Source of the DNA: Hippopus hippopus | Taxonomy: Eukaryota > Mollusca > Bivalvia > Cardiida > Cardiidae | DNA length: 64,000 bases | Assembly (NCBI GenBank): GCA_946811185.2 | Contig: OX328096.1 | Span: forward strand, 70,989,345-71,053,344 | Reading direction: 5' to 3' | Part shown: one piece after another, positions 1 to 64,000 of the stretch | Numbering within the stretch: the first letter of the stretch is position 1 | Layout of the letters: every line of letters starts with the position of its first letter | Program-made: the position numbers and the translations under genes | The notes under the pieces: generated by a model | Databases searched by the model: none | The model's input: the letters and a program-made list of their open reading frames with translations, nothing else | Told to the model about the DNA's origin: nothing

Positions 1-642
1 GCCAATCAGATGATTAGCCTTGGGATTTAGATTTGATTCTTGAATAGCGACCCTTAAAGGATGAATAATGGCAGTTTGGTAACTCTTTCAGTTTTTTAAT
101 TACGTCAAGGCTAAATATCATAAGAGTTATCTTTCCTGTGAAAAATTATTTAAAAGCTGTTGACTTATTGTTTTTTGTGCTTAACACTGATTTCAACATT
201 GCTTGAGTTACATCGCAGCTGTCAGTGCTCCTATCTACGATTTCTCCACCAGTTTCCATTTTCGCACAGTACTCTTTCCAAGTCTCTGGCTGTTTAAAAC
301 ACGGGATTGATTGATATATTTTTTGAGTTTTTTTTTTTTTCAATTTTACTTTTTTCTTTTAGATACCTACGTCGGAGTTGTGTTTATAGACAACGGGTTT
401 AAACTCGTTACCCAGCAATTTTAACGACTCTAAAGAAAACTACTTTTGAAGATATGGGGGGGGGGGGGGAAGAAGAAAAGGGTGGTAACCAGCATTTTCT
501 CCTTTTCTCACAATGTTTTCTATCTTTCGAAAGATTCACATTTGCTTTCGTCGTTTACAAAGAAATTTAGACAAGTCTAAATTTTGGACTTGTCGAGATT
601 GGAAGCATTTACAGACGACAAATTTAATGTAGTTGAAATCAT
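1..642 (+). repeat. First copy of a tandem 0.65-0.85 kb dispersed repeat
   Basis: The block holds the phrases ATCAGATGA, GATTCTTGAATA, TACGTCAAGGCTAAATAT and GAGTTATCTTTCCTGTG, which recur in the same order from about 1756, 2395 and 3173 and again near 28600-29280. The spacing, after removing the element at 643-1550, is about 0.85, 0.64 and 0.78 kb, so this is a diverged tandem array. A poly-G run lies near 455-469, followed by one copy of the dispersed hairpin repeat (about 470-515). No convincing gene is seen. Confidence 0.7.
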
Positions 643-1550
643 AGGGGTCCGTAGTTTGATTCCTGGCACCCATAGACTATATACTATAAACAAGGGATTT
701 AACTGTATGCAGTCCGTTACTCGCCCCCGGTTACAAAAAACAACGTATCTTTTCTACCCCATCAGTTATTCTCCTATTTTTTTCTACAGCTGAGAGCTAA
801 AACATTTTTCTACCAGAAAAACGCAACTGTTTGTCAGTGGCTAATGCAGTCTGGCTGATACATTCGCTCGAACGTGTAAACTCGCTCAAAAATCTGCGCC
901 ATTGACACGGGTTCGTACATCCGTTTTCAAGATATAAAATGCACTTTAGATCCAATGAAACGCAGCATTAGCGGCACCCACCCTTTAAACATGTTTAAAA
1001 ATACTACTGACCTATAGTCTTTATCTTCAATAACGACGAAACGCCTCAGAATTCGTTGAATTTGTGATCCACGTTCTTATTTCGAACAGCTGCAGCCATC
1101 TTCTGTCATGTGACATTGTTTGGAACGAGAAATTTCATCGGTTGATATGTACTAACAGTCGTGAATTCAACCAATGAAATTACGTACAGCTGCTCACACC
1201 TTTTTGTCACGTGACAGTACGGTGACACTGTTTGGAACGAGAAATTTCATTGGTTTATATGAGCGAACGTCAGTGTCGAATGTACGAACCCGTGTCAATG
1301 GCGAAGATTTTTGAGCGAGTTTACAAGTTCGAGCGAATGTATCAGCCAGACTGCATTAGCCACTGACAAACAGTTGTGTTTTTCTGGTAGAAAAATGTTT
1401 TAGCTCTCAGCTGTAGAAAAAATTAGGAGAATAACTGATGGGGTAGAAAAGATACGTTGTTTTTTTGTAACCGGGGGCGAGTAACGGGCTGCATACAGTT
1501 AAATCCCTTGTTTTAGTCTATGGGTGACAGAAGTCAAACTACGGACCCCT
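643..1550. mobile_element. 908-bp non-autonomous element with about 280-bp terminal inverted repeats
   Basis: The left end (from 643, AGGGGTCCGTAGTTTGA) and right end (to 1550, TCAAACTACGGACCCCT) are reverse complements. Similarity continues inward to about 925 and 1262. The unpaired centre (about 930-1260) has no open frame. The flanks, GTTGAAATCAT on the left and GTTGAAATAAT on the right, look like a target duplication of about 8-11 bp with one change. Long inverted ends with an 8-11 bp duplication suggest a Mutator-type MITE, but no transposase is present. It interrupts one unit of the flanking tandem repeat, which continues on its right side. Confidence 0.8.
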
Positions 1551-3600
1551 ATGGTTGAAATAATGGTAATTGTCTCTAAATGTGCAGAAAACCTTGCTGG
1601 AAAAGGAGAAAATGCTGGTTTCCAGCTTGCAAGGATTTCAAAAGGCTATATCTCCAAGTCATGAAAACGTCAGATCATGTGTAAAAGAGTTAAGTGACAT
1701 TTTTTCTTAAATTCAAAGACTAGCCATCTAAATGGCAGAAACGTTCTGTGGCAGCAAATCAGATGACTATTCTTGGGATTTTGATTTAGATTTGATTCAT
1801 GAATACGAACCCGAAAAGATGATTTGCTAATGGCATGTATAGTAATTCTTTCAGTTTTCCAATTTCGTTAAGGCTTAATACCGTAAGAGTTATCTTTTCG
1901 GTGATAAATTATCAAAGAGCTGATAGTTTGTTTGGTGTTTAACACCGTTTTCAAGTTTTTAACCTTATTTCAGTTATATGACAGCTGTCAGTACTCGTAT
2001 CGATGCTTTCTTCTATAGTTTCTTACAGCATTTTCTCGATTTCTCAAGATGTTTTCTCTTTCGAAAGATTCACATTTACTTTTATTGTTTGGAAATGCTT
2101 TCAATTTGGATAAGTGTAAATTTTGGACTTGTCGAAATTTAAAGCATTTGCAGACGACAAAATTAATGTAGTTGAAATGATGGTAATTTTCTCTGAAAGT
2201 GCAAAAACCCTTGCTCGAATACGAGAAAATGATGTTTCCAGCCTTCCTGTATTTTCTCCCTTTCCTGCAAGGTTTACAAAAGGCCACATTTCAAAGTCAT
2301 TAAAACTTAGGATTGTGTTGTAAAGGGTTAAGTGACATTTATTCTTAAATTCAAAGACTAGCTATCTTTAAGTGGCAGACACGTTCTATTACAACAAATC
2401 AAATGACTAGTACTGTAATTTAGATTTAGACTTGATTCCTGAATACGACCCCTAAAAATGATTAGCTAACGGCATGTTTAGTTACTTTTGCCGTATTCAC
2501 TTTCCGTCAAAGCTAAATATTGGAAGAGTTATCTTTCCTATGATAAATCAAACAGTTGATAATCTTGTGGGTTTGTTTTGGTGTTTTCAACCATGTTTGA
2601 GTTACATCGCTTAAACATTGCTTCATTCATATCGCGATTGTCAGTGCTCCTATCGATGCTTTCTTCTGTAGCTTGTTTTTTGACACAGTATTCTTCGGCA
2701 AGCCATTGGCTGCTTAAAAATTTAATTCCAATTTAACATCTCTTTTCAAATTAACTACGTCGACAGTGTATCAATAGATCACGTGTTGAACTCTTCACAG
2801 ATCAATCCCGAGGTTGAACGACCTTAAAGAAAACTGCTTTTAAAACATAGGGGGAAAAGGAGAAAAATTAACCAGCTTCCGAAAGATTCGCATCTCTGTT
2901 TATGGTTTGCAAATGCTTTTAGCTTGGACAAGTCTAAATTTTGTAAATGTTTTTATAAAGCATTTGTAGACGACAAATTAAATCTAATTGATGGTAATTT
3001 TCTCCGAAAGTGTAGAAAATATTGTGGGAAAAGGAGAAAATGCTGATTACCGGAATTTGCTCCTTTTCGCAAAAGGGTATTTTCTCAGGGTCGTTGAAAC
3101 TCGGGAAAGTGTGGTTAAGAGTTAAATCATATTCAAAGATTAAACATCTATCTCACTAAAACGTTTCCAGGCAGCTAGTCAGATGGCTAGTCTTGGGATT
3201 TAGATTTAGACTTGATTCCTGAATACGACCCCTAAAAGATGATTTGCTAACGGTATGTTAAATAACTTCTTGCAGTATTCACTTTCCGTCAAGGCTGAAT
3301 GTTGTAAGAGTTATCGTTCCTGTGATGAATTATGAAAGACTTTGTGTTTGTTTTGTGTGTAACGCCACTTTAAACATTGTTTCAGTTACATCGCAGCAGC
3401 CAGTGGACGTTCCGTACTGTTTAATCTTAATTTATTCCGTCTGCAAAAACCTCTCTTTTTGCATGTTGAGCTGAAAGGATAATCGTAACGTTGCCTTATT
3501 GAAAAACCATTCTAAGTAACATTTGTTCTTAAATTTAAAGATTAAATATCTATAATGTTCCATCGTTGCGAATCAGATGGCTACTGATTCCTGAATACAC
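1551..3600 (+). repeat. Three further copies of the tandem repeat
   Basis: Copies begin near 1756, 2395 and 3173. Each contains a segment around TTATCTTTCCTGTGATAAATTA and then a segment like AACGCC..TTTCAGTTACATCGCAGC, also found near SINE-like copies elsewhere. Hairpin-repeat copies sit at about 1600-1625, 2205-2280, 2850-2885 and 3030-3075. Short open frames here lie inside the repeats and differ from copy to copy, so I do not call genes. Confidence 0.65.
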
Positions 3601-3611
3601 CCCTAAAAGAA

Positions 3612-3810
3612 GTGTGGTATCCGTGGTTGTGAAGTAGAGCGTCGGTCTCGTAACCGTAAGACCCCGACTTCGACACCCGGGAGCGGGTGTCAACTTTGGG
3701 ATTGTTCATTGGCCCACAGGTTCGGCGCGAGTACTGGTGTAGTTCCCAGGAAGCAGAATCGAGAGATATTAGTATAAGTTGTAAGAACTTGTTTCTCAAT
3801 CAATGTAAAA
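3612..3810 (+). repeat. tRNA-derived SINE
   Basis: The head reads like a tRNA pol III promoter: an A-box-like stretch (GTGGTTGTGAAGTAGAGCG) and, about 40 bp on, a B-box-like GACTTCGACACCCGG. The body ends with TAAGTTGTAAGAACTTG TTTCTCAATC. The same body is present in reverse orientation near 46015-46190. It is a dispersed retroposon and not a functional tRNA, since no cloverleaf closes. Confidence 0.7.
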
Positions 3811-6800
3811 TAAACATGTTTAAACTAAACTAAGATGACTTGTTAATGGCATGTTTAGTAACTGCATTAGCCCTTATCCTGCTACATAACTAAAATAAAA
3901 TATTCAATTCGATAGTGAAAACACAAATATTGCTATTTCAAATTTATGTTTTGGGGAACAATATCTCCTAACCGGACAGTGTAGATCAAGATCAGACTGC
4001 ACGTTCTGTGCAGTCTGATCTTGATCTACACTATCCGCAAAAGGTCAGTGAGTCGCGCTCAGCAGCCTAAGTGTTAGTTTTCATATTACATGTACGTCAA
4101 GGCTATTTGTCGTAATTGTTATCTTATCTGTGATATATTAATAAAGAGCCTTCGGGTTTTTTTTATCTTCTTTGCGTTTAACGCAGTTTATGGCGCTATT
4201 TCAGTAATAGACCTGCGACAAGCGCATCTATCCGTGGTTTTCCGGAGTTTCCTTTACCAGTTCTTTGCACAATATTCTTCCCAAGCAACTTGCTGCTTGC
4301 CTACATAACCATTGTCAAAACACTGATCCACAATTAGCTATTGATAAGAGATCAAAGTCTGTTAAACGTCGGGCGTCACTGTTAATTAGTGATTGTCCGT
4401 TTACAAAACGATCCAATATATAGCGACCTTGAAAATGATGGTAAGAAACATTGCAGAAAAAGAAAACATGCCGGTAACCAGCTATTCTTATATAGACAAA
4501 TCTTATTATTGAATCACGTGTAATTTGTCGTCTGGAGATTCTGTCAATATGGACAAGTCTGAAAATTGTGTCGTCTGGTAAGGTGTTAGAGCTAAGTAAT
4601 AATTTTTACTCACCGCTAGTGCCATGGAAACAAAAAGTGCCACTTGAGATTTATACCAAGGTCACACATAACCCCTCGTATACAAGTACATGCTTTGTAT
4701 CCACATGTCTTGGATGTTCATTTTTACCGACTGAAGGTATGGCACACTGCTAATGGCGTTAGGGTCGTGGGTTGAAGCCTTGGCTGAGTCGTAAAAAGAA
4801 CTTGAATGAAAGAAAGTATGTTAACACATCTCTATCAAAAATACGATGCATGTTTTTCACATCCTCACCACTTAACTTTTGGTGAAATCCATGAGGTTTA
4901 ACAGCTAGTTCTTTTTCCTTCAGTGTGAGCTTCATCTCATGATCCTTAAAATTTATCTGTATTTCGCAAATCAAATTGAAGACTTATGACAATTATTAAG
5001 CCCTAACTCTTTACCAAACGAAAAAAATATTAGACTTGTCCAAATTGAAAGCATTTGCAGACAACAATTAAAGGATTGCTCAAAGCACGGGCTTTGTCTT
5101 CTAAAAGGTAATAAACATTGTGGGAAAAGAGAAAATTCTGGTTACCAGCATTTTCTTCTTTTCCCACATTTTTTTTCTGAAGAACTCAAACCTTAGGTTC
5201 GTTAAATCACAGGATTGTGTGGTAAAGGGTTCTCTCTTAATGAGCTGCTGACGCTAGTGGGCCTTTTCCGCTTTGGCTTCTAAGGGTAACTCAAAGACTT
5301 TTGCGGACAGTGTAGATCAAGATCAGTCTGCACATATCATGCAGTCTGATCTTGGATTTTCCCTGTCCGATAAGAAGATATTTATCCTCCAAAAAATACT
5401 GTTAAAATTGCGAAAATTGGCGTTTTATCATTAACTTGAAAGTTGGATTTCACTTATTAAGCAGCTTTAGGGTTGAGAGACTACTTCTCTTGTTTCGCGT
5501 GGTTAGGCTCTGAATACTGCTTTGAGTGTAAATCAATCTCACTTTTTCGACGTAGACCTACAATAACAGTTCCGCAACACAATGTCCAGACAGTGTGTGT
5601 ATGATTAAGTACTTAGCGGACGTGCAGATCGAGATCAGACTGCACGGTCTGTGCAGTCGGATCTTGATCTACACTGTCCACAAAAACCACTTGTGTAATT
5701 CGACCACAGTAGGGAAAGAGTTAAGCTACGACCTTAAAAAAACTACGACTTGTGGTATCCCTGCAGCGGAAAGCTTTTGAAAACATCAATAGAAACAGTT
5801 GCTTGTAACTAGCCATTTCAACTTTCCTAACGACGTATTTCATTTCCTTCAAATAAGACGTTTTTTTTCTCCCTCTCAAAGGTTCTTCTTTTGTTTAATA
5901 GTATATATAAGTGGCTGTTAAGAACTACACAAATAAAAATGATTATATGTTATTATATATTACAAATATATTACAAATTTTCCGGCTCTGATACTGATTC
6001 TGGCGGATAAAATCAGACACGACGGGAGAGAATCTGATCTTGTCAAATACCGTCCCAAAATACATGTATGGTATGATGACGTAAGCCCGTGAGATCTATA
6101 TTAGGCCCGGTTTCCGATTTGACTAGTCAAGACGTTACGCATGTTATCCATCCGTCATTCACGAAAAGAATTCATTACGGACTAATCAAGTTTTCGCTTT
6201 GTTTTCTGACTACTTTCGAATGATATCGTCAATTTTTGCAACATCTTTTACTAAATTTTGTAGGAATGTAATAAAAGTAATATAACGTTGTTGCTGCGTA
6301 GGAATATTTTGACATCTCGAGAAATCATTTTTCTTACACATTTCTCAGCAAATACAGAAACGAGAAAGTTACTGCAACATAATCCGGGCAGCTTGCACAT
6401 GAAGTTGTGCTGCACTAGGACAAGCTAATATAAAAACTAGTAGTTACCAGAAATGTCATTTATTGTATAAAGTGTTGGGAAAGTTATCTATGTTTACATC
6501 CATTGCACTTGGAAGCGGAGCAACAAACGACAAGGCTACTTATAGCCAACTTTTTATATAAACTGGGTCACTAGCAGGAGGTATCCTTTTCCACTCGATT
6601 TGCTCTTGTTAACTCTTTAGCAAACAAAAATATGAGAAGGTCCTTAATGAAAGTACTTGCAAATACTTTTTTTTCAGCGTGGCTCACATGATGAAATACT
6701 TCTTTGAAAAAAAAAGAAAACGTAGGAAAAGGAGAAAACGCTGGTTACAAGCATTGTTTCCTTTTCTCACAATAATTTCCAATGCTGTCTTTCTCTGAGT

Positions 6801-7310
6801 TGTTAAACTCCGGGATTGTTTGATGAATGGTAAAGTAGATTTAAAGGTTTTTGTTTTATTTCTTTTTCTGCCATAGCGTAACATAGACGTATAAAGCTTT
6901 CCGTTGTTGAGGCGGACAATCTGTCAGCCTCCCCATCAGTCATAAGATTTTTAAAACCAGACGGATTCAACCCGAGTAACGCTGAATACGGAAAAAAAAA
7001 AAATAACCTGCAAAAGTTCCATATGAGGACCGCAAATCTTGAAATCGTTTTGCACAGATCGAGCGCTTTTTGTGCATATATTTAGGCGCTGAATAACGAA
7101 GTGAATTAAAAACGCCATCGTTTTTCAGCCGGCACGGCGGGACTGTAACTTTAGTTGTCATGATTTTGAACGTTCACACCTAGAAAAGAGCGAAACAATA
7201 GTTTTGATAGCTAAGAAGAGTAATTTTACCACTTTCCTTTGTCTCCAACCAATAACTATAATTTTCGAATGATCGTCTGTTCGAGCAAAAAAAAAGCAGC
7301 AATATCCAAG
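3811..7310. repeat. Mixed dispersed repeats, no gene
   Basis: Three hairpins of the 'GATCAAGATCAGACTGCAC' family lie at 3973-4037, about 5305-5372 and about 5615-5690. Hairpin-MITE copies are at about 4455-4490, 5115-5175 and 6715-6785. The part from 4090 to about 5060 is similar to 32450-33250 (shared phrases GGTTTTCCGG, CTTGCCTACATAACCA), so it is a second duplicated block. I see no splice-consistent coding exon. Confidence 0.55.
3973..4037. repeat. Near-perfect 30-bp-arm hairpin (family 2)
   Basis: Arms 3973-4002 and 4008-4037 are inverted copies with one mismatch, separated by 5 bases. Diverged copies occur near 5305, 5615, 23456, 30765, 37965, 38318 and 46555, always followed or preceded by a phrase like TCCGCAAAAG. 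This fits a small palindromic MITE family. Confidence 0.75.
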
Positions 7311-7319
7311 CGTTAGTTT

Positions 7320-8384
7320 TTAGCTCCACTGGCCGAAGGCCAGCGGGCTTATGTCATGGCCCGTTGTCCGTCGTGCGTCCGTCCGTCCGTCCGTAAGTTA
7401 ACTTTTATTTTAAACATCTTCTTCTCTAAAACTACCCAGCCAATTTTGATGAAACTTCACAGAAATGATCCTGCCATGGTCCTCTTCAGAATTTCTTGAA
7501 AGAATTTAATTCCTTCAAAAACTCTTGTTGCCATGGCAACAAAACTTAAAAATATTGGAAATCTTTGAAAATCTTCTTGTCTGAAACCATAAGGCCTAGG
7601 GCTACCAAATTTGGCATGTAGTTTTATCTAGTGGACCTCTATCAAGTTTCTTCAAATTATAGCCCTGGGGTAAAATTTACCCCGCCCCGGGGGTCACAAG
7701 TTTTACATAGGCTTATATAGAGAAAACTTTAGAAATCTTCCTGTACCTAGCCATAAGGCCTAGGGTTACCAAATTTTGCATGTGGCTTTATCTGGTGGGC
7801 GTCTACCAAGAGTGCCCAACTTATAGCCCCGGGGTCAAATTTGACCCCACTCGGGGTGGTCACAAGTTTTACATAGGCTTATATAAAGAAAACTTTAGAA
7901 ATTTCCCTTCACCTAGCCATAAGTGCTACCAAATTTTGCATGTAGCTTTATCTAGTGGGCCTCTACCAAGAGTGCCCAACTTATAGCCCTGGGGTCAAAA
8001 TTGGCCCTGCCCCAGGGGTCACAATTTTTATATGGGCTTATATAGACAAAACTTTAGAAATCTCCCTGTACTCAGTCATAAAGCCTAGGGTTACCAAACT
8101 TTGCATTTTGCTTTATCTAGTGGGCCTCTACTAAGAGTACCCAAATTATAGCCCTAGGGTCGAATTTGACTCCACCCCAGGGGTCAGAAGTTTTACATGG
8201 GCTTATGTAGTGAAATATTTAGAAATTTTCTTGTTACTTACCATAAGAACTTGGGCTACCAATTTTAGTCCTGTCTCAGGGGTCTTATGTTCAAAACCAA
8301 TTGGCCAAGTATTGTAATGTTTGGCATGTAGGGATTTTATGTATTAGCCAGTGGAGCGATACAGGGCCATCATGGCCCTCTTGT
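7320..8384 (+). mobile_element. Tandem-core element 1 with paired end sequences and a 3' hairpin
   Basis: The left end has a hairpin with GAA loop (ACTGGCC-GAA-GGCCAGC, about 7328-7344), followed by GTCCGTC-type repeats. The core holds about four copies of a 160-165 bp unit (starts near 7592, 7757, 7920, 8079). The right end has GCCAGTGGAGC (8347-8357), which is the exact inverse of GCTCCACTGGC at 7323-7333. It closes with the hairpin GGGCCATCATGGCCC and CTCTTG. The layout matches the element at 21213-23044. It resembles non-autonomous Helentron-type elements (HINE or 'pearl' of bivalves), but that assignment is an inference. Open frames in the core are repeat artefacts. Confidence 0.7.
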
Positions 8385-8558
8385 TTGTTTTGTTTTGGTG
8401 TAACCTACCCACGGCTCCTCGGCAACGTATTCGTTGTATGCAAGAGTAGACGAGTCCTTGTCACAGAGACTCGAACTGACAAAACGTTGTCAAAACCAGC
8501 ATTTTAACCACGACGTTTAGAAACTGGTACCACTCGCTTATATGGAGTATATTTAGGG

Positions 8559-9150
8559 GTCTATGCTACACTTCAATAATAAAAACTACAACCATCTGCA
8601 AGGCCAGACGGGCGCATTTATTTTCAGTGCAAGAAAGTATACAGAATGTGATACACAAAGTGGTAATTTGAGCACAATAAGCTGTTTGCGGACAACATAA
8701 TAATCAAGTATATCCTATCGAACTGTCTCGCCCAGGAAAAACTCAGAGATCAAAACATTTTGAATGAAATTGCTCTGAGAAACCTGTGTCCATTTGTCAA
8801 CGACAGATCGCTGAATGTTGGACCTCATTCGATATGAACTTAAAATATGACCATATCTGGGGTATAACAGATTAATTATTACGTGGCAAGTGTGGTTTAC
8901 TTCTTTCGATTTCGCATTATCTGAAAGCAATACTTGCACTGCGAAATCGTCTGGTAGAATGACCAGTTTTCCACACATCGACTCTGTCTATGCGTCACAC
9001 CCCAAAAAACCCGTGCATAATCACTGTGTGGAATACGTTACGCGGATAGACAAACATTTCGCGCTATTCTACGAAACGCGCGAAATTTAAAGTCTATGCT
9101 ACACTTCAATAATAAAAACTACAACCATCTGCAAGGCCACACGGGCGCAT
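8559..9150 (-). repeat. 3' split direct repeat block (B1-A2-B2) of the Ngaro-like element
   Basis: The 59-bp repeat starting TCTATGCTACACTTC occurs at 8559-8617 and 9092-9150. The 168-bp repeat (8924-9091) lies between them and ends in GCGCGAAATTTAAA, exactly as the copy at 13033-13200 does. The 306-bp spacer 8618-8923 has no gene. In Ngaro elements such repeats guide formation of a closed circular DNA that the recombinase integrates. The junction AAA/GTC lies at 9091/9092. Confidence 0.88.
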
Positions 9151-9219
9151 AGATTAAAAAGAAAGGGCTGGAAATGCTTAGCTCACACTTTACAGAAAGA
9201 CAGATTTGGAATCTCAAAC

Positions 9220-10227
9220 TCACAAATCTAACTCTCTGGAAACTGCAAGCCGTTGGTCCAAAGAATCCGCAGCATACATATTTTTACTCTTATCACTCTT
9301 CCATCTGCCGTGCCTTTTCCAACAGCGGTCATTGACTCCAGAATTGGCAGCATAAGTTGTTCCCCCTGCCCTTAAAGAATGTAAACCTAAATTTAGATCA
9401 AAAGCACCTTCCTTTAGTCTAGCTACTAAACACTCTTTGGCTCTGGTATAGCTCAGAGGCTTATCTTTATATATAAGAAGACTTTTGCCCTTTGACCTGA
9501 AACAAGGCCTAAATAAATAACAATTACTTTTAACAGACTGTGCTGAAAGAGTCAAGTAACGCTGAAGCATCAGAAATGGACACGCGGATGTTGAGCCTTT
9601 TGAAACAACAACCTCGCTCCCATGTCGATACTGGTCAGTTTTGCTCTTACTAATGCAAAGAGAAAAGAAATCATCATGAAATGTAATATCTGTACAACGC
9701 AAATTTCTTATCTCATCATATCTTAAAAAGCCAGAGTACCCTAGAAGAATCATACATAGATCTCTTACAATTAAAACGTCTGTGGATTCGATGTATTTAT
9801 CGCACAGTTCAATCAACATTTGCGACGAAACAGGGGATTTTCTGTTAACTTCTTTCCGTGCTGTTCGTTTTGCCGATTCCATTAAGTTTTTTACAAATAA
9901 ATTGTCCGTCGGATCCTGCAGATTACGTAATGAATGGGCCCATTTAATACTGTACACTGTCGTTGAAACCACATTAAAGGAGCACTTCTTGTCTAAAAGA
10001 TCAGTTAAATACAAGGATATAAGTATTGGCGATGCGGGTAGGGCCTGACCTCCTTTTTCAGTTACAAATTTCTCCCACTTTTGGAAATAATGAAAGTATT
10101 TTCTCAAAGTATTTTCACTCCTTGATTTTACCAAATAACCGGCCATACTTGTGGCCAGCTTCTCAAACGAACAATCTGTAACACCGGACTTCTGCACTTC
10201 ATCCAGAATACTCTTCTCAATACTCAA
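9220..10227 (-). CDS. Tyrosine recombinase (integrase) of the Ngaro-like retroelement
   Basis: This frame encodes about 335 residues of a phage-integrase-family tyrosine recombinase, which inserts the circular cDNA. The N-terminal part (about residues 20-110) looks like a SAM-like core-binding domain (SENTLRKYFHYFQKWEKFV). The catalytic part shows the first arginine in GYSGFLRYDEIRNL, the HxxR box in HSLRAGG, a histidine in HGRWKS and the likely tyrosine nucleophile in NMYAADS. The frame has no ATG at its start. It is in the same frame as the RNase H region upstream, separated from it by a single TGA at 10261-10263, so it may be made by readthrough, from a separate message, or have been separated by mutation. 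Confidence 0.9.
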   Translation of the reverse strand: MSIEKSILDEVQKSGVTDCSFEKLATSMAGYLVKSRSENTLRKYFHYFQKWEKFVTEKGGQALPASPILISLYLTDLLDKKCSFNVVSTTVYSIKWAHSLRNLQDPTDNLFVKNLMESAKRTARKEVNRKSPVSSQMLIELCDKYIESTDVLIVRDLCMILLGYSGFLRYDEIRNLRCTDITFHDDFFSLCISKSKTDQYRHGSEVVVSKGSTSACPFLMLQRYLTLSAQSVKSNCYLFRPCFRSKGKSLLIYKDKPLSYTRAKECLVARLKEGAFDLNLGLHSLRAGGTTYAANSGVNDRCWKRHGRWKSDKSKNMYAADSLDQRLAVSRELDL

Positions 10228-10260
10228 GCCTGAAGAAAAAATATCATGATTACAAATGAA

Positions 10261-11532
10261 TCACTCTATACGAACTGCTATAAATCTAAAGGATAAGGGC
10301 CTGCCGTCAAAAATTCCATTTTTGCCCTGTCCCCTATTTGTCAATTTTCCGGGACCAAAATATACATAGACTTTGATGAAATTGGCACATTTTTCGCCAC
10401 TGAACAAATTTGGCCAAAAAGGCGCAGATTTCCAGCATGGAAGCACAACTGTGCATATACTCTTTTCTAACTGTATTTTATTCAGACATTTTGAAAGTAA
10501 TCTAGGCGGTGGCACTACCCAATTGTTCTCTCCTACCCAGCTCACGATGAAAGCGTCAATCCCTGAAGTGCCAGGGCACCAATACCTTGAATTAAAAACC
10601 TGACATTTTGCATTATAATGACACGCAAACCGATCAACGGTATGGTGTCCCCACTTATTCTCCAAAGTAGCAAAAACGAAATCTGAAATCGACCAGTCGT
10701 CGCTGTCCGAACAACGACTCAAGTGATCAGCGGCATAATTATCAGTTCTCGGTAACCACTTAGGGGTCATCTCGATGCAGTTCTTGAAACAAAACTCATG
10801 TAGCTTTATTGAAACTTCATGGAGATAAGGCTTTTTGCTACCAATTTTCAATATAGAGCTGACGTTTTTGTTGTCAGTGTTAAAAATGACCTTTCTACTT
10901 TGCAACACCTCTGTACAAGAACTCATTACTCTGTAAACGGACTCTAACTCTCTCCAGGTCGAGCTTAAAATGCGTTCATGGCTAAGCCAGCTACCGGCTA
11001 TTTCGCACCCTTCAATGCCTTCGACAAACCCCCCAAATCCAGATCCACTGGCGTCAACAAAGACGTTGGCGTATTCAACATCGCCGTTTTCTTTCTCGCC
11101 ATCGACGGCGTTCGATAAACGTTTACCTTTATCTCTCAAGTAACTACAATTAAATTTCTTCAAATTTTCCCGCCAGAAAATCATTTCTGACAAACCAGAA
11201 CAGGTGACTTTAACGGGGGCGTCCCAACTGGCCCGCGAACGAACGCAGTCGTAAAGTGCTCTTGAATGCAATCTTACATTTGGTCCAATTACACTCTGCG
11301 TAGATATTATATGCCCTACCAAGCATGCAATCTTTTTAACTGGCACAAACACCGACCCGAAACTGACCAAACTAATTAGTTCATTCAGTAAGCTTATGGC
11401 TCTCTCTATTCGCTCGTCACTTATTTTAACAGTGCCTTCAAAAGTGCTCCACTCATACCCTAACCAAGTCGCAGTCATACATGGTATCCAATGACATTTG
11501 TCGTCTGCTAACAAAAAGCCAAAATCTATCAA
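10261..11532 (-). CDS. RNase H and connection region of the retroelement pol
   Basis: The 5' part continues the RT (FGFLLADDK, then WLGYEW, the usual end of a DIRS RT domain). An RNase H fold follows: VFVDASGSGFGG (first Asp), WRELESVYR (Glu), FNTDNKNVSSIL (Asp) and YAADHLSR (final Asp). A tail typical of DIRS elements then runs to FIAVRIE. The frame has no true start of its own (the first residue in this frame is a TTG codon). It is one base out of phase with the RT frame that overlaps it at 11453-11532, so the polyprotein is broken here. The RNase H would remove the RNA template during cDNA synthesis. Confidence 0.88.
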   Translation of the reverse strand: MIDFGFLLADDKCHWIPCMTATWLGYEWSTFEGTVKISDERIERAISLLNELISLVSFGSVFVPVKKIACLVGHIISTQSVIGPNVRLHSRALYDCVRSRASWDAPVKVTCSGLSEMIFWRENLKKFNCSYLRDKGKRLSNAVDGEKENGDVEYANVFVDASGSGFGGFVEGIEGCEIAGSWLSHERILSSTWRELESVYRVMSSCTEVLQSRKVIFNTDNKNVSSILKIGSKKPYLHEVSIKLHEFCFKNCIEMTPKWLPRTDNYAADHLSRCSDSDDWSISDFVFATLENKWGHHTVDRFACHYNAKCQVFNSRYWCPGTSGIDAFIVSWVGENNWVVPPPRLLSKCLNKIQLEKSICTVVLPCWKSAPFWPNLFSGEKCANFIKVYVYFGPGKLTNRGQGKNGIFDGRPLSFRFIAVRIE

Positions 11533-12253
11533 GTCTTGCCTTTACGAAATTCGCTGCTCGTAAGGAAGCCTCAAAAGTACTTGCACCTCCTAATCCGTCG
11601 TCTAAAAGAACGACTATATTAATTCCTGCATTCCTCCACTTTGATACGCAGACTCTCAATACTTTGGTAAATATGAATCCTGCTGTAGAAATACCAAAGG
11701 GTAAAACTACGTAAACAAAAAATCTCTTTACCCCATTTTCGACCCATGAAAAACCTAAATATGCTGTGTGCTCTGGAAATATCATAATGTGATGATAGGC
11801 CCCTTTAATGTCAAAGGTGAACAAATAATCTCCCTTTGAAAAAATATCCTTTGCTACGGATTGGTTTTCAAAACAGCATTTATATTTGAATAACTCTAAA
11901 TTCAAATGTCGACAGTCTAAGACCAACCTTTTCTTACCAGCGCGATTTATTGCGACAGTCAAAGGATTAATCACAGTCGGTGCTGTCGGTACGTCCCGAA
12001 TACACCCCTTCAATAACAAGATTTGAATTTTCCTAGAAACGAAATCCGCGTTGTCACGAGCCGATTTATTATTCCCCAACTCTACTGGTTTTGGTAGAGT
12101 TTTAAAAGGCAGCTTATACCCATTTTCAACAACGTCTAAAATAAATGAGCTAGCACCGGATTTTTCCCAGTGGTTTAAACACGATTTCAGTCTGCCTCTA
12201 GGCGAGCTGACAGTTTGCTCCCTTTTTCTTAAAGCTTCGATATTAAAAACCTC
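11453..12253 (-). CDS. Reverse transcriptase region of the Ngaro-like element (frameshifted)
   Basis: The RT frame is open from 12253, overlapping the end of gag by about 25 bp and lacking an ATG, so in an intact element it would be reached by frameshifting or reinitiation. Visible RT blocks are RLVLDCRHLN, FTFDIKGAYHHI (first catalytic Asp), VLPFGISTAGFIFTKVL and the catalytic pair in VVLLDDGLG, which is LLDDG rather than YxDD, as is usual in DIRS RTs. After KARLDRFW the frame runs into unrelated residues and stops at 11453, while the conserved continuation is in the neighbouring frame. A one-base indel near 11520-11535 is the simplest reading. Confidence 0.88.
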   Translation of the reverse strand, partial: EVFNIEALRKREQTVSSPRGRLKSCLNHWEKSGASSFILDVVENGYKLPFKTLPKPVELGNNKSARDNADFVSRKIQILLLKGCIRDVPTAPTVINPLTVAINRAGKKRLVLDCRHLNLELFKYKCCFENQSVAKDIFSKGDYLFTFDIKGAYHHIMIFPEHTAYLGFSWVENGVKRFFVYVVLPFGISTAGFIFTKVLRVCVSKWRNAGINIVVLLDDGLGGASTFEASLRAANFVKARLDRFWLFVSRRQMSLDTMYDCDLVRV

Positions 12254-13017
12254 TCATGCGATTTCTCATTCAAAGTCATATTGGCTTTTGAATCTAAAAC
12301 TCCTCTAGTATCATTATTCTCAACAGATAAACCATTAGAAACAAATCTACTTATCTGTACGTTCTTCTCAGACTGCACATCTTGTACCAAACAATCAGCA
12401 CGCCAATGACCCGGCTTGCCACATCGAAAACACGTCCCCGGTTTTCTCCCAAATGCGCCACTTTGGGGCTGCGCTGTAGCTGTCTTGGGGCCAACTGCAG
12501 TAGAAGGGACCGAATACGGCTGGTATCGTCTGCTTCTAGAACGCTTCTCCTGTCTGAATTTCCTGTCGGCCTGAATTTGTGCCCGGTAAATCTTTTTCTC
12601 GTCGTCGGAGTTCTCAGCTAAAGGGTGAGCCTCATATTCCTGCACGACTCGCCATTCATTCTGTGAAGAGTCTGCAAGTTTGATACATTTCTGTCGGTGA
12701 TTGAGAATGTCCATACCTTCGGAAATCTTGTTAATAGCTTGCTCGGCTGCTTCGCTCTGTACCGTGCTGCTAGCTTCCCTAACAAAGCCGTCGGCTTGAC
12801 GTAGTTTGTCCATAATTTGAGCGTTCGCTCGGTACTGCTGTTCGTGACCTTTCTTCTTAAAAGTGTAATTGTCCGCCGCCACCAAATTGTTCTGTATTAC
12901 GGAAATTTGAGACTGTGATATTTCTCTCTGTGTGTTTCCAATCCGCTGTTCAAAAGCCTCGAACTTGGAATTCATCAAAGTCTCTATATGAGACAAAAGG
13001 GCGTTGTCTCGATCCAT
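12229..13017 (-). CDS. Gag-like protein with CCHC zinc knuckle
   Basis: Starting at the ATG at 13017 (MDRDNALLSH), just inside repeat A1, this gives 262 residues. The N-terminal half is predicted helical with coiled-coil character. A charged, Arg/Ser-rich stretch (RQEKRSRSRRY) precedes one zinc knuckle, CFRCGKPGHWRADC (CX2CX4HX4C), which binds nucleic acid. It would package the element RNA. An upstream in-frame extension to 13107 is open but starts inside the repeat, so I prefer the inner ATG. Its last 25 bp overlap the RT frame. Confidence 0.82.
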   Translation of the reverse strand: MDRDNALLSHIETLMNSKFEAFEQRIGNTQREISQSQISVIQNNLVAADNYTFKKKGHEQQYRANAQIMDKLRQADGFVREASSTVQSEAAEQAINKISEGMDILNHRQKCIKLADSSQNEWRVVQEYEAHPLAENSDDEKKIYRAQIQADRKFRQEKRSRSRRYQPYSVPSTAVGPKTATAQPQSGAFGRKPGTCFRCGKPGHWRADCLVQDVQSEKNVQISRFVSNGLSVENNDTRGVLDSKANMTLNEKSHERFLISKL

Positions 13018-13032
13018 ATTTTGCGCGAGTAC

Positions 13033-13200
13033 AAAGCAATACTTGCACTGCGAAATCGTCTGGTAGAATGACCAGTTTTCCACACATCGACTCTGTCTAT
13101 GCGTCACACCCCAAAAAACCCGTGAATAATCACTGTGTGGAATACGTTACGCGGATAGACAAACATTTCGCGCTATTCTACGAAACGCGCGAAATTTAAA
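13033..13200 (-). repeat. 5' terminal repeat A1 of the Ngaro-like element
   Basis: This 168-bp stretch is the direct partner of 8924-9091. The boundary at 13200 is defined by loss of similarity right after GAAATTTAAA. The leader of gag begins inside it, so it probably carries the promoter. Confidence 0.88.
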
Positions 13201-14400
13201 ATATAGAGGGTGTTATTTTTAAGTTTACAATGGATACAAAAGATTTTTTGAACACCTTTATTTTTACGGCTGGCCTTTTTAGAGAACAAATCGAAAATAT
13301 AGTATAGCTACAAATTAGCCATAAGGCGTAATTTTGGAGAACATTTTCTTCCGGAGCGCAAGGAATCAAAAACAGCAACAAGTATTCTATTTTACATTGT
13401 AACTGTAAGAGGCTCTAAATTTGATCGTTCTAAACTTCTTTATTATGTACTGTTCACACATATGTGTTTCATAATCTTTGTAACCAGTTCAATGCCTAAA
13501 ATTTTTGTAAGTACATGTATAATACATAACATACGTAACTAAGTCTATAAATAATCATTCCGCCTATACTTAAACGTCTATATTGTGTCAGTTGTACAAA
13601 CACAAGAACTCCAAATCAAAGACGCAGCTGTCGTGCTATGGATTTCGGAATTATTGCATACGTATACATGTATTTAGGAATTAAATACATCGGTTTTAAG
13701 GTTTACTTTAGATCTATCTTATACATTTCTACTGGAAAGTCATTTAATCTTTACCGAGTGACATACTATGGCCGTATACCATATAAAATTTCACATATAA
13801 CATCTGCGTTATATCTTCTGTTGTTTCTGTTCTAGGCTTGGAGCCGCCTATCTTTACATTCTTGCCTGGTGGCAGAGTGCCACAAACAACTGCCAAATGT
13901 AAAAAATACGCGCCATGAAAAAATGTCCATCGGTCAAATATTTTACAAGTCGCACTTAAAGAGGACAAAGGTGAACTTTGATATTTAACCCTTACTAAAC
14001 AATCTCGTGTTTTAACGACCCTTGGGTAGACGGCCTTTAAAAAATTGTGGGAAAAGGAGAAAATGCTGGAAACCAGCATTTTCTTCTTTTCTCATAATGT
14101 TTTTACCCTTTTAAATCGAATTTCATCATACCATCCATTTTTTATTCATTGAGCCGGTGTCTGATCATGGTCTAAATTGTCAGCAAACGGTCCTTGAGTC
14201 GCTCCTAGCAGCCTAGTGGTTGATACATATTAGACTTAATAAAAAAGCATCAATGGTTCCTACGCCCTCAAAGCCAAGTGCTACAGTAATTATCTTTTGA
14301 CTTTATGATGAAATTCAGTAATTCAAACAAGGAGGCAGACTAAAAGGCCGAATTATCAGTACTCCTAATGGCTATATATACAATTTATCAATATGAAAAT
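13201..14400. other. Intergenic, no gene recognised
   Basis: AT-rich sequence without a supported exon. One MITE-type hairpin lies at about 13985-14110, starting near a TTTAACCCTTACTA end. A hairpin family 2 remnant (GTCTGATCATGG) lies near 14160. Confidence 0.5.
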
Positions 14401-16507
14401 CATACAGTAAGCGCAATGTAGACAATTATCTTCGAAATTGGTCTTACGCTTTACCAGGCAAAGAAGTGACTTTTTCGATTTGTAAGCATTTGTTGGTGAC
14501 AAACTGGATGTAGCTCAAATGACCCGATGTGTCTTTGAAAGAGTAGAAAACATTGTTGGAACAGAAGAAAATGCTAATTACCAGCCTGTTCTCCTTTTTC
14601 AACGATGTTTTCAATAGGTCAGGGTCGTTTAAACATGGAAAAGATTGTAAGGGGTTAAATTGTTGGATTGTATAGTATTTAACGGCATTTTAAACATTAT
14701 TTCATATTAAAGCGGCGGCAAGTGCACCCATTTTTGTTGGAAAAGAAAAAAAAAAAAAAAAAAAGCTACTTAGCAGCCTTTTCTCCGTTTTCAACGATGT
14801 TTTCAATAGTTCAGGGTCGTGCAAACATGGTATAGTTTTGTGTGGAGTTAAATTGTTTGATTGTATGGTATTTAACGCCATTTTAAATATTATTTCATTT
14901 TACCCATTTTCGTTGGAAAAGAAGAAAATACTGTTTACCTGCCATTTTTTTTTTCAACAATGTTTTCAAAAGTTTTTGGCTTCAGAGTCGTTTAAACATT
15001 GGTTAGTTTCGCAAAGTGTAAAATGGGTTTGTTGTATGGTGTTTAACACCGTTTTCAAAATTATTTCAGCTTCATCGGAGCGGCAAAAGCTCCTATCAGC
15101 GCTATCCTGAGTTTCTCATTATTATTATTTTGTGCAATATTCTATTCAAGCCACTGGCTACTCTTTACACAATGATCAGCGGTAAGAGAGGCACAAATCC
15201 TGAAACCACATCAGTGCATTTTCTACGAGGACTGATTATAATCAGTCCTCGTAGAAAATGCACTGCTGTGGTTTCAGGTCCTTTACGTTATTTACTAAGC
15301 TACCGTGCTCGCCAGGGTTGTACTTGAAAATCTCCGTAAATCTTTTACGAACAGGCCAAGTAAGTCGAATGCATTATCCGTGTCTGTACAGATCGACGCA
15401 AAATTCTAGTGCCTGGTACATATACATCAAAGTGCGTTAAAAACAACGTGAAAAAAGGAAAAGATGCTGGTTAACAGTATTTTCATCTTTCCTAAGAGTA
15501 TTTTCTACCCTCTGAAAGACAAATCTCGCTATCAGATGAGGCACATTTTTTGTGAAGTCTGCAAATGCTTTCAATTAAGATAAGTCTTAGATAAAGTTTG
15601 ACGTCTGACAGAAAGATAAACAAACCGTGATTTTCAAACGCGTATTACGTACTTGGCTAAATAAATGCCGTCTTCATTGCAAAATTATATAGACCTCCAG
15701 ATGAATGCTTATGGGCATTGCTAAATGATGAAACAGAAGTACTGCTTCACAATTTTCTACAATTCTATTTGTCCAACTCTTCACCAGACAACACAATTGT
15801 AGACCAATCGAACTTAAAAGTATTTTCAGACTACATTTTAAGCTTAGCTCCAATGATAGAATTTGTCTTTAGAAGGGGAAAAACATTGTTGGAAAATGAG
15901 AAAATTCTGGTTACCTGCTTTTTCTCCTTTTCGCACAATGTTTTCAAAAGCCTCTATCCTGACGGTCGATAAAACAGTGGATTATCTGGTAAAAAGTTAA
16001 ACAATTTAGATGAATGTATAGATAGGTGCGTATTACAGCATTTTGGGATTATCGAGACTAAACTGTATTGACCACAGTTACGAATATCTTGCACTTTCAT
16101 ATTGATCAAATATATTTTTGTCACAAATTTACGAAAGGCCAAATGGATAGACAGATAGACGGAGAATAACTGAAATTGCTATTCAGACCGCAAGTGAGCA
16201 TTTTGTTCAACTGTTAGGAAACTTACCAAATGCACAGCTGGTGAGGGGGAATATGCATGCCTGTTTCTCACGAGATATTATTCTACGCTGTCAAATAAAT
16301 TAACATTTTAACCCACTTAAATAAACAAACCTTAGGTTCCTACGTTCCTGAGAACGCCCTTTTAATCAACCAAAAAACACATGTGGCAAATACAGGAAAG
16401 CACAGAATCATTCAGTATCAGCCGCTGGAAGGTTTACAATCTCAAAGTAAGCAGGAATATTAAATACCGTTATTGCTTATATTGCACTCGTAGTTTAATT
16501 GTTCATT
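14400..16507 (+). repeat. Upstream part of duplicated segment S1
   Basis: This stretch matches 33800-35528 in order: TTACCAGGCAAAGAAGTGACTT near 14450 and 33870, the TTTCGGAGCGGCA-type repeat near 15065 and 34125, CTACCGTGCTCGCCAGGG-type near 15300 and 34335, TGATGAAACAGAAGTACTGCT at 15725 and 34777, and GATAGACAGATAGACGGAGAA near 16145 and 35180. Palindrome GGACTGATTATAATCAGTCC lies at 15229-15248. Hairpin-MITE copies lie at about 14555, 14760, 14925, 15450 and 15890. Confidence 0.75.
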
Positions 16508-16814
16508 ATGCAAGTTATGCAGTACTTTCTGATTGGACTTTTGTTAGCCATCGTCTTTTTTGACAATGTGAAAGCGCTGCCAGCTGAGCCGGTATGTTCG
16601 AAATTCGATTATGAAATGAAAACACTCGAAGCAATGCTTCGAATCGAAAACCGTGCCGAGAAAATGATGGAGGAATTGAAAATTGTACAAGATTCTGTGA
16701 CGAAAGAGCTTGATGAAATCAAGAATTTTAAAGCTGAAGCTGAAAGACAACAAATAGCAATGGAGAGCAAGTTCACAGCTCTGAAGTCTGAAGTAGAAGT
16801 AAAAACAAGGCCAG
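16508..16814 (+). CDS. C1q-domain protein 1, exon 1 (signal peptide and coiled coil)
   Basis: The ATG at 16508 begins MQVMQYFLIGLLLAIVFF, a clear signal peptide, likely cut after ...VKALPA. The rest (about residues 30-102) is a charged helix rich in Glu/Lys heptads (RIENRAEKMMEEL), a probable coiled coil for oligomerisation. A splice donor CAG/GTAAAG follows position 16814, leaving phase 1. Joined to the exon at 17816 it gives 232 residues, the usual size of a short secreted bivalve C1q-domain protein. Such proteins act as secreted pattern-recognition lectins. An ATG three codons later (16517) is possible. The exon is about 85-90% similar to 35529-35829. Confidence 0.85.
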
Positions 16815-17815
16815 GTAAAGTACAGCTTTATTACTATTTTTGTCAAACTTACTGCCAACTTCACACACCGTAATATTGATCATTCAACTTGTGCGTTTAT
16901 TTTGGGTATCACAGGGGGTCATTATCATTTAACTTGAACTTCTAATTTTAGCATGTATTAGATGCAAATAAACAACAATGGATGTCTATTGATGGAGTAA
17001 TTCTATGATTTGATTTGTCTCTAAGAGAATAGAAAACATTGTAGGAAAAGGAGAGAATGCTGGCTACCAACAATTGGATTTTTTCCCAACAGAATAGAAA
17101 AGATCGCAGAAAAAGGAGAAAGCGCTGGCTACCACGGATGGTTTTTTTTTTTGCGAAAGGATATAAAACATTTTAGAAAAAAGGAGAAAGCGCTGGCTTA
17201 CTATAATGGATTTTATTTCTTTAAGAAAATAGAAACATTGAGAAAAGTGGAGAAACCGCTGGCAACCAATGATGGTATTTTTTCCTTACCTTATATATTC
17301 TATAATCATTTGCAGAGGACAAATAGAATGTAGCTCATAGCTGGGATCTGACACAAAGGGGATAGAAAACATTGCCGGAAAAGGTGAAAGCGCTGGCCAA
17401 TGATGGGAATTCTCTCATAGAGAAAAGAAAAGATCGTGGGAAAAGGGTCGATAAATACGGGATTGTTTGATATGTCATCTTCACTAACAAATATCCTGTA
17501 TATGATTCAGCCAGAAATTTTCTTTATCCATCTAATAGCAGACGAACCCATTTAGTGCAGTCAGTAACTGATAGGAATTAGTAAGTCAGGTGTTGAGAGT
17601 TCGAGAGTCTTGTTTGAAGAACTCTTTTCGATGACTGATAGTAGTTTTACGACAGGATTCGTGTAAGAGGGAAAGCAGCCACTGTTTTGCACCCTACTAA
17701 CTTAGAAAGAAACATGTAACATGAATACATAGATAAATACATTGGCCGCTGTAATACAATTCAAGGTTTATTAATAACGCCGTTAACTTCCACAAAAACC
17801 TTTTTTCTTCTACAG
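16815..17815 (+). other. Intron of C1q gene 1
   Basis: A 1,001-bp intron with GT at 16815 and an AG acceptor at 17814-17815 after a long pyrimidine tract. It carries four or five diverged half-copies of the hairpin repeat (17035-17450). I find no counterpart of the middle exon present in gene 2. The part 17480-17700 is similar to 41870-42190 upstream of the last exon of gene 2. Confidence 0.7.
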
Positions 17816-18207
17816 ATGAGGTTATCGCATTTTCAGTGACAAATCCAACTAAAACATTCGTCAAGGGAGCGCCCATCTTTTCGACCGTAATCACAAATAT
17901 AGGGAACGGATATGACGTCGATACCGGTATATTCACGTGTCCTGTTGGTGGATTGTATATGTTTGTCTTCACTGTGGCGTCAAGTGGACAGTATAATGTG
18001 TGGTGCTGGATTAGACATGATGGTTCCAACAAAGCGCTTGGCAGAACATACAGTGATAACTCTTACACTACTGCCTCAGCTTATGTGAGCTTATTGTTGC
18101 AGAAAGGTGATTCGGTTACGTTAGGAAGTTGTGGTGTCTGGAACCATGTTGATTCCACTACAACATTCAGCGGTGCTTTGCTGCAAAAGACCGAAAGGAA
18201 AAACTGA
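17816..18207 (+). CDS. C1q-domain protein 1, terminal exon (C1q domain)
   Basis: The exon starts after TTCTTCTACAG in phase 1, matching exon 1. It encodes about 130 residues of one C1q/TNF-like jelly-roll domain: IAFSV at the start, GNGYDVDTGIFTCPVGGLYMF (the C1q signature GxFxxPxxGxYxF), WIRHDG, LLLQKGDSVTLG, and FSGALL near the end. It stops at 18205-18207 with TGA. The paralogue at 42305-42702 shows the same length and motifs. The predicted protein is secreted and would form trimers. The ligand cannot be told. Confidence 0.9.
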
Positions 18208-18298
18208 CCTTATATTTTCCCGATTAGCATGCTTTCTTTTTATTTTTTGTCCTTTGGTAAGTGTACAACTAACAGAAGTTCGACTCACTTTTTCTCTC

Positions 18299-18335
<37 letters not shown>

Positions 18336-21205
18336 CAGAGAGAGAGAGTGAGAATCTATTGACACTGGTACATGTAGGGGCACAAAGAAAATTTTACCCA
18401 ACAATCTGAGAGAGAAAGAGAGAGTTGCCGATTGACTGCTTTATCAGGTATTAGCAAACTTATGAGCTCTACGAGAGTTTCACCAATCTTGTATTCCAAT
18501 GACCTTTCAATAGTTAATAATAAAACATGGTTGGGAAAGAAGAAAATGCTGGTAACCAGCATTTTATGCTTTTCCAACAATGTTTTTCTGCTTTCTTCGA
18601 CCGTTCCTACCATTTTTGCCCATTTAAATTGTCTTCTGCCAATGCTTTTAATTTTGACAAGCCTAAAATAATTTCGTCTAGTACAAAGTTAACGGGAGGA
18701 ACAAAACCTAAGTAAAGACTTACATCTAACAACTAACTTACTGACGCATAGTTTCTATGTTTTTTTTTTCCCGTTTTACACATGATCCCCAATTTAATCT
18801 TCTTTAAAAAGACATCTTTTAATAACATTTTAAAGGAAAATGAGAAAATGCTGGCAACCATGTTTTCTTTCCTATAAAAGACAACTTCAATCATTTGTGC
18901 TATTTTTATTTTTTTTTTCTGCAATTGAATTCATCTTGGACATTTCTAAAATTGTGTCGTGTAATAAAGGGTTAAGTTCCTAACTTGACTTTAATTAGGA
19001 CAGACTCAGCAAGAATTATTTTACTGATCGTTTAATTAGAATTTAAAAGTGTTGTACGCCATATTACATTATTTTAGACAGAGACAGCTTATTGACCCCG
19101 CAGCATCTGCACACGGTGTGGATCAAGATCATTACGTACTAAGCCACTTTTTGCCAAAGAATTGTGTGTTTTAGACGTATCACGGCGACAGCTTATTGTT
19201 AATGCGAATACAGAGTTTCATCAGGCTGGTTCTCTGAGATGCCTTGCCCAAGGGCACTCCCACGAAAAATCGGTCGCTTAAGTAGAGGATCGAGACATTT
19301 GATGTCGGATTGTACTGGCAACCAGCCAACATTTTTCTCCTTTTCTCACAATGTTTTATTGGTTCAAAGCCAAATCCAACCGCTTGAGCGACATTAAATT
19401 TGTCCTCTGCAAATGCTGTAAATTTTGACTTGTCTAAAACTTTATTGATTTTTCCCATACTCATATACATATTTGATGATAATTGTATTTATAACATATC
19501 CATAAATTTTCTGGCTCAAACTTGTGTTTTGTACGCTGCTAGAATCCGCCATGAAGCATTATCTTCCGCTAAGTGGTATTTTTCAAATTCTTACATATAC
19601 CTATCCGATTTGGGCAATCTGGGTACAGTACAGAACAAACTACTTTTCAGAACGGTAATCGTTACTACGAATTTCAAAATAAACATTTACCCAATAAAAC
19701 ACTACCCGGTACGATTCATCTAGTCATGCTTATGACTACGTTATAATACGCATTTGCCATTCATAAGAATATGTTCTCACCAATGCAACCAGTATTTGTT
19801 TAAAATTGTTACCATTTCCTTATAAAATTGCCAAAAGTTGCAATATTTTGATGTCAAAGTTTCGATAGGTATATTATAAAAGGAGTAGTTTGTCTAAGTA
19901 ACTTTCCAGGGTCAATGCGTATATAAAACTTTTATTGAGCTCAGCGCAGCTGATCATGAAATTTCAAAATTGTGTGTGTGTGTGTGTGTGTGCGTGCTTT
20001 GGAAGAACATCGTGCGAGCAGAAACAGAAACTTTATGCATTAGCCACCAGGACATATCTGAAATAATGATGAAAACGGTGTTAAAAAAAGCCGTACAAAC
20101 AAAAAATCATAATACGAACAGTGGTGATAGCAACATGTAAATAAAGTGGAGTCTGGTATAATTTTTGTGTCATAGTTACCGCATCAGGTTTTGCCTGGAT
20201 AAGCATGTAAACAAAAATAGTTTAGTACACTAACAAAATAGTTCTACCAGTGATATTCAAACAAAGCAGTTGAACTTGATACCGTATGTTCTCTGAAGAA
20301 ATTAAAACATACTGTTTCAGTTGTCTTTTTAATTTAAGGTAACAAAAGTTTTTCAGCCTAGATAAAACAAAAACCGTGCCGGGTTTAAGACCTCTCCACC
20401 ATCTGGCACATTTATACAATAACATGCATCGTTGCTGGAGAACTCGGACCCTGGTGAACTCGTACCCTAATCTCAAGGGTAAGAGTTCTCTGGAGAACTT
20501 TCCCTTTTTATTTATATTAGATTACAAAAAAAAAAAAAAAAAAATAAATAAAAAAAAAAACACACCAGTTAGTAGCATGTATTCGTAGCCAGAAAAGAAA
20601 TCCGCTGCCTTCAGTGCGTTAGCGTTTTGATTTTCTTTTGTTACCTCCTGGAATACTTTAGAGTTTTTATAGCGACAAGGGTAAGCGAAAGGGCAGAGTA
20701 AAGTACACCTGGGAAATTCCGACGTTGACAGTCTGTGAGCTGATACCTGTTACCGCTGGGACTAGAATAAATACAACCTGGTATAATTTTAGACATATAT
20801 GTGGTTTCTATATAAATACTCTATCAGGTAATGCTCGAGTAAGGAGCAATGCTCACAGCTGTATTATTGTAACAGCTCGGATAAATAACCCCCAAGGCGG
20901 GATCGGACTCTTATGCTCTAGGTCCCACTGCGCACGCTCCACCGCGTCGCTACAACAGCTAGTCCTGTCTCAAAGCAGTATAATTGTCGCCATTTCGAAA
21001 CACAAGCTAAATACATTTATATCTATCTGTAGGACAGACCAGTATACTATATTTCGATGGGTGATATGTATCCAGACAGTACATCTTCACTAGAAATGGG
21101 CCACTTTACTGCTTTAAGAATTATTAGACCCCGCGATTGCGGACATGAGTTTTCTTTGACATGGTAGAAAGCATCGCAGTAGAATGATCAAATGCAGGTT
21201 TCCAT
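18208..21205. repeat. Downstream part of segment S1; microsatellites and hairpin repeats
   Basis: A (GA)n tract lies at about 18298-18350 and a (GT)n tract at about 19972-19992. Hairpin-repeat copies are at about 18525-18595, 18830-18880 and 19315-19440. The block 20030-20200 matches 47330-47460 and the block 20670-20790 matches 47480-47610. The block 20870-21190 matches 63690-64000, and in reverse it carries a tRNA-like head (TGTGGTAGAACGTTCGG-type). No exon is supported. Confidence 0.65.
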
Positions 21206-21212
21206 CATTTTT

Positions 21213-23044
21213 AGCTCACCTGAGCACGAAGTGCTCATGGTGAGCTTTAGTGATCATGCTGTGTCCGTCGTCCGTCGTGCGTTGTGCGTCGTGCGTCGTC
21301 CGTCGTCAACTTTTACCTTGTGTACGCTCTAGAGGCCACATTTTCAGTCAGATACTCATGAAACTTGGTCGGAATGTTTGTCTTGATGATATCTCGGACA
21401 AGTTCGAAAATGGGTCACGTCGAGTCAAAAACTAGGTCACCAGGTGAAATCTTAGAAAAACCTTGTGTACGCTCTAGAGGCCACATTTTTAGTCAGATAC
21501 TAATGAAACTTGGTCAGAATGTTTTTCTTGATAATACCTCGGACAAGTTCGAAAATGGGTCATGTCGGGTCAAAAACTAGGTCACTAGGGCAAATCTTAG
21601 AAAAACCTTGTGTACGCTCTAGAGGCCATATTTTCAGTCCAAAACACTTGAAAGTTGGTCAGAATGTTTGTCTTGGTATCTTTGACAAGTCTGGAAATGG
21701 GTCATGTGGGGTCAAAAACTAGGTCACTAGGTCATATCTTAGAAAAACCTTGTGTATGATCTAGAGGTCACATTTTCAGTCAGATACTCATGAAACTTGG
21801 TCAGAATGTTTGTCTTAATAATGTCTCGCATGAGTTTGAAAATAGGTCATGTCGGGTCAAAAACTAGGTCACTAGGTTAAATCTTAGAAAAACCTTGTGT
21901 ACGCTCTAAAGGCCACATTTTCAGCCCAAAACTCTTGAAAGTTGCTCAGAATGTTTGTCTTGATGATATCCCGGACGAGTTCGAAAATGGGTCATGTCTG
22001 TTTAAAAACTAGGTCACTAGGTCAAATCCTAGAAAAGCTTTGTGTACGCTCTAGAGGCCACATTTTCAGTCAGATTCTCATGAAACTTGGTCAGAATGTT
22101 TGTCTTGATGATGTCTCGGACGAGTTGGAAAATGGCTTATGCTGGGCCGAAAACTAGGTCACTAGGTCAAATCTTAGAAAAACCTTATGCACACTCTAGA
22201 GGCCTCATTTTCAGTCCAATACTCTTGAAATTTGGTCAGAATTTTTGTCTTGATTATATCTCGTACGAGTTCAAAAATGGTTCATGTTGGGTCAAAAACT
22301 ATGTCACTAGGTCAAATCTTAGAAAAACCTTGTGTATGCTCTAGAGGCCACATTTTTGGTCCAAAACTCTTGAAATATGGTCAGAATTTTTGTCTTGATA
22401 ATATCTCGGACATGTTTGAAAATGGGTCATGTCGGACAAAAATCTAGGTCACTAGGTCAAATCTTAGAAAAACCTTGTGTACGCTCTAGAGGTCACATTT
22501 TCAGTCCAAATTTCTTGAAAGTTGTTCAAGAATGTTTGACTCGATGTCGTTCAAAAATCGTTCATGTTTGGTCAAAAACTATGTCACTAGGTCAAATCTT
22601 AGAAAAACCTTGTGTATGCTCTAGGGGCCACATTTTCAGTCCAAAACACATGAAACTTGGTCAGATTGTTTGTCTTGATAACATCTCAGATGACTTCGAA
22701 AATCGGTCATGTTGGGTCAAAAACTAGGTTATAAGGTCAAATCTTAGAAAAAGCCTGTGTATGCTCTATAGGCCACATTTTCTGTCCAATACTTATGAAA
22801 GTTGGTCAGGGTCTTTGTTTTGATAATATCTGCAATGGGAAAATTGGCTATGGTTGGCTAAAAAGTAGGTCACTGAGAGAAATTCTAGTTAAAGCTTGTG
22901 TACATGCTAGAGGCCAAATTTTCAGTCCAATAATTATAAAAGCTTAGTAGAATGTTTGTCATGATATGTCAAAAGATATTGAAAATGGGTCATGTTTGGT
23001 CAAAAAACTCAGGTGAGCGACTTCAGGGCCATCATGGCCCTCTT
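21213..23044 (+). mobile_element. Tandem-core element 2 (about 12 units of 145 bp)
   Basis: The left end is a hairpin with GAA loop (GAGCAC-GAA-GTGCTC, 21222-21236) preceded by GCTCACCTGAG (21214-21224). GTCCGTC-type repeats follow. The core is about 12 copies of a 145-bp unit beginning near CCTTGTGTACGCTCTAGAGG (from about 21317, 21462, 21607 and so on). The right end has CTCAGGTGAGC (23008-23018), an exact inverse of the left word, then the hairpin GGGCCATCATGGCCC and CTCTTGT. The 60-120 residue open frames in this span are translations of the repeat unit and not genes. Confidence 0.78.
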
Positions 23045-23045
23045 G

Positions 23046-23863
23046 TCTGCTTTTCTCATAATGTTTTCATTTTTTTCTTCTTCTCAAAGGCCACAAATTA
23101 CCAGGTTTTTTGTTGATCGATTTTAAATTCCTCTTTAACTGTTTCAGCGACAAACGATAAATGAGACATACTCTGGCTGAAGGGGGTTTAATGCATCTCC
23201 GTGATACATTATACCCAGCAAGTCATCATACATTTTTATCTAAATAATGGATCCATATAATCAATTTTATCCAATAACGGCTTAACCCTAAGTTAGACTG
23301 GTCCTTGAACATGCATAACAAATAACAAACAGCAAAAAGTTTCGACCCAGGTAAGCCTTTTCACAGAGCATGACTCATATAAACTTTCGACGACTTGAAA
23401 TACTATCCACTAAAAACCAAAACGATTTCCAGATTTTTAAAGCATGACTTAACAAATGGACGGAATAGATCCCGGATCAGGCTGCACGTTCCGTACGATC
23501 TGATCTTAATTTTTTCCTTCCGCAAAAGCCTCTGATTTCGCCTATCACGCTTAAAACATTGAAGAACTGTTTTCTTATTTACGAAACATTTTAAGTCTTT
23601 CGCCAACGATAAATTTTTAGTTTTGTCAAAACTGAAAGCATTTGCAGACAACAAATTAAATGTAATTAAAATGATGTTAAATGTTTCTGAAAGTGTAGAA
23701 AGCCTTGTGGGAAAAGGAGAAAATGCTGGTTACCAGCATTTTCTCCTTTTCCCACAAGGCTTCTAAAAGGCTATTACCTCAGGGTTGTTGAAACTCGGGA
23801 TAGTGTCGTTAAGAGTTGAATGGTCACAGACAACATTTTACTGGCTCATATGTTCTGTGGCAG
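23046..23863. repeat. Repeat-rich intergenic stretch with a perfect 61-bp palindrome
   Basis: A family 2 hairpin lies at about 23456-23525. The best copy of the dispersed hairpin repeat is at 23701-23761, with 30-bp perfect arms around one unpaired base. GTGGCAG at 23857-23863 is the left target duplication of the next element. Confidence 0.7.
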
Positions 23864-24195
23864 CAGGGATCGTATATACACAGGGATAGGCAACGCAACT
23901 GGAGTTAAGACCAATTATCGATTTTTCACTGACTTACCTGTACGGCGTCCAATAATCCGTTGTCGTTCCTTGCGAGTTATTATCATCCTTTCAGATAATA
24001 TAATTCCTTGCCGATTCCGACAATTTTTATATCCGCCAAAGAAGCGTTTAGTCAATGTTTATGTCAATGTTTTTCTATTATTGATTTTTTTTTCAGTTAA
24101 AGTGTTATTTTTTTTAATCTGGAAAATTTAAAGTGTCGACTAATTGGGCGTTTCAGATATACAGGTCATGTTGTCAGTCTTGATTTCACACGAAG

Positions 24196-24229
24196 CAGGG
24201 ATCTTATACATGTGTATATACGATCCCTG
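24196..24229. mobile_element. 34-bp minimal element: two inverted ends back to back
   Basis: CAGGGATC at 24196 and GATCCCTG to 24229 enclose only 18 bases, mostly the rest of the inverted ends (TTATACA and TGTATATAC). The 7-bp word CACGAAG stands directly on both sides (24189-24195 and 24230-24236). The ends and duplication length are the same as in the 4.7-kb element that contains it. Confidence 0.7.
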
Positions 24230-27200
24230 CACGAAGTGTAAATTGTGAATGGAGATCAAAACGGCCCGGTGCCAAAACGACCCATTACCGAAACAACCCT
24301 CTTTTTCGTAGTAACTTAAAATATTTTAATATTTCTGCAGTGGATATCTATTGCAAACAATTCGGGAAAAGGACACATCGCCTGTTGAAGGATTAAGTCC
24401 GTCTAACGTTTCGGAAGTGGGCTGCTTTTGTCCACTCCCTGTATTTGACATGATCACAAGTGGGATATATCAAGTTGTGTATCTGTCATGACACATCTAG
24501 TGTCCTCTTCTGTTTATAGACAATACGCATCATTGAAATTGAATATTTATTTTCTGATTTTCTTCTTCAAATGTTTCAATTTGGTCAGGTCAAAAGCTTC
24601 TCATGTTATAAGGAGTGACAAACATTTCACTTGTATGTAGTACAATGTATTAGGCCGGTAAACACAGAGATCTGTTAATAGTTATATACCCATTTTTCAA
24701 TAGCAAACTACACAAAGGGCATATAGAACCAGAAAATTGCCTTCACTGCCCATTAAATGGACCTTCCAGTACACTTTCAGTTCAGCTTGCAGCTACTCTT
24801 AAATCACTGTGTTTGACAGAAAAAAAGGAGAATTTCCTGCAAAATGGAAAGAATTAGTGAAATTTCTGAAAAAGTAGGCTCGTGAAGTGTGAGGACCTGT
24901 CTGCAACTCTGTTCCTACTTTTATATATTGGAATCAATTACATACACCAGTGGCATTCACAATTGCATCATTTCCAATTAACCTGTGTACCTTACAACCT
25001 TGTGTGTTTGATGACTTCGGAATATTTAAAGCTTTTTGAAAATATTGTGGGTAAAGAACAAAATGCTAGCCTAGCACATGTACCTGTTTTCAGCATTTTT
25101 ATCCGCAATGTTCAATACCATGCAAAAAAATCCAATCGTTTGAATCTACTTTCAGTTGTCGTTTGCTAATACTTTCAATTTGGGATTCCAAAGGCCCCCA
25201 AAAAATTGTTCTTTGGTAAAAAATAGTCAGTAGCATAATTATTAGAAAAAAAAAAAAAAAAAAAGACAAATCTGCAATTATCCCATTGCCACACAACCCC
25301 GAGTTCTGATGACCAAGAGAAAGAAGCCTTTTGGAAACATTGCAGGAAAAGGAGAAAATGCTGGTTACCAACATTCTCTCCTTTTCCCCAAATGCTTTCA
25401 ATTATATCATTGACAAATTCCATAATTTGAGTCGCATTTCAATTGTTGTCTGTAAATGCTCTCACTTTGTACAAGTCTACTTCTGTGTTGTTTCAAAAAG
25501 AGTTAACAGTGTGGCAAAGTAAAAGTTGCTTTTGACAAGCAATTTTTCCTTCTTTAATAATGGTTTTTTATTCTGTGTCAGAGAACTTAAGGTTATCTAA
25601 TAACTTTGAATGCTTTGATTTTGGACCAATTTGAAAACAGTATAAGTTGTGTAGGACTTTGTACAAATTTTACTTTTCACTTCTCATACAGTGGACAGCA
25701 TTGGAAAACATTTGTAAAAGACCAGTTGCAGCCAGTGATCAATTCTTTTCAAAATGATTTCTGTGCTATTAAAAAAATTATGTTTTTGCCTTTCCTTCAA
25801 ATGTTTTTCATTTTTTAAATTTTCAAAAAAAATCACACTGTACACAGAAAGTTTATGTTGAAATTGATATTTTAAAATTTCTCACTGAAAACCTCAAGGC
25901 AGCCATGAATATTGAGCTACATGTGTGTTACAAAATTAAATGGTGCTGAAAAATGTGTTCCTTTAGCAAGTTTTAACTTAATGCCTAATAAATTTGATTT
26001 TACATAAATCCAATGTAGAAATCTTTGGAAAACAGTATGACACAAGGACCAATCTTTTTAAGATAAAATGTAACATGCAAATGGTTGGTTGCTTCCGCAA
26101 ATGCTCTTTTCATTGAATGTAGACTTTTATCTCCTAAAACTTTTTCACTGTGGCAAGTTGCAGTTAATGATGATGGTAAAAGTATTGTGTATATGAAATA
26201 TTATTGGTATATTAAACTATCATTATAATCCTGCTGTATGTCATACAAACGCCCAAAATATACTTCTCTCCCTCAACAGAGATTTTCAAGTAGAAACATT
26301 CCCAACTCTAGTAATACATGGAATATGGATAGCTGCATTGTTCGCTGTGATACAATTGCAAAATGTTGAAAGCAACCAACCTTCAGGAACACTTTGCCAG
26401 ACAACAAAATTTGAGACTTGTCTGATTTGGAATTATTTGCAGACAAGAAATGAAATGTGTCACTTGTGTCTTTGCTGAGAAAACGAGAACATGCTTGCCA
26501 ACATTTTCTTCTTTTCCCACAATGTTTTCAGATGTGTAAATATTTCCCATGGTAGTGAAAACTTAGGATTCAGGAATACTGACATTTGTCACAGATTATT
26601 AGATAACTCCTTACCTCAAGTGGCTTATAAGACTGTAGATACTGAATGTACTGTGTTGTTTGAAGAAACCAAAAGTATGTCAAATTTAATACATGTACTT
26701 TTAGTGTTTCATGACAACAGTGTGAGTAGTGGGAAACCAACATCATGATTCTCAGAGAATTTTGCACATCACAGATACATACTTCTCTCCCTCAAAAATT
26801 ATGTTGATGAGGAAAAGCAACACGCAGCTTGTGCAGACAGTTGTGCAAAGTCAAAAAACAAATAGATAAGTATAATGGCTGCTATGATACATCTAAAATG
26901 TTGTGAAACATTGCAAATTGAGCAAGGTTCCATCCTTAACTTTTTGCCAGATTACAAAATTTTGGACATGTCTAATTCGAAAGCATTTGCAGACGACAAA
27001 TGAAATGCAACTGAAATGAGGAGACTTGTTTTTCCTAGGGAAATGAGAAAATGTGACATGTACTTACCGGTAGTTTCTTCTTTTTTCACAATGTTTTTGG
27101 AAGTATGGATATTTCCCCAGGTTAGTGAAAACTTAGGATTCAGGAATACTAGCATTTGTCACAGATAATTAAATAACTCCATACTTCTAGTGGCTTATTG

Positions 27201-27759
27201 AGCTATACATACTAAATATACTTTGATGGTAGAAGCTCACAGCTTTCATATTCAAATACATTAATTTCACTTTAGCATTTTTCTTGCAGGTTTGTACAGT
27301 TCACAGCTGATTTGGTCTTTAATATTCCAAGTTTTCAAGCCCAGCTTCAGTATCATACTAGTACACTTTATGCAGAATTACAAAACCATCTTCAATGTCA
27401 TTCTTCTGTTCACAGGATGCATCACAACAGTATGTTGACAGCTCTTGAAACCATGTTTTGAAGTGTTTGTGCTGTCACAATACATATCTGGAAAAAAAAT
27501 ATAGAACCAACTGAATTTCAAATTCCTCCTTTTTACAAAACGTAACATTTTAATTCTTCAGTTACGTTGCAAAATATGGTTTTATTTTCACATGGTTAGA
27601 CTATAATGAGAATTTGTTCAGGATATGGCCAACTATCAGAGATCCAATCATTTTTGACTAATGTGCGGTACTGCGCTTCCACCTTTACTGAAATAACCCC
27701 TTTTTAGGCTACACTTTTATTTACCTAGGATTCGATAAACAGCTTGTATTTGATTTTAG

Positions 27760-28165
27760 TGCAAAACGAAATACTTACTGCTTATAAATATGGTAATATC
27801 TGAACACAATTAATTCAAAAGATGGAATCGGAATGCTACATTTATCACCAGGGTCTCAGCAAATTCACCATATTGGGCCGCCATTTTGCAATTAAGACCG
27901 AAAATAGCCAAGTTTTTGAGCCCACAGTTATCTAACCTTGGCATCGAAAATCACTAGATTTGATTTAAAAACAAAAAGAAATACTTACTGCTTATAAATA
28001 TGTCAAAATCTGAACAAATTTATTTCTAAAAATAAATTGAGAATGCTACAACTATCACTAGGGTCCCGCCAAATTCACCACATTGGTCCGCCATTTTGTG
28101 ATGAAATACCGAAAATAGCCCAGTTTTGAGCCCATAATTATCAAATTTTGGAATCGAAAATCAGC
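27760..28165 (+). repeat. Two-copy tandem repeat of about 195 bp
   Basis: The phrases GAAATACTTACTGCTTATAAATATG, split over 27768-27792 and 27990-28014, and CCGCCATTTTG (27889, 28090) recur about 200 bp apart with moderate divergence. No gene is seen. The rest of 27200-28560 shows no other repeat that I recognise. Confidence 0.55.
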
Positions 28166-28596
28166 ACAAAATTGGCTTTACTACAAGGAGATGTACTCTA
28201 TCTCGTGATTTTTACCAACTAGTTGCTATTTGGACGCTACTTTATGTACTTAAAAAGTATTTCTTTTGCACGTCACTAAATCCTCCTGCCGAACATCCCC
28301 TACGGGGCAAACATGCTTAGGCCATGAATTTTTAACGCCAAAATAAGCATATAAAACAAAATCCCCGAAAAAATTGATGTTACATATATTCTAAGCATGT
28401 AAATATTCGGAAACTTACCTGTTGAGAAGGACGTATGGGATAACCAAGCAAAACGTTGATTAAAAAAGTGACCGTCGTATGCCGAAATTTAAGATGGCCG
28501 CCGTTTTTTTCTTTGCGGTCAATTCAAAAGAAGACAGTGAATAACCGGAAGTTATACCACGTTTCCTATCCCTGTATATAAGATCCCTGGTGGCAG

Positions 28597-31500
28597 CTAA
28601 TCAGATGGCTAGTCTTGGGACAAAAATTTAGATTCCAACGTTATCCCCAAATATATTAAATTGATTCTCCATTGTTATTTTACTAGCGGCGAGTTTTAGT
28701 GAATAAACCACGTATTAATATTTACAGTATCTCTACAGGATAATGATGAGTTATAGCAGACAGGTCGAATCTTCGAAAATATGACATGCGCAGACAACGC
28801 AGCCGAGGGAATTGATCAACGGCTCACCCGAGGTTTGCCGAATGAGCATGTTTAGTAACTTGCAGTTTTCACATTACGTCAAGGCTAAATATCGTACGAG
28901 TTAATTATTTTTATCTGTGATACATTATTAAAGAGCTGTTGATTTATTGTATTTTTTTTCTGTTTGTGTGTGTTGTGTGTAACGCCGTTTTAAGCATTGT
29001 TTCAGTTATATCACAGCAACCAGAGTACTTTCCGTACATCCTACTCTTGATCTATTCCGTCCGCCAAACCTCTGTTTTTGCATGTTGGCCTATGAGGGTA
29101 ATCGTAACGTTGCCTAATTGAAGAACAATTCTAAATAACACCAATTCTTAAATTCCACGACTAAATATCTAATTGGCTGAAATGTTCTGTCGCAGCGATT
29201 GAGATGGCTACTGATACCTGAATTCGACCCCTAAAAGATTGCTTTCTAATGGCATGTTTCGTAACTCTTTCAGTTTTTGGAAGGCGAGATTTTTTCATAT
29301 GTCATCGCTCAGCAGTTTGCTGCAAATGCCTCTGAACAGTATTATCCAAACGCCTTTCAAATAGTTCGATACTTCTCGAGTACATAAAAACAAAATCATG
29401 TCGAGACCATTGTAACTTTAATCAGAACAACAAGAAGAAAGTTCAAAGTTTTAGAAGGAATGAAATCGAATTCCTGAAAAACATCGTTTTTGACGAATGC
29501 AAAATACTTTGGATCAGTTGATTGTTACGATGGTGTTGCTACAGCAACAAATACACTGTAGTTGTAATAAGCCAATCGAACACTACTAAAATGACGTCAT
29601 TCGGACCTACTTCCACTCCACAGCGCATAAACGACTAACCAATCGGATAGCTTTTTGTGAATGACATATAGCTGACAGGCCTCTTTTCTCTGTTGAGAAC
29701 ATTGTTCTGTCTATGAGAAGTAAAATTTCAATAAAAAAAATTCTTTTGAATTATCAAGTGTTTATGAAAAAATGTTCTTTTTGAAAGAAATATCTTTTTC
29801 TTCTATCAAAGTTGTGCTTGACATTATGATTAATAAGTAGGTTATTGTTACGCGTCAGCATGACCCAGTTTTGATTCCGGAGACATGTGAAAAGAAAAAG
29901 GTAAATCAGTTAGAATTACAATATGTGTCATTTCAAAGTAGTTCGTTTCTTTCCTTATATACAAGTATGATCGGACTTTACTTTATCAAAAATGACATTA
30001 ACATGACCTGTAACCTTTTTATCACACCGATAATTTTAACTTCTTCTTTTGATCGTCACGGTGCTTAACGTTAAGCAATTACCGATATTCATAAATATTT
30101 AACCCTTTACCACTCAATGCCGACTTGTAACGAGTCTGAAAAAGCAAGCCTTTGAAAACATTATGGGAAAAAAGAAAATGCTGGAAACCGACATTTTCTC
30201 TTTTTACCACAATGTTTTCTACCCTGTCAAGAACAAATTTCGTCATTTGGGCCACCTTGAATTTGTTGTCTGCAAATGCTTCAAATTTCAACTTATTCTG
30301 AAATTTCGTCGTCAGGTAAAGGATAAACGCTTATATAATGAATTGTTAACACAATCACTTACCTCCATCATCATTAGAACTGAAATCTTCATGTAGTTAA
30401 ATCCATTATTTTCCTCGAAAAAATTTCCTTCAACTATACTTTTTTTTCTTTTCAAAACTGAATGACACAATGATAAAATTATCTTGACACAGAGAATCCC
30501 ACTGTCCTTGAATGCATCGGACGTGTTCATGAATTTCTAAGGACACAGACCAAGGGCCTATATCTGTGTAACTGTACATGATATATTGTTGTCGAACAAA
30601 GGAATAGGGTGTATCTCAATTGACGGGTGAGCAATCATTTTTCTTTCATGTTTGCCGACAAGCTGAACATACATTCTGGTTATGTGGGATTAATGAAACA
30701 CAAACGTGAATATCAATGAACCCTTAGATCGCTTAGAACGTCTGTCCCTTTTGCAGACGGTGAAGATGAATTTATGGTCTGCACAGAATATGCAATCTTA
30801 TGTCGGATCTACAGTGTGATCTACCTTGAAATAATCCGACCAAAACAGCCGTGGGTGGAGTTGCAATGATTAAGCATTTTTCCCGAAATGAAAAATACCA
30901 ATTTCATTAATCCAGCGCTCTAAGGGTTAACAGGGTCAAAGATTACAAGAATCGTATAAACAGAGAACATCCTCGGACGTCCCTCATAGGACCTATGAAG
31001 TCAACCGTCAAATGATGAAGTTAATCTTTAATTGGATGGTAAACATTGTGCGAAACGGAGAAAATGTTCATTGCCAGTATTTTCTCATGTTCCTGCAATG
31101 TTTCAAAAAAACCTTCCTTTCTTCAAGAGCCCCATTCTTTTAGTCATTAACTCAGCACATGTATTGCAATCTAAAGGTTTAAATCTCTGTTTTGAACATT
31201 GAAAGGTTTTGAGACTCTTTTCATTCTTGATAAAATATAATTAAAATAAAATGGTAAACAATTAAAAAAAAAACTACCTTTAACCAAAAGACAAAATTTT
31301 GACAACCTCAAGGGGAAAAAACTTTTCGAAATATTGTTGGAAAGGGAGAAAAAGCTAGTAACCAGTATTTTCCTTTTACCACAATGTTTTTTACTCTTTC
31401 CCAGCCGAACAGCACATTATCAGCTGCTCTTAAATTGTCATCTGCTCATGGTTTTAATGTAGAAAGCCCTAAATTTTTGTTATTTTGTAAAGGGTTTTGT

Positions 31501-33840
31501 AAAGGGTTACTAAGATGGGAAAGTCAAAAACTGTTGATTACCTGTATTTTCTCCTTTTCCTATAATGCTTTCAAAAGCCTCTTCCTTAAGATTGTTAAAA
31601 GTCAGTATTGTTATCTAAAAGCTAAATCTCAGTTTCTATACTCTGAAAAGCACCTTTCTAGAAAATCTTTGCTCTCTCAATAAAATTGTCTTTGGAATGA
31701 AATGGTAAAGACTTTCAAGAAATAAATCATCTCATAACAAAATTACAGTTTTAGACTTATCAAAATTGAATGCATTTTCAAGCAAAAACTACTCTTTAAC
31801 CCCTTACCATACCCTACCAAGTACTGTTTTAACAACCCTGAGAAAGAGGCCATTTAAACACTTTTTTTGAAAAGGAAAATTTTTCCTAACTCTTTACATG
31901 AAGAAAACATTTCAGATTTGCCAAAATTGAATGCATTTTCAGGCAACAACTTAGATGTGGCTGCACTGATGGAACCTGTCTGAAATAGGATGGAAAATAT
32001 TTTAGGAAAAGAAGAAAATGTCAGTTAGCACCAAATTCTCCTTTTCATACCAAAAGTTCACAAGTCTTCTTCCTAAAGGCCTTTTAAACTCATTATTGTG
32101 TTCTAGAGGGTTAAATCTAAGTTTCTATACAATGTAAAAACATATACCGGTAAGTCGAAACTCTTTGCCATCAAATAAAAATTGTCCTTCAAATAAAATG
32201 GCAAACAGTTTAAAAAAAATCCTTTATTTTAATTTTGTTCACCATATTTTCACAAGCCTTCTTTCCCACGTTTGTTAAAACTCAGGATAGTTAAACTGGT
32301 CTCCATTGCACATGAACATTGCACAACCCTAAAAACTTTGCTGCATCAGGAGAGGCGATTAAACTACAGGAAAATGTATCGTGATATGTTTTGCCTATTC
32401 TAAAATCGCCTTCCAACAGTACTTTTAGTATTTTGATTACATTACGCCACAGCTAGCTATCGTAAGAGTTATCTCTCCCGTGTTAAATTATTAAAGAGCC
32501 GTGATGAATTATAAAAGAACCATCGATTTATTTATTGTTGTTTTTTTTTGGTGTTAAACATCATTTCAGCGTTGTTACAGTTATATTGCTGCGGCAAATC
32601 CACCTATCCATGGTTTTCCGGGGTCTCTTTTACTAGTGCTTTTCACAATATTCTTCCAAAGCCACCAGGAGCTTGCCTACATAACCAATGTCAAAACACT
32701 GATCCAAAAATAGTCATTGATATTGGATCAAAGTCTGCTGAAAGCCTGAGTTTTCTCGTAATTAGTGATTATCCCATTACTAGACAATCCGGTATTTAAC
32801 GACCTTGAGAATGATGGCTTTTAGAAACATTGTGGAAAAAGTAAATTGTAGGTAACCGGCTGTTCTTACATAGTCAAATCTCATCATTGAATCCAGTCTA
32901 ATTTGTCGTCTGGAAATTCTGTCCATATGGACAAGTCTGAAGCTTATGTGGTCAGCTTAATGTCTGGATGTTCATTTTTACCGATTGAAGGTATGGCACA
33001 TTGCTAATGGTACGAAGGTGGTGTGTCGAAACGTTGGCCAAGTCAACTGAACGAAAGTATGTTCACACATCTTTATAAAAAATACGATGCATGTTTTACG
33101 TACGCTTACCACGTAACTTTGGTGAAATACATGAGGTTTAACAGCTTTTTCTTTTTCCTGCAGTGTGAGCTTCATCCCATGAGCCATATGTATCTGTTTT
33201 TCTCAAATCAACTTGAAGACTTATGACAATTACTAAGTCCTAATTCTTTACCAAACGACAAAATTTCAGACTTGTCCAAATCGAAAGCATCTGTAGACAA
33301 TAATTAAACGGTGGCTCAAAACAGGGGCTTTGTCTTCTAAAGGGAAGACAATATTGTGGAAAAAGACAAAGAAAAGTGGTTACCAGCTTTTTCTTCTTTT
33401 CCCACATTTTTGCAAAAAGAACATGTCTTGGGTTTTCTGTTGAACGACTGAAGGAATGGTACGCTGCTAATGGTGCGAAGTTTGTGAGCTGAAGTCTTGA
33501 ACGTGTCATAAAAAAAAACTTGAGTGGAAGAAAATATGTTGACATATACCCTGTTTAAAAATACGGCGCATGTTTTACTCGCAATGAACACTTAACTTCT
33601 TGTGAAATCCATGAAAAACGTTTAACAGGTCGTTTACTTTCCTTCAGTGTGAGCTTCATCCCATGAACCACATTTATCTGTTTTTCTTAAATCAAATTTA
33701 AGACTTATAACAATTTTTTAGTACCGATAAAATTCAATAATTCAAACAAGGGGACAGAACAAAAAGCCGAACTATCAATACTCCTAATGGCTTTGTATAA
33801 AGACTATCAAAGAGAAAATGATACGGTAAGCGTAATGTAG
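28597..33840. repeat. Repeat-rich intergenic region, no gene
   Basis: 28600-29280 is a further copy of the 1-3.6 kb array repeat. A nearly complete hairpin MITE spans about 30102-30320, with TTTAACCCTTTACCA at its left end. More copies lie at about 31045, 31335, 31515, 31995, 32825 and 33350. 32440-33250 is similar to 4090-5060. The longest open frames are about 100 codons, AT-rich and overlap repeats, so none is called. Confidence 0.6.
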
Positions 33841-35528
33841 ACAATTATCTTCGAAATTTGTCTTACGCTTTACCAGGCAAAGAAGTGACTTGTCCAGATT
33901 GAAAGCATTTGCTGGTGACAAATTAGATGTAGCTCAAATGATCCACTGTGCCTTTGAAACCGTAGAAAACATTGTTGGAAAAGAATAACATGCGATTACC
34001 AGCCTTTCCTCCTTTTTCAACAATGTTGAAATCAAAAGTTTTCGTCTAAACAAGGATTAGTTTTATAAAGGGTTAAATTGGTTGATTGTATGGTGTTTAA
34101 CGCCGTTTTCAACATTATTTCAACTTTTTCGGAGCGGCATGTGCACCTATCAGCGCTTTCCTGACTTTCTCATCATTAGTATTTTGTACATTATTCTTCC
34201 AAAGGCACTGGCTGCTCTTTACACGATGATAAGAGATAAGAGAGGCATGAATCTAGTCGAAAAATCCGTAATCAGTCCTTCTACAAAATACAGAGCTGTG
34301 GTTTCAAGCCCTGAGCGTTACCGACTGAGCTACAGAGCTCGCCAGGGTTGTATTTGAAAATCCCTGTAAATCTTTGACGAGCAGGCCCAAGCAATTCTAA
34401 ATAATAATTTGTGCCTGTACATAACACGTAAAAATTCCTAGTACACATTTATTAAACTGCATTTACTCCGTATTTCAAGCTTAAGGGTGTACGACGCTAA
34501 GGAACAAGATTTCTGAACATAAAGTGGAAAAAGGAGCATATTCTAATTACAAGTATTTTCTCCTTTCAAAAAGTATTTTTCACTCTGTAAAAGAAAAATA
34601 TCACTGTTAGTGGAGTCACATTTTATTTGTAGTCTGCAGATGCTTTCAATTTAGATAAATCTCAGGTAAAATTTGACAGAAAGATAAACAAACCATGAGT
34701 TTCAAACACGTACAACATACCTGGCTAAATAAATGACTTCTTCATTGGAAAATTATATAGATGAGCATTGCTAAATGATGAAACAGAAGTACTGCTACAC
34801 AATTTTCTACAATTCTGTTTGGCTAATTTTTCACGAGACGAACTTGAAAGTGTTTTTAGACAACATTTTAAGCTTAGCTCAAATGATAGAATTTGTCTTT
34901 AGAAGGGTAAAAACATTGTGGGAAAATGAGAAAATTCCGGTTACCAGAATTTTCTCCTTTTCTCACGATGTTTTCAAAAGCCTCTATCCTGACGGTCGTT
35001 AAAACAGGGAATTATCATGTAACAAGTTAAAAAATTAATTCGAATGTATAGATAGGTGCCTATTTTTGCATTTTGGAATGATGGAGATAAAACTGTATTG
35101 ACCAAAATTACGAATATCTTGCATGTTCATATTTATCAAATGCTTTTTGTTACAAATTTATTTTCGAAAGGCCAAATGGATAGACAGATAGACGGAGAAT
35201 AACTGAAATTACTATTCAGACCGCAAGTGAGCATTTTGTTCAACTGTTAGACAGCCTACCAAATGCACAGCTAGTGAGGGGGGAATATGCATGCCTGTTT
35301 CTCACGAGATATTATTCCACGGCTGTCAAATAAACTAACATTTCAACTGCCTTAAATAAACAAACCTTAGGTTCCCACGTTCCTAAGGACGCCCTTTTGA
35401 TCAATCAAAAACATGTGTGCAGGAAACCACAGAATCATTTGTTATCAGCCACTCTAAGGTCTACAGTCTCAAAGTAAACAGGAATATTAAATACTGCTTA
35501 TATTGCGCTCATATTTTAATCGTTCATC
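33841..35528 (+). repeat. Upstream part of duplicated segment S2
   Basis: Collinear with 14400-16507, as described there. Hairpin-MITE copies lie at about 33965, 34520 and 34910. Similarity is strongest in the last 400 bp before the C1q start codon (GCAAGTGAGCATTTTGTTCAA), which probably includes the promoter. Confidence 0.75.
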
Positions 35529-35829
35529 ATGCAAGTTATGCAGTACTTCCTTACTGGACTTTTTTTAGCCATCGTATTTTTTGACAATGTGAGAGCGCTG
35601 CCAGCTGAGCCGGTACGTTCAAAATTCGATTATGAAATGAAAACACTCGAAGCGATGCTTCGAATCGAAAATCGTGCCGAGAAAATGATGGAGGAATTGA
35701 ATTCTGTCCGAGATTCTATGACGAAAGAGCTTGATGAAATCAAGAATTTGAAAGCTGAAGTTGAAAGACAACAAACAGCAATGGAAAGCAAGTTCACAGC
35801 TCTGCAGTCTGAAGTAGAAGAAGTTCAAG
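35529..35829 (+). CDS. C1q-domain protein 2, exon 1 (signal peptide and coiled coil)
   Basis: The ATG at 35529 starts MQVMQYFLTGLFLAIVFF, a signal peptide, followed by the same Glu/Lys-rich helical region as in C1q gene 1 (RIENRAEKMMEELNSV). A donor AAG/GTAAAG lies after 35829 and leaves phase 1. With the exons at 35987 and 42305 it gives 271 residues. The product is a likely secreted, oligomeric C1q-domain lectin of the innate immune type. Confidence 0.85.
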
Positions 35830-35986
35830 GTAAAGTAATGATATCATACTGATCTTTTTGTAAACTGTTCATCGTTTACCAAAGAAACCGGTTTAATGTC
35901 TCCTCAGAATATTTTTTTTAACAAACAATTTTTACTTTTCTCATAATGCTTGAAATCGACACTTAAAAAAAAAAAAATCATCTCAG

Positions 35987-36103
35987 AGAAAATGACGGAG
36001 GAAATGCAATCTCTCCGAGATTTTATAATGAAAGGGCTTAATGAAGCTGAAAGACAACGGACAGCAACGGGGAGTAAGATCATAGACGAAAAACTAGAGC
36101 CAG
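35987..36103 (+). CDS. C1q-domain protein 2, middle exon (extra coiled coil)
   Basis: A 117-bp exon with acceptor CATCTCAG before 35987 and donor CAG/GTAAAG after 36103. It is symmetric (phase 1-1), so it can be gained or lost without a frame change. It encodes 39 residues that repeat the style of exon 1 (EKMTEEMQSLRDFIMKGL, then AERQRTATGSK matching AERQQ(I/T)AMESK), so it looks like an internal duplication of exon 1. I find no equivalent in the intron of gene 1. Confidence 0.7.
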
Positions 36104-39100
36104 GTAAAGCATTGCCTACTTCATTTAATCTGATCCTGACCTTTTTGCTGAATATGTAAGTAGGCATATAAACATAACGCCAATTATTATTCGGAAAGTT
36201 ATATATGCACGGGGAAGGTACAGGTAAGCAATTTAAATCGCGCATACCATTGTGAAATATTTCCGTGACGATTCGGGATATATGCCGAAGGCAGCCCTGT
36301 GCGATGTCGAGGGTAAAAACAGAATATTAATTTATGTAAATGATGTTGTCTTGGGTCAGGTTAAATGAAGTAAGCAATATAGTTATAGTATTGCTCTTTT
36401 TAGCGAATTTGTGTAACTTACTGCGATAGAACTGGCCGGAACCAAATAAATCTTTCGTAATTACGCATGCGCGCTTACTTTACTATAAATCTTTCGTAAC
36501 GACGCATGCGCGCTTACTTTACTATGTCATCTGTCTGACCTTAACCAAATACATGTATATACCGTCATACACATTTGCGCTTTGCTCGGTCTACTTTCAG
36601 TTTTAGCGAGCACACCCCGACATCGTTTCTGTCACTACCGTATATGCAGTGCTACAGGTGTTTATACAGTCCTCAATCTTACACCTGCAAACCGCGTCAG
36701 ATTGATAGATCAAATTGCTACTTCTTAAATGCCCAGTAGCGGCCATAAGTAAGCAGTGAAGGTCTGAATTTAAATCATACCAGTCAGGGACATAGCTACC
36801 CAAAAATGAAGTGTACGCGAATGTCACACCGATGGATTTTTTCCTTTACTACACAATCCCGATTTTAACGACCCCAACTGAAAGTAACTTTTGAAAACAT
36901 TGTCGGAAAAGGAGAAAATGCTGGTAACCAGCATATTCTCATTTTTCACAATGTTTTTTACCGTTTGAAAGAAATTCGTAATTTCTGTAACATTTACTTT
37001 GTCATCCGCAAATACTTTCAATTTAGACCGGTCTTACATTTTGTCGGATGGTAAAAGATTAACTGAGGCGCAAAGTGCCGAGAGAGGGCAGGGAAATTTT
37101 TCAGGAGGGTCTGAAGGGTCTCTCCTCCAGAAAAATTGACGTTCTTTTGTGCAAAGTCTACGTTTTTGTGTACAGGCAGCTACGCCAATGTCATTCAAAT
37201 GTATGGAAATTATTGTAAAGATGACAATCTGTGAAAGTACGGTCGGCTAAAAAATTAATCTTAAAATTAGATCAAAAGTTACCAGGTCGCTCTATTTTTT
37301 GTTTACTCTTTACCTAATTTCATTATACCATATACTTGTTTGACACAGTTCCACAAATTCGCTTTTCGGGACTTTGAGTCAGTTGACTAACCCTATCAAA
37401 CGATAAAACTTTAGCCTTTTCCAAATTGAAAGAATACAAATTCAGTTTGGCTCAAATGATCAGTTTTGTCTTTGAAGGGGTAAAAGCATGGTGAGAAAAA
37501 AATAGGAAATGCTGGCCACCATGTTGTTAGAAGCTTTCTTTTTATTAAAGATCAGATTTTAACTTCCTTTCAGAAGAAGGTTTTCGTCACATGCACGTTC
37601 TCCTTTTCTCACAATGTTTTAAACTGACCCCTTTTTAAGACAAACTGCATCATTCTAGCCAAATTTCATTTAGTTTCACTCTTCAAATACTTTCAATATG
37701 GACGGGTCTAAATATTTTCGTTTGGTAAAGGGTTTAAATATCGTAAGTGTTTGCAAACTGCCATATTTTCTTGTTTCAAGCATGAAATATCTCGTACTCC
37801 TTAAATACAAGAATACAATATTTTAGACTAAGAAAATCACACCTGCAATCAGAACTGCTTCTTTATTTTTCGAAGAGCATTGATTCACATTTAACCTTTG
37901 CACACCTAGATATATTCAATGAAAATTCAATTCAGAAGTTCTTTTGGTCGGAAGTTACTCAACGTATCGAACGGTGAAGATATACGATCAGACTGCATGT
38001 TCATTGGCTTCAATCTGGTCTCGATCTACGGTAATGTTATCGCAGCAAAACCACATTATGTCCTGCTCAGCAGCATAGTGGCTAAAACTACGAAACCTAA
38101 ATAATCTGGTAAATGGTTATACAAGTCTATACGCACCTTGCGACTGGCTTTTCAACAATCAAAATGCAAGTGATAATTCGATCTTATACATGTCTTTGGG
38201 TATCACAAGCGGTCTTTATCATTTAACTTTAACGTCTAATTTCAACATGTATTAGATGCAGATAAACAACAATAGATGTCTATTGATGGAGTTATTCTAC
38301 ATTTACGAACGTACTGGACGGTGAAGATCCAAGATAGGGCTGCATGTTCATTTACTGTATTGTACAGTCTAGTCTTCATCTCCTGTGATTGTACTTCCGC
38401 ACAGGTGCATAAAGTCTTTTTTTTTTTTAATTGTCCCCGTATACTGATGTAGGAAGGTCGGGGATCTACCCCTCTCCACATCTTACAATCTCTGACATTT
38501 ATACACGTAACAAGGAACAAAAACATTTTTATGTGGAAATAAAAGGTGAAGAGAAAAAAACTGGGAAAAAAAAAAAAAAAAAACGAAACTGGAAAGTGAA
38601 GAAAGAAGGAGAAAATAGAATGGTGAGGAAAAGATGTAAGGAATAAGTAATAATAAAGGTTCGAATAGGTGCATAAAGTCTTGCTCAGCAGCCTAGGGGT
38701 TAAAAGCAGGAAACCTAAATGACCTGGTTATTGCATGTATAAGTCTAAATATTTACCTTTCGATGTGTTTTTCAAATATCCAAATACAAGATATAATTCG
38801 ACCCCAAAGGTTTATCACGAGTGGTCATATTCATTAAATTTAAGGTTTTACTTTCAAAATATATTAGATACAACTAAACAATAATAAATGTCTACTGATC
38901 AAGTAATTCTACATTTGCGAATGTGGATGAACTCATTTTGATCCGTGCATTTTATGACAAACCATAAAATAGCCGAGTTTTGACTTAGTTATACACCATA
39001 CACATGTCATTTATATCATTATTTAGAGGGAAAAAGAATATATGTTTGATTGTTTGTTTGATTGTTTGTTTATTTATTTATTTTTTTGTTTGTTTATTCT

Positions 39101-42100
39101 AGTTATATCGCGGCGTCAGTGCACCTATCCATGATTTCCTGGAGTTTCTTACACCAGTACTTCGCAAACTATTCTCTCAAAGCGACTACCTGCTTTCACA
39201 TATAAGAGTCGCCGAAAAAATGATTGGTGGTGAGAAAGAAATGAATCCTGTCGCAATGACTATCATCAATCTTGGAAAAAAAATTAAAAAAGGTCAATCT
39301 AGGGATTCTCAAGTCCCTCACACTACCGACTGTGCTACCGGAATCGGAAAAAAAGAGGAATCAAGTAAATTGAAATGTGAATTACGTTACAATAATTTTT
39401 ATAGCGATCATTTCTATGATCCTACTATGTAAATACTTCTATAGTAACTTGCAGTGTAGATAGAACGAAACCGCCGTGGTAATTTAGAAACATTCAGTGT
39501 AAAATGTTTACATCCTACCCATCGATTTTCTCTTTTAACACGAACACATTTAGTTGAAAAACATGCGCTATCTACACCATAAAATGAATTTATTTCGGCA
39601 CAGCGAGTCATCTTATCGTAAGATCGATTGTAACATGCAGTATTGTCGGAATGTATCAGATTTCGTCTATATTTTTGAAACGTAATTCATATTACCTTAA
39701 GTCACTAAAGATGCAAAACTGTACCTGGTGGTAAAAATATTGATCAAGAAACTCGAGTACAATGTACGTTGTCTTCGGAAATATGGACCAAGAAACACAA
39801 GTACAATATATGTATAGTGGACCGCCCGGTTTATGACGGACTTATTCACTATTTACTCTGACGCGTAATTATAGGAAATACTGGTTACCAACACATTTTG
39901 TGAGTAAAAATATCATTTTTAAATACCGATTAAACATGTTATTCTGCTTGAGTTATAAATATCAAAAAGAAACTGTATATTTCACCCTTCAATTTTCCAC
40001 CCAAAACCGTAATGGCGTCTATAAAAACCCGACCTCTTTTCGAGGCGTTCAATATTTGTAATAAAGTACATAAATAACGTAACTGAAAAATATCATGTAC
40101 ACAAAAACTCGATTAATATGCTTATTTACACAAGAAGGAACTATATAAATGTGTAGTTCTAAGTAAATACTCTTCATAATTTTCAAGCAGTAAAAGGACG
40201 TCGGAGTGTCATTGCGTCTTTTAAAATTCTAGTAACAGCGAAATTTTAGACATTTTTGTCCATTTTACAAACTTGTTTGAAGCATTCAGGACGGATTAGA
40301 AATAGTATACAAGACCTTTACTATGATACATCTCAAAATATTTAATATCTAAACGAATAAAGATTCAAACCTTCACAACCTTCACTTTCATCAATAGCAC
40401 AAGTTCTAAAAAACTGTTCAGGCATCAGGCAGTGAACGGGATTAGAAACGAAATTCTTTGACACAATTATACATTGGAATCTTTTCACATTATTCCAGTA
40501 TGGTGACATAATTTTATGGCATCAAAGCTGGCTATTTTCAAATCTCGGAAACTTTTCGGGATCGAAATAGAATGTATGAAAGGCATTTAAACCCTTTAAC
40601 TAAGAATCCCAGATGAAGAAGCATTTTGAAAGCATAGTGGCAAAGGAGAAAAAGGTGGTAACCAGCATTTTCTCCTTTTCTCACAATGTTTTCTACCCTT
40701 GCGTAGACAAGCTCCATCGTTTCAGCCACATTCAACTTGTCGTTTATAAATCCTTCCAATTTTGACAGGTAGAAATTTTTGTCGTATGGTAAAGAGTCAA
40801 AGATCGCGTGTATCCGGTCGGAAAAAAAGTACATGTAATGAGAAATTTGTCAGTAAACTCTATCTTGCTTGAAGAAACATGTACGAGTATGTGCATTTTC
40901 TTGTTTTCACGCGTTTTATAAATTCATTCAGATACTTTACGAAAACGTTTTATGTTTTACTCATATCCGACTAAACGTAATTCACATTTTTGGCGTTAAG
41001 ATTCAAAATGTCACCTATTGCTGACTAAATTTCGTTCAAATAATTGAAGTCCTTGTAAGTGAGTTTGATCCTTTTGTTCTTAAATTCATTGTCAGCTGTA
41101 ACTCTATCTTGCTTGAAGAAACATGTATGTCTATTTTCTTGTTTTCACGCATTTTATAAATTAGTTCAGATACTTTACGAAAATATTTTATGTGTTACCC
41201 ATATCAGACTGAACGTAATTGACATATTAGGAGGTAAGATGCAAAATGTCACCTATTGTTTACTAAATTTTAGTCAAATTATTGAAGTCCTTGTCAGTGA
41301 ATTTTATCCTTTTATGCTTGATTTATTATCAGTTTTAGGTTTTAGAAAATAATAGTATTAATGTAAGATAAATTAACACATCTCATTTATCAACAGCAAA
41401 GTTCAGTAGTCCTACTCGGCGTGGTTTCGCCGCACGTGAAATATTGTTTTTTGTTTTTTTCTTCTTCTAATGAAAAGTATACAATATATCGATCTTTATT
41501 ACTCTGTACTAGATCTCGCCGGCAAAATTTTTAGATTGTCCAGACGACAACTTAAATGCGGCCCAAATGATGGAATTTGTCACAAATGGGATCGAAAACA
41601 TTGTAGGAGAAGGAGAAAAAAGTTGGCTACCAGTGATGGAATTTGTCTCTAATGGAATATGAAAACATTATAGAAAAGGGGGAAGTGCTGGCTTCCAATG
41701 ATGGAATGTGTTTTCAAGAAGATAGAAAACATCAAGGAAAAAGGAGAAAGTACCGGCTACCAGCCTTTTCTCCTTTTTCCACGATGTTTTTCAAATGCCC
41801 TCTTCTTTAGGGTCGCAAAAATACGGGATTGTTTGATAGATCACCTACATTAACAAATACCCTGTTTATGATTCAGCAAGAATTTTTGTTATCCGACAAA
41901 TAGCAGACGAGCCCAGTTAGTGCAATCTGATCTGAATCTTGGCTGTTTGCTATAACTCATGCATTCGCCTAGCGGTGAAAGAGTTAACAAATACTCTATG
42001 TATGATTCAGCCAGAAATCTATATTATCCATCAAATCGACCCCAGTAAGTACAGTCGGTAACTCACTGGCAGGGATTGAGAGCTCGGGTTTCAGTTTTGT

Positions 42101-42304
42101 AGAACTCTTTTCGATGACTGATGATAGTGTTCACGAGAGGATCGTGAAAGAGGGAAAAACAGCCACTCTTTTAGGTCGCACTGATATGTTAAGATACATG
42201 TAGCATGAATACATATATAGGTGCAATAACCACCCAAATATTGCTCAAATTATGTTATTAACGGCGTGTCTAAAAAAAAAAACTTTTTCTTTCTTTTTCA
42301 ACAG
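36104..42304 (+). other. Long intron of C1q gene 2
   Basis: About 6.2 kb, against 1.0 kb in gene 1. It holds hairpin MITEs (about 36815-37066, 37490-37620, 40588-40798, 41600-41790), family 2 hairpins (about 37965 and 38318), a T/A-rich simple stretch near 38410-38600 and a tandem duplication of about 245 bp (40855-41345). The last part, from 41870, is similar to the gene 1 intron. I see no further exon. Confidence 0.6.
40855..41345 (+). repeat. Tandem duplication of about 245 bp
   Basis: The phrases TATCTTGCTTGAAGAAACATG (split 40860-40880 and 41105-41125), TTTTATAAATT..TTCAGATACTTTACGAAAA and AAAATGTCACCTATTG occur twice, 243-245 bp apart, with about 10% divergence. Both copies are non-coding. 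Confidence 0.8.
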
Positions 42305-42702
42305 GTGAACTTACCGCATTTTCAGTGACAATCCCAACTAAAAAATTAGTTAACGGAGTGCCCACTTTCTCTAATGTGATCACAAATAAAGGGAACGGAT
42401 ATGACGTCAGTACCGGTATATTCACATGTCCTGTTGGTGGATTGTACATGTTTGTCTTCACTGTGGCGTCAAGTGGAAAGTATGATGTGTACTGCTGGAT
42501 TAGACTTAATGGTTCCGACAAAGTGTATGGCAGATCATACAGTGATAACTCTCACACAAGTGCCTCAGCTTCAGTGAACCTACTGTTGCAGAAAGGTGAT
42601 TTGGTTACGTTAGGAAATTGTGGTGGCTGGAACAATGTGTACATCAGCAGTATGATAACATTCAGCGGTGCATTGCTACAAAGGACGGAAAGGAAAAACT
42701 AA
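42305..42702 (+). CDS. C1q-domain protein 2, terminal exon (C1q domain)
   Basis: The exon follows CTTTTTCAACAG in phase 1 and ends with TAA at 42700-42702. The 132 residues form one C1q domain: TAFSV, GNGYDVSTGIFTCPVGGLYMF, FTVASSGKYDVYCWI, LLLQKGDLVTLGNCGGW and FSGALL. It differs from gene 1 mainly in surface positions and in two extra residues before ITFSGALL. A (CT)n and (CG)n tract follows at about 42780-42828, as a (GA)n tract follows gene 1. Confidence 0.9.
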
Positions 42703-42778
42703 CTGTGTATTTTTCCCGATTTGCAAGTTTTGTTGTTACTTTTGTGTCTTTCGGTAACTGTATATTTAACAGACGTTC

Positions 42779-42824
<46 letters not shown>

Positions 42825-44668
42825 TTCGCGCAACGAAAGCTTTACCATATAATATCTGAGAGAGAGAGGTGTTTTCTTTTGTCCTCTTTCTCAGACATTG
42901 GTACATATATGAGCACAACGTAAGCTTTATCAAACAATCCTGTATATTCTAACGACCGTGTGAAAGATGGGTATTAAATACATGAAGGGGTAGAAAAGAC
43001 TGGTTGCCAACATTTTTTCCTTTACAACATTTTTCCCCTTTTAGGACAGTTCCCACTATTTGAGCTCATTGGATTTGTCATCTGCAAACGCATTCAATTT
43101 GGACAAGTCTAAAAATGTTTTGTATGGCTTACTAAAAACTTAATCTTACTAACGTATGTTTTTTTTAAATGCTTTATTACACTGTCCCGAATTTAAAGGA
43201 CCACGACAAAGACAGCTTTTAAAAACATTTTGGGAAAATGAGAAAATGCCGGTAACCAGCATTTTTCTCCTTTTCCAACAATATTTTCTATCCTGTTAAA
43301 GACAAGTTCTATCATTTGTGTCATATTTAAATTGTTTTCTCCCTTGTAAAAAAAAAGATCCTTAGGAGAGGATCGAGTCGTACACGTCGGATTGCGAATA
43401 CTCCATGTGTTTTCTTCACTTGGACATGCAGGACCCCTCATTATTATCAGACGGTAAAGCTTTAGATTGTTCTATACAAAAAAACCTTTTGCCAAACAAC
43501 ACCATGTTTTAACCAACCTGAGGCAAGAGGCGTTTGAAAACATTGTGGGAAAAGGAGAAAATGCTGGCAACTAACCAAATCCAATCGTTTCATTCACATT
43601 AGATTTGCCACCTTCAAATGCTGTTAATTTTGACCTGTCTAAATTGATTGATTGACTTAGCTTTTAGCGCCGTTTTAACAGCTTTGGTCATATCACGGCG
43701 GTCAGTGCATCTACGCATGTGTATCCTGGCTTTCTCACACCAGTACTGGCATAACTTTTTTTCCAAGTCTCTGACTACAGTTACTTTCTCACACGCATCA
43801 AATCGCCGGAAAGAAAGTTTTCCTCAACCGGGTATCGAACTCACAACTACCAGGTCACGAATCCGATATGCTAAACACTGAGCTACCCGGGCGGGCGACC
43901 TGTCTAACCGGTTTTTGTCTATTAAGGAGTTGAGCAGAAAACTTGGAAAATATTGGATTATCAAATGTCACGAAGTAATGACCATTGATTTAGTGACATG
44001 TACATGTACTCAGTTTTCCCCCTGTAACTTTGTACATTTATATTCTAAAATTATTCTTTGCGAAGAATAGATGTCGTACACAAGTATATTGTTTGTTGTA
44101 CCCATACTCAAATACATAAATATATAATTGTATATATTATCTAGGTAAAAATCTCGCGCGGCCCAAATACACGCGTCCGACGCTGATAAAACCGGACACA
44201 AAGGGAAATATACGTATGTAGACAGTGTCAAATACGGTTCCAAATATGCTTGGTTTCAGATTTTATTGGTCAAGCTGCTGGGTTTTCTACTCATCCATAT
44301 ACGTTATGATTCACTTAACCAGTATTTGCTTAAATTTCTTACCAATTTTCTATAACATTGTCAATAATTGCAGTAATTCGGTGTTGAAGTGTATAGATAT
44401 ACGAGTATAATAAAAGGATTGTGTTTTAATTACTTTGAAGGTGCTTGCATTTGCTTCTCAGTGCGTAGGAAAAGTTTGGCATCTCGCTCGACATGCAGGC
44501 TCTCGCGATCAAATTTTGCCACTTAGGTTGAAGTAAATACATGCATGAGGAAGGTTAATACAACATAATATTCCGTAGGTATTCTGCAATGAAACATAAG
44601 TGTTCAAGTTGTAATCTTGAATAAAATTTCTGCTTCTTAAGATCTATCGGATTCCTACTTGAATATTG
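42703..44668. repeat. Intergenic region with hairpin MITEs and a SINE
   Basis: Hairpin-repeat copies lie at about 42985, 43225 and 43540. A SINE on the minus strand fills about 43640-43903. 44200-44600 resembles 19720-19930 of segment S1. No exon is supported. Confidence 0.6.
43640..43903 (-). repeat. tRNA-derived SINE, minus strand
   Basis: Read on the minus strand, the head starts CGCCCGGGTAGCTCAGTG (A box) and has GAGTTCGATACCCGG (B box) about 45 bp later, so a pol III promoter is recognisable. The body (AACGGCGTTTTAACAGC-like in the other orientation) is the same as dispersed fragments near 2600, 14860, 15030, 28980, 32550, 34090 and 39090. It is a retroposon and not a working tRNA. Confidence 0.75.
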
Positions 44669-44670
44669 TA

Positions 44671-45267
44671 CGGTGGCACAAAAGTGACATGGAAGATATA
44701 TTTTATACTACGTGCGCACGCAGTAGCTAATACGTGCGCACGTATTAGTTATTACGTGCGCACGCAGTAGCTAATACGTGAGCACGTAATAAGTAATACG
44801 TGCGCACGCAGTAGTATTACGTGCGCACGCAGTAGCTAATACGTGCGCACGTAATAACTAATACGTGCGCACGCAGTAGCTAATACGTGCGCACGTATTA
44901 CATATTACGTGCGCACGTAATAATCCACCAATCAGAATCATGAACGGAAGCCATTGTTTCAAGATGGAAGTGGAAGATAGACATTTATTGATTCGTGATA
45001 AACTGATTGGTCGATTATTACGTGCACACGTAATAGTCATTACGTGCGCACGTATTAGTTAATACGTGCGCACGTATTAGCTACTGCGTGCGCACGTACT
45101 AGCTACTGCGTGCGCACGTAATAACTATTACGTGCGCACGTATTAGCTAATACGTGCGCACGCAATAGTATTACGTGCGCACGTATTAGTTATTACGTGC
45201 GCACGTATGAGCTACTGCGTGCGCACGTAGTATAAAATATATCTTCCATGTCACTTTTGTGCCACCG
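44671..45267. mobile_element. 597-bp palindromic element with TA duplication and Z-DNA-like core
   Basis: Ends CGGTGGCACAAAAGTGAC (44671) and GTCACTTTTGTGCCACCG (to 45267) are perfect inverted copies, with TA on each side (44669-44670, 45268-45269). Inside are more than 15 copies of the self-complementary word ACGTGCGCACGT spaced by TA-rich links, and a non-repeated centre (about 44925-45015) that is also partly inverted (CCAATCAG and CTGATTGG). The TA duplication suggests a Tc1/mariner-type MITE. No gene. Confidence 0.88.
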
Positions 45268-46014
45268 TAATATTGACACTTACAGGACAGTACATGTTTT
45301 TGGAGGGCTTTTTTTCTTGTTTTTTTCTTTTTTTTTATTTAGAAATCACGTTGTTGATCTAAAGGCGTTGTGTCATCCCATGGTTGTGCCGGCCATCTTT
45401 TCTATATTGATGCTGATGATACTAAAGTGACGAACACGATGATGATGATGATGATGATGATGATGTTAATGATTTTGAGGATAAGGAGGTAGGAAAGTAC
45501 GACGACAAAGACAACCACGACAACGACAATAATCTCGACGACGAAGACGATGATAATAATGATGTTGATGTTTGTTGTATCGACGACGAAAACGACGATC
45601 ATGACGACAGAGATGGTACTGATGATGACGATGATTTTGATGATGATTCTCATGATGATTCTGATGATACTGGTGAATGGTGATAGTGGTGATTTTTACG
45701 ACAATGATGATAATGATGACCGGATGAGATGAAGATGGTAACGATTATAATGGTGGAGTTGAATTGCGGTGGTGGTGGTAGAAGCGACAATGTTGATAAT
45801 AATGATGATCTCATTGATAACAGGAGAAAATTTCATCAAGCAGTTATCTACTCTATTTAAGATAAAAAGACTTTTTACATCTGTCTACATGTCTACATGG
45901 CAAAACATGACACCCTAGACACACTTGGTCTGTTTCCTTTTGGACCCCGACCCCATGCCACCCCACCCCATACAACCCTACCCCATCTAGATTTAACAAT
46001 ACATGTATTTTACA
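45268..46014. repeat. GAT/GAC-rich simple sequence
   Basis: About 45430-45810 is an imperfect (GAT)n/(GAC)n tract. The open frames there (runs of Ile/Val or Asp/Met) are products of the triplet repeat. Confidence 0.8.
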
Positions 46015-46190
46015 TCGATTGAGAAACAAGTTCTTACAACTTATTCCAATCTCTCTCGCACCAGTAGTCACGCAGAATGTGTGGGTCAATGAGCGGTCCC
46101 AAAGATGACACCTTCTCCCGGGTATCTAACTCGGGACTTTCTGGTTTCAAGGCCTACACTCTACCTCACGACCACGGACATCATACACAC
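46015..46190 (-). repeat. tRNA-derived SINE, minus strand (same family as 3612-3810)
   Basis: Minus-strand reading gives CGTGGTCGTGAGGTAGAGTG (A box), GAGTTAGATACCCGGG (B-box-like) and the body ending TAAGTTGTAAGAACTTG, identical to the copy near 3780. Confidence 0.78.
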
Positions 46191-46762
46191 CAATCCATCT
46201 TGTTTGCATTTTAATATCTTAACCCTCTACAAAACAATTCTGCGTTTAAACGACCATGAGGAAGAAACCCTTTGAAAACGTTGTTTGAAATGGAGAAAAT
46301 ACTGGTAGCTAGCATTTTCTCAATTTCATACCTCTTTTACTTCTATTTCAAAGCCATTTCCAGTCTTTTGAGCTGCTCTAAATTTGCCGTCTGAAACTGC
46401 CATTATTGTGTACGTCGTCTTGTAGAAAGGTTAAAGGCAAACTTTTTTCTTGCGCCTGCACGTTCATACAAATTAGCAATCTCCTATTCTGTGCTACCGT
46501 GTTGCAAAACCGTAAAACTCTTTTTATAACAATGGCCGACGTGGACAGCTTTCAACAGATTGTGCAGATTAAGATCAGACTGTACAGAATGCACCTTCTG
46601 GTCTGGACCAAAAAGTCAGTTCATTTAGAGCAAGCGTGTAGCTTTGAAGTTGATGAATAAATCACACATTGTTTGTTGGCACCGGATCCATGAAGGTGTA
46701 AGATCTGGTACTATTTTTAAGATTTGCAGTGGTAAATAGGACTTCTTGTTTATAATATAGAC

Positions 46763-47260
46763 CATGCCCGATAGCTCAGCCGGTTATGTGCAGGGCTTGA
46801 AACCAGAGACGGGGGTCGATGACTAGCATACCTAGCTCGGAGAGTTTCTTTCAGAGAATTGTTGATAGCCATCGCAGTGGTAACCGGAACTTTTTGTTAG
46901 TTCATAATATAGGCTGATTTCGATAGCTTAGCCGGTTACATGCAGCGTTTGAAAGCGGAGGAGAGGGTCGCTAATTAGGACACCCAGCTCGGCTAATTTT
47001 TTTTCGAGGATTGTTGATAGCCACGCAGTGGTAACCACTATTTTTTATTCTTAAGATGGCCTCAGCCAGTTACATTCAAGACTTGAAACTAATGGGAAGG
47101 GTCGCTGGTTCGAATACTCAGCCCGGCAATTTTTTCCAAGGATTGTTGATAGCCGCGCAGTGGTAACCAGGATTTGTCGTTCATACTATGGGCCTATCCT
47201 GATTGCTCAGCCGGTTACGTACCAGGCTTGCCGGGGGGTGGGGGGGGATAGTGGCTGGTT
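46763..47260 (+). repeat. Four tandem tRNA-like repeat units of about 145 bp
   Basis: Units begin near 46763, 46915, 47053 and 47196. Each has an A-box-like GATAGCTCAGCCGGTTA and then a variable second-promoter region (best in unit 3, CTGGTTCGAATAC), followed by ATTGTTGATAGCC and GCAGTGGTAACC. Heads of a tRNA-derived retroposon in tandem are unusual. None folds as an intact tRNA by eye. Confidence 0.65.
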
Positions 47261-48132
47261 CCATTGCTACATGATACTTGGCTTGGGAAGAATAATGTGC
47301 TAAGTGATGTCAACAGAAACTGTATGAGAGCATTGGTAGATGCACTAGCTGCGGCAATATATCTGAAATAATGTTGAAAACGGAGTAAAAACATGCAGAT
47401 AGAAAATTCATAATACGTACACAGGTGATACCTTTATGCAAATGAATTGGACTCTAGGTTTCGCTTGCGTTGTGTCTTGAAATACTATACAGTTTTAAAG
47501 CGACTTAGGCAATCGAAAGAGGCAGGGATAACTACACCGGAGTAATATTTAAGTGTTGTGGAAAATCTGTGACCTGATACCCGTTTCTATTGGGTCGAGG
47601 ATAAACATAACCTGGTATTTTTCGGCGTAGCTGTATGATCTCACTTTTGACCTACTTTCAGTACTAGGAGGAAATGAATGGTTTCACATTTTGTGATCGG
47701 CCAAATATAGGTAAACTACGCAAAAAAATAAAAGTCACAGTAGAAATTTACCGACATTGGATAAAAGTGTTCATGACTAGAAAATCACGTAATGATTACA
47801 TTTACCTGTGTAAAGATGTACTTTTTGGCCATGCAGATGTTAAACTCTAGCTAAACATCCATAATCTAAATCATATGGATAAACTAATAGCAATGAGTAT
47901 TGGCCAGTTTTCTATTTTAGTTAGTGTAAGAGATTTGGTACCCGTTTTTCCTCGCGTAAAACCGAATACGAATTGCGACGGCAGGCTACCGCTCTATTGT
48001 CTTACACGAAAACAGGTTGTGAAACAACTGATTTCGTTTCTTGTCACAATGAAAAAATATGTTATGTCTTGAATTTGGTGATTTAATTCGAAACGTGAAT
48101 AACTATGCCTACCTGGGGGAACAATCGATTGT
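47261..48132. other. Segment S2 sequence up to the Polinton insertion
   Basis: 47330-47610 is collinear with 20030-20790 of S1. The rest has no recognised feature. The first copy of the target duplication ATTGCG follows at 48133-48138. Confidence 0.6.
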
Positions 48133-48157
48133 ATTGCGAGTAGTAAAGGAAGGAAGC

Positions 48158-48192
48158 CTAGGGACATACCTAGGCCTGAGTATGTCCCTAGG
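48158..48192. repeat. Palindrome at the Polinton tip
   Basis: CCTAGGGACATAC and GTATGTCCCTAGG are perfect 13-bp arms around CTAGGCCTGA, 19 bp from the end of the element. Outside them GGAAG and CTTCC extend the pairing. The right tip carries the same structure at about 63028-63062. Protein-primed replicons often have terminal foldback or protein-binding sites at this place, so a replication role is possible. Confidence 0.7.
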
Positions 48193-48469
48193 CTGCCTTC
48201 CCTGAGTGCCGTACATCACCCTCCCTGACAAAAATGTGTCCCTAGTTTGCCATCCCGAAATATTTTTTTTTTATTTTGTCCCTAGGCTCCCGTCCCTGAG
48301 CGGGATTTAGCATTCAAAATGGCGGCCTTGTGGAGGACACTCTGGGGATGTGTCCCTATTTGCTGTCCCCGAAAGATTTTTTTTATTTTATCCCTAGGCT
48401 CCCATCCCTGAGCAGGATTTTTTTCTGCAGTTAAAGCAGCAGATGTCGGCCAAAAATGATACATCTTCG

Positions 48470-48690
48470 AGTACTCTATAGTGATCTGCCAGGTCTGATC
48501 ATTGAGTTGGACTTAGTTTTTTCTTCACCTATGTATGATTTTTTCTCTCTAAAAGACTGAGCACTGGGTTGAACTTAGACTTTTTTTACCCTATGAATGA
48601 TTTTCTCTCTTTCTAAATGGCTGATCACTGAGTTGGACTTAGTCTTTTTCTGCATCTATGAATGATTCTTACTCTTTGGAGTGTAACTCT
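48470..48690 (-). repeat. 64-bp tandem repeat, left arm
   Basis: About three units containing TGAGTTGGACTTAGTC and ATGAATGATTTTCTCTC. The right arm has about nine units (62140-62710) and a separate block of about six (60380-60745), so the copy number differs between arms. Confidence 0.75.
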
Positions 48691-48719
48691 TTGGAGTGTG
48701 AGTCTTTGGAACGCGTCTC

Positions 48720-49270
48720 TTCTAAAAGAAAGATAGAACTTTCGTGGTAGATGGTTAGTCCTGAAATGGACTGTTGGGTTAGCTCTGAAAAGAGCTGTGA
48801 CAATTTGAAGAAATGACAACTTGAAGATAGAACTTTCGTCTGACAGCTTGAAGATAAAACTTTCGTCTGACATCTTGAAGATAGAACTTTCGTGGTAGAT
48901 GGTTAGTCCTGAAAAGGACTGTTGGGTTAGCTCTGAAAAGAGCTGTGACAATTTGAAGAAATGACAACTTGAAGATAGAACTTTCGTCTAACAGCTTGAA
49001 GGTAGAACTTTCGTCTGACATCTTGAAGATAGAACTTTCGTGGTAGATGGTTAGTCCTGAAAAGGACTGTTGGGTTAGCTCTGAAAAGAGCTGTGACAAT
49101 TTGAAGAAATGACAACTTGAAGATAGAACTTTCGTCTAACAGCTTGAAGGTAGAACTTTCGTCTGACAATTTGAAGAAATGACAATTTGAAGAAAAGATA
49201 GAACTTACGTCTGACAATTTGAAGAAAGGTAGATCTTCCGTGGTAGATGGTTAGCCCTGAAAAGGGCTGT
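48720..49270 (-). repeat. Tandem histone-like stem-loop array, left arm
   Basis: About three 148-bp units, each with two stem-loops on the minus strand, AGCTCT-TTTC-AGAGCT and AGTCCT-TTTC-AGGACT (for example 49077-49092 and 49053-49068), each followed by AACCCA or AACCA and CACGAAAG. Overlapping open frames of 60-110 codons here are translations of the repeat and are not called as genes. Confidence 0.8.
49253..49268 (-). terminator. Histone-type 3' stem-loop of the left 78-residue gene
   Basis: Minus strand: AGCCCT-TTTC-AGGGCT, then AACCATCTACCACGGAAG. Same position and sequence as 61682-61697 in the other arm. Confidence 0.78.
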
Positions 49271-49312
49271 TGGGGTGTCCCTAAAAGGGACCTGGTTTTG
49301 GAGGTTGTGTTT

Positions 49313-49549
49313 TTAAGCACAACCTCCAACCTTCCTGCATGCTGGACAGCTACTCGCAGCCCGCCTCCTTATCCTTTTTAGCTGCTGCTCGTCCAAGTTG
49401 TATTGAAGTGAGAACGGTGGCTTGTTGTCACTATCCCAGCACTCGGTCTGGGGCACGACGAACTCCTTCTTTTTACCGTCCATCTTATTTTCTTTTGTCG
49501 ATAGCTGGGCAAGCCCGCTGAAACTCATGTCTCGAAGTGCACATTCCAT
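49313..49549 (-). CDS. 78-residue Polinton arm protein, left copy
   Basis: Begins MECALRDMSFSGLAQL at 49549 and ends in SSCPACRKVGGCA. It is identical in every residue to the right-arm copy at 61401-61637. It is charged, with an internal basic helix (QLKRIRRRAA) and a Cys-rich tail (CPAC...GC) that could bind one metal ion with partners. The function is unknown. The promoter has TATAAA about 55 bp upstream of the ATG and a TGACGTCA site at 49640-49647. The stop codon lies inside a 10-bp inverted repeat. Confidence 0.75.
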   Translation of the reverse strand: MECALRDMSFSGLAQLSTKENKMDGKKKEFVVPQTECWDSDNKPPFSLQYNLDEQQLKRIRRRAASSCPACRKVGGCA

Positions 49550-49555
49550 TTTTGT

Positions 49556-49860
49556 TGTAAGTCGGAGAGATGAATGATGTGCGGGAAAATAACGCTGGGT
49601 TTTTTATAGCTTTACAGGAGGATTGAACTAGTTGACCCATGACGTCATTTTCTCCTATGTTTTTCCCGCGTCGGCGTTTCATGCTGTTTTGGCTCCAAAT
49701 TAATGTTATCCAATCAGATTCAGCGTTTTATTTCTAATACTAAATGTTTTATTGTTGACCAACCCATGGGTTTGTTACATTTTCTTGTTCGGGGATTTTA
49801 TTGTTGACCAATCCGTGGGTTTGTTATATTTTCTTGTTCGGGTTAGAAAAAACTAGAGTT
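49556..49860 (-). promoter_or_regulatory. Polinton promoter cassette, left arm, outer
   Basis: On the minus strand: two direct copies of AAGAAAATGTAACAAACCC..GG.TTGGTCAACAATAAAA, a GATTGG (CCAAT) site, CGCCGACGCGGGAAAAA, TGACGTCA (49640-49647), then TATAAA about 35 bp on. Same order as at 61097-61347. Confidence 0.75.
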
Positions 49861-49977
49861 TAACTAAGCTATGACTTTTTTGATTATGAGGCTTCTGACA
49901 AAATGAAAAGAAAGATGTTTATTTTAGATAGCTAGTCCTGAAAAGAGTTGCTTTTTTTGTACAGAATGCACTTTTTT

Positions 49978-50118
49978 TTATCCCCCTCTCTTTCTTTTGA
50001 TTGATTCCATTTTATTTAGCATTTGCATCGGATGTTCAATTTCATGTCTGATATATCTGAAACGTTCTCTTTCTTCTAACCAGAAGAGCAATAAGAGAAA
50101 AAATGTTAATCCAAACAT
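49978..50118 (-). CDS. 46-residue membrane-anchor protein, left copy
   Basis: Starts MFGLTFFLLLLFWLEERER: one short hydrophobic segment at the N-terminus followed by a charged helix and a basic end (KRKRGG). The same frame is present at 60833-60973. It is too short for a database family by eye. In this arm the sequence upstream is the cassette that drives the 88-residue gene in the right arm, because of the 1,676-bp deletion, so this copy has a swapped promoter. Confidence 0.6.
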   Translation of the reverse strand: MFGLTFFLLLLFWLEERERFRYIRHEIEHPMQMLNKMESIKRKRGG

Positions 50119-50129
50119 TGTGCGATACT

Positions 50130-50450
50130 GGGTCAGGTTTTACGAAAGTTAATGGTGAATGTATGAAAAATAACGCAGGGGTTTATACGTTTAAGGAGGA
50201 TTGAAATTTTTTAAAGAGCTCGGACCTGGCAGAAAGCACATACATTTTTTCCATGCTACGTTTCATGCTGTTTTGGCTCCAAATTAATGTTATCCAATCA
50301 GATTCACCGTTGTTTTTTCTAATACTAATTGTTTTATTGTTGACCAACCCGTGGGTTTGTTACATTTTCTTGTTCGGGGGATTTTATTGTTGCCCAATCC
50401 ATAGGTTTGTTACATTTTCTTTTTCGGGTAAGAAAAAACTAGAGTTTAAC
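50130..50450 (-). promoter_or_regulatory. Polinton promoter cassette, left arm, inner (hybrid)
   Basis: Contains the paired 40-bp repeats with TTGGTCAACAATAAAA and the GATTGG site, then AATCCTCCTTAAACGTATAAA (as split minus-strand words), matching 58840-59110. At the word TTATTTTTCATACATTCACC it switches to the leader of the 46-residue gene. A 66-codon open frame here is not a gene. Confidence 0.7.
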
Positions 50451-50539
50451 TAACAGTTATGAGACGTTGTATGGAAAAAATGTAACCAGAACAAGTCTTT
50501 TTTGGGGAAAAAACAGAATGAAGAACTCTATTGTTTTTT

Positions 50540-50960
50540 TAACTTTTATTTATTGAACTTTTATTTACTGAACAGAACTAAACATTGAAACATTTTTTTG
50601 CAATGCATCATAAAAAAATTTCTTGACAATGAAAAAAATTTCTTGACAATGAAAAAAAATCACAATGAAACATTTTTTTTGCAATGCATCATAAAAAAAT
50701 TTCTTGACAATGAAAAAACATTTTCTTAACAATGAAAAAAATCACAAGCAAACATTTTTTTGCAATGCATCATAAAAAAATTTCTTGACAATGAAAAAAC
50801 ATTTTCTTAACAATGAAAAATCGCACTGAAATATTTTTTCACAATGAATTATTCACAACGAATTAATCGCAATGAATTAATCACAATGAATTATTTTTTC
50901 GCAACGAATTATTTTACAATGAATTAATCGCAAAAAAACAGTATATAACAAATTTTATGC
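50540..50960 (-). repeat. AT-rich tandem repeat and poly(A) signals, left arm
   Basis: Repeats of TTTTCATTGTCAAGAAA and TTTTATGATGCATTGCAAAA (minus-strand sense), followed by AATAAA signals on the minus strand near 50546-50576. It forms the 3' flank of the gene at 51000-51662 and is mirrored at 58325-58735. Confidence 0.8.
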
Positions 50961-50999
50961 AATGTAAATTCGCAAACACCACGAGTTTCATATTTGTTT

Positions 51000-51662
51000 T
51001 CATATTCCTACCGTTTTGTTGTTTTTTCTTGGTTGTTTTCGTTCTGTCTTTGGTTTTTTCGGGATCTTGAAATCAACGTGATTGTCAATGTTTTTCCCGT
51101 ATTTGCCCTGCCCTGTCAATATTGGTATAGTTGGTTTTTGATCAACTCGCTGCTTCTTGTGGAGATGGTTACCATCTTCCTCAGATTTCCGCTTTGTTGT
51201 TTTTCTTGGTTGTTTTTCCTTTGGTTGATTTTTCTTTGGTTGATTTTTCTTCACAACACTTACGATAGAGTCCACTAAGTTGTGAAGATTGGATTTATCA
51301 AACTCGAACTCCACAGGAATCTTCACAGGAGTTGTTGAAATGAGCTGATCCTGTTGATGTAGTACCTCGATATTTCTACTGAGCTGATCAGTACTTGCGG
51401 TTAAAGTTTTAATTTCCTCCAAATGTCTGTTTAAAATCTCCATCTGATCTATGATTCGGATCATCATGCTATCTTGTTTCAAATTTAGCTGCTTTACCTC
51501 TTCATAAATGTTGTCAAACACTGTCGCTGGAATGATGGTTGTCGAATTTAACTCCGGTGGTGGATTGATAATTGTCGAATTCATAACTGATGAAAGAACG
51601 TCTCCATTGTTTTCCACTGATGGAAAATCGTCCAAGCTGATTTCATCTAAGTTGTGCTTCAT
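51000..51662 (-). CDS. Polinton coiled-coil protein with basic tail, 220 residues
   Basis: I take the ATG at 51662 (MKHNLDEISLDDF); the open frame extends upstream to a GTG only, through the TATA-proximal leader. Residues about 45-110 look like a coiled coil (EEVKQLNLKQDSMMIRII, then ILNRHLEEIKTL). The C-terminal third is very basic (KKNQPKKNQPKEKQPRK), so nucleic-acid binding is plausible. The TATA box is TTTATA at 51755-51760 (plus strand), with a leader that resembles that of the gene at 59187. The stop TGA lies within the inverted arm, so the arm boundary cuts the end of this gene. The family is unknown. Confidence 0.7.
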   Translation of the reverse strand: MKHNLDEISLDDFPSVENNGDVLSSVMNSTIINPPPELNSTTIIPATVFDNIYEEVKQLNLKQDSMMIRIIDQMEILNRHLEEIKTLTASTDQLSRNIEVLHQQDQLISTTPVKIPVEFEFDKSNLHNLVDSIVSVVKKNQPKKNQPKEKQPRKTTKRKSEEDGNHLHKKQRVDQKPTIPILTGQGKYGKNIDNHVDFKIPKKPKTERKQPRKNNKTVGI

Positions 51663-51879
51663 ATTGTAACTGACTCTGAATATTGATACTGCTTCCGAAG
51701 TGATCGTTAGCTGAGAATCAAAGAAATGGTGAATATATGAAAATAACACCGAGCTTTATACGTTTACAGAGGATTGAAATTTTTAAAGAGGACGGACCTG
51801 GCGGAAAGCACCGGTATTGTACTGTGTGACACCGAATTAGGAGTGGTAAAAAACACCGATATAACCGTCGATTTGATTG

Positions 51880-51975
51880 CACAATGTTAATGAAACGCCG
51901 ACGCGGGAAAAAACATAGGAGAAAATGACGTCATGAGTCATCTAGTTCAATCCTTCTGTAAAGCTATAAAGCCCA
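51880..51975 (+). promoter_or_regulatory. Promoter of the zinc-ribbon gene
   Basis: AAACGCCGACGCGGGAAAA, TGACGTCA at 51926-51933 and TATAAA at 51965-51970, followed 40 bp later by the ATG at 52010. Same module as in the arms but without the paired 40-bp repeats. Confidence 0.75.
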
Positions 51976-52009
51976 GCGATAATTTACATGAAATCATATT
52001 TGTTCCAGA

Positions 52010-52216
52010 ATGGATCGAATTCTTGTATGTCCTCACTGTGCAAACAGATGTCTGATAGAGTGTGGGAAATGTTTTTCCATACTCGAGTATCTTGGGCAGA
52101 AGCATAACTGTCCAGATACAGATGAAGGATTTTATGATGATGATGAAGGTTCGACGATTTACTGCGAACATTGTGGATGTGAAATCATCCCAGTAGATCG
52201 GGCGGTAGAATCGTAG
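52010..52216 (+). CDS. 68-residue double zinc-ribbon-like protein
   Basis: Begins MDRILVCPHCANRCLIECGKC and ends with IYCEHCGCEIIPVDRAVES. Two CXXC pairs (CPHC and CEHC) with further Cys (CLIEC, GKC) and one His could bind one or two zinc ions. An acidic stretch (DEGFYDDDEGS) separates them. It may be a transcription or ssDNA-binding factor, but no family is recognised. The gene has its own CRE/TATA promoter and a histone-type stem-loop 33 bp after the stop. Confidence 0.75.
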   Translation: MDRILVCPHCANRCLIECGKCFSILEYLGQKHNCPDTDEGFYDDDEGSTIYCEHCGCEIIPVDRAVES

Positions 52217-52248
52217 AGCTGGATGTCAATGTGAGATCCTTCAAAAAA

Positions 52249-52264
52249 AGCCCTTTTCAGGGCT
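52249..52264 (+). terminator. Histone-type 3' stem-loop of the zinc-ribbon gene
   Basis: AGCCCT-TTTC-AGGGCT, a 6-bp stem and 4-base loop, followed by AACCATTTAGCACGAAAT. Compare the metazoan histone stem-loop (6-bp stem with a G-C second pair, UUUC loop, ACCCA tail, then a CAAGAAAGA-like element). Confidence 0.8.
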
Positions 52265-52526
52265 AACCATTTAGCACGAAATATCTTTCTTCTCAAATTG
52301 TCAAAAGTAAAAAGACTTATAGTCATAACTAGAAAAAAGTCAAAAGTAAGAAGTAATTATTTTTTATATTTTTATTTCAAAAAAAGAACTTATGTACAAT
52401 GAAAAAATCAAATCATGAACTGTAAAGACAAAAAAATAAATGAACTGTAAAAGACAAAAATGAATGAAAAAAATCAAGTCAGTCTTTTTTGTTTATAATC
52501 AATATTGTATTGAAATCTTTTTTCAC

Positions 52527-53377
52527 TCAGTATGTTTTTTTCTTTTTCTTTGAGATGTCAGATTCACATTTGGTTTTACGTTTTCTTTTCCTATCGTTGT
52601 TTTTTAATTCCACATCTGGACAGATTTTGTCCTCATGTTTTGTTGATTTGTAAAAGAAATAGTTCTTTGTTACTCGTTTTTTCTTCTTTTCGATGTTTTG
52701 CTGTTTTTCCTTTCCGTACGAACAACCCGGTTCTGCAGAAAATTCGTTGTTTTTTAGATCCAAAGTTTGTTGATTTCTTAGATTATCGTCTGTAGATATT
52801 TTTTTCTCTGTCTGTTCTGCTATTTTGCAGATTTCTGAATCGCTGTTAGCCGCTGTGTCGCTCTGCCTGTCTACGGTCTGAGTTTCAACCGATGAGGATA
52901 TAGCTTGTGGTGAACTTTTTTCCATGTATTTTCACTGCAGAATGAATTTAGTGTCCCGACGAATTTCATATCTTTGAAACCACCAACGTTGTAAAATGAT
53001 GGTGAAATCTCAATGTCGTGACTGTGTGGATTCACGTAGACAAAAACAATTGTACCTAGCTGATTTTCTTTTTCTGAACATTCTTTGGCCCAATGTCCTG
53101 CTTCGTTGCATGTGAAACAAATATTTGTTCTCACACCATTCGCACCATATCGTTTGTCAATCATCGCTTGATCCAAAACTCTGTAGCTGGTAGTACGGTA
53201 AACATCTTTTTCTTCTAAATGTTGCTGGGATAAAAATGATCCCACATAGTTTCCGATATGTTTAACATTATACTTTGATGGTATATTGCTGATCTCATAA
53301 TCGTGGGTGTATGGATTAACATACAGATACACCCTCTTACTAAGTGGTGATGTATTTTGCAGCTTTAACTCACTCAT
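52527..53377 (-). CDS. Zinc-knuckle protein with overlapping -1 frame extension
   Basis: The first frame, 53377-52871 (168 residues), starts MSELKLQNTS. It has two copies of a YVNP(Y/H)(T/S)HD(Y/I)EIS motif (near residues 20 and 113) around one CCHC knuckle CFTCNEAGHWAKEC, and is likely nucleic-acid binding. A second frame, 52925-52527 (132 residues, MEKSSPQAIS...), overlaps it by 55 bp in the -1 frame. It encodes a disordered tail ending in basic runs (DRKRKRKTK). The overlap begins at TGGAAAAAAG, where a -1 slip could join them; separate initiation at the ATG of the second frame is also possible. AATAAA on the minus strand at 52376-52371 would end the message. Confidence 0.72.
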
Positions 53378-53470
53378 ATTTTTTATCAGCTGTACTGTCT
53401 GAGATCGAGTAGGAGAATGAATAGATTTTCACAACTAACGGCTTATTTATACACTGTTACAACGGAGAGG

Positions 53471-53533
53471 CTATATAAATTGCTAGTTTTTTCTCACTTC
53501 TGCATTATTGTCTTTTCACTCAGAGCTAAAACA
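53471..53533 (+). promoter_or_regulatory. TATA box and leader of the polymerase gene
   Basis: CTATATAAATTG at 53471-53482 lies about 50 bp before the ATG at 53534. The open frame to its left up to 53417 contains this TATA box, so the upstream start is unlikely to be used. The divergent zinc-knuckle gene starts at 53377, so the two share a 157-bp promoter region. Confidence 0.7.
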
Positions 53534-56071
53534 ATGGGTAAAAGAAAAAGAATAATAACCTATTCAGACAGTGAAAGTGACGACGAGGTGTTTCCACCAA
53601 CAAAAAAGAAAAAAACTAGACCTTTGAAAGAAGAAAGTGACGATGAGGTGTTTCCACCAATAAAAAAGAAAAAAACTAAACCGTTGAAAGAAGAAAGTGA
53701 CAATGAGGTGATTCCACCAACAAAAAAGAAAAAAACTAAACCGTTGAAAGAAGAAAATGATAGCGACGATGAAAGTACCAACTCTAACTTAGACATGAAA
53801 AGTCTATATGATTTAACAGAAAAGGGTAATAAGAAGTCAAGAAAATTTAAAACAGAATCACATGTGCTGATGCTGAGTTTTAAGAAATTTGAAGAATTAA
53901 CACCTCAGAGACTCCTTGGATTATTTGACGATGTTACCCGTGAAATCATTCGAAAGTTAAATGCTAACCCTACGGACATGATTAGGATTACCATCAATCA
54001 TCCTTCGTTGGAAATAGGAATCCATATTCCTTTTTTAGCTGCAGACCAGTTACAAGGTGAAACTATGCTGAATGAAATTGAACGAGTTTTACAATCGAAT
54101 ACAGATTTCGTCTTGAACGATGGATTCATGACATTTGACATCACACATACAATACCACCAAGTGGTAGCGGAAAAACAAAATATAGATCGTCAGAATTAG
54201 ATTCAAAGTTTTTTGCCCAGAAGAAGCAATCTATTATTCAAATTGACAATCATGACCAACTATGTTTTGCAAGAGCTGTTGTTGTGGGAATTTGCTACAG
54301 TGAACGTGAAAACACCGAAGTATGGAATAGAAAATGGGATCGTATTCGTCGTTCAAACCGCCCTCTTCAAAAGACTGAAGCTGAGAAATTGTTACATGAA
54401 GCTGGAGTTTCACCAACACAACCTATAGGAATTGATGAATACAAAAAAATTCAAGCATTCTTGTATGAAAAAGGCTATGTCATTAAAGTTCATCAACAGC
54501 ATTCAAAAGTGGAAAAAATATTTAAACATCCAGAAGTGAAAACCAATAGTAAGATCATACATTTGTACTTTCATCGAAACCATTATGACTACATTAAATC
54601 TATCAAAGGTTTTCTTAGTTGTACATATTATTGTGAGTTCTGTGATGTGGGTTACCCTCACCGGGAAAGTCATGCTTGTTCAAAAATCTGTAAAGGTTGT
54701 TATCGCCAAGGAAAATGTGCATCAGAATCAAAAGAATATGTTTGCAGTGTTTGCAGTAGACGATTTTTTAGTGCTGAATGTTTTGAAAATCACAGAAATG
54801 TTCAAGGTAAAGAAAAGAAATCCATTTGTGAATTAGTGAAACTCTGTTCGAAATGCGGTGCACAATATCTTGTCAGAAAGAAAAATCATGTTTGCAATGG
54901 AAAGAAAAGATGTCATATCTGTAAGAGAATTGTTAACTTTTCTCACCAATGCTATATTCAACCTTACCAAAGTAAGTTGAACCATGACAGCGATGACAAG
55001 ACGAGTTCTTCTGTAGTCAAAAAACCACAGTTTATTTTCTTTGATTTTGAATGCAAACAAGACACAGGTGTACACATCCCAAATTATTGTATCGCACACA
55101 GAGCGTGTGATGAATGTATCGATAAATCACTTGAATTTCATTGTTCTACATGCAGTGAATTTGAAGAGGGTAGGGAAGTTATTTTTCAAGGTGAAAAAAC
55201 TTTGAGTCAATTTTGCAACTGGCTCTTTTCAAAACATCATAAAGGGGTTACGGCTATTGCCCATAATTTCAAAGGCTATGACGGGCAGTTCATTCTTGAC
55301 TATATTGTCAAAGTTGGGTTAAAACTTCCAAAATTGATCATGAATGGAAACAATATTATGAAGTTAGAACTGAATGATGTACGTCTGATCGATTCTTTCA
55401 ATTTCATGAGTTTTGGTTTGGCAAAATTCCCAGCCACCTTTGGTCTTCAAGAAATGAAAAAAGGTTACTTTCCTCACTGGGCGAATACAGATGAATTTTG
55501 GAGTTACATCGGACCCTACTTGGATATGTCTTATTACAAGCCCGACTCAATGTCTGAAGAGGCTAGGTCGAAATTTATAGTTTGGTATAATGACAAAGTT
55601 CGAAATGGTGAGGAATTCAATTTTCAGAAGGAGATGGAAATGTACTGTAGGTCAGACGTTGATATCCTCAGACGAGGATGTGCTGAATTCAGAAAGCTGT
55701 TTATCGAACAGGGCGGTATTTGTCCATTTTTAGAGGCGATTACCATCGCAGATGCCTGTAACAAGGTGTGGCGAAGCAAATATTTACCAGAAAATCAAAT
55801 AGCTATCATTTCAAGTAAAGACTCATCCAGACGTCGCTTTTCTATGAAAGCGATACGATGGGTTCAAAGCGTTGCTCAGGAAAAAGGTATTAATATTCAG
55901 CATGCAAAAAATGGTGGTGAAGCTCAAATCGGGAAATATAGTGTAGATGGTTTTCACCATCAATCAAACACTGTTTATGAATTTCTTGGGGATTTGTATC
56001 ATGGTTGTCCTGTATGCTATACAGATCGAAAACAGATCAATCCTATTAATGGAAAACCCATGTCTGAATAA
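53534..56071 (+). CDS. Protein-primed family B DNA polymerase, N-terminal part (ends at an in-frame stop)
   Basis: From the ATG at 53534 (MGKRKRIITYSDSE) this part has 845 residues. Three tandem 23-residue units (69 bp each, 53569-53775) alternate acidic words and KKKKT(R/K)P, probable nuclear localisation signals. Next comes an OTU-protease-like region (NHDQLCFARAV, later HRNHYDYI). A Cys/His-rich zinc region follows (about residues 365-480; CEFCDVGY, CSVCSRRF, CSKCGAQ, CHICKR). The 3'-5' exonuclease has Exo I FFDFECK, Exo II AHNFKGYDGQF and Exo III YCRSDVDIL. It ends at TAA 56069-56071 inside a linker conserved in Polinton polymerases. The same frame continues open at once. Confidence 0.92.
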   Translation: MGKRKRIITYSDSESDDEVFPPTKKKKTRPLKEESDDEVFPPIKKKKTKPLKEESDNEVIPPTKKKKTKPLKEENDSDDESTNSNLDMKSLYDLTEKGNKKSRKFKTESHVLMLSFKKFEELTPQRLLGLFDDVTREIIRKLNANPTDMIRITINHPSLEIGIHIPFLAADQLQGETMLNEIERVLQSNTDFVLNDGFMTFDITHTIPPSGSGKTKYRSSELDSKFFAQKKQSIIQIDNHDQLCFARAVVVGICYSERENTEVWNRKWDRIRRSNRPLQKTEAEKLLHEAGVSPTQPIGIDEYKKIQAFLYEKGYVIKVHQQHSKVEKIFKHPEVKTNSKIIHLYFHRNHYDYIKSIKGFLSCTYYCEFCDVGYPHRESHACSKICKGCYRQGKCASESKEYVCSVCSRRFFSAECFENHRNVQGKEKKSICELVKLCSKCGAQYLVRKKNHVCNGKKRCHICKRIVNFSHQCYIQPYQSKLNHDSDDKTSSSVVKKPQFIFFDFECKQDTGVHIPNYCIAHRACDECIDKSLEFHCSTCSEFEEGREVIFQGEKTLSQFCNWLFSKHHKGVTAIAHNFKGYDGQFILDYIVKVGLKLPKLIMNGNNIMKLELNDVRLIDSFNFMSFGLAKFPATFGLQEMKKGYFPHWANTDEFWSYIGPYLDMSYYKPDSMSEEARSKFIVWYNDKVRNGEEFNFQKEMEMYCRSDVDILRRGCAEFRKLFIEQGGICPFLEAITIADACNKVWRSKYLPENQIAIISSKDSSRRRFSMKAIRWVQSVAQEKGINIQHAKNGGEAQIGKYSVDGFHHQSNTVYEFLGDLYHGCPVCYTDRKQINPINGKPMSE

Positions 56072-57583
56072 TACGAACGTACTTTTGAACGTATAGCAGA
56101 TATCGAAGATATGGGATATAATGTAGTGTACATTTGGGAACACGAATTTGATGCTAAGATGAAGGATAAAGAGTACAAAAAACTCATTGAAAAGTTATAT
56201 CCACATTGGGACCCTATCGATCCGAGGGATGGTTTGTCCGGGGGAAGATGTAATGCAATAAAAATTGGATATGATGTTGATGAAAAAACCAAAAAGGAAA
56301 TCAAGTACATCGATATCTGTTCTCTATACCCTTATGTTTGTAAACACAAATCCTATCCTGTAGGTCAGCCAAAAATTTTGTCTGCTGAGAATATTGATAT
56401 GAACAATATTCGCCAATATGAGGGATTAATCAAATGCAAAGTTTTGCCTCCAACTGATTTGTTTCACCCCGTTCTCCCAGTTCACTGTAACAACAAAATG
56501 ATGTTTCCCCTCTGTATGAAATGTGCAGAAGAAAGCTCAAACATTTGTAGACATGGTAAAGAAGAGAGGGCTTTGGTCGGAACTTGGGTTACTTTTGAAT
56601 TATTCAAGGCTCTTGACTGTGGTTATCGATTATTGCAAGTGTATGAAATTTGGCATTTCAATTCTGTGTCAGATCAGTTCTTTAAACATTATGTGGACAA
56701 TTTCTTGAAAATTAAGCAAGAAGCCAGTGGTTATCCAGATTGCTGTCAATCAGACTCAGAAAAAGATCAGTTCGTTTGTGAATATGAGAAGGCAGAAGGT
56801 GTTCGTCTTGATCCAAGTTGTATTCAAAGAAATCCTGGGAGAAGATCATTTGCTAAGATTATGTTGAACTGTCTTTGGGGAAAATTAGCTCAGCGTGAAA
56901 AAATGACCCAGACGGAATACATCAGTGATCCGTCTAAATATTTTGAATTAGTCACCAATCCCAATTTCATTGTAAAGCATGTAGAAATCTTTGATGAGAA
57001 CTGTTCATTCATCTTGGTTAACTATGAATCAAAGTTGGAACATATTGACACTCATGCTACAGCCAATGTGGTAGTAGGTTCTTACGTAACAGCTTATGCA
57101 AGGTTGGAATTGTACAGCGTTCTTGAAAAGTTAAAAGATAGAGTTCTGTATTTCGATACAGATAGTTGTATGTACATTCACGACCCCGAATTATGGAATC
57201 CCCCTATTATTAACAGCCGGTTAGGAAAATGGACTGATGAAGAGCCTACTTGTAAAATTACTCAATTCAGAGGACTTGGACCTAAGATTTATGCTTACAA
57301 AATGAAAACAAAAGATGGAAAAGAGATAAGCAAATGTAAAGTAAAGGGGATTACTCTGGATTACAATACAAAACAGGTGGTAAATTTCGATACATATTCG
57401 AAATGTGCTTTGGATCGTACAGTAGAAATCAAAATTCACTATGATTGTAAAATTAAAAGACACAGAGATAGAACGGTTACCAGTGAACCACAAACAAAAA
57501 CGTTTCGTTCTGTATACACCAAGAGAGTCATTGTAAATGGTACTGATACTGTACCCTATGGTTATAAAAGCTTGAGAAAATAA
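56072..57583 (+). CDS. Protein-primed DNA polymerase, C-terminal part (polymerase domain)
   Basis: This is in the same frame as the preceding part, separated only by one TAA; the first ATG is at 56111. Motif A is IDICSLYPYVC, motif B is FAKIMLNCLWGKLA and motif C is VLYFDTDSCMYI with the two catalytic Asp. GPKIYAYK fits the KxY motif. The palm and the TPR-type inserts expected of protein-primed enzymes account for the length. The catalytic residues are intact, and there is no other stop or frameshift from 53534 to 57583. The split therefore looks like one recent nonsense change, a base-calling error or a readthrough site. It would copy the element from a protein primer at its ends. Confidence 0.92.
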   Translation, partial: YERTFERIADIEDMGYNVVYIWEHEFDAKMKDKEYKKLIEKLYPHWDPIDPRDGLSGGRCNAIKIGYDVDEKTKKEIKYIDICSLYPYVCKHKSYPVGQPKILSAENIDMNNIRQYEGLIKCKVLPPTDLFHPVLPVHCNNKMMFPLCMKCAEESSNICRHGKEERALVGTWVTFELFKALDCGYRLLQVYEIWHFNSVSDQFFKHYVDNFLKIKQEASGYPDCCQSDSEKDQFVCEYEKAEGVRLDPSCIQRNPGRRSFAKIMLNCLWGKLAQREKMTQTEYISDPSKYFELVTNPNFIVKHVEIFDENCSFILVNYESKLEHIDTHATANVVVGSYVTAYARLELYSVLEKLKDRVLYFDTDSCMYIHDPELWNPPIINSRLGKWTDEEPTCKITQFRGLGPKIYAYKMKTKDGKEISKCKVKGITLDYNTKQVVNFDTYSKCALDRTVEIKIHYDCKIKRHRDRTVTSEPQTKTFRSVYTKRVIVNGTDTVPYGYKSLRK

Positions 57584-57663
57584 TTTCATATCACATTGTT
57601 GTGTACCAATCACTCAAAGTAAGTCGGGGAAAAATATTAGCAACTGTTCAAAAAATAACAATC

Positions 57664-58320
57664 ATGTTACCGCTACCAATAGAACTACGTGAAAAAATTT
57701 ATGGAGAATTTGTTCGACAGCATACGCTTGATGAACAAACACAGCTTAACATTAAATTTTTCTGTGTGAAAATTTGGATCAAAAAAATGTTTAAATGGGT
57801 TGCAAAAGGAGAAAAGTCCTACAAAGTGTATGCTATATTCAACTTTATTGCGATGATGGTGGACGATTCGGGGATGGATCTCGTTCTCAAGACTTATTTA
57901 GCAGATAGCTGTATGAAAGACAATGTTATTAGTAAACTGTTTCGATCCACAAGCCGATGGACATTTTTTATCATAGGAACAACAGAAGAAAGTTTTCTTA
58001 ACGTTGTGAAAATGAAATCAGTTCTATTTGACTTTTACTTACGCTACAAAAAAGGATCTGTTCATGATTCCTACGGGGAAACAATGGAAACCATGTCAGG
58101 GTATATTCTATTTGATAGAGATGTTACAGAAGAAGTAGTAAATTCAGCTCTTTCAACAAAAGACGCTTATAGACATGTTGCTCCATTCATAGGACTACAA
58201 AATTTCAACGATATGGACAGTGAGTATACAATGTTTTTGGGGTATGACCAATTGCATAAAGACATTACGGAATATGAAAACAAATGTGAAACTCGTGGTA
58301 TTTGCGAATTTGCATTATAA
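57664..58320 (+). CDS. Unknown Polinton protein, 218 residues
   Basis: The ATG at 57664 (MLPLPIELREKIYGEF) follows the polymerase stop by 80 bp; the frame is open to a GTG at 57601, which I do not take as start. The sequence is mostly helical and neutral (FFCVKIWIKKMFKWV, FNFIAMMVDDSG, FFIIGTTEESF) with no Cys pattern and no motif I recognise. It does not look like a capsid or ATPase. Its last 50 bp lie within the right inverted arm. Poly(A) signals follow near 58710 and 58721. It is probably transcribed with or just after the polymerase. Confidence 0.65.
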   Translation: MLPLPIELREKIYGEFVRQHTLDEQTQLNIKFFCVKIWIKKMFKWVAKGEKSYKVYAIFNFIAMMVDDSGMDLVLKTYLADSCMKDNVISKLFRSTSRWTFFIIGTTEESFLNVVKMKSVLFDFYLRYKKGSVHDSYGETMETMSGYILFDRDVTEEVVNSALSTKDAYRHVAPFIGLQNFNDMDSEYTMFLGYDQLHKDITEYENKCETRGICEFAL

Positions 58321-58324
58321 AAAA

Positions 58325-58735
58325 ATTGTTATATACTGTTTTTGCGATTAATTCATTGTAAAATAATTCGTTGCGAAAAAATAATTCATTGTGATTAATT
58401 CATTGCGATTAATTCGTTGTGAATAATTCATTGTGAAAAAATATTTCAGTGCGATTTTTCATTGTTAAGAAAATGTTTTTTCATTGTCAAGAAATTTTTT
58501 TATGATGCATTGCAAAAAAATGTTTGCTTGTGATTTTTTTCATTGTTAAGAAAATGTTTTTTCATTGTCAAGAAATTTTTTTATGATGCATTGCAAAAAA
58601 AATGTTTCATTGTGATTTTTTTTCATTGTCAAGAAATTTTTTTCATTGTCAAGAAATTTTTTTATGATGCATTGCAAAAAAATGTTTCAATGTTTAGTTC
58701 TGTTCAGTAAATAAAAGTTCAATAAATAAAAGTTA
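58325..58735 (+). repeat. AT-rich tandem repeat and poly(A) signals, right arm
   Basis: Units with TTTTCATTGTCAAGAAA and TTATGATGCATTGCAAAA, then AATAAA at 58710-58715 and near 58721-58730. Serves as the 3' end of the unknown 218-residue gene. Confidence 0.8.
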
Positions 58736-58839
58736 AAAAAACAATAGAGTTCTTCATTCTGTTTTTTCCCCAAAAAAGACTTGTTCTGGTTACATTTTTT
58801 CCATACAACGTCTCATAACTGTTAGTTAAACTCTAGTTT

Positions 58840-59110
58840 TTTCTTACCCGAAAAAGAAAATGTAACAAACCTATGGATTGGGCAACAATAAAATCCCCCG
58901 AACAAGAAAATGTAACAAACCCACGGGTTGGTCAACAATAAAACAATTAGTATTAGAAAAAACAACGGTGAATCTGATTGGATAACATTAATTTGGAGCC
59001 AAAACAGCATGAAACGTAGCATGGAAAAAATGTATGTGCTTTCTGCCAGGTCCGAGCTCTTTAAAAAATTTCAATCCTCCTTAAACGTATAAAACCCCGC
59101 GTTATTTTTC
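58840..59110 (+). promoter_or_regulatory. Promoter cassette of the 88-residue gene
   Basis: Paired repeats around TTGGTCAACAATAAAAC, a GATTGG site, AAACAGCATGAAACG, then AATCCTCCTTAAACG and TATAAA at 59089-59094. The CRE seen in the other cassettes is missing here. The motif TTATTTTTCATACATTCACC just downstream recurs at 60778-60797. Confidence 0.72.
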
Positions 59111-59186
59111 ATACATTCACCATTTCTTTGACTCTCAGCTAACGATCACTTCGAAAGCAGTGTCAATATTCGGAAGCAATATCAAT

Positions 59187-59453
59187 ATGGAAGAGGTAAA
59201 TCATCAACTACGTGAGGCTCTCCAAGAGTATCTAAATGCTGGTCAGCAGTTATTGCAACTAACCACTCGTCTCGTAGGAGAGGAGGAACAAAAACAACTG
59301 CGACGTATAACACAGCCATACAAAGACCTCGGCGAAAGATTAGTTCAGCTATTATTAAAGACAACACCGGATATCATTTTGGTTGATATCGAGTTCGGGA
59401 GGAAGATTACAGCATGCCCCATTTGCCAAGCGAATTTCGGATGCTGCCATTAA
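59187..59453 (+). CDS. 88-residue Polinton protein with CPxC tail
   Basis: The ATG at 59187 (MEEVNHQLREALQEYL) is preferred over the GTG at 59160. Residues 1-55 form a probable amphipathic helix or coiled coil (QLLQLTTRLVGEEEQKQL), and the end ACPICQANFGCCH resembles the tail of the 78-residue protein (SCPACRKVGGCA). The function is unknown. It has its own TATA box and a histone-type stem-loop 36 bp after the stop. It is single copy, since the left arm lacks this part. Confidence 0.72.
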   Translation: MEEVNHQLREALQEYLNAGQQLLQLTTRLVGEEEQKQLRRITQPYKDLGERLVQLLLKTTPDIILVDIEFGRKITACPICQANFGCCH

Positions 59454-59488
59454 AAGTGGAAAAAAACACAGCCTCCAAAAAACAAAAC

Positions 59489-59504
59489 AGCCCTTTTCAG
59501 GGCT
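59489..59504 (+). terminator. Histone-type 3' stem-loop of the 88-residue gene
   Basis: AGCCCT-TTTC-AGGGCT followed directly by ACCCA, the exact 3' flank of canonical histone messages, and then CACGAAAG. Confidence 0.83.
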
Positions 59505-59607
59505 ACCCATCTACCACGAAAGTTCTATCTTTCCTCAAATTGTCAAAAAACTCAAAATTGTCAAAAAACTCAAAAGATTCACAATCAAAAAAGTCATAGA
59601 TTAGCCA

Positions 59608-59870
59608 AACTCTAGTTTTTTCTAACCCGAACAAGAAAATGTAACAAACCCACGGATTGGTCAACAATAAAATCCCCGAACAAGAAAATGTAACAAACCC
59701 ACGGGTTGGTCAACAATAAAACATTTAGTATTAGAAATAAAACGCTGAATCTGATTGGATAACATTAATTTGGAGCCAAAACAGCATGAAACGCCGACGC
59801 GGGAAAAACATAGGAGAAAATGACGTCATGGGTCAACTAGTTCAATCCGTCTGAAAAGCTATAAATCTCG
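59608..59870 (+). promoter_or_regulatory. Promoter cassette of the 104-residue gene
   Basis: Two 40-bp direct repeats with GGTCAACAATAAAA, a GATTGG site, CGCCGACGCGGGAAAAA, TGACGTCA at 59821-59828 and TATAAA at 59860-59865, 39 bp before the ATG. Confidence 0.78.
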
Positions 59871-59904
59871 GCGATTTATTTTCCATGCATTTCATTTTTT
59901 CACA

Positions 59905-60219
59905 ATGGCTTCAAGACAATCACCAGTCGTCACTTGGATGGATACTGAGCGAAAGTTAATAAGAGCAAGGAGACAAATCGTCTTACTTAAACAACGCCTA
60001 GCTGCAGTGAGAAGACGATACGAGAGGGCTGAGCTTGCTAATAACAGGCTGTTCTGTTATAACCTTCGGATGAAGGAACTCATTATTGAGGGCATGCTTG
60101 AGATGTATTTTCAGTATGTTATTTTAAAAACTGAGCAGGTGACCCGTCTTTTCCGTGCGCAAATCGCCACTGAAAGGAGTGAGTCAGACAGTGAATCGAC
60201 TGATGCTGATACTGAATAA
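59905..60219 (+). CDS. 104-residue basic coiled-coil protein with acidic tail
   Basis: Starts MASRQSPVVTWMDTERKL. Residues 15-50 are strongly basic and helical (RARRQIVLLKQRLAAVRRRY), the middle is a leucine-rich helix (LIIEGMLEMYFQYVIL) and the end is acidic (SESDSESTDADTE). This could be a bZIP-like or DNA-condensing protein, or a small structural protein; no family is recognised. It has its own CRE/TATA promoter and a stem-loop 31 bp after the stop. Confidence 0.74.
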   Translation: MASRQSPVVTWMDTERKLIRARRQIVLLKQRLAAVRRRYERAELANNRLFCYNLRMKELIIEGMLEMYFQYVILKTEQVTRLFRAQIATERSESDSESTDADTE

Positions 60220-60250
60220 ACATTTTCATAAAATCAGCTCTTCTCAAAAC

Positions 60251-60266
60251 AGCCCTTTTCAGGGCT
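60251..60266 (+). terminator. Histone-type 3' stem-loop of the 104-residue gene
   Basis: AGCCCT-TTTC-AGGGCT, AACCATCTAC, then CACGAAAG 10-17 bases beyond the AACCA start, as in the other copies. Confidence 0.82.
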
Positions 60267-60339
60267 AACCATCTACCACGAAAGTTCTATCTTTCTTCAA
60301 ATTGTCATTTCTTCAAATTGTCAAACTTCTTTCTTTTAG

Positions 60340-60745
60340 AAGAGTTACACTCCAAAGACTCACACTCCAGAGAGTTACACTCCAAAGAGTAAAAAAATCA
60401 TTCATAGATGCAGAAAAAAAGACTAAGTCCAACTCAATGTCCAGACATTTAGAAAAGAAAATTCATTCACAGAATAAAAAAGCTAAGTCCAACCCAGTGC
60501 TCAGTCTTTTAGAGAAAAAAATCATTTATAGATGTAAAAAAGACTAAGTCCAACTCAATGCTCAGACATTTAGAAAGAGAAAAAATCATACATAGGTTTA
60601 AAAAGTCTAAGTTCAACTCAGTGCTCTGACATATAGAAATCATTTAAAGTGTAAAAAAATCTAAGTTCAACTCAGCGATATAGGGACAAATTCCATTTAG
60701 AGTGAAAAAAATCATTCATAGGATGAAAAAAACTAAAAAAAGTGA
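60340..60745 (+). repeat. 64-bp repeat block, internal
   Basis: Starts with three or four short units of AGTTACACTCCAAAGA and continues with about six units containing CTAAGTCCAACTCA and TTTAGAAA..AAAATCAT. It lies directly 3' of the stem-loop of the 104-residue gene. Open frames in it are repeat translations. Confidence 0.75.
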
Positions 60746-60756
60746 TCCATCACACG

Positions 60757-60832
60757 TATAAAACATCAAGCTCTTGATTATTTTTCATACATTCACCATT
60801 AACTTTCGTAAAACCTGACCCAGTATCGCACA
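60757..60832 (+). promoter_or_regulatory. Short promoter of the right 46-residue gene
   Basis: TATAAAA at 60757-60763, TTATTTTTCATACATTCACC at 60778-60797, and the ATG at 60833. The paired 40-bp repeats and CRE are absent. Confidence 0.65.
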
Positions 60833-60973
60833 ATGTTTGGATTAACATTTTTTCTCTTATTGCTCTTCTGGTTAGAAGAAAGAGAACGTTTCAGATATAT
60901 CAGACATGAAATTGAACATCCGATGCAAATGCTAAATAAAATGGAATCAATCAAAAGAAAGAGAGGGGGATAA
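60833..60973 (+). CDS. 46-residue membrane-anchor protein, right copy
   Basis: Begins MFGLTFFLLLLFWLEERER. Residues 3-14 form a hydrophobic segment just long enough for a signal anchor, followed by a charged helix with Met repeats (HPMQMLNKMES) and a KRKRGG end. Same frame and length as 49978-50118, which supports it as a real gene despite the size. The 3' element at about 61001-61016 has the TTTC loop region but a poorly paired stem. Confidence 0.62.
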   Translation: MFGLTFFLLLLFWLEERERFRYIRHEIEHPMQMLNKMESIKRKRGG

Positions 60974-61096
60974 AAAAAGTGCATTCTGTACAAAAAAAGC
61001 AACTCTTTTCAGGACTAGCTATCTTAAATAAACATCTTTCTTTTCATTTTGTCAAAAGCCTCATAATCAAAAAAGTCATAGCTTAGTTAAACTCTA

Positions 61097-61347
61097 GTTT
61101 TTTCTAACCCGAACAAGAAAATGTAACAAACCCACGGATTGGTCAACAATAAAATCCCCGAACAAGAAAATGTAACAAACCCATGGGTTGGTCAACAATA
61201 AAACATTTAGTATTAGAAATAAAACGCTGAATCTGATTGGATAACATTAATTTGGAGCCAAAACAGCATGAAACGCCGACGCGGGAAAAACATAGGAGAA
61301 AATGACGTCATGGGTCAACTAGTTCAATCCTCCTGTAAAGCTATAAA
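61097..61347 (+). promoter_or_regulatory. Promoter cassette of the right 78-residue gene
   Basis: Two 40-bp repeats, a GATTGG site, CGCCGACGCGGGAAAAA, TGACGTCA at 61304-61311, TATAAA at 61342-61347 and ATG at 61401. Nearly identical to 59608-59865 and to the inverse of 49556-49860. Confidence 0.78.
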
Positions 61348-61400
61348 AAACCCAGCGTTATTTTCCCGCACATCATTCATCTCTCCGACTTACAACAAAA

Positions 61401-61637
61401 ATGGAATGTGCACTTCGAGACATGAGTTTCAGCGGGCTTGCCCAGCTATCGACAAAAGAAAATAAGATGGACGGTAAAAAGAAGGAGTTCGTCGTGCCCC
61501 AGACCGAGTGCTGGGATAGTGACAACAAGCCACCGTTCTCACTTCAATACAACTTGGACGAGCAGCAGCTAAAAAGGATAAGGAGGCGGGCTGCGAGTAG
61601 CTGTCCAGCATGCAGGAAGGTTGGAGGTTGTGCTTAA
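61401..61637 (+). CDS. 78-residue Polinton arm protein, right copy
   Basis: Identical to the left-arm product (49313-49549). Begins MECALRDMSF and ends CPACRKVGGCA. The stop codon lies within the loop side of an inverted repeat (GGAGGTTGTG ... CACAACCTCC, 61623-61650). Two stem-loops follow, GTCCCT-TTT-AGGGAC at 61659-61673 and the standard one at 61682-61697. Function unknown. The perfect identity between arms shows strong homogenisation or a recent origin. Confidence 0.77.
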   Translation: MECALRDMSFSGLAQLSTKENKMDGKKKEFVVPQTECWDSDNKPPFSLQYNLDEQQLKRIRRRAASSCPACRKVGGCA

Positions 61638-61681
61638 AAACACAACCTCCAAAACCAGGTCCCTTTTAGGGACACCCCAAC

Positions 61682-61697
61682 AGCCCTTTTCAGGGCT
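61682..61697 (+). terminator. Histone-type 3' stem-loop of the right 78-residue gene
   Basis: AGCCCT-TTTC-AGGGCT, then AACCATCTACCACGGAAG, 45 bp after the stop codon. Confidence 0.8.
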
Positions 61698-62080
61698 AAC
61701 CATCTACCACGGAAGATCTACCTTTCTTCAAATTGTCAGACGTAAGTTCTATCTTTTCTTCAAATTGTCATTTCTTCAAATTGTCAGACGAAAGTTCTAC
61801 CTTCAAGCTGTTAGACGAAAGTTCTATCTTCAAGTTGTCATTTCTTCAAATTGTCACAGCTCTTTTCAGAGCTAACCCAACAGTCCTTTTCAGGACTAAC
61901 CATCTACCACGAAAGTTCTATCTTCAAGATGTCAGACGAAAGTTCTACCTTCAGGCTGTCAGACAAAAGTTCTATCTTCAAGTTGTCATTTCTTCAAATT
62001 GTCACAGCTCTTTTCAGAGCTAACCCAACAGTCCTTTTCAGGACTAACCAACTACCACGAAAGTTCTATCTTTCTTTTAG
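61698..62080 (+). repeat. Tandem histone-like stem-loop array, right arm
   Basis: Paired stem-loops at 61858-61873 and 61882-61897, and again 148 bp later at 62006-62021 and 62030-62045. The first of each pair is AGCTCT-TTTC-AGAGCT + AACCCA. The second is AGTCCT-TTTC-AGGACT + AACCA. The stems change by compensating substitutions. Between them lie repeats of CGAAAGTTCTA(T/C)CTTCA. Confidence 0.82.
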
Positions 62081-62139
62081 AAGAGATGCACTCCAAAAGA
62101 GTTATACTCCCGAGAGTTATACTGCAAAGAGTAAGAATC

Positions 62140-62715
62140 ATACATAGGTGTAGAAAAAAGACTAAGTCCAACTCAATGGTCAACCTTTTAGAAAGAGAGA
62201 AAATCATTCATAGGGGAAAAAAGCTAAGACCAACTCAGTGATATAGGATAAATTTCCTTTTAGAAAAGAGAAATCATTCATAGAGATGCAAAAAAAGTCT
62301 AAGTCCAACTCAATGGTTAGGCAATTAGAAAGAAAAAAATCATACGTAGGCGAAGAAAAAGACTAAGTACAACTCAGTGCTCAGACATTTAGAAAGAAAA
62401 AATCATACATAGGTGAAGAAAAAACTAAGTAAAACTCAGTGCTCAGGCTTTTAGAAAGAGAAAAAAATCATCCATAGGGTGAAAAGTCTAAGTCCAACTC
62501 AATGGCCAGGCTTTTAGAAAGAGAGAAAATCATCCATAGGGTAAAAAAACTAAGTCCATCTCACTGACCAGACATTTAGAAAGAGAAAAAAATCATTCAT
62601 AGAGATGCAGAAAAAAAGACTAAGTCCAACTCAGTGATCAGGCATTTAGAAAGAGAGAAAACCAATCATAGGGTGAAAAAACTAAGTCCAACTCAGTGAT
62701 CTGACCATTTTTTAC
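62140..62715 (+). repeat. 64-bp tandem repeat, right arm tip
   Basis: About nine units with CTAAGTCCAACTCA(G/A)TG and TTTAGAAAGAGA, ending just before TTTTTTACCCAGACC. The left arm has about three. Confidence 0.78.
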
Positions 62716-63087
62716 CCAGACCGTTAGTCATAAGGCCGGCATTTTGAATGCTAAATCCCTCTCAGGGTAGAGAGAATAGGCAAAACTCCCCCCCCCTTTT
62801 CCCTTTTTTGCAAAAAATACCGCTCAGGGAAGAGAGCCTGGGGCATTTTTATCCCCAGAGTATCCTCCACAAGGCCGCCATTTTGAATGCTATGATTCTA
62901 TTTATAGTAACATTTTCATGCGGAATCTCGGACTTTATCGCTTACTCGCAACTTTTCGGACCTTCGGAGGGCAAATTAGCCCACATTTTTGTCAGGGACG
63001 GTGATATAGTGCACTCAGGGAAGGCAGCCTAGGGACATACTCAGGCCTAGGTATGTCCCTAGGCTTCCTTCCTTTACTACTATTGCG

Positions 63088-64000
63088 TTGTTAGCCAAGA
63101 AACTGGGTTTCTACTAAATTACTCTTAAGAAAAGTAGGTGGGTGTGGTCAATCATTGAGATGGGTGATAAAATCCCGCCTTCTGATAACGACAGATAGTC
63201 GATGTTTGAAAGGTGCTTCATTTTTGTACAAAAACATGCAAGTCTACATTGTTTTCTTTTTAAAGATTTCATCGTTTGGTCTAAACAGACCTTTATTTTA
63301 AATATGATTCATTAATAAAAAAACAGAACAAACGATATATTCCGAAACATGGCAGAATGTCGACTCTCATTTTACGTTAAACATGAGAATTAATGTATTG
63401 CTCAATAACGCTCATTACGAGAGCTTCCTCATTCTTAAATCTTATTGAAAATTCTGCTTTCAACCATATGCAAAACAATTTAAAAGAGGCTACTTTCAGA
63501 ACTGTTTTCATTATTTCTCTTCATATTATACTACAAACGAATTTAAATATTCATATCCCAGTGCCTCTTACGCCATCTGCCTTTTTTAAAAGATATTTCT
63601 TGTTACTCATATGTCTGTTTCAATGTAAATACGTCATTAGGCAAACCTTGAGCAATAATCAAATTCCCAGGCTTTATTACCGCAAAAGCTCCGATAAATA
63701 ACCTCCCAGAGCAAGATCGGACCCTGGGCCTCAAGGTCCCCGGCCGAACGTTCTACCACATTGCTACAAAAGCTAGCTCTGCATCAAAGCAGTTAAAGTG
63801 TCCCCCATACAAACACAAGCTATATACATTTCTATCTGTGGAATAGACCAATATACTACATTACAATGGGTAATTACTTTTCTTCGCCGGAAATAGACCA
63901 CTTTACTTTTCTAAGAATCATTAGCCTCCAATTGATGATGGGAGTTTTCTTTAACGGGGTAGAAAACGTCGCTGCAGAATAATTAAATGCAGATCTCCAT
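63088..64000. other. Host flank beyond the Polinton; S2 resumes
   Basis: No gene is seen. 63690-64000 matches 20870-21190 of segment S1 (CAAGATCGGACC-type tRNA-like head in reverse, then ACACAAGCTA.ATACATTT, AATAGACCACTTTACT-type and GAGTTTTCTTT), so the duplicated segment continues past the insertion. Confidence 0.6.

Follow-up and report, generated by a model that had tools for sequence, protein, structure and literature searches.

Replication-dependent histone genes of animals are short, intron-less reading frames whose mRNAs end in a 6-bp stem, a UUUC loop and an ACCCA-type tail, followed by a purine block. Hairpins also mark the mRNA 3′ ends of a DNA virus, Mimivirus, where they are polyadenylation signals and the transcripts are polyadenylated. 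For mobile elements of the Polinton/Maverick type, the accessible text of a paper on vertebrate Mavericks (PMC8097293) gives an AGT/ACT end motif and a 6-bp target duplication as the definition. In the parts of the literature that our search covered, histone-type 3′ ends were found neither in Polintons nor in other mobile elements, in line with the earlier note, which knew of no report in Polintons.

The window, i.e. the whole stretch of 64,000 nucleotides that was analysed, contains a mobile element with several small genes (Table 1). These genes share the 6-bp stem, the loop, the tail and the purine block with animal histone genes, at matching spacing, as well as the short intron-less frames and part of the promoter boxes. 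Unlike histone genes, they lie within a high-copy mobile element and encode non-histone proteins (Pfam revealed no histone family among proteins A-D up to E 0.1), and their stem is closed by an A-U pair instead of the G-C pair of the six host genes compared. Like the Mimivirus hairpins, the stems would mark mRNA 3′ ends; unlike them, they appear to copy the host histone pathway.

Table 1. Features of the element and its borders, numbered from the first letter of the window.
Feature	Position	Strand	Remarks
Left target-site duplication ATTGCG	48133-48138		6 bp
Whole Polinton-like element	48139-63081		14,943 bp; ends 5′-AGTAGT...ACTACT-3′; terminal inverted repeats
Mirror stem array, left terminal repeat	48723-49092	-	R1 38.6, 38.6, 18.3 bits
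3′ module, left gene D copy	49208-49274	-	stem 49253-49268; R1 41.6 bits, E 2e-6
Gene D copy, left terminal inverted repeat	49313-49549	-	
220-aa ORF	51000-51662	-	histone-like promoter boxes; no histone-type end
Promoter box TTCAATCC, gene A	51946-51953	+	5′ of TATA box; extended host H2B match; 1/60 shuffles
Gene A	52010-52216	+	68 aa; Cys-rich (CPHC, CGKC, CEHC)
Gene A 3′ module	52243-52307	+	stem 52249-52264, CACGAAAT, AATTGTCA; R1 50.9 bits, E 2.3e-8; Rfam Histone3 24.8 bits
PolB upstream open frame	53417-56071	+	homologues found; no histone-type end (R1: nothing below E 1)
PolB downstream open frame, DNA_pol_B_2	56111-57583	+	PF03175, E 1.4e-28; no histone-type end
218-aa ORF	57664-58320	+	no family assigned (Pfam); no histone-type end
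AATAAA signal cluster	58710-58730	+	3′ of PolB and 218-aa ORF; mirror at 50545-50565, minus strand
Promoter box, gene B	59036-59061	+	23/26 letters as in host H1 promoter
Promoter box TTCAATCC, gene B	59070-59077	+	inside 15-letter exact match to host H2A.b
Gene B	59187-59453	+	88 aa; C-terminal CPICQANFGCC
Gene B 3′ module	59483-59549	+	stem 59489-59504, ACCCA, CACGAAAG, AATTGTCA; R1 55.2 bits, E 2.8e-9; Rfam Histone3 28.5 bits, E 1.5e-4
Promoter box TTCAATCC, gene C	59841-59848	+	no host match beyond shuffles
Gene C	59905-60219	+	104 aa; by eye basic first part, acidic tail
Gene C 3′ module	60245-60311	+	stem 60251-60266; R1 52.6 bits, E 1e-8
46-aa ORF	60833-60973	+	degenerate stem near 61003, ~29 nt after stop; R1 14.2 bits, E 1.2, at 60998-61058
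Promoter box TTCAATCC, gene D	61323-61330	+	extended host H2B match at same ATG distance; 0/60 shuffles
Gene D	61401-61637	+	78 aa; C-terminal CPACRKVGGCA; relatives P0121-P0124
Gene D 3′ module	61676-61742	+	stem 61682-61697; R1 41.6 bits, E 2e-6
Stem array 3′ of gene D	61858-62079	+	AGCTCT/AGAGCT, AGTCCT/AGGACT; R1 38.6, 31.0 bits
Right target-site duplication ATTGCG	63082-63087		6 bp

Class and gene content of the element

The element resembles Polintons/Mavericks in its family B DNA polymerase (PolB, PF03175), its (AGT)2//(ACT)2 ends, its 6-bp target duplication, its terminal inverted repeats and its length of ~15 kb. It differs from them in that integrase, ATPase, protease and capsid genes were not recognised, and in that its terminal repeats bear genes and stem arrays. 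Pfam searches found no RVE integrase among ten chosen ORFs, a set without shorter or interrupted frames, and packaging ATPase, protease and capsid were detected neither among these ten ORFs (Pfam) nor among eight ORFs (PHROGs). One PHROGs terminase model gave a match to gene A, but this had an E of only 0.027 and was discounted. PolB is the only core gene recognised among the scanned ORFs, and we therefore call the element Polinton-like; the earlier name ‘Polinton’ fits the ends, the target duplication and the polymerase, whereas none of the four other core genes was recognised in this set. The extreme ends are palindromic by eye (48148-48201). PolB pieces were 98-100% identical in 87 of 87 cases among the matches listed, which indicates that the copies of the element are very recent.

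Histone-like 3′ ends and promoters of the small genes

The AGCCCT-TTTC-AGGGCT stems described in the earlier note at 52249, 59489, 60251 and 61682 (plus strand) and at 49253-49268 (minus strand) were all confirmed. The claimed distance of 31-45 bp between stop codon and stem agrees with the measured 32 (A), 35 (B), 31 (C) and 44 nt (D). The tail is AACCA in genes A, C and D and ACCCA in gene B, and the purine block that follows it, also described before, reads CACGAAAT in gene A and CACGGAAG in gene D, while genes B and C share CACGAAAG. Furthermore, a third block downstream of the purine block, AATTGTCA, had been missed, as had the histone-like promoter boxes, the possible decayed cassette of the 46-aa ORF, and the 220-aa ORF. 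In the window, the pattern TTTC-N6-AMCCA occurs 10 times versus 2.1 times expected, a count reached by none of 100 shuffles. The modules have the 6-bp stem, the 4-nt U-rich loop, the ACCCA-like flank and the purine element ~10-15 nt past the stem of histone-type ends.

Additional stems with the sequences AGTCCT/AGGACT and AGCTCT/AGAGCT exist as claimed, but form tandem arrays with a unit of ~148 bp, which lie past gene D in each terminal repeat; they are thus not each at a gene end. Pairing was kept in these array stems with one exception, a minus-strand stem near 48772 that has a mismatch (AGTCCA). The 46-aa ORF and its weak stem are possibly a decayed fifth cassette, although the match is not significant. 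In an alignment of ten sequences the main stem showed no covariation, because the aligned sequences are almost invariant at its pairs. A second hairpin, between the purine block and a CTTTC tract, was predicted from the same alignment, with little covariation. The AlphaFold2 model of the gene A protein had a mean pLDDT of 59.5, too poor for a structure search.

The 3′ ends of host H1, H2A, H2B, H3 and H4 have the same three-block layout as the element genes (six of six host histone genes and four of four element genes compared). The stem lies 28-39 nt past the stop codon in the host versus 31-44 nt in the element, the purine block is at +11/12 versus +13, and the TTGTCA block (GTGTCA in H2B) is at +29-33 versus +33-35. 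We built a model, R1, from the six host histone 3′ ends only and searched the 64-kb window with it. The ends of genes A-D took the top ranks (E 2.8e-9 to 2e-6), and all nine matches with E<0.001 fall inside the element, whereas the best match elsewhere in the window had an E of 0.32. The comparison with the host thus bears out the histone-type reading of the 3′ ends, and so do the copies and sister loci, where stems mostly stand at the ends of genes.

The Rfam Histone3 model (RF00032) had been proposed as a check in the earlier note. Nothing in the window reached its gathering score of 34 bits (best 28.5). At permissive settings, ten full-length matches of 17.3-28.5 bits fell on these stems within 47000-64000, where no other Rfam family appeared below E 0.1. 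The ends of H2A, H2B, H3 and H1 of the host cluster also remained below the cut-off (30.0-33.5 bits). A search of the host for U7 snRNA (RF00066) gave one weak match (25.9 bits, E 0.77), in which no 3′ hairpin was seen; the same search was also positive for 6 of the 14 prokaryote genomes that served as controls. The U7-core pattern had 101 matches versus 89 in a reversed control, and none of six of these matches, read in short stretches, was a convincing U7.

Judged from sequence comparison, the promoters of genes B and D clearly resemble those of host histone genes, that of A does so weakly, and that of C, taken alone, not beyond chance. The stretch 5′ of gene C (59570-59869) is 96% identical to the stretch 5′ of gene D. 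Within the window, the 26-mer of the host H1 promoter occurs only in the gene B promoter and its mirror (0.00 expected). Shuffled sequences reached 9 of the 14 promoter comparisons listed, while 16 of 30 scored too low for listing. The box KTCAATCC alone was not enriched in the window (8 versus 5.3 expected; 19 of 100 shuffles reached 8).

Sister loci and alternative explanations

In three sister C genes, 56-59 of 66 module positions agree with gene C (85-89% identity), whereas the identity of their coding DNA and of their flanks does not rise above background; two of these modules match partly by construction, because a module pattern had been used to select loci L074 and L075. Gene A homologues in sister loci are 56-66% identical, and their modules (48-54 of 66-67 positions) are hardly better kept than coding DNA (about 70%). 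Two sister genes have CAAGAAAGAG as purine element. At 30 loci, 56 of 60 AGCCCT stems were preceded, within 50 nt, by the end of an ORF of 40 aa or more, versus 1505 of 18000 random positions. In near-identical copies and in two diverged loci, most stems likewise stand at gene ends. Exceptions exist: in one sister gene the stem lies 70 nt from the stop codon, and one sister stem has no 45-aa ORF before it. The module was found at 0 of 30 PolB loci (downstream PolB piece plus 1.5 kb on each side). Across the genome, the strict module pattern has 7,057 matches, array stems included. Stem variants with a G·U pair numbered 331 in the genome and the equivalent A·C variants 17 (reversed controls 0), which fits selection on an RNA stem. 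Since the copies share descent, none of these counts represents independent events.

The stems might instead act on DNA, as signals for replication, packaging or recombination or as cruciforms, so that their likeness to histone ends would be incidental. Their presence in tandem arrays within the terminal inverted repeats and the palindromic look of the extreme ends would suit such a role. However, G·U variants outnumber A·C variants 331 to 17, although in DNA both are single mismatches. Moreover, the stems keep one orientation relative to the genes, the unpaired downstream blocks are conserved as well, and a model of host histone ends finds the stems. We consider this explanation very improbable. 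Scarcely more probable is a single past capture of a histone 3′ region that persists as a functionless relic, with transcripts polyadenylated downstream. The recent age of the copies, the downstream AATAAA signals and the possible decayed cassette are compatible with a relic, whereas the conservation of sister gene C modules over their surroundings, the excess of G·U over A·C variants, and the presence of the module on several unrelated small genes and not after PolB all speak against it.

AATAAA signals lie 171 (A), 162 (B) and 207 nt (C) beyond the stems, and in genes C and B the stop codon itself overlaps with such a signal (AATAAA/ATTAAA), so that polyadenylated forms are possible. In host H1, AATAAA likewise stands between stop codon and stem. 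The ends might therefore be bifunctional, with histone-type processing in cycling cells and read-through or upstream polyadenylation otherwise. For some human histone genes there is precedent, as far as the accessible text of two papers goes: H2AC18 has dual 3′ processing (PMC9756948) and H2B mRNAs have polyadenylated forms (PMC3661734). We regard bifunctional ends as a tentative option, compatible with the explanation preferred below, with which its odds overlap.

Proposed expression of the small genes

We conclude, with a probability of roughly 0.84, that the small genes of the element imitate replication-dependent histone genes and that their mRNAs are probably non-polyadenylated. The histone-type 3′ ends and partly shared promoters suggest that the element borrows the S-phase histone-mRNA machinery of its host. 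The gene design comprises a short intron-less frame, a promoter that shares boxes with host histone promoters to the extent given above, the stem-loop, an ACCCA-type tail, the purine element and the TTGTCA block. Host SLBP would bind the stem, U7 snRNP would pair with the purine block, and CPSF73 would cut a few bases past the stem. The resulting mRNAs would lack poly(A), and their synthesis and stability would be largely restricted to S phase, at which time the polymerase of the element could exploit the replication state of the host. For the outermost gene, the stem arrays in the terminal repeats may provide back-up sites of processing. The PolB gene lacks the module and probably gives a polyadenylated transcript. 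It seems likely that a whole lineage of animal mobile elements has converted a set of its genes into mimics of replication-dependent histone genes, in promoter as well as 3′ end. The selfish mRNAs would then arise in the histone locus body, undergo cleavage by U7 snRNP, travel with SLBP and occur in S phase.

If this is true, non-histone animal mRNAs belong to the histone class, and, if confirmed, the genes concerned are very numerous, given the genome-wide pattern matches. Selfish DNA would then couple to S phase through copied cis-signals and not through an encoded regulator. Such transcripts would escape poly(A)-selected RNA-seq, so that the elements could look silent. The natural variation among the modules could also help to test what is important within the histone 3′ signal, the downstream block AATTGTCA included, which is common to host histone genes.

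The exact stem module was absent from the IMG/VR contigs and GTDB genome contigs searched. No relatives of PolB or gene A were confirmed in IMG/VR, and none of P0125 was found in the GTDB contigs. In a protein collection, gene A had three matches among four candidates, one of which is in a Candidatus Thiodiazotropha MAG and perhaps represents host DNA.

Histone-type 3' ends of the small genes

Stem-loops after the small genes A–D of the Polinton-like element were located where an earlier note had placed them, and shortly 3' of the stop codons, as it had described. The variant stems AGTCCT/AGGACT and AGCTCT/AGAGCT that it listed were also present, but these form tandem arrays in the outer part of both terminal repeats, distant from gene ends. 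The motif TTTC-N6-AMCCA occurred 10 times in the window versus 2.1 expected, a count reached in 0 of 100 shuffles, and AATTGTCA occurred 20 times versus 6.3 expected, 16 of the 20 within the element. Cysteine motifs are present in proteins A, B and D, and Pfam returned no family at curated cut-off for A–D. By eye, two hairpins precede the canonical stem of gene D (61623-61682 and its mirror): a long one whose loop contains the stop codon, then a short one with a 3-nt loop and ACCCCA.

Coordinates of the element, its genes and other features in the window
Feature	Position	Strand	Stem past stop (nt)	Remark
Element	48139-63081			14,943 bp, AGTAGT...ACTACT; exact bounds
Gene A	52010-52216	plus	32	
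Gene B	59187-59453	plus	35	
Gene C	59905-60219	plus	31	
Gene D	61401-61637	plus	44	
Gene D, second copy	49313-49549	minus		left terminal repeat
220-aa gene	51000-51662	minus		promoter boxes as host H1, H2A.b; histone-type end absent
AATAAA cluster	58710-58730			downstream of PolB and 218-aa ORF
Near-palindromes (54 nt, by eye)	48148-48201, 63019-63072			at each extreme end of element

The Rfam Histone3 model (RF00032) gave at least 74 scored matches in the host assembly, 73 of them on contig C15 and 72 of those at 40.57-41.47 Mb. One repeat unit contains H4, H2B, H2A, H1 and H3, and a separate H2A was found at another locus. Comparison with these host 3' ends, which the earlier note had proposed, revealed a common layout in all six host genes and all four element genes. 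The stem begins 28-39 nt (host) or 31-44 nt (element) past the stop codon, a purine block starts 11-12 nt (host) or 13 nt (element) past the stem, and a TTGTCA block (GTGTCA in H2B) follows 29-33 nt (host) or 33-35 nt (element) past the stem. This third block, absent from the earlier note's account, is separate from the stem and the purine element usually described for histone genes. A pyrimidine tract precedes it in most of the six host genes.

With RF00032 at its curated cut-off, the window contained no match; a permissive scan of 47000-64000 yielded ten end-to-end matches of 17.3-28.5 bits, the best with E 1.5e-4, and no other family with E <0.1. The missing gathering-score match is weak counter-evidence, because host histone genes score 30.0-37.9 bits and four in the cluster (H2A, H2B, H3, H1) also fall under the cut-off of 34. 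A covariance model trained only on the six host histone 3' ends (R1) scored every window position on both strands. It assigned 55.2 bits to B (E 2.8e-9), 52.6 to C, 50.9 to A and 41.6 to both copies of D (E 2e-6), followed by array stems at 38.6 (three) and 31.0 bits; E-values are rough owing to a short calibration. All nine matches at E <0.001 were inside the element, and the top match outside reached 16.9 bits (E 0.32). Elsewhere in the assembly, an isolated histone-type stem (L011:5067-5116, C8:42665067; Histone3 31.4 bits, R1 28.5 bits) lies ~490 nt past a 386-aa ORF, which we take to resemble a Harbinger-type transposase.

The element and its copies

The element is flanked by a 6-bp target duplication, ATTGCG. 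It shares its end motif and duplication length with vertebrate Mavericks, as described in passages of PMC8097293. A family B DNA polymerase (PolB) is encoded in two open frames, with PF03175 in the second (Pfam, E 1.4e-28). We use the name 'Polinton-like' because no convincing integrase, packaging ATPase, protease or capsid was found among 10 ORFs (Pfam) or 8 ORFs (PHROGs). The PolB frame is interrupted in the window copy and uninterrupted in copies elsewhere: the 87 best-scored matches listed for a 490-aa PolB piece in the host assembly all had 98-100% identity, and 75 of them, by hand count, lay within open frames 1,250 or more codons long. Of 598 PolB hits, the 120 listed include named relatives from Mercenaria, Saccostrea, Crassostrea, Ostrea, Haliotis and the anemone Exaiptasia; Mercenaria is the closest named one, making a bivalve host probable. 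Compared with the left terminal repeat, the right one (58317-60978) has an extra ~1.6 kb, about 59125-60765, with genes B and C.

A strict pattern for the histone-type 3' module gave 3,561 + 3,496 matches in the 1.07-Gb assembly, array stems counted, and none in the reversed control. In 30 loci chosen by exact match to module B, some being two copies of one element, R1 found 83 matches at E <=0.01. For 56 of their 60 AGCCCT stems, an ORF 40 or more codons long ended no more than 50 nt upstream, which was true of 1,505 among 18,000 random positions; the four exceptions belong to gene B copies that lack such a frame. These copies are near-identical and hence are evidence of recurrence, not of long conservation. 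For the PolB piece with 1.5 kb either side, taken at 30 loci including the window's own, R1 had no match up to E 1. Match positions at C1:5162414-5168252 and C1:15237272-15245398 (coordinates of G000) show serial stem modules at ~760-800 bp intervals, which suggests other elements composed of several such gene cassettes.

Diverged sister loci and selection on the stem

Two sister loci, L074 and L075, have a different spacer from the window element and carry homologues of gene A (56-66% amino acid identity) and gene C (30/70, 27/70 and 25/53 aligned residues identical, the third frame being short). Since both were taken from module-pattern matches, one C module per locus fits by construction in its stem, tail and CGAAAG; the remaining modules, and the TTGTCA block everywhere, were unselected. 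The module of window gene C agrees with those of three sister C genes at 59, 56 and 56 of 66 positions, the last being unselected, whereas coding DNA, the stop-to-stem stretch and the 150 nt past the module agree at about half. For gene A, modules agree at 54/66, 48/67 and 50/67 and flanks at about half or below; coding DNA is ~70% alike, and thus the contrast holds against flanks only. The sister purine blocks include CAAGAAAGAG.

R1 gave 41.5-57.1 bits to the seven stems of 5 or 6 pairs seen in the sister loci. The link of stems to gene ends, on which the earlier note's reading depended, held for five of them, 25-41 nt past a small-ORF stop. Two in L074 are exceptions: the gene A stem lies 70 nt past the stop, beside a long palindrome, and a 5-pair stem with TCGTCA has no preceding ORF of 45 codons.

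At one stem position, the paired forms C-G and T-A are connected by a single change through either T·G, a pair in RNA, or unpaired C·A, which on DNA without strand bias would be about equally frequent. Genome counts were 331 T·G and 17 C·A variants (reversed controls 0 and 0), not independent events, because many are related by descent, with paired positions at repeated spacings. This excess points to a stem functioning as RNA in sense orientation.

Transcript ends and promoters

What the analysis establishes, at sequence level, is the cis-elements and their conservation. By analogy, SLBP would bind the element stems, U7-guided CPSF73 would cleave the transcripts, and the mRNAs may lack poly(A) and follow S-phase timing; one simple idea of a benefit is that small accessory proteins would arise exactly during host DNA replication. 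PolB and the 218-aa ORF run into the AATAAA cluster, and their transcripts are probably polyadenylated. Several observations count against this reading: AATAAA lies 171, 162 and 207 nt past stems A, B and C; genes C and B have AATAAA or ATTAAA overlapping their stop codons; stem arrays are distant from gene ends; and the 220-aa gene combines promoter boxes with the lack of a histone-type end. The AATAAA signals are tempered by host H1, which also has one ahead of its stem.

Two further results count against it. No U7 snRNA was identified in the host assembly with RF00066 and a U7 core pattern, and the exact stem module was absent from IMG/VR and GTDB genome contigs; no relatives of PolB or gene A were confirmed in IMG/VR, and none of P0125 were found in GTDB contigs. 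The earlier note knew of no such case in Polintons, consistent with our search of the open-access literature, in which no report of histone-type 3' ends in Polintons or other mobile elements was found. The element combines two known kinds, histone-type gene ends and a Polinton-like element body.

Five element promoters were compared with six host histone promoters, and 14 of the 30 comparisons reached the listing score. For five of the 14, none of 60 shuffles scored as high (B-H1, B-H2A.b, D-H2B, 220-aa gene-H1 and 220-aa gene-H2A.b); gene A versus H2B was equalled by one of 60, and the other eight, including both for gene C, by 5-13 of 60. The only places in the window that match a host H1 26-mer with at most 3 mismatches are the region upstream of gene B and the mirror of that site (0.00 expected). 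KTCAATCC was not enriched in the window (8 versus 5.3 expected; 8 reached in 19 of 100 shuffles). Upstream of genes A, B, C and D we found TTCAATCC; cassettes C, D and A presumably also contain CRE- and E2F-like sites. The sister C promoters at L074 and L075a carry GGGTGCTTTCGCCC..GGAACGCGCTCTTAATT and then GGTCAATCC, which by eye resemble the host H4, H1 and H2A boxes.
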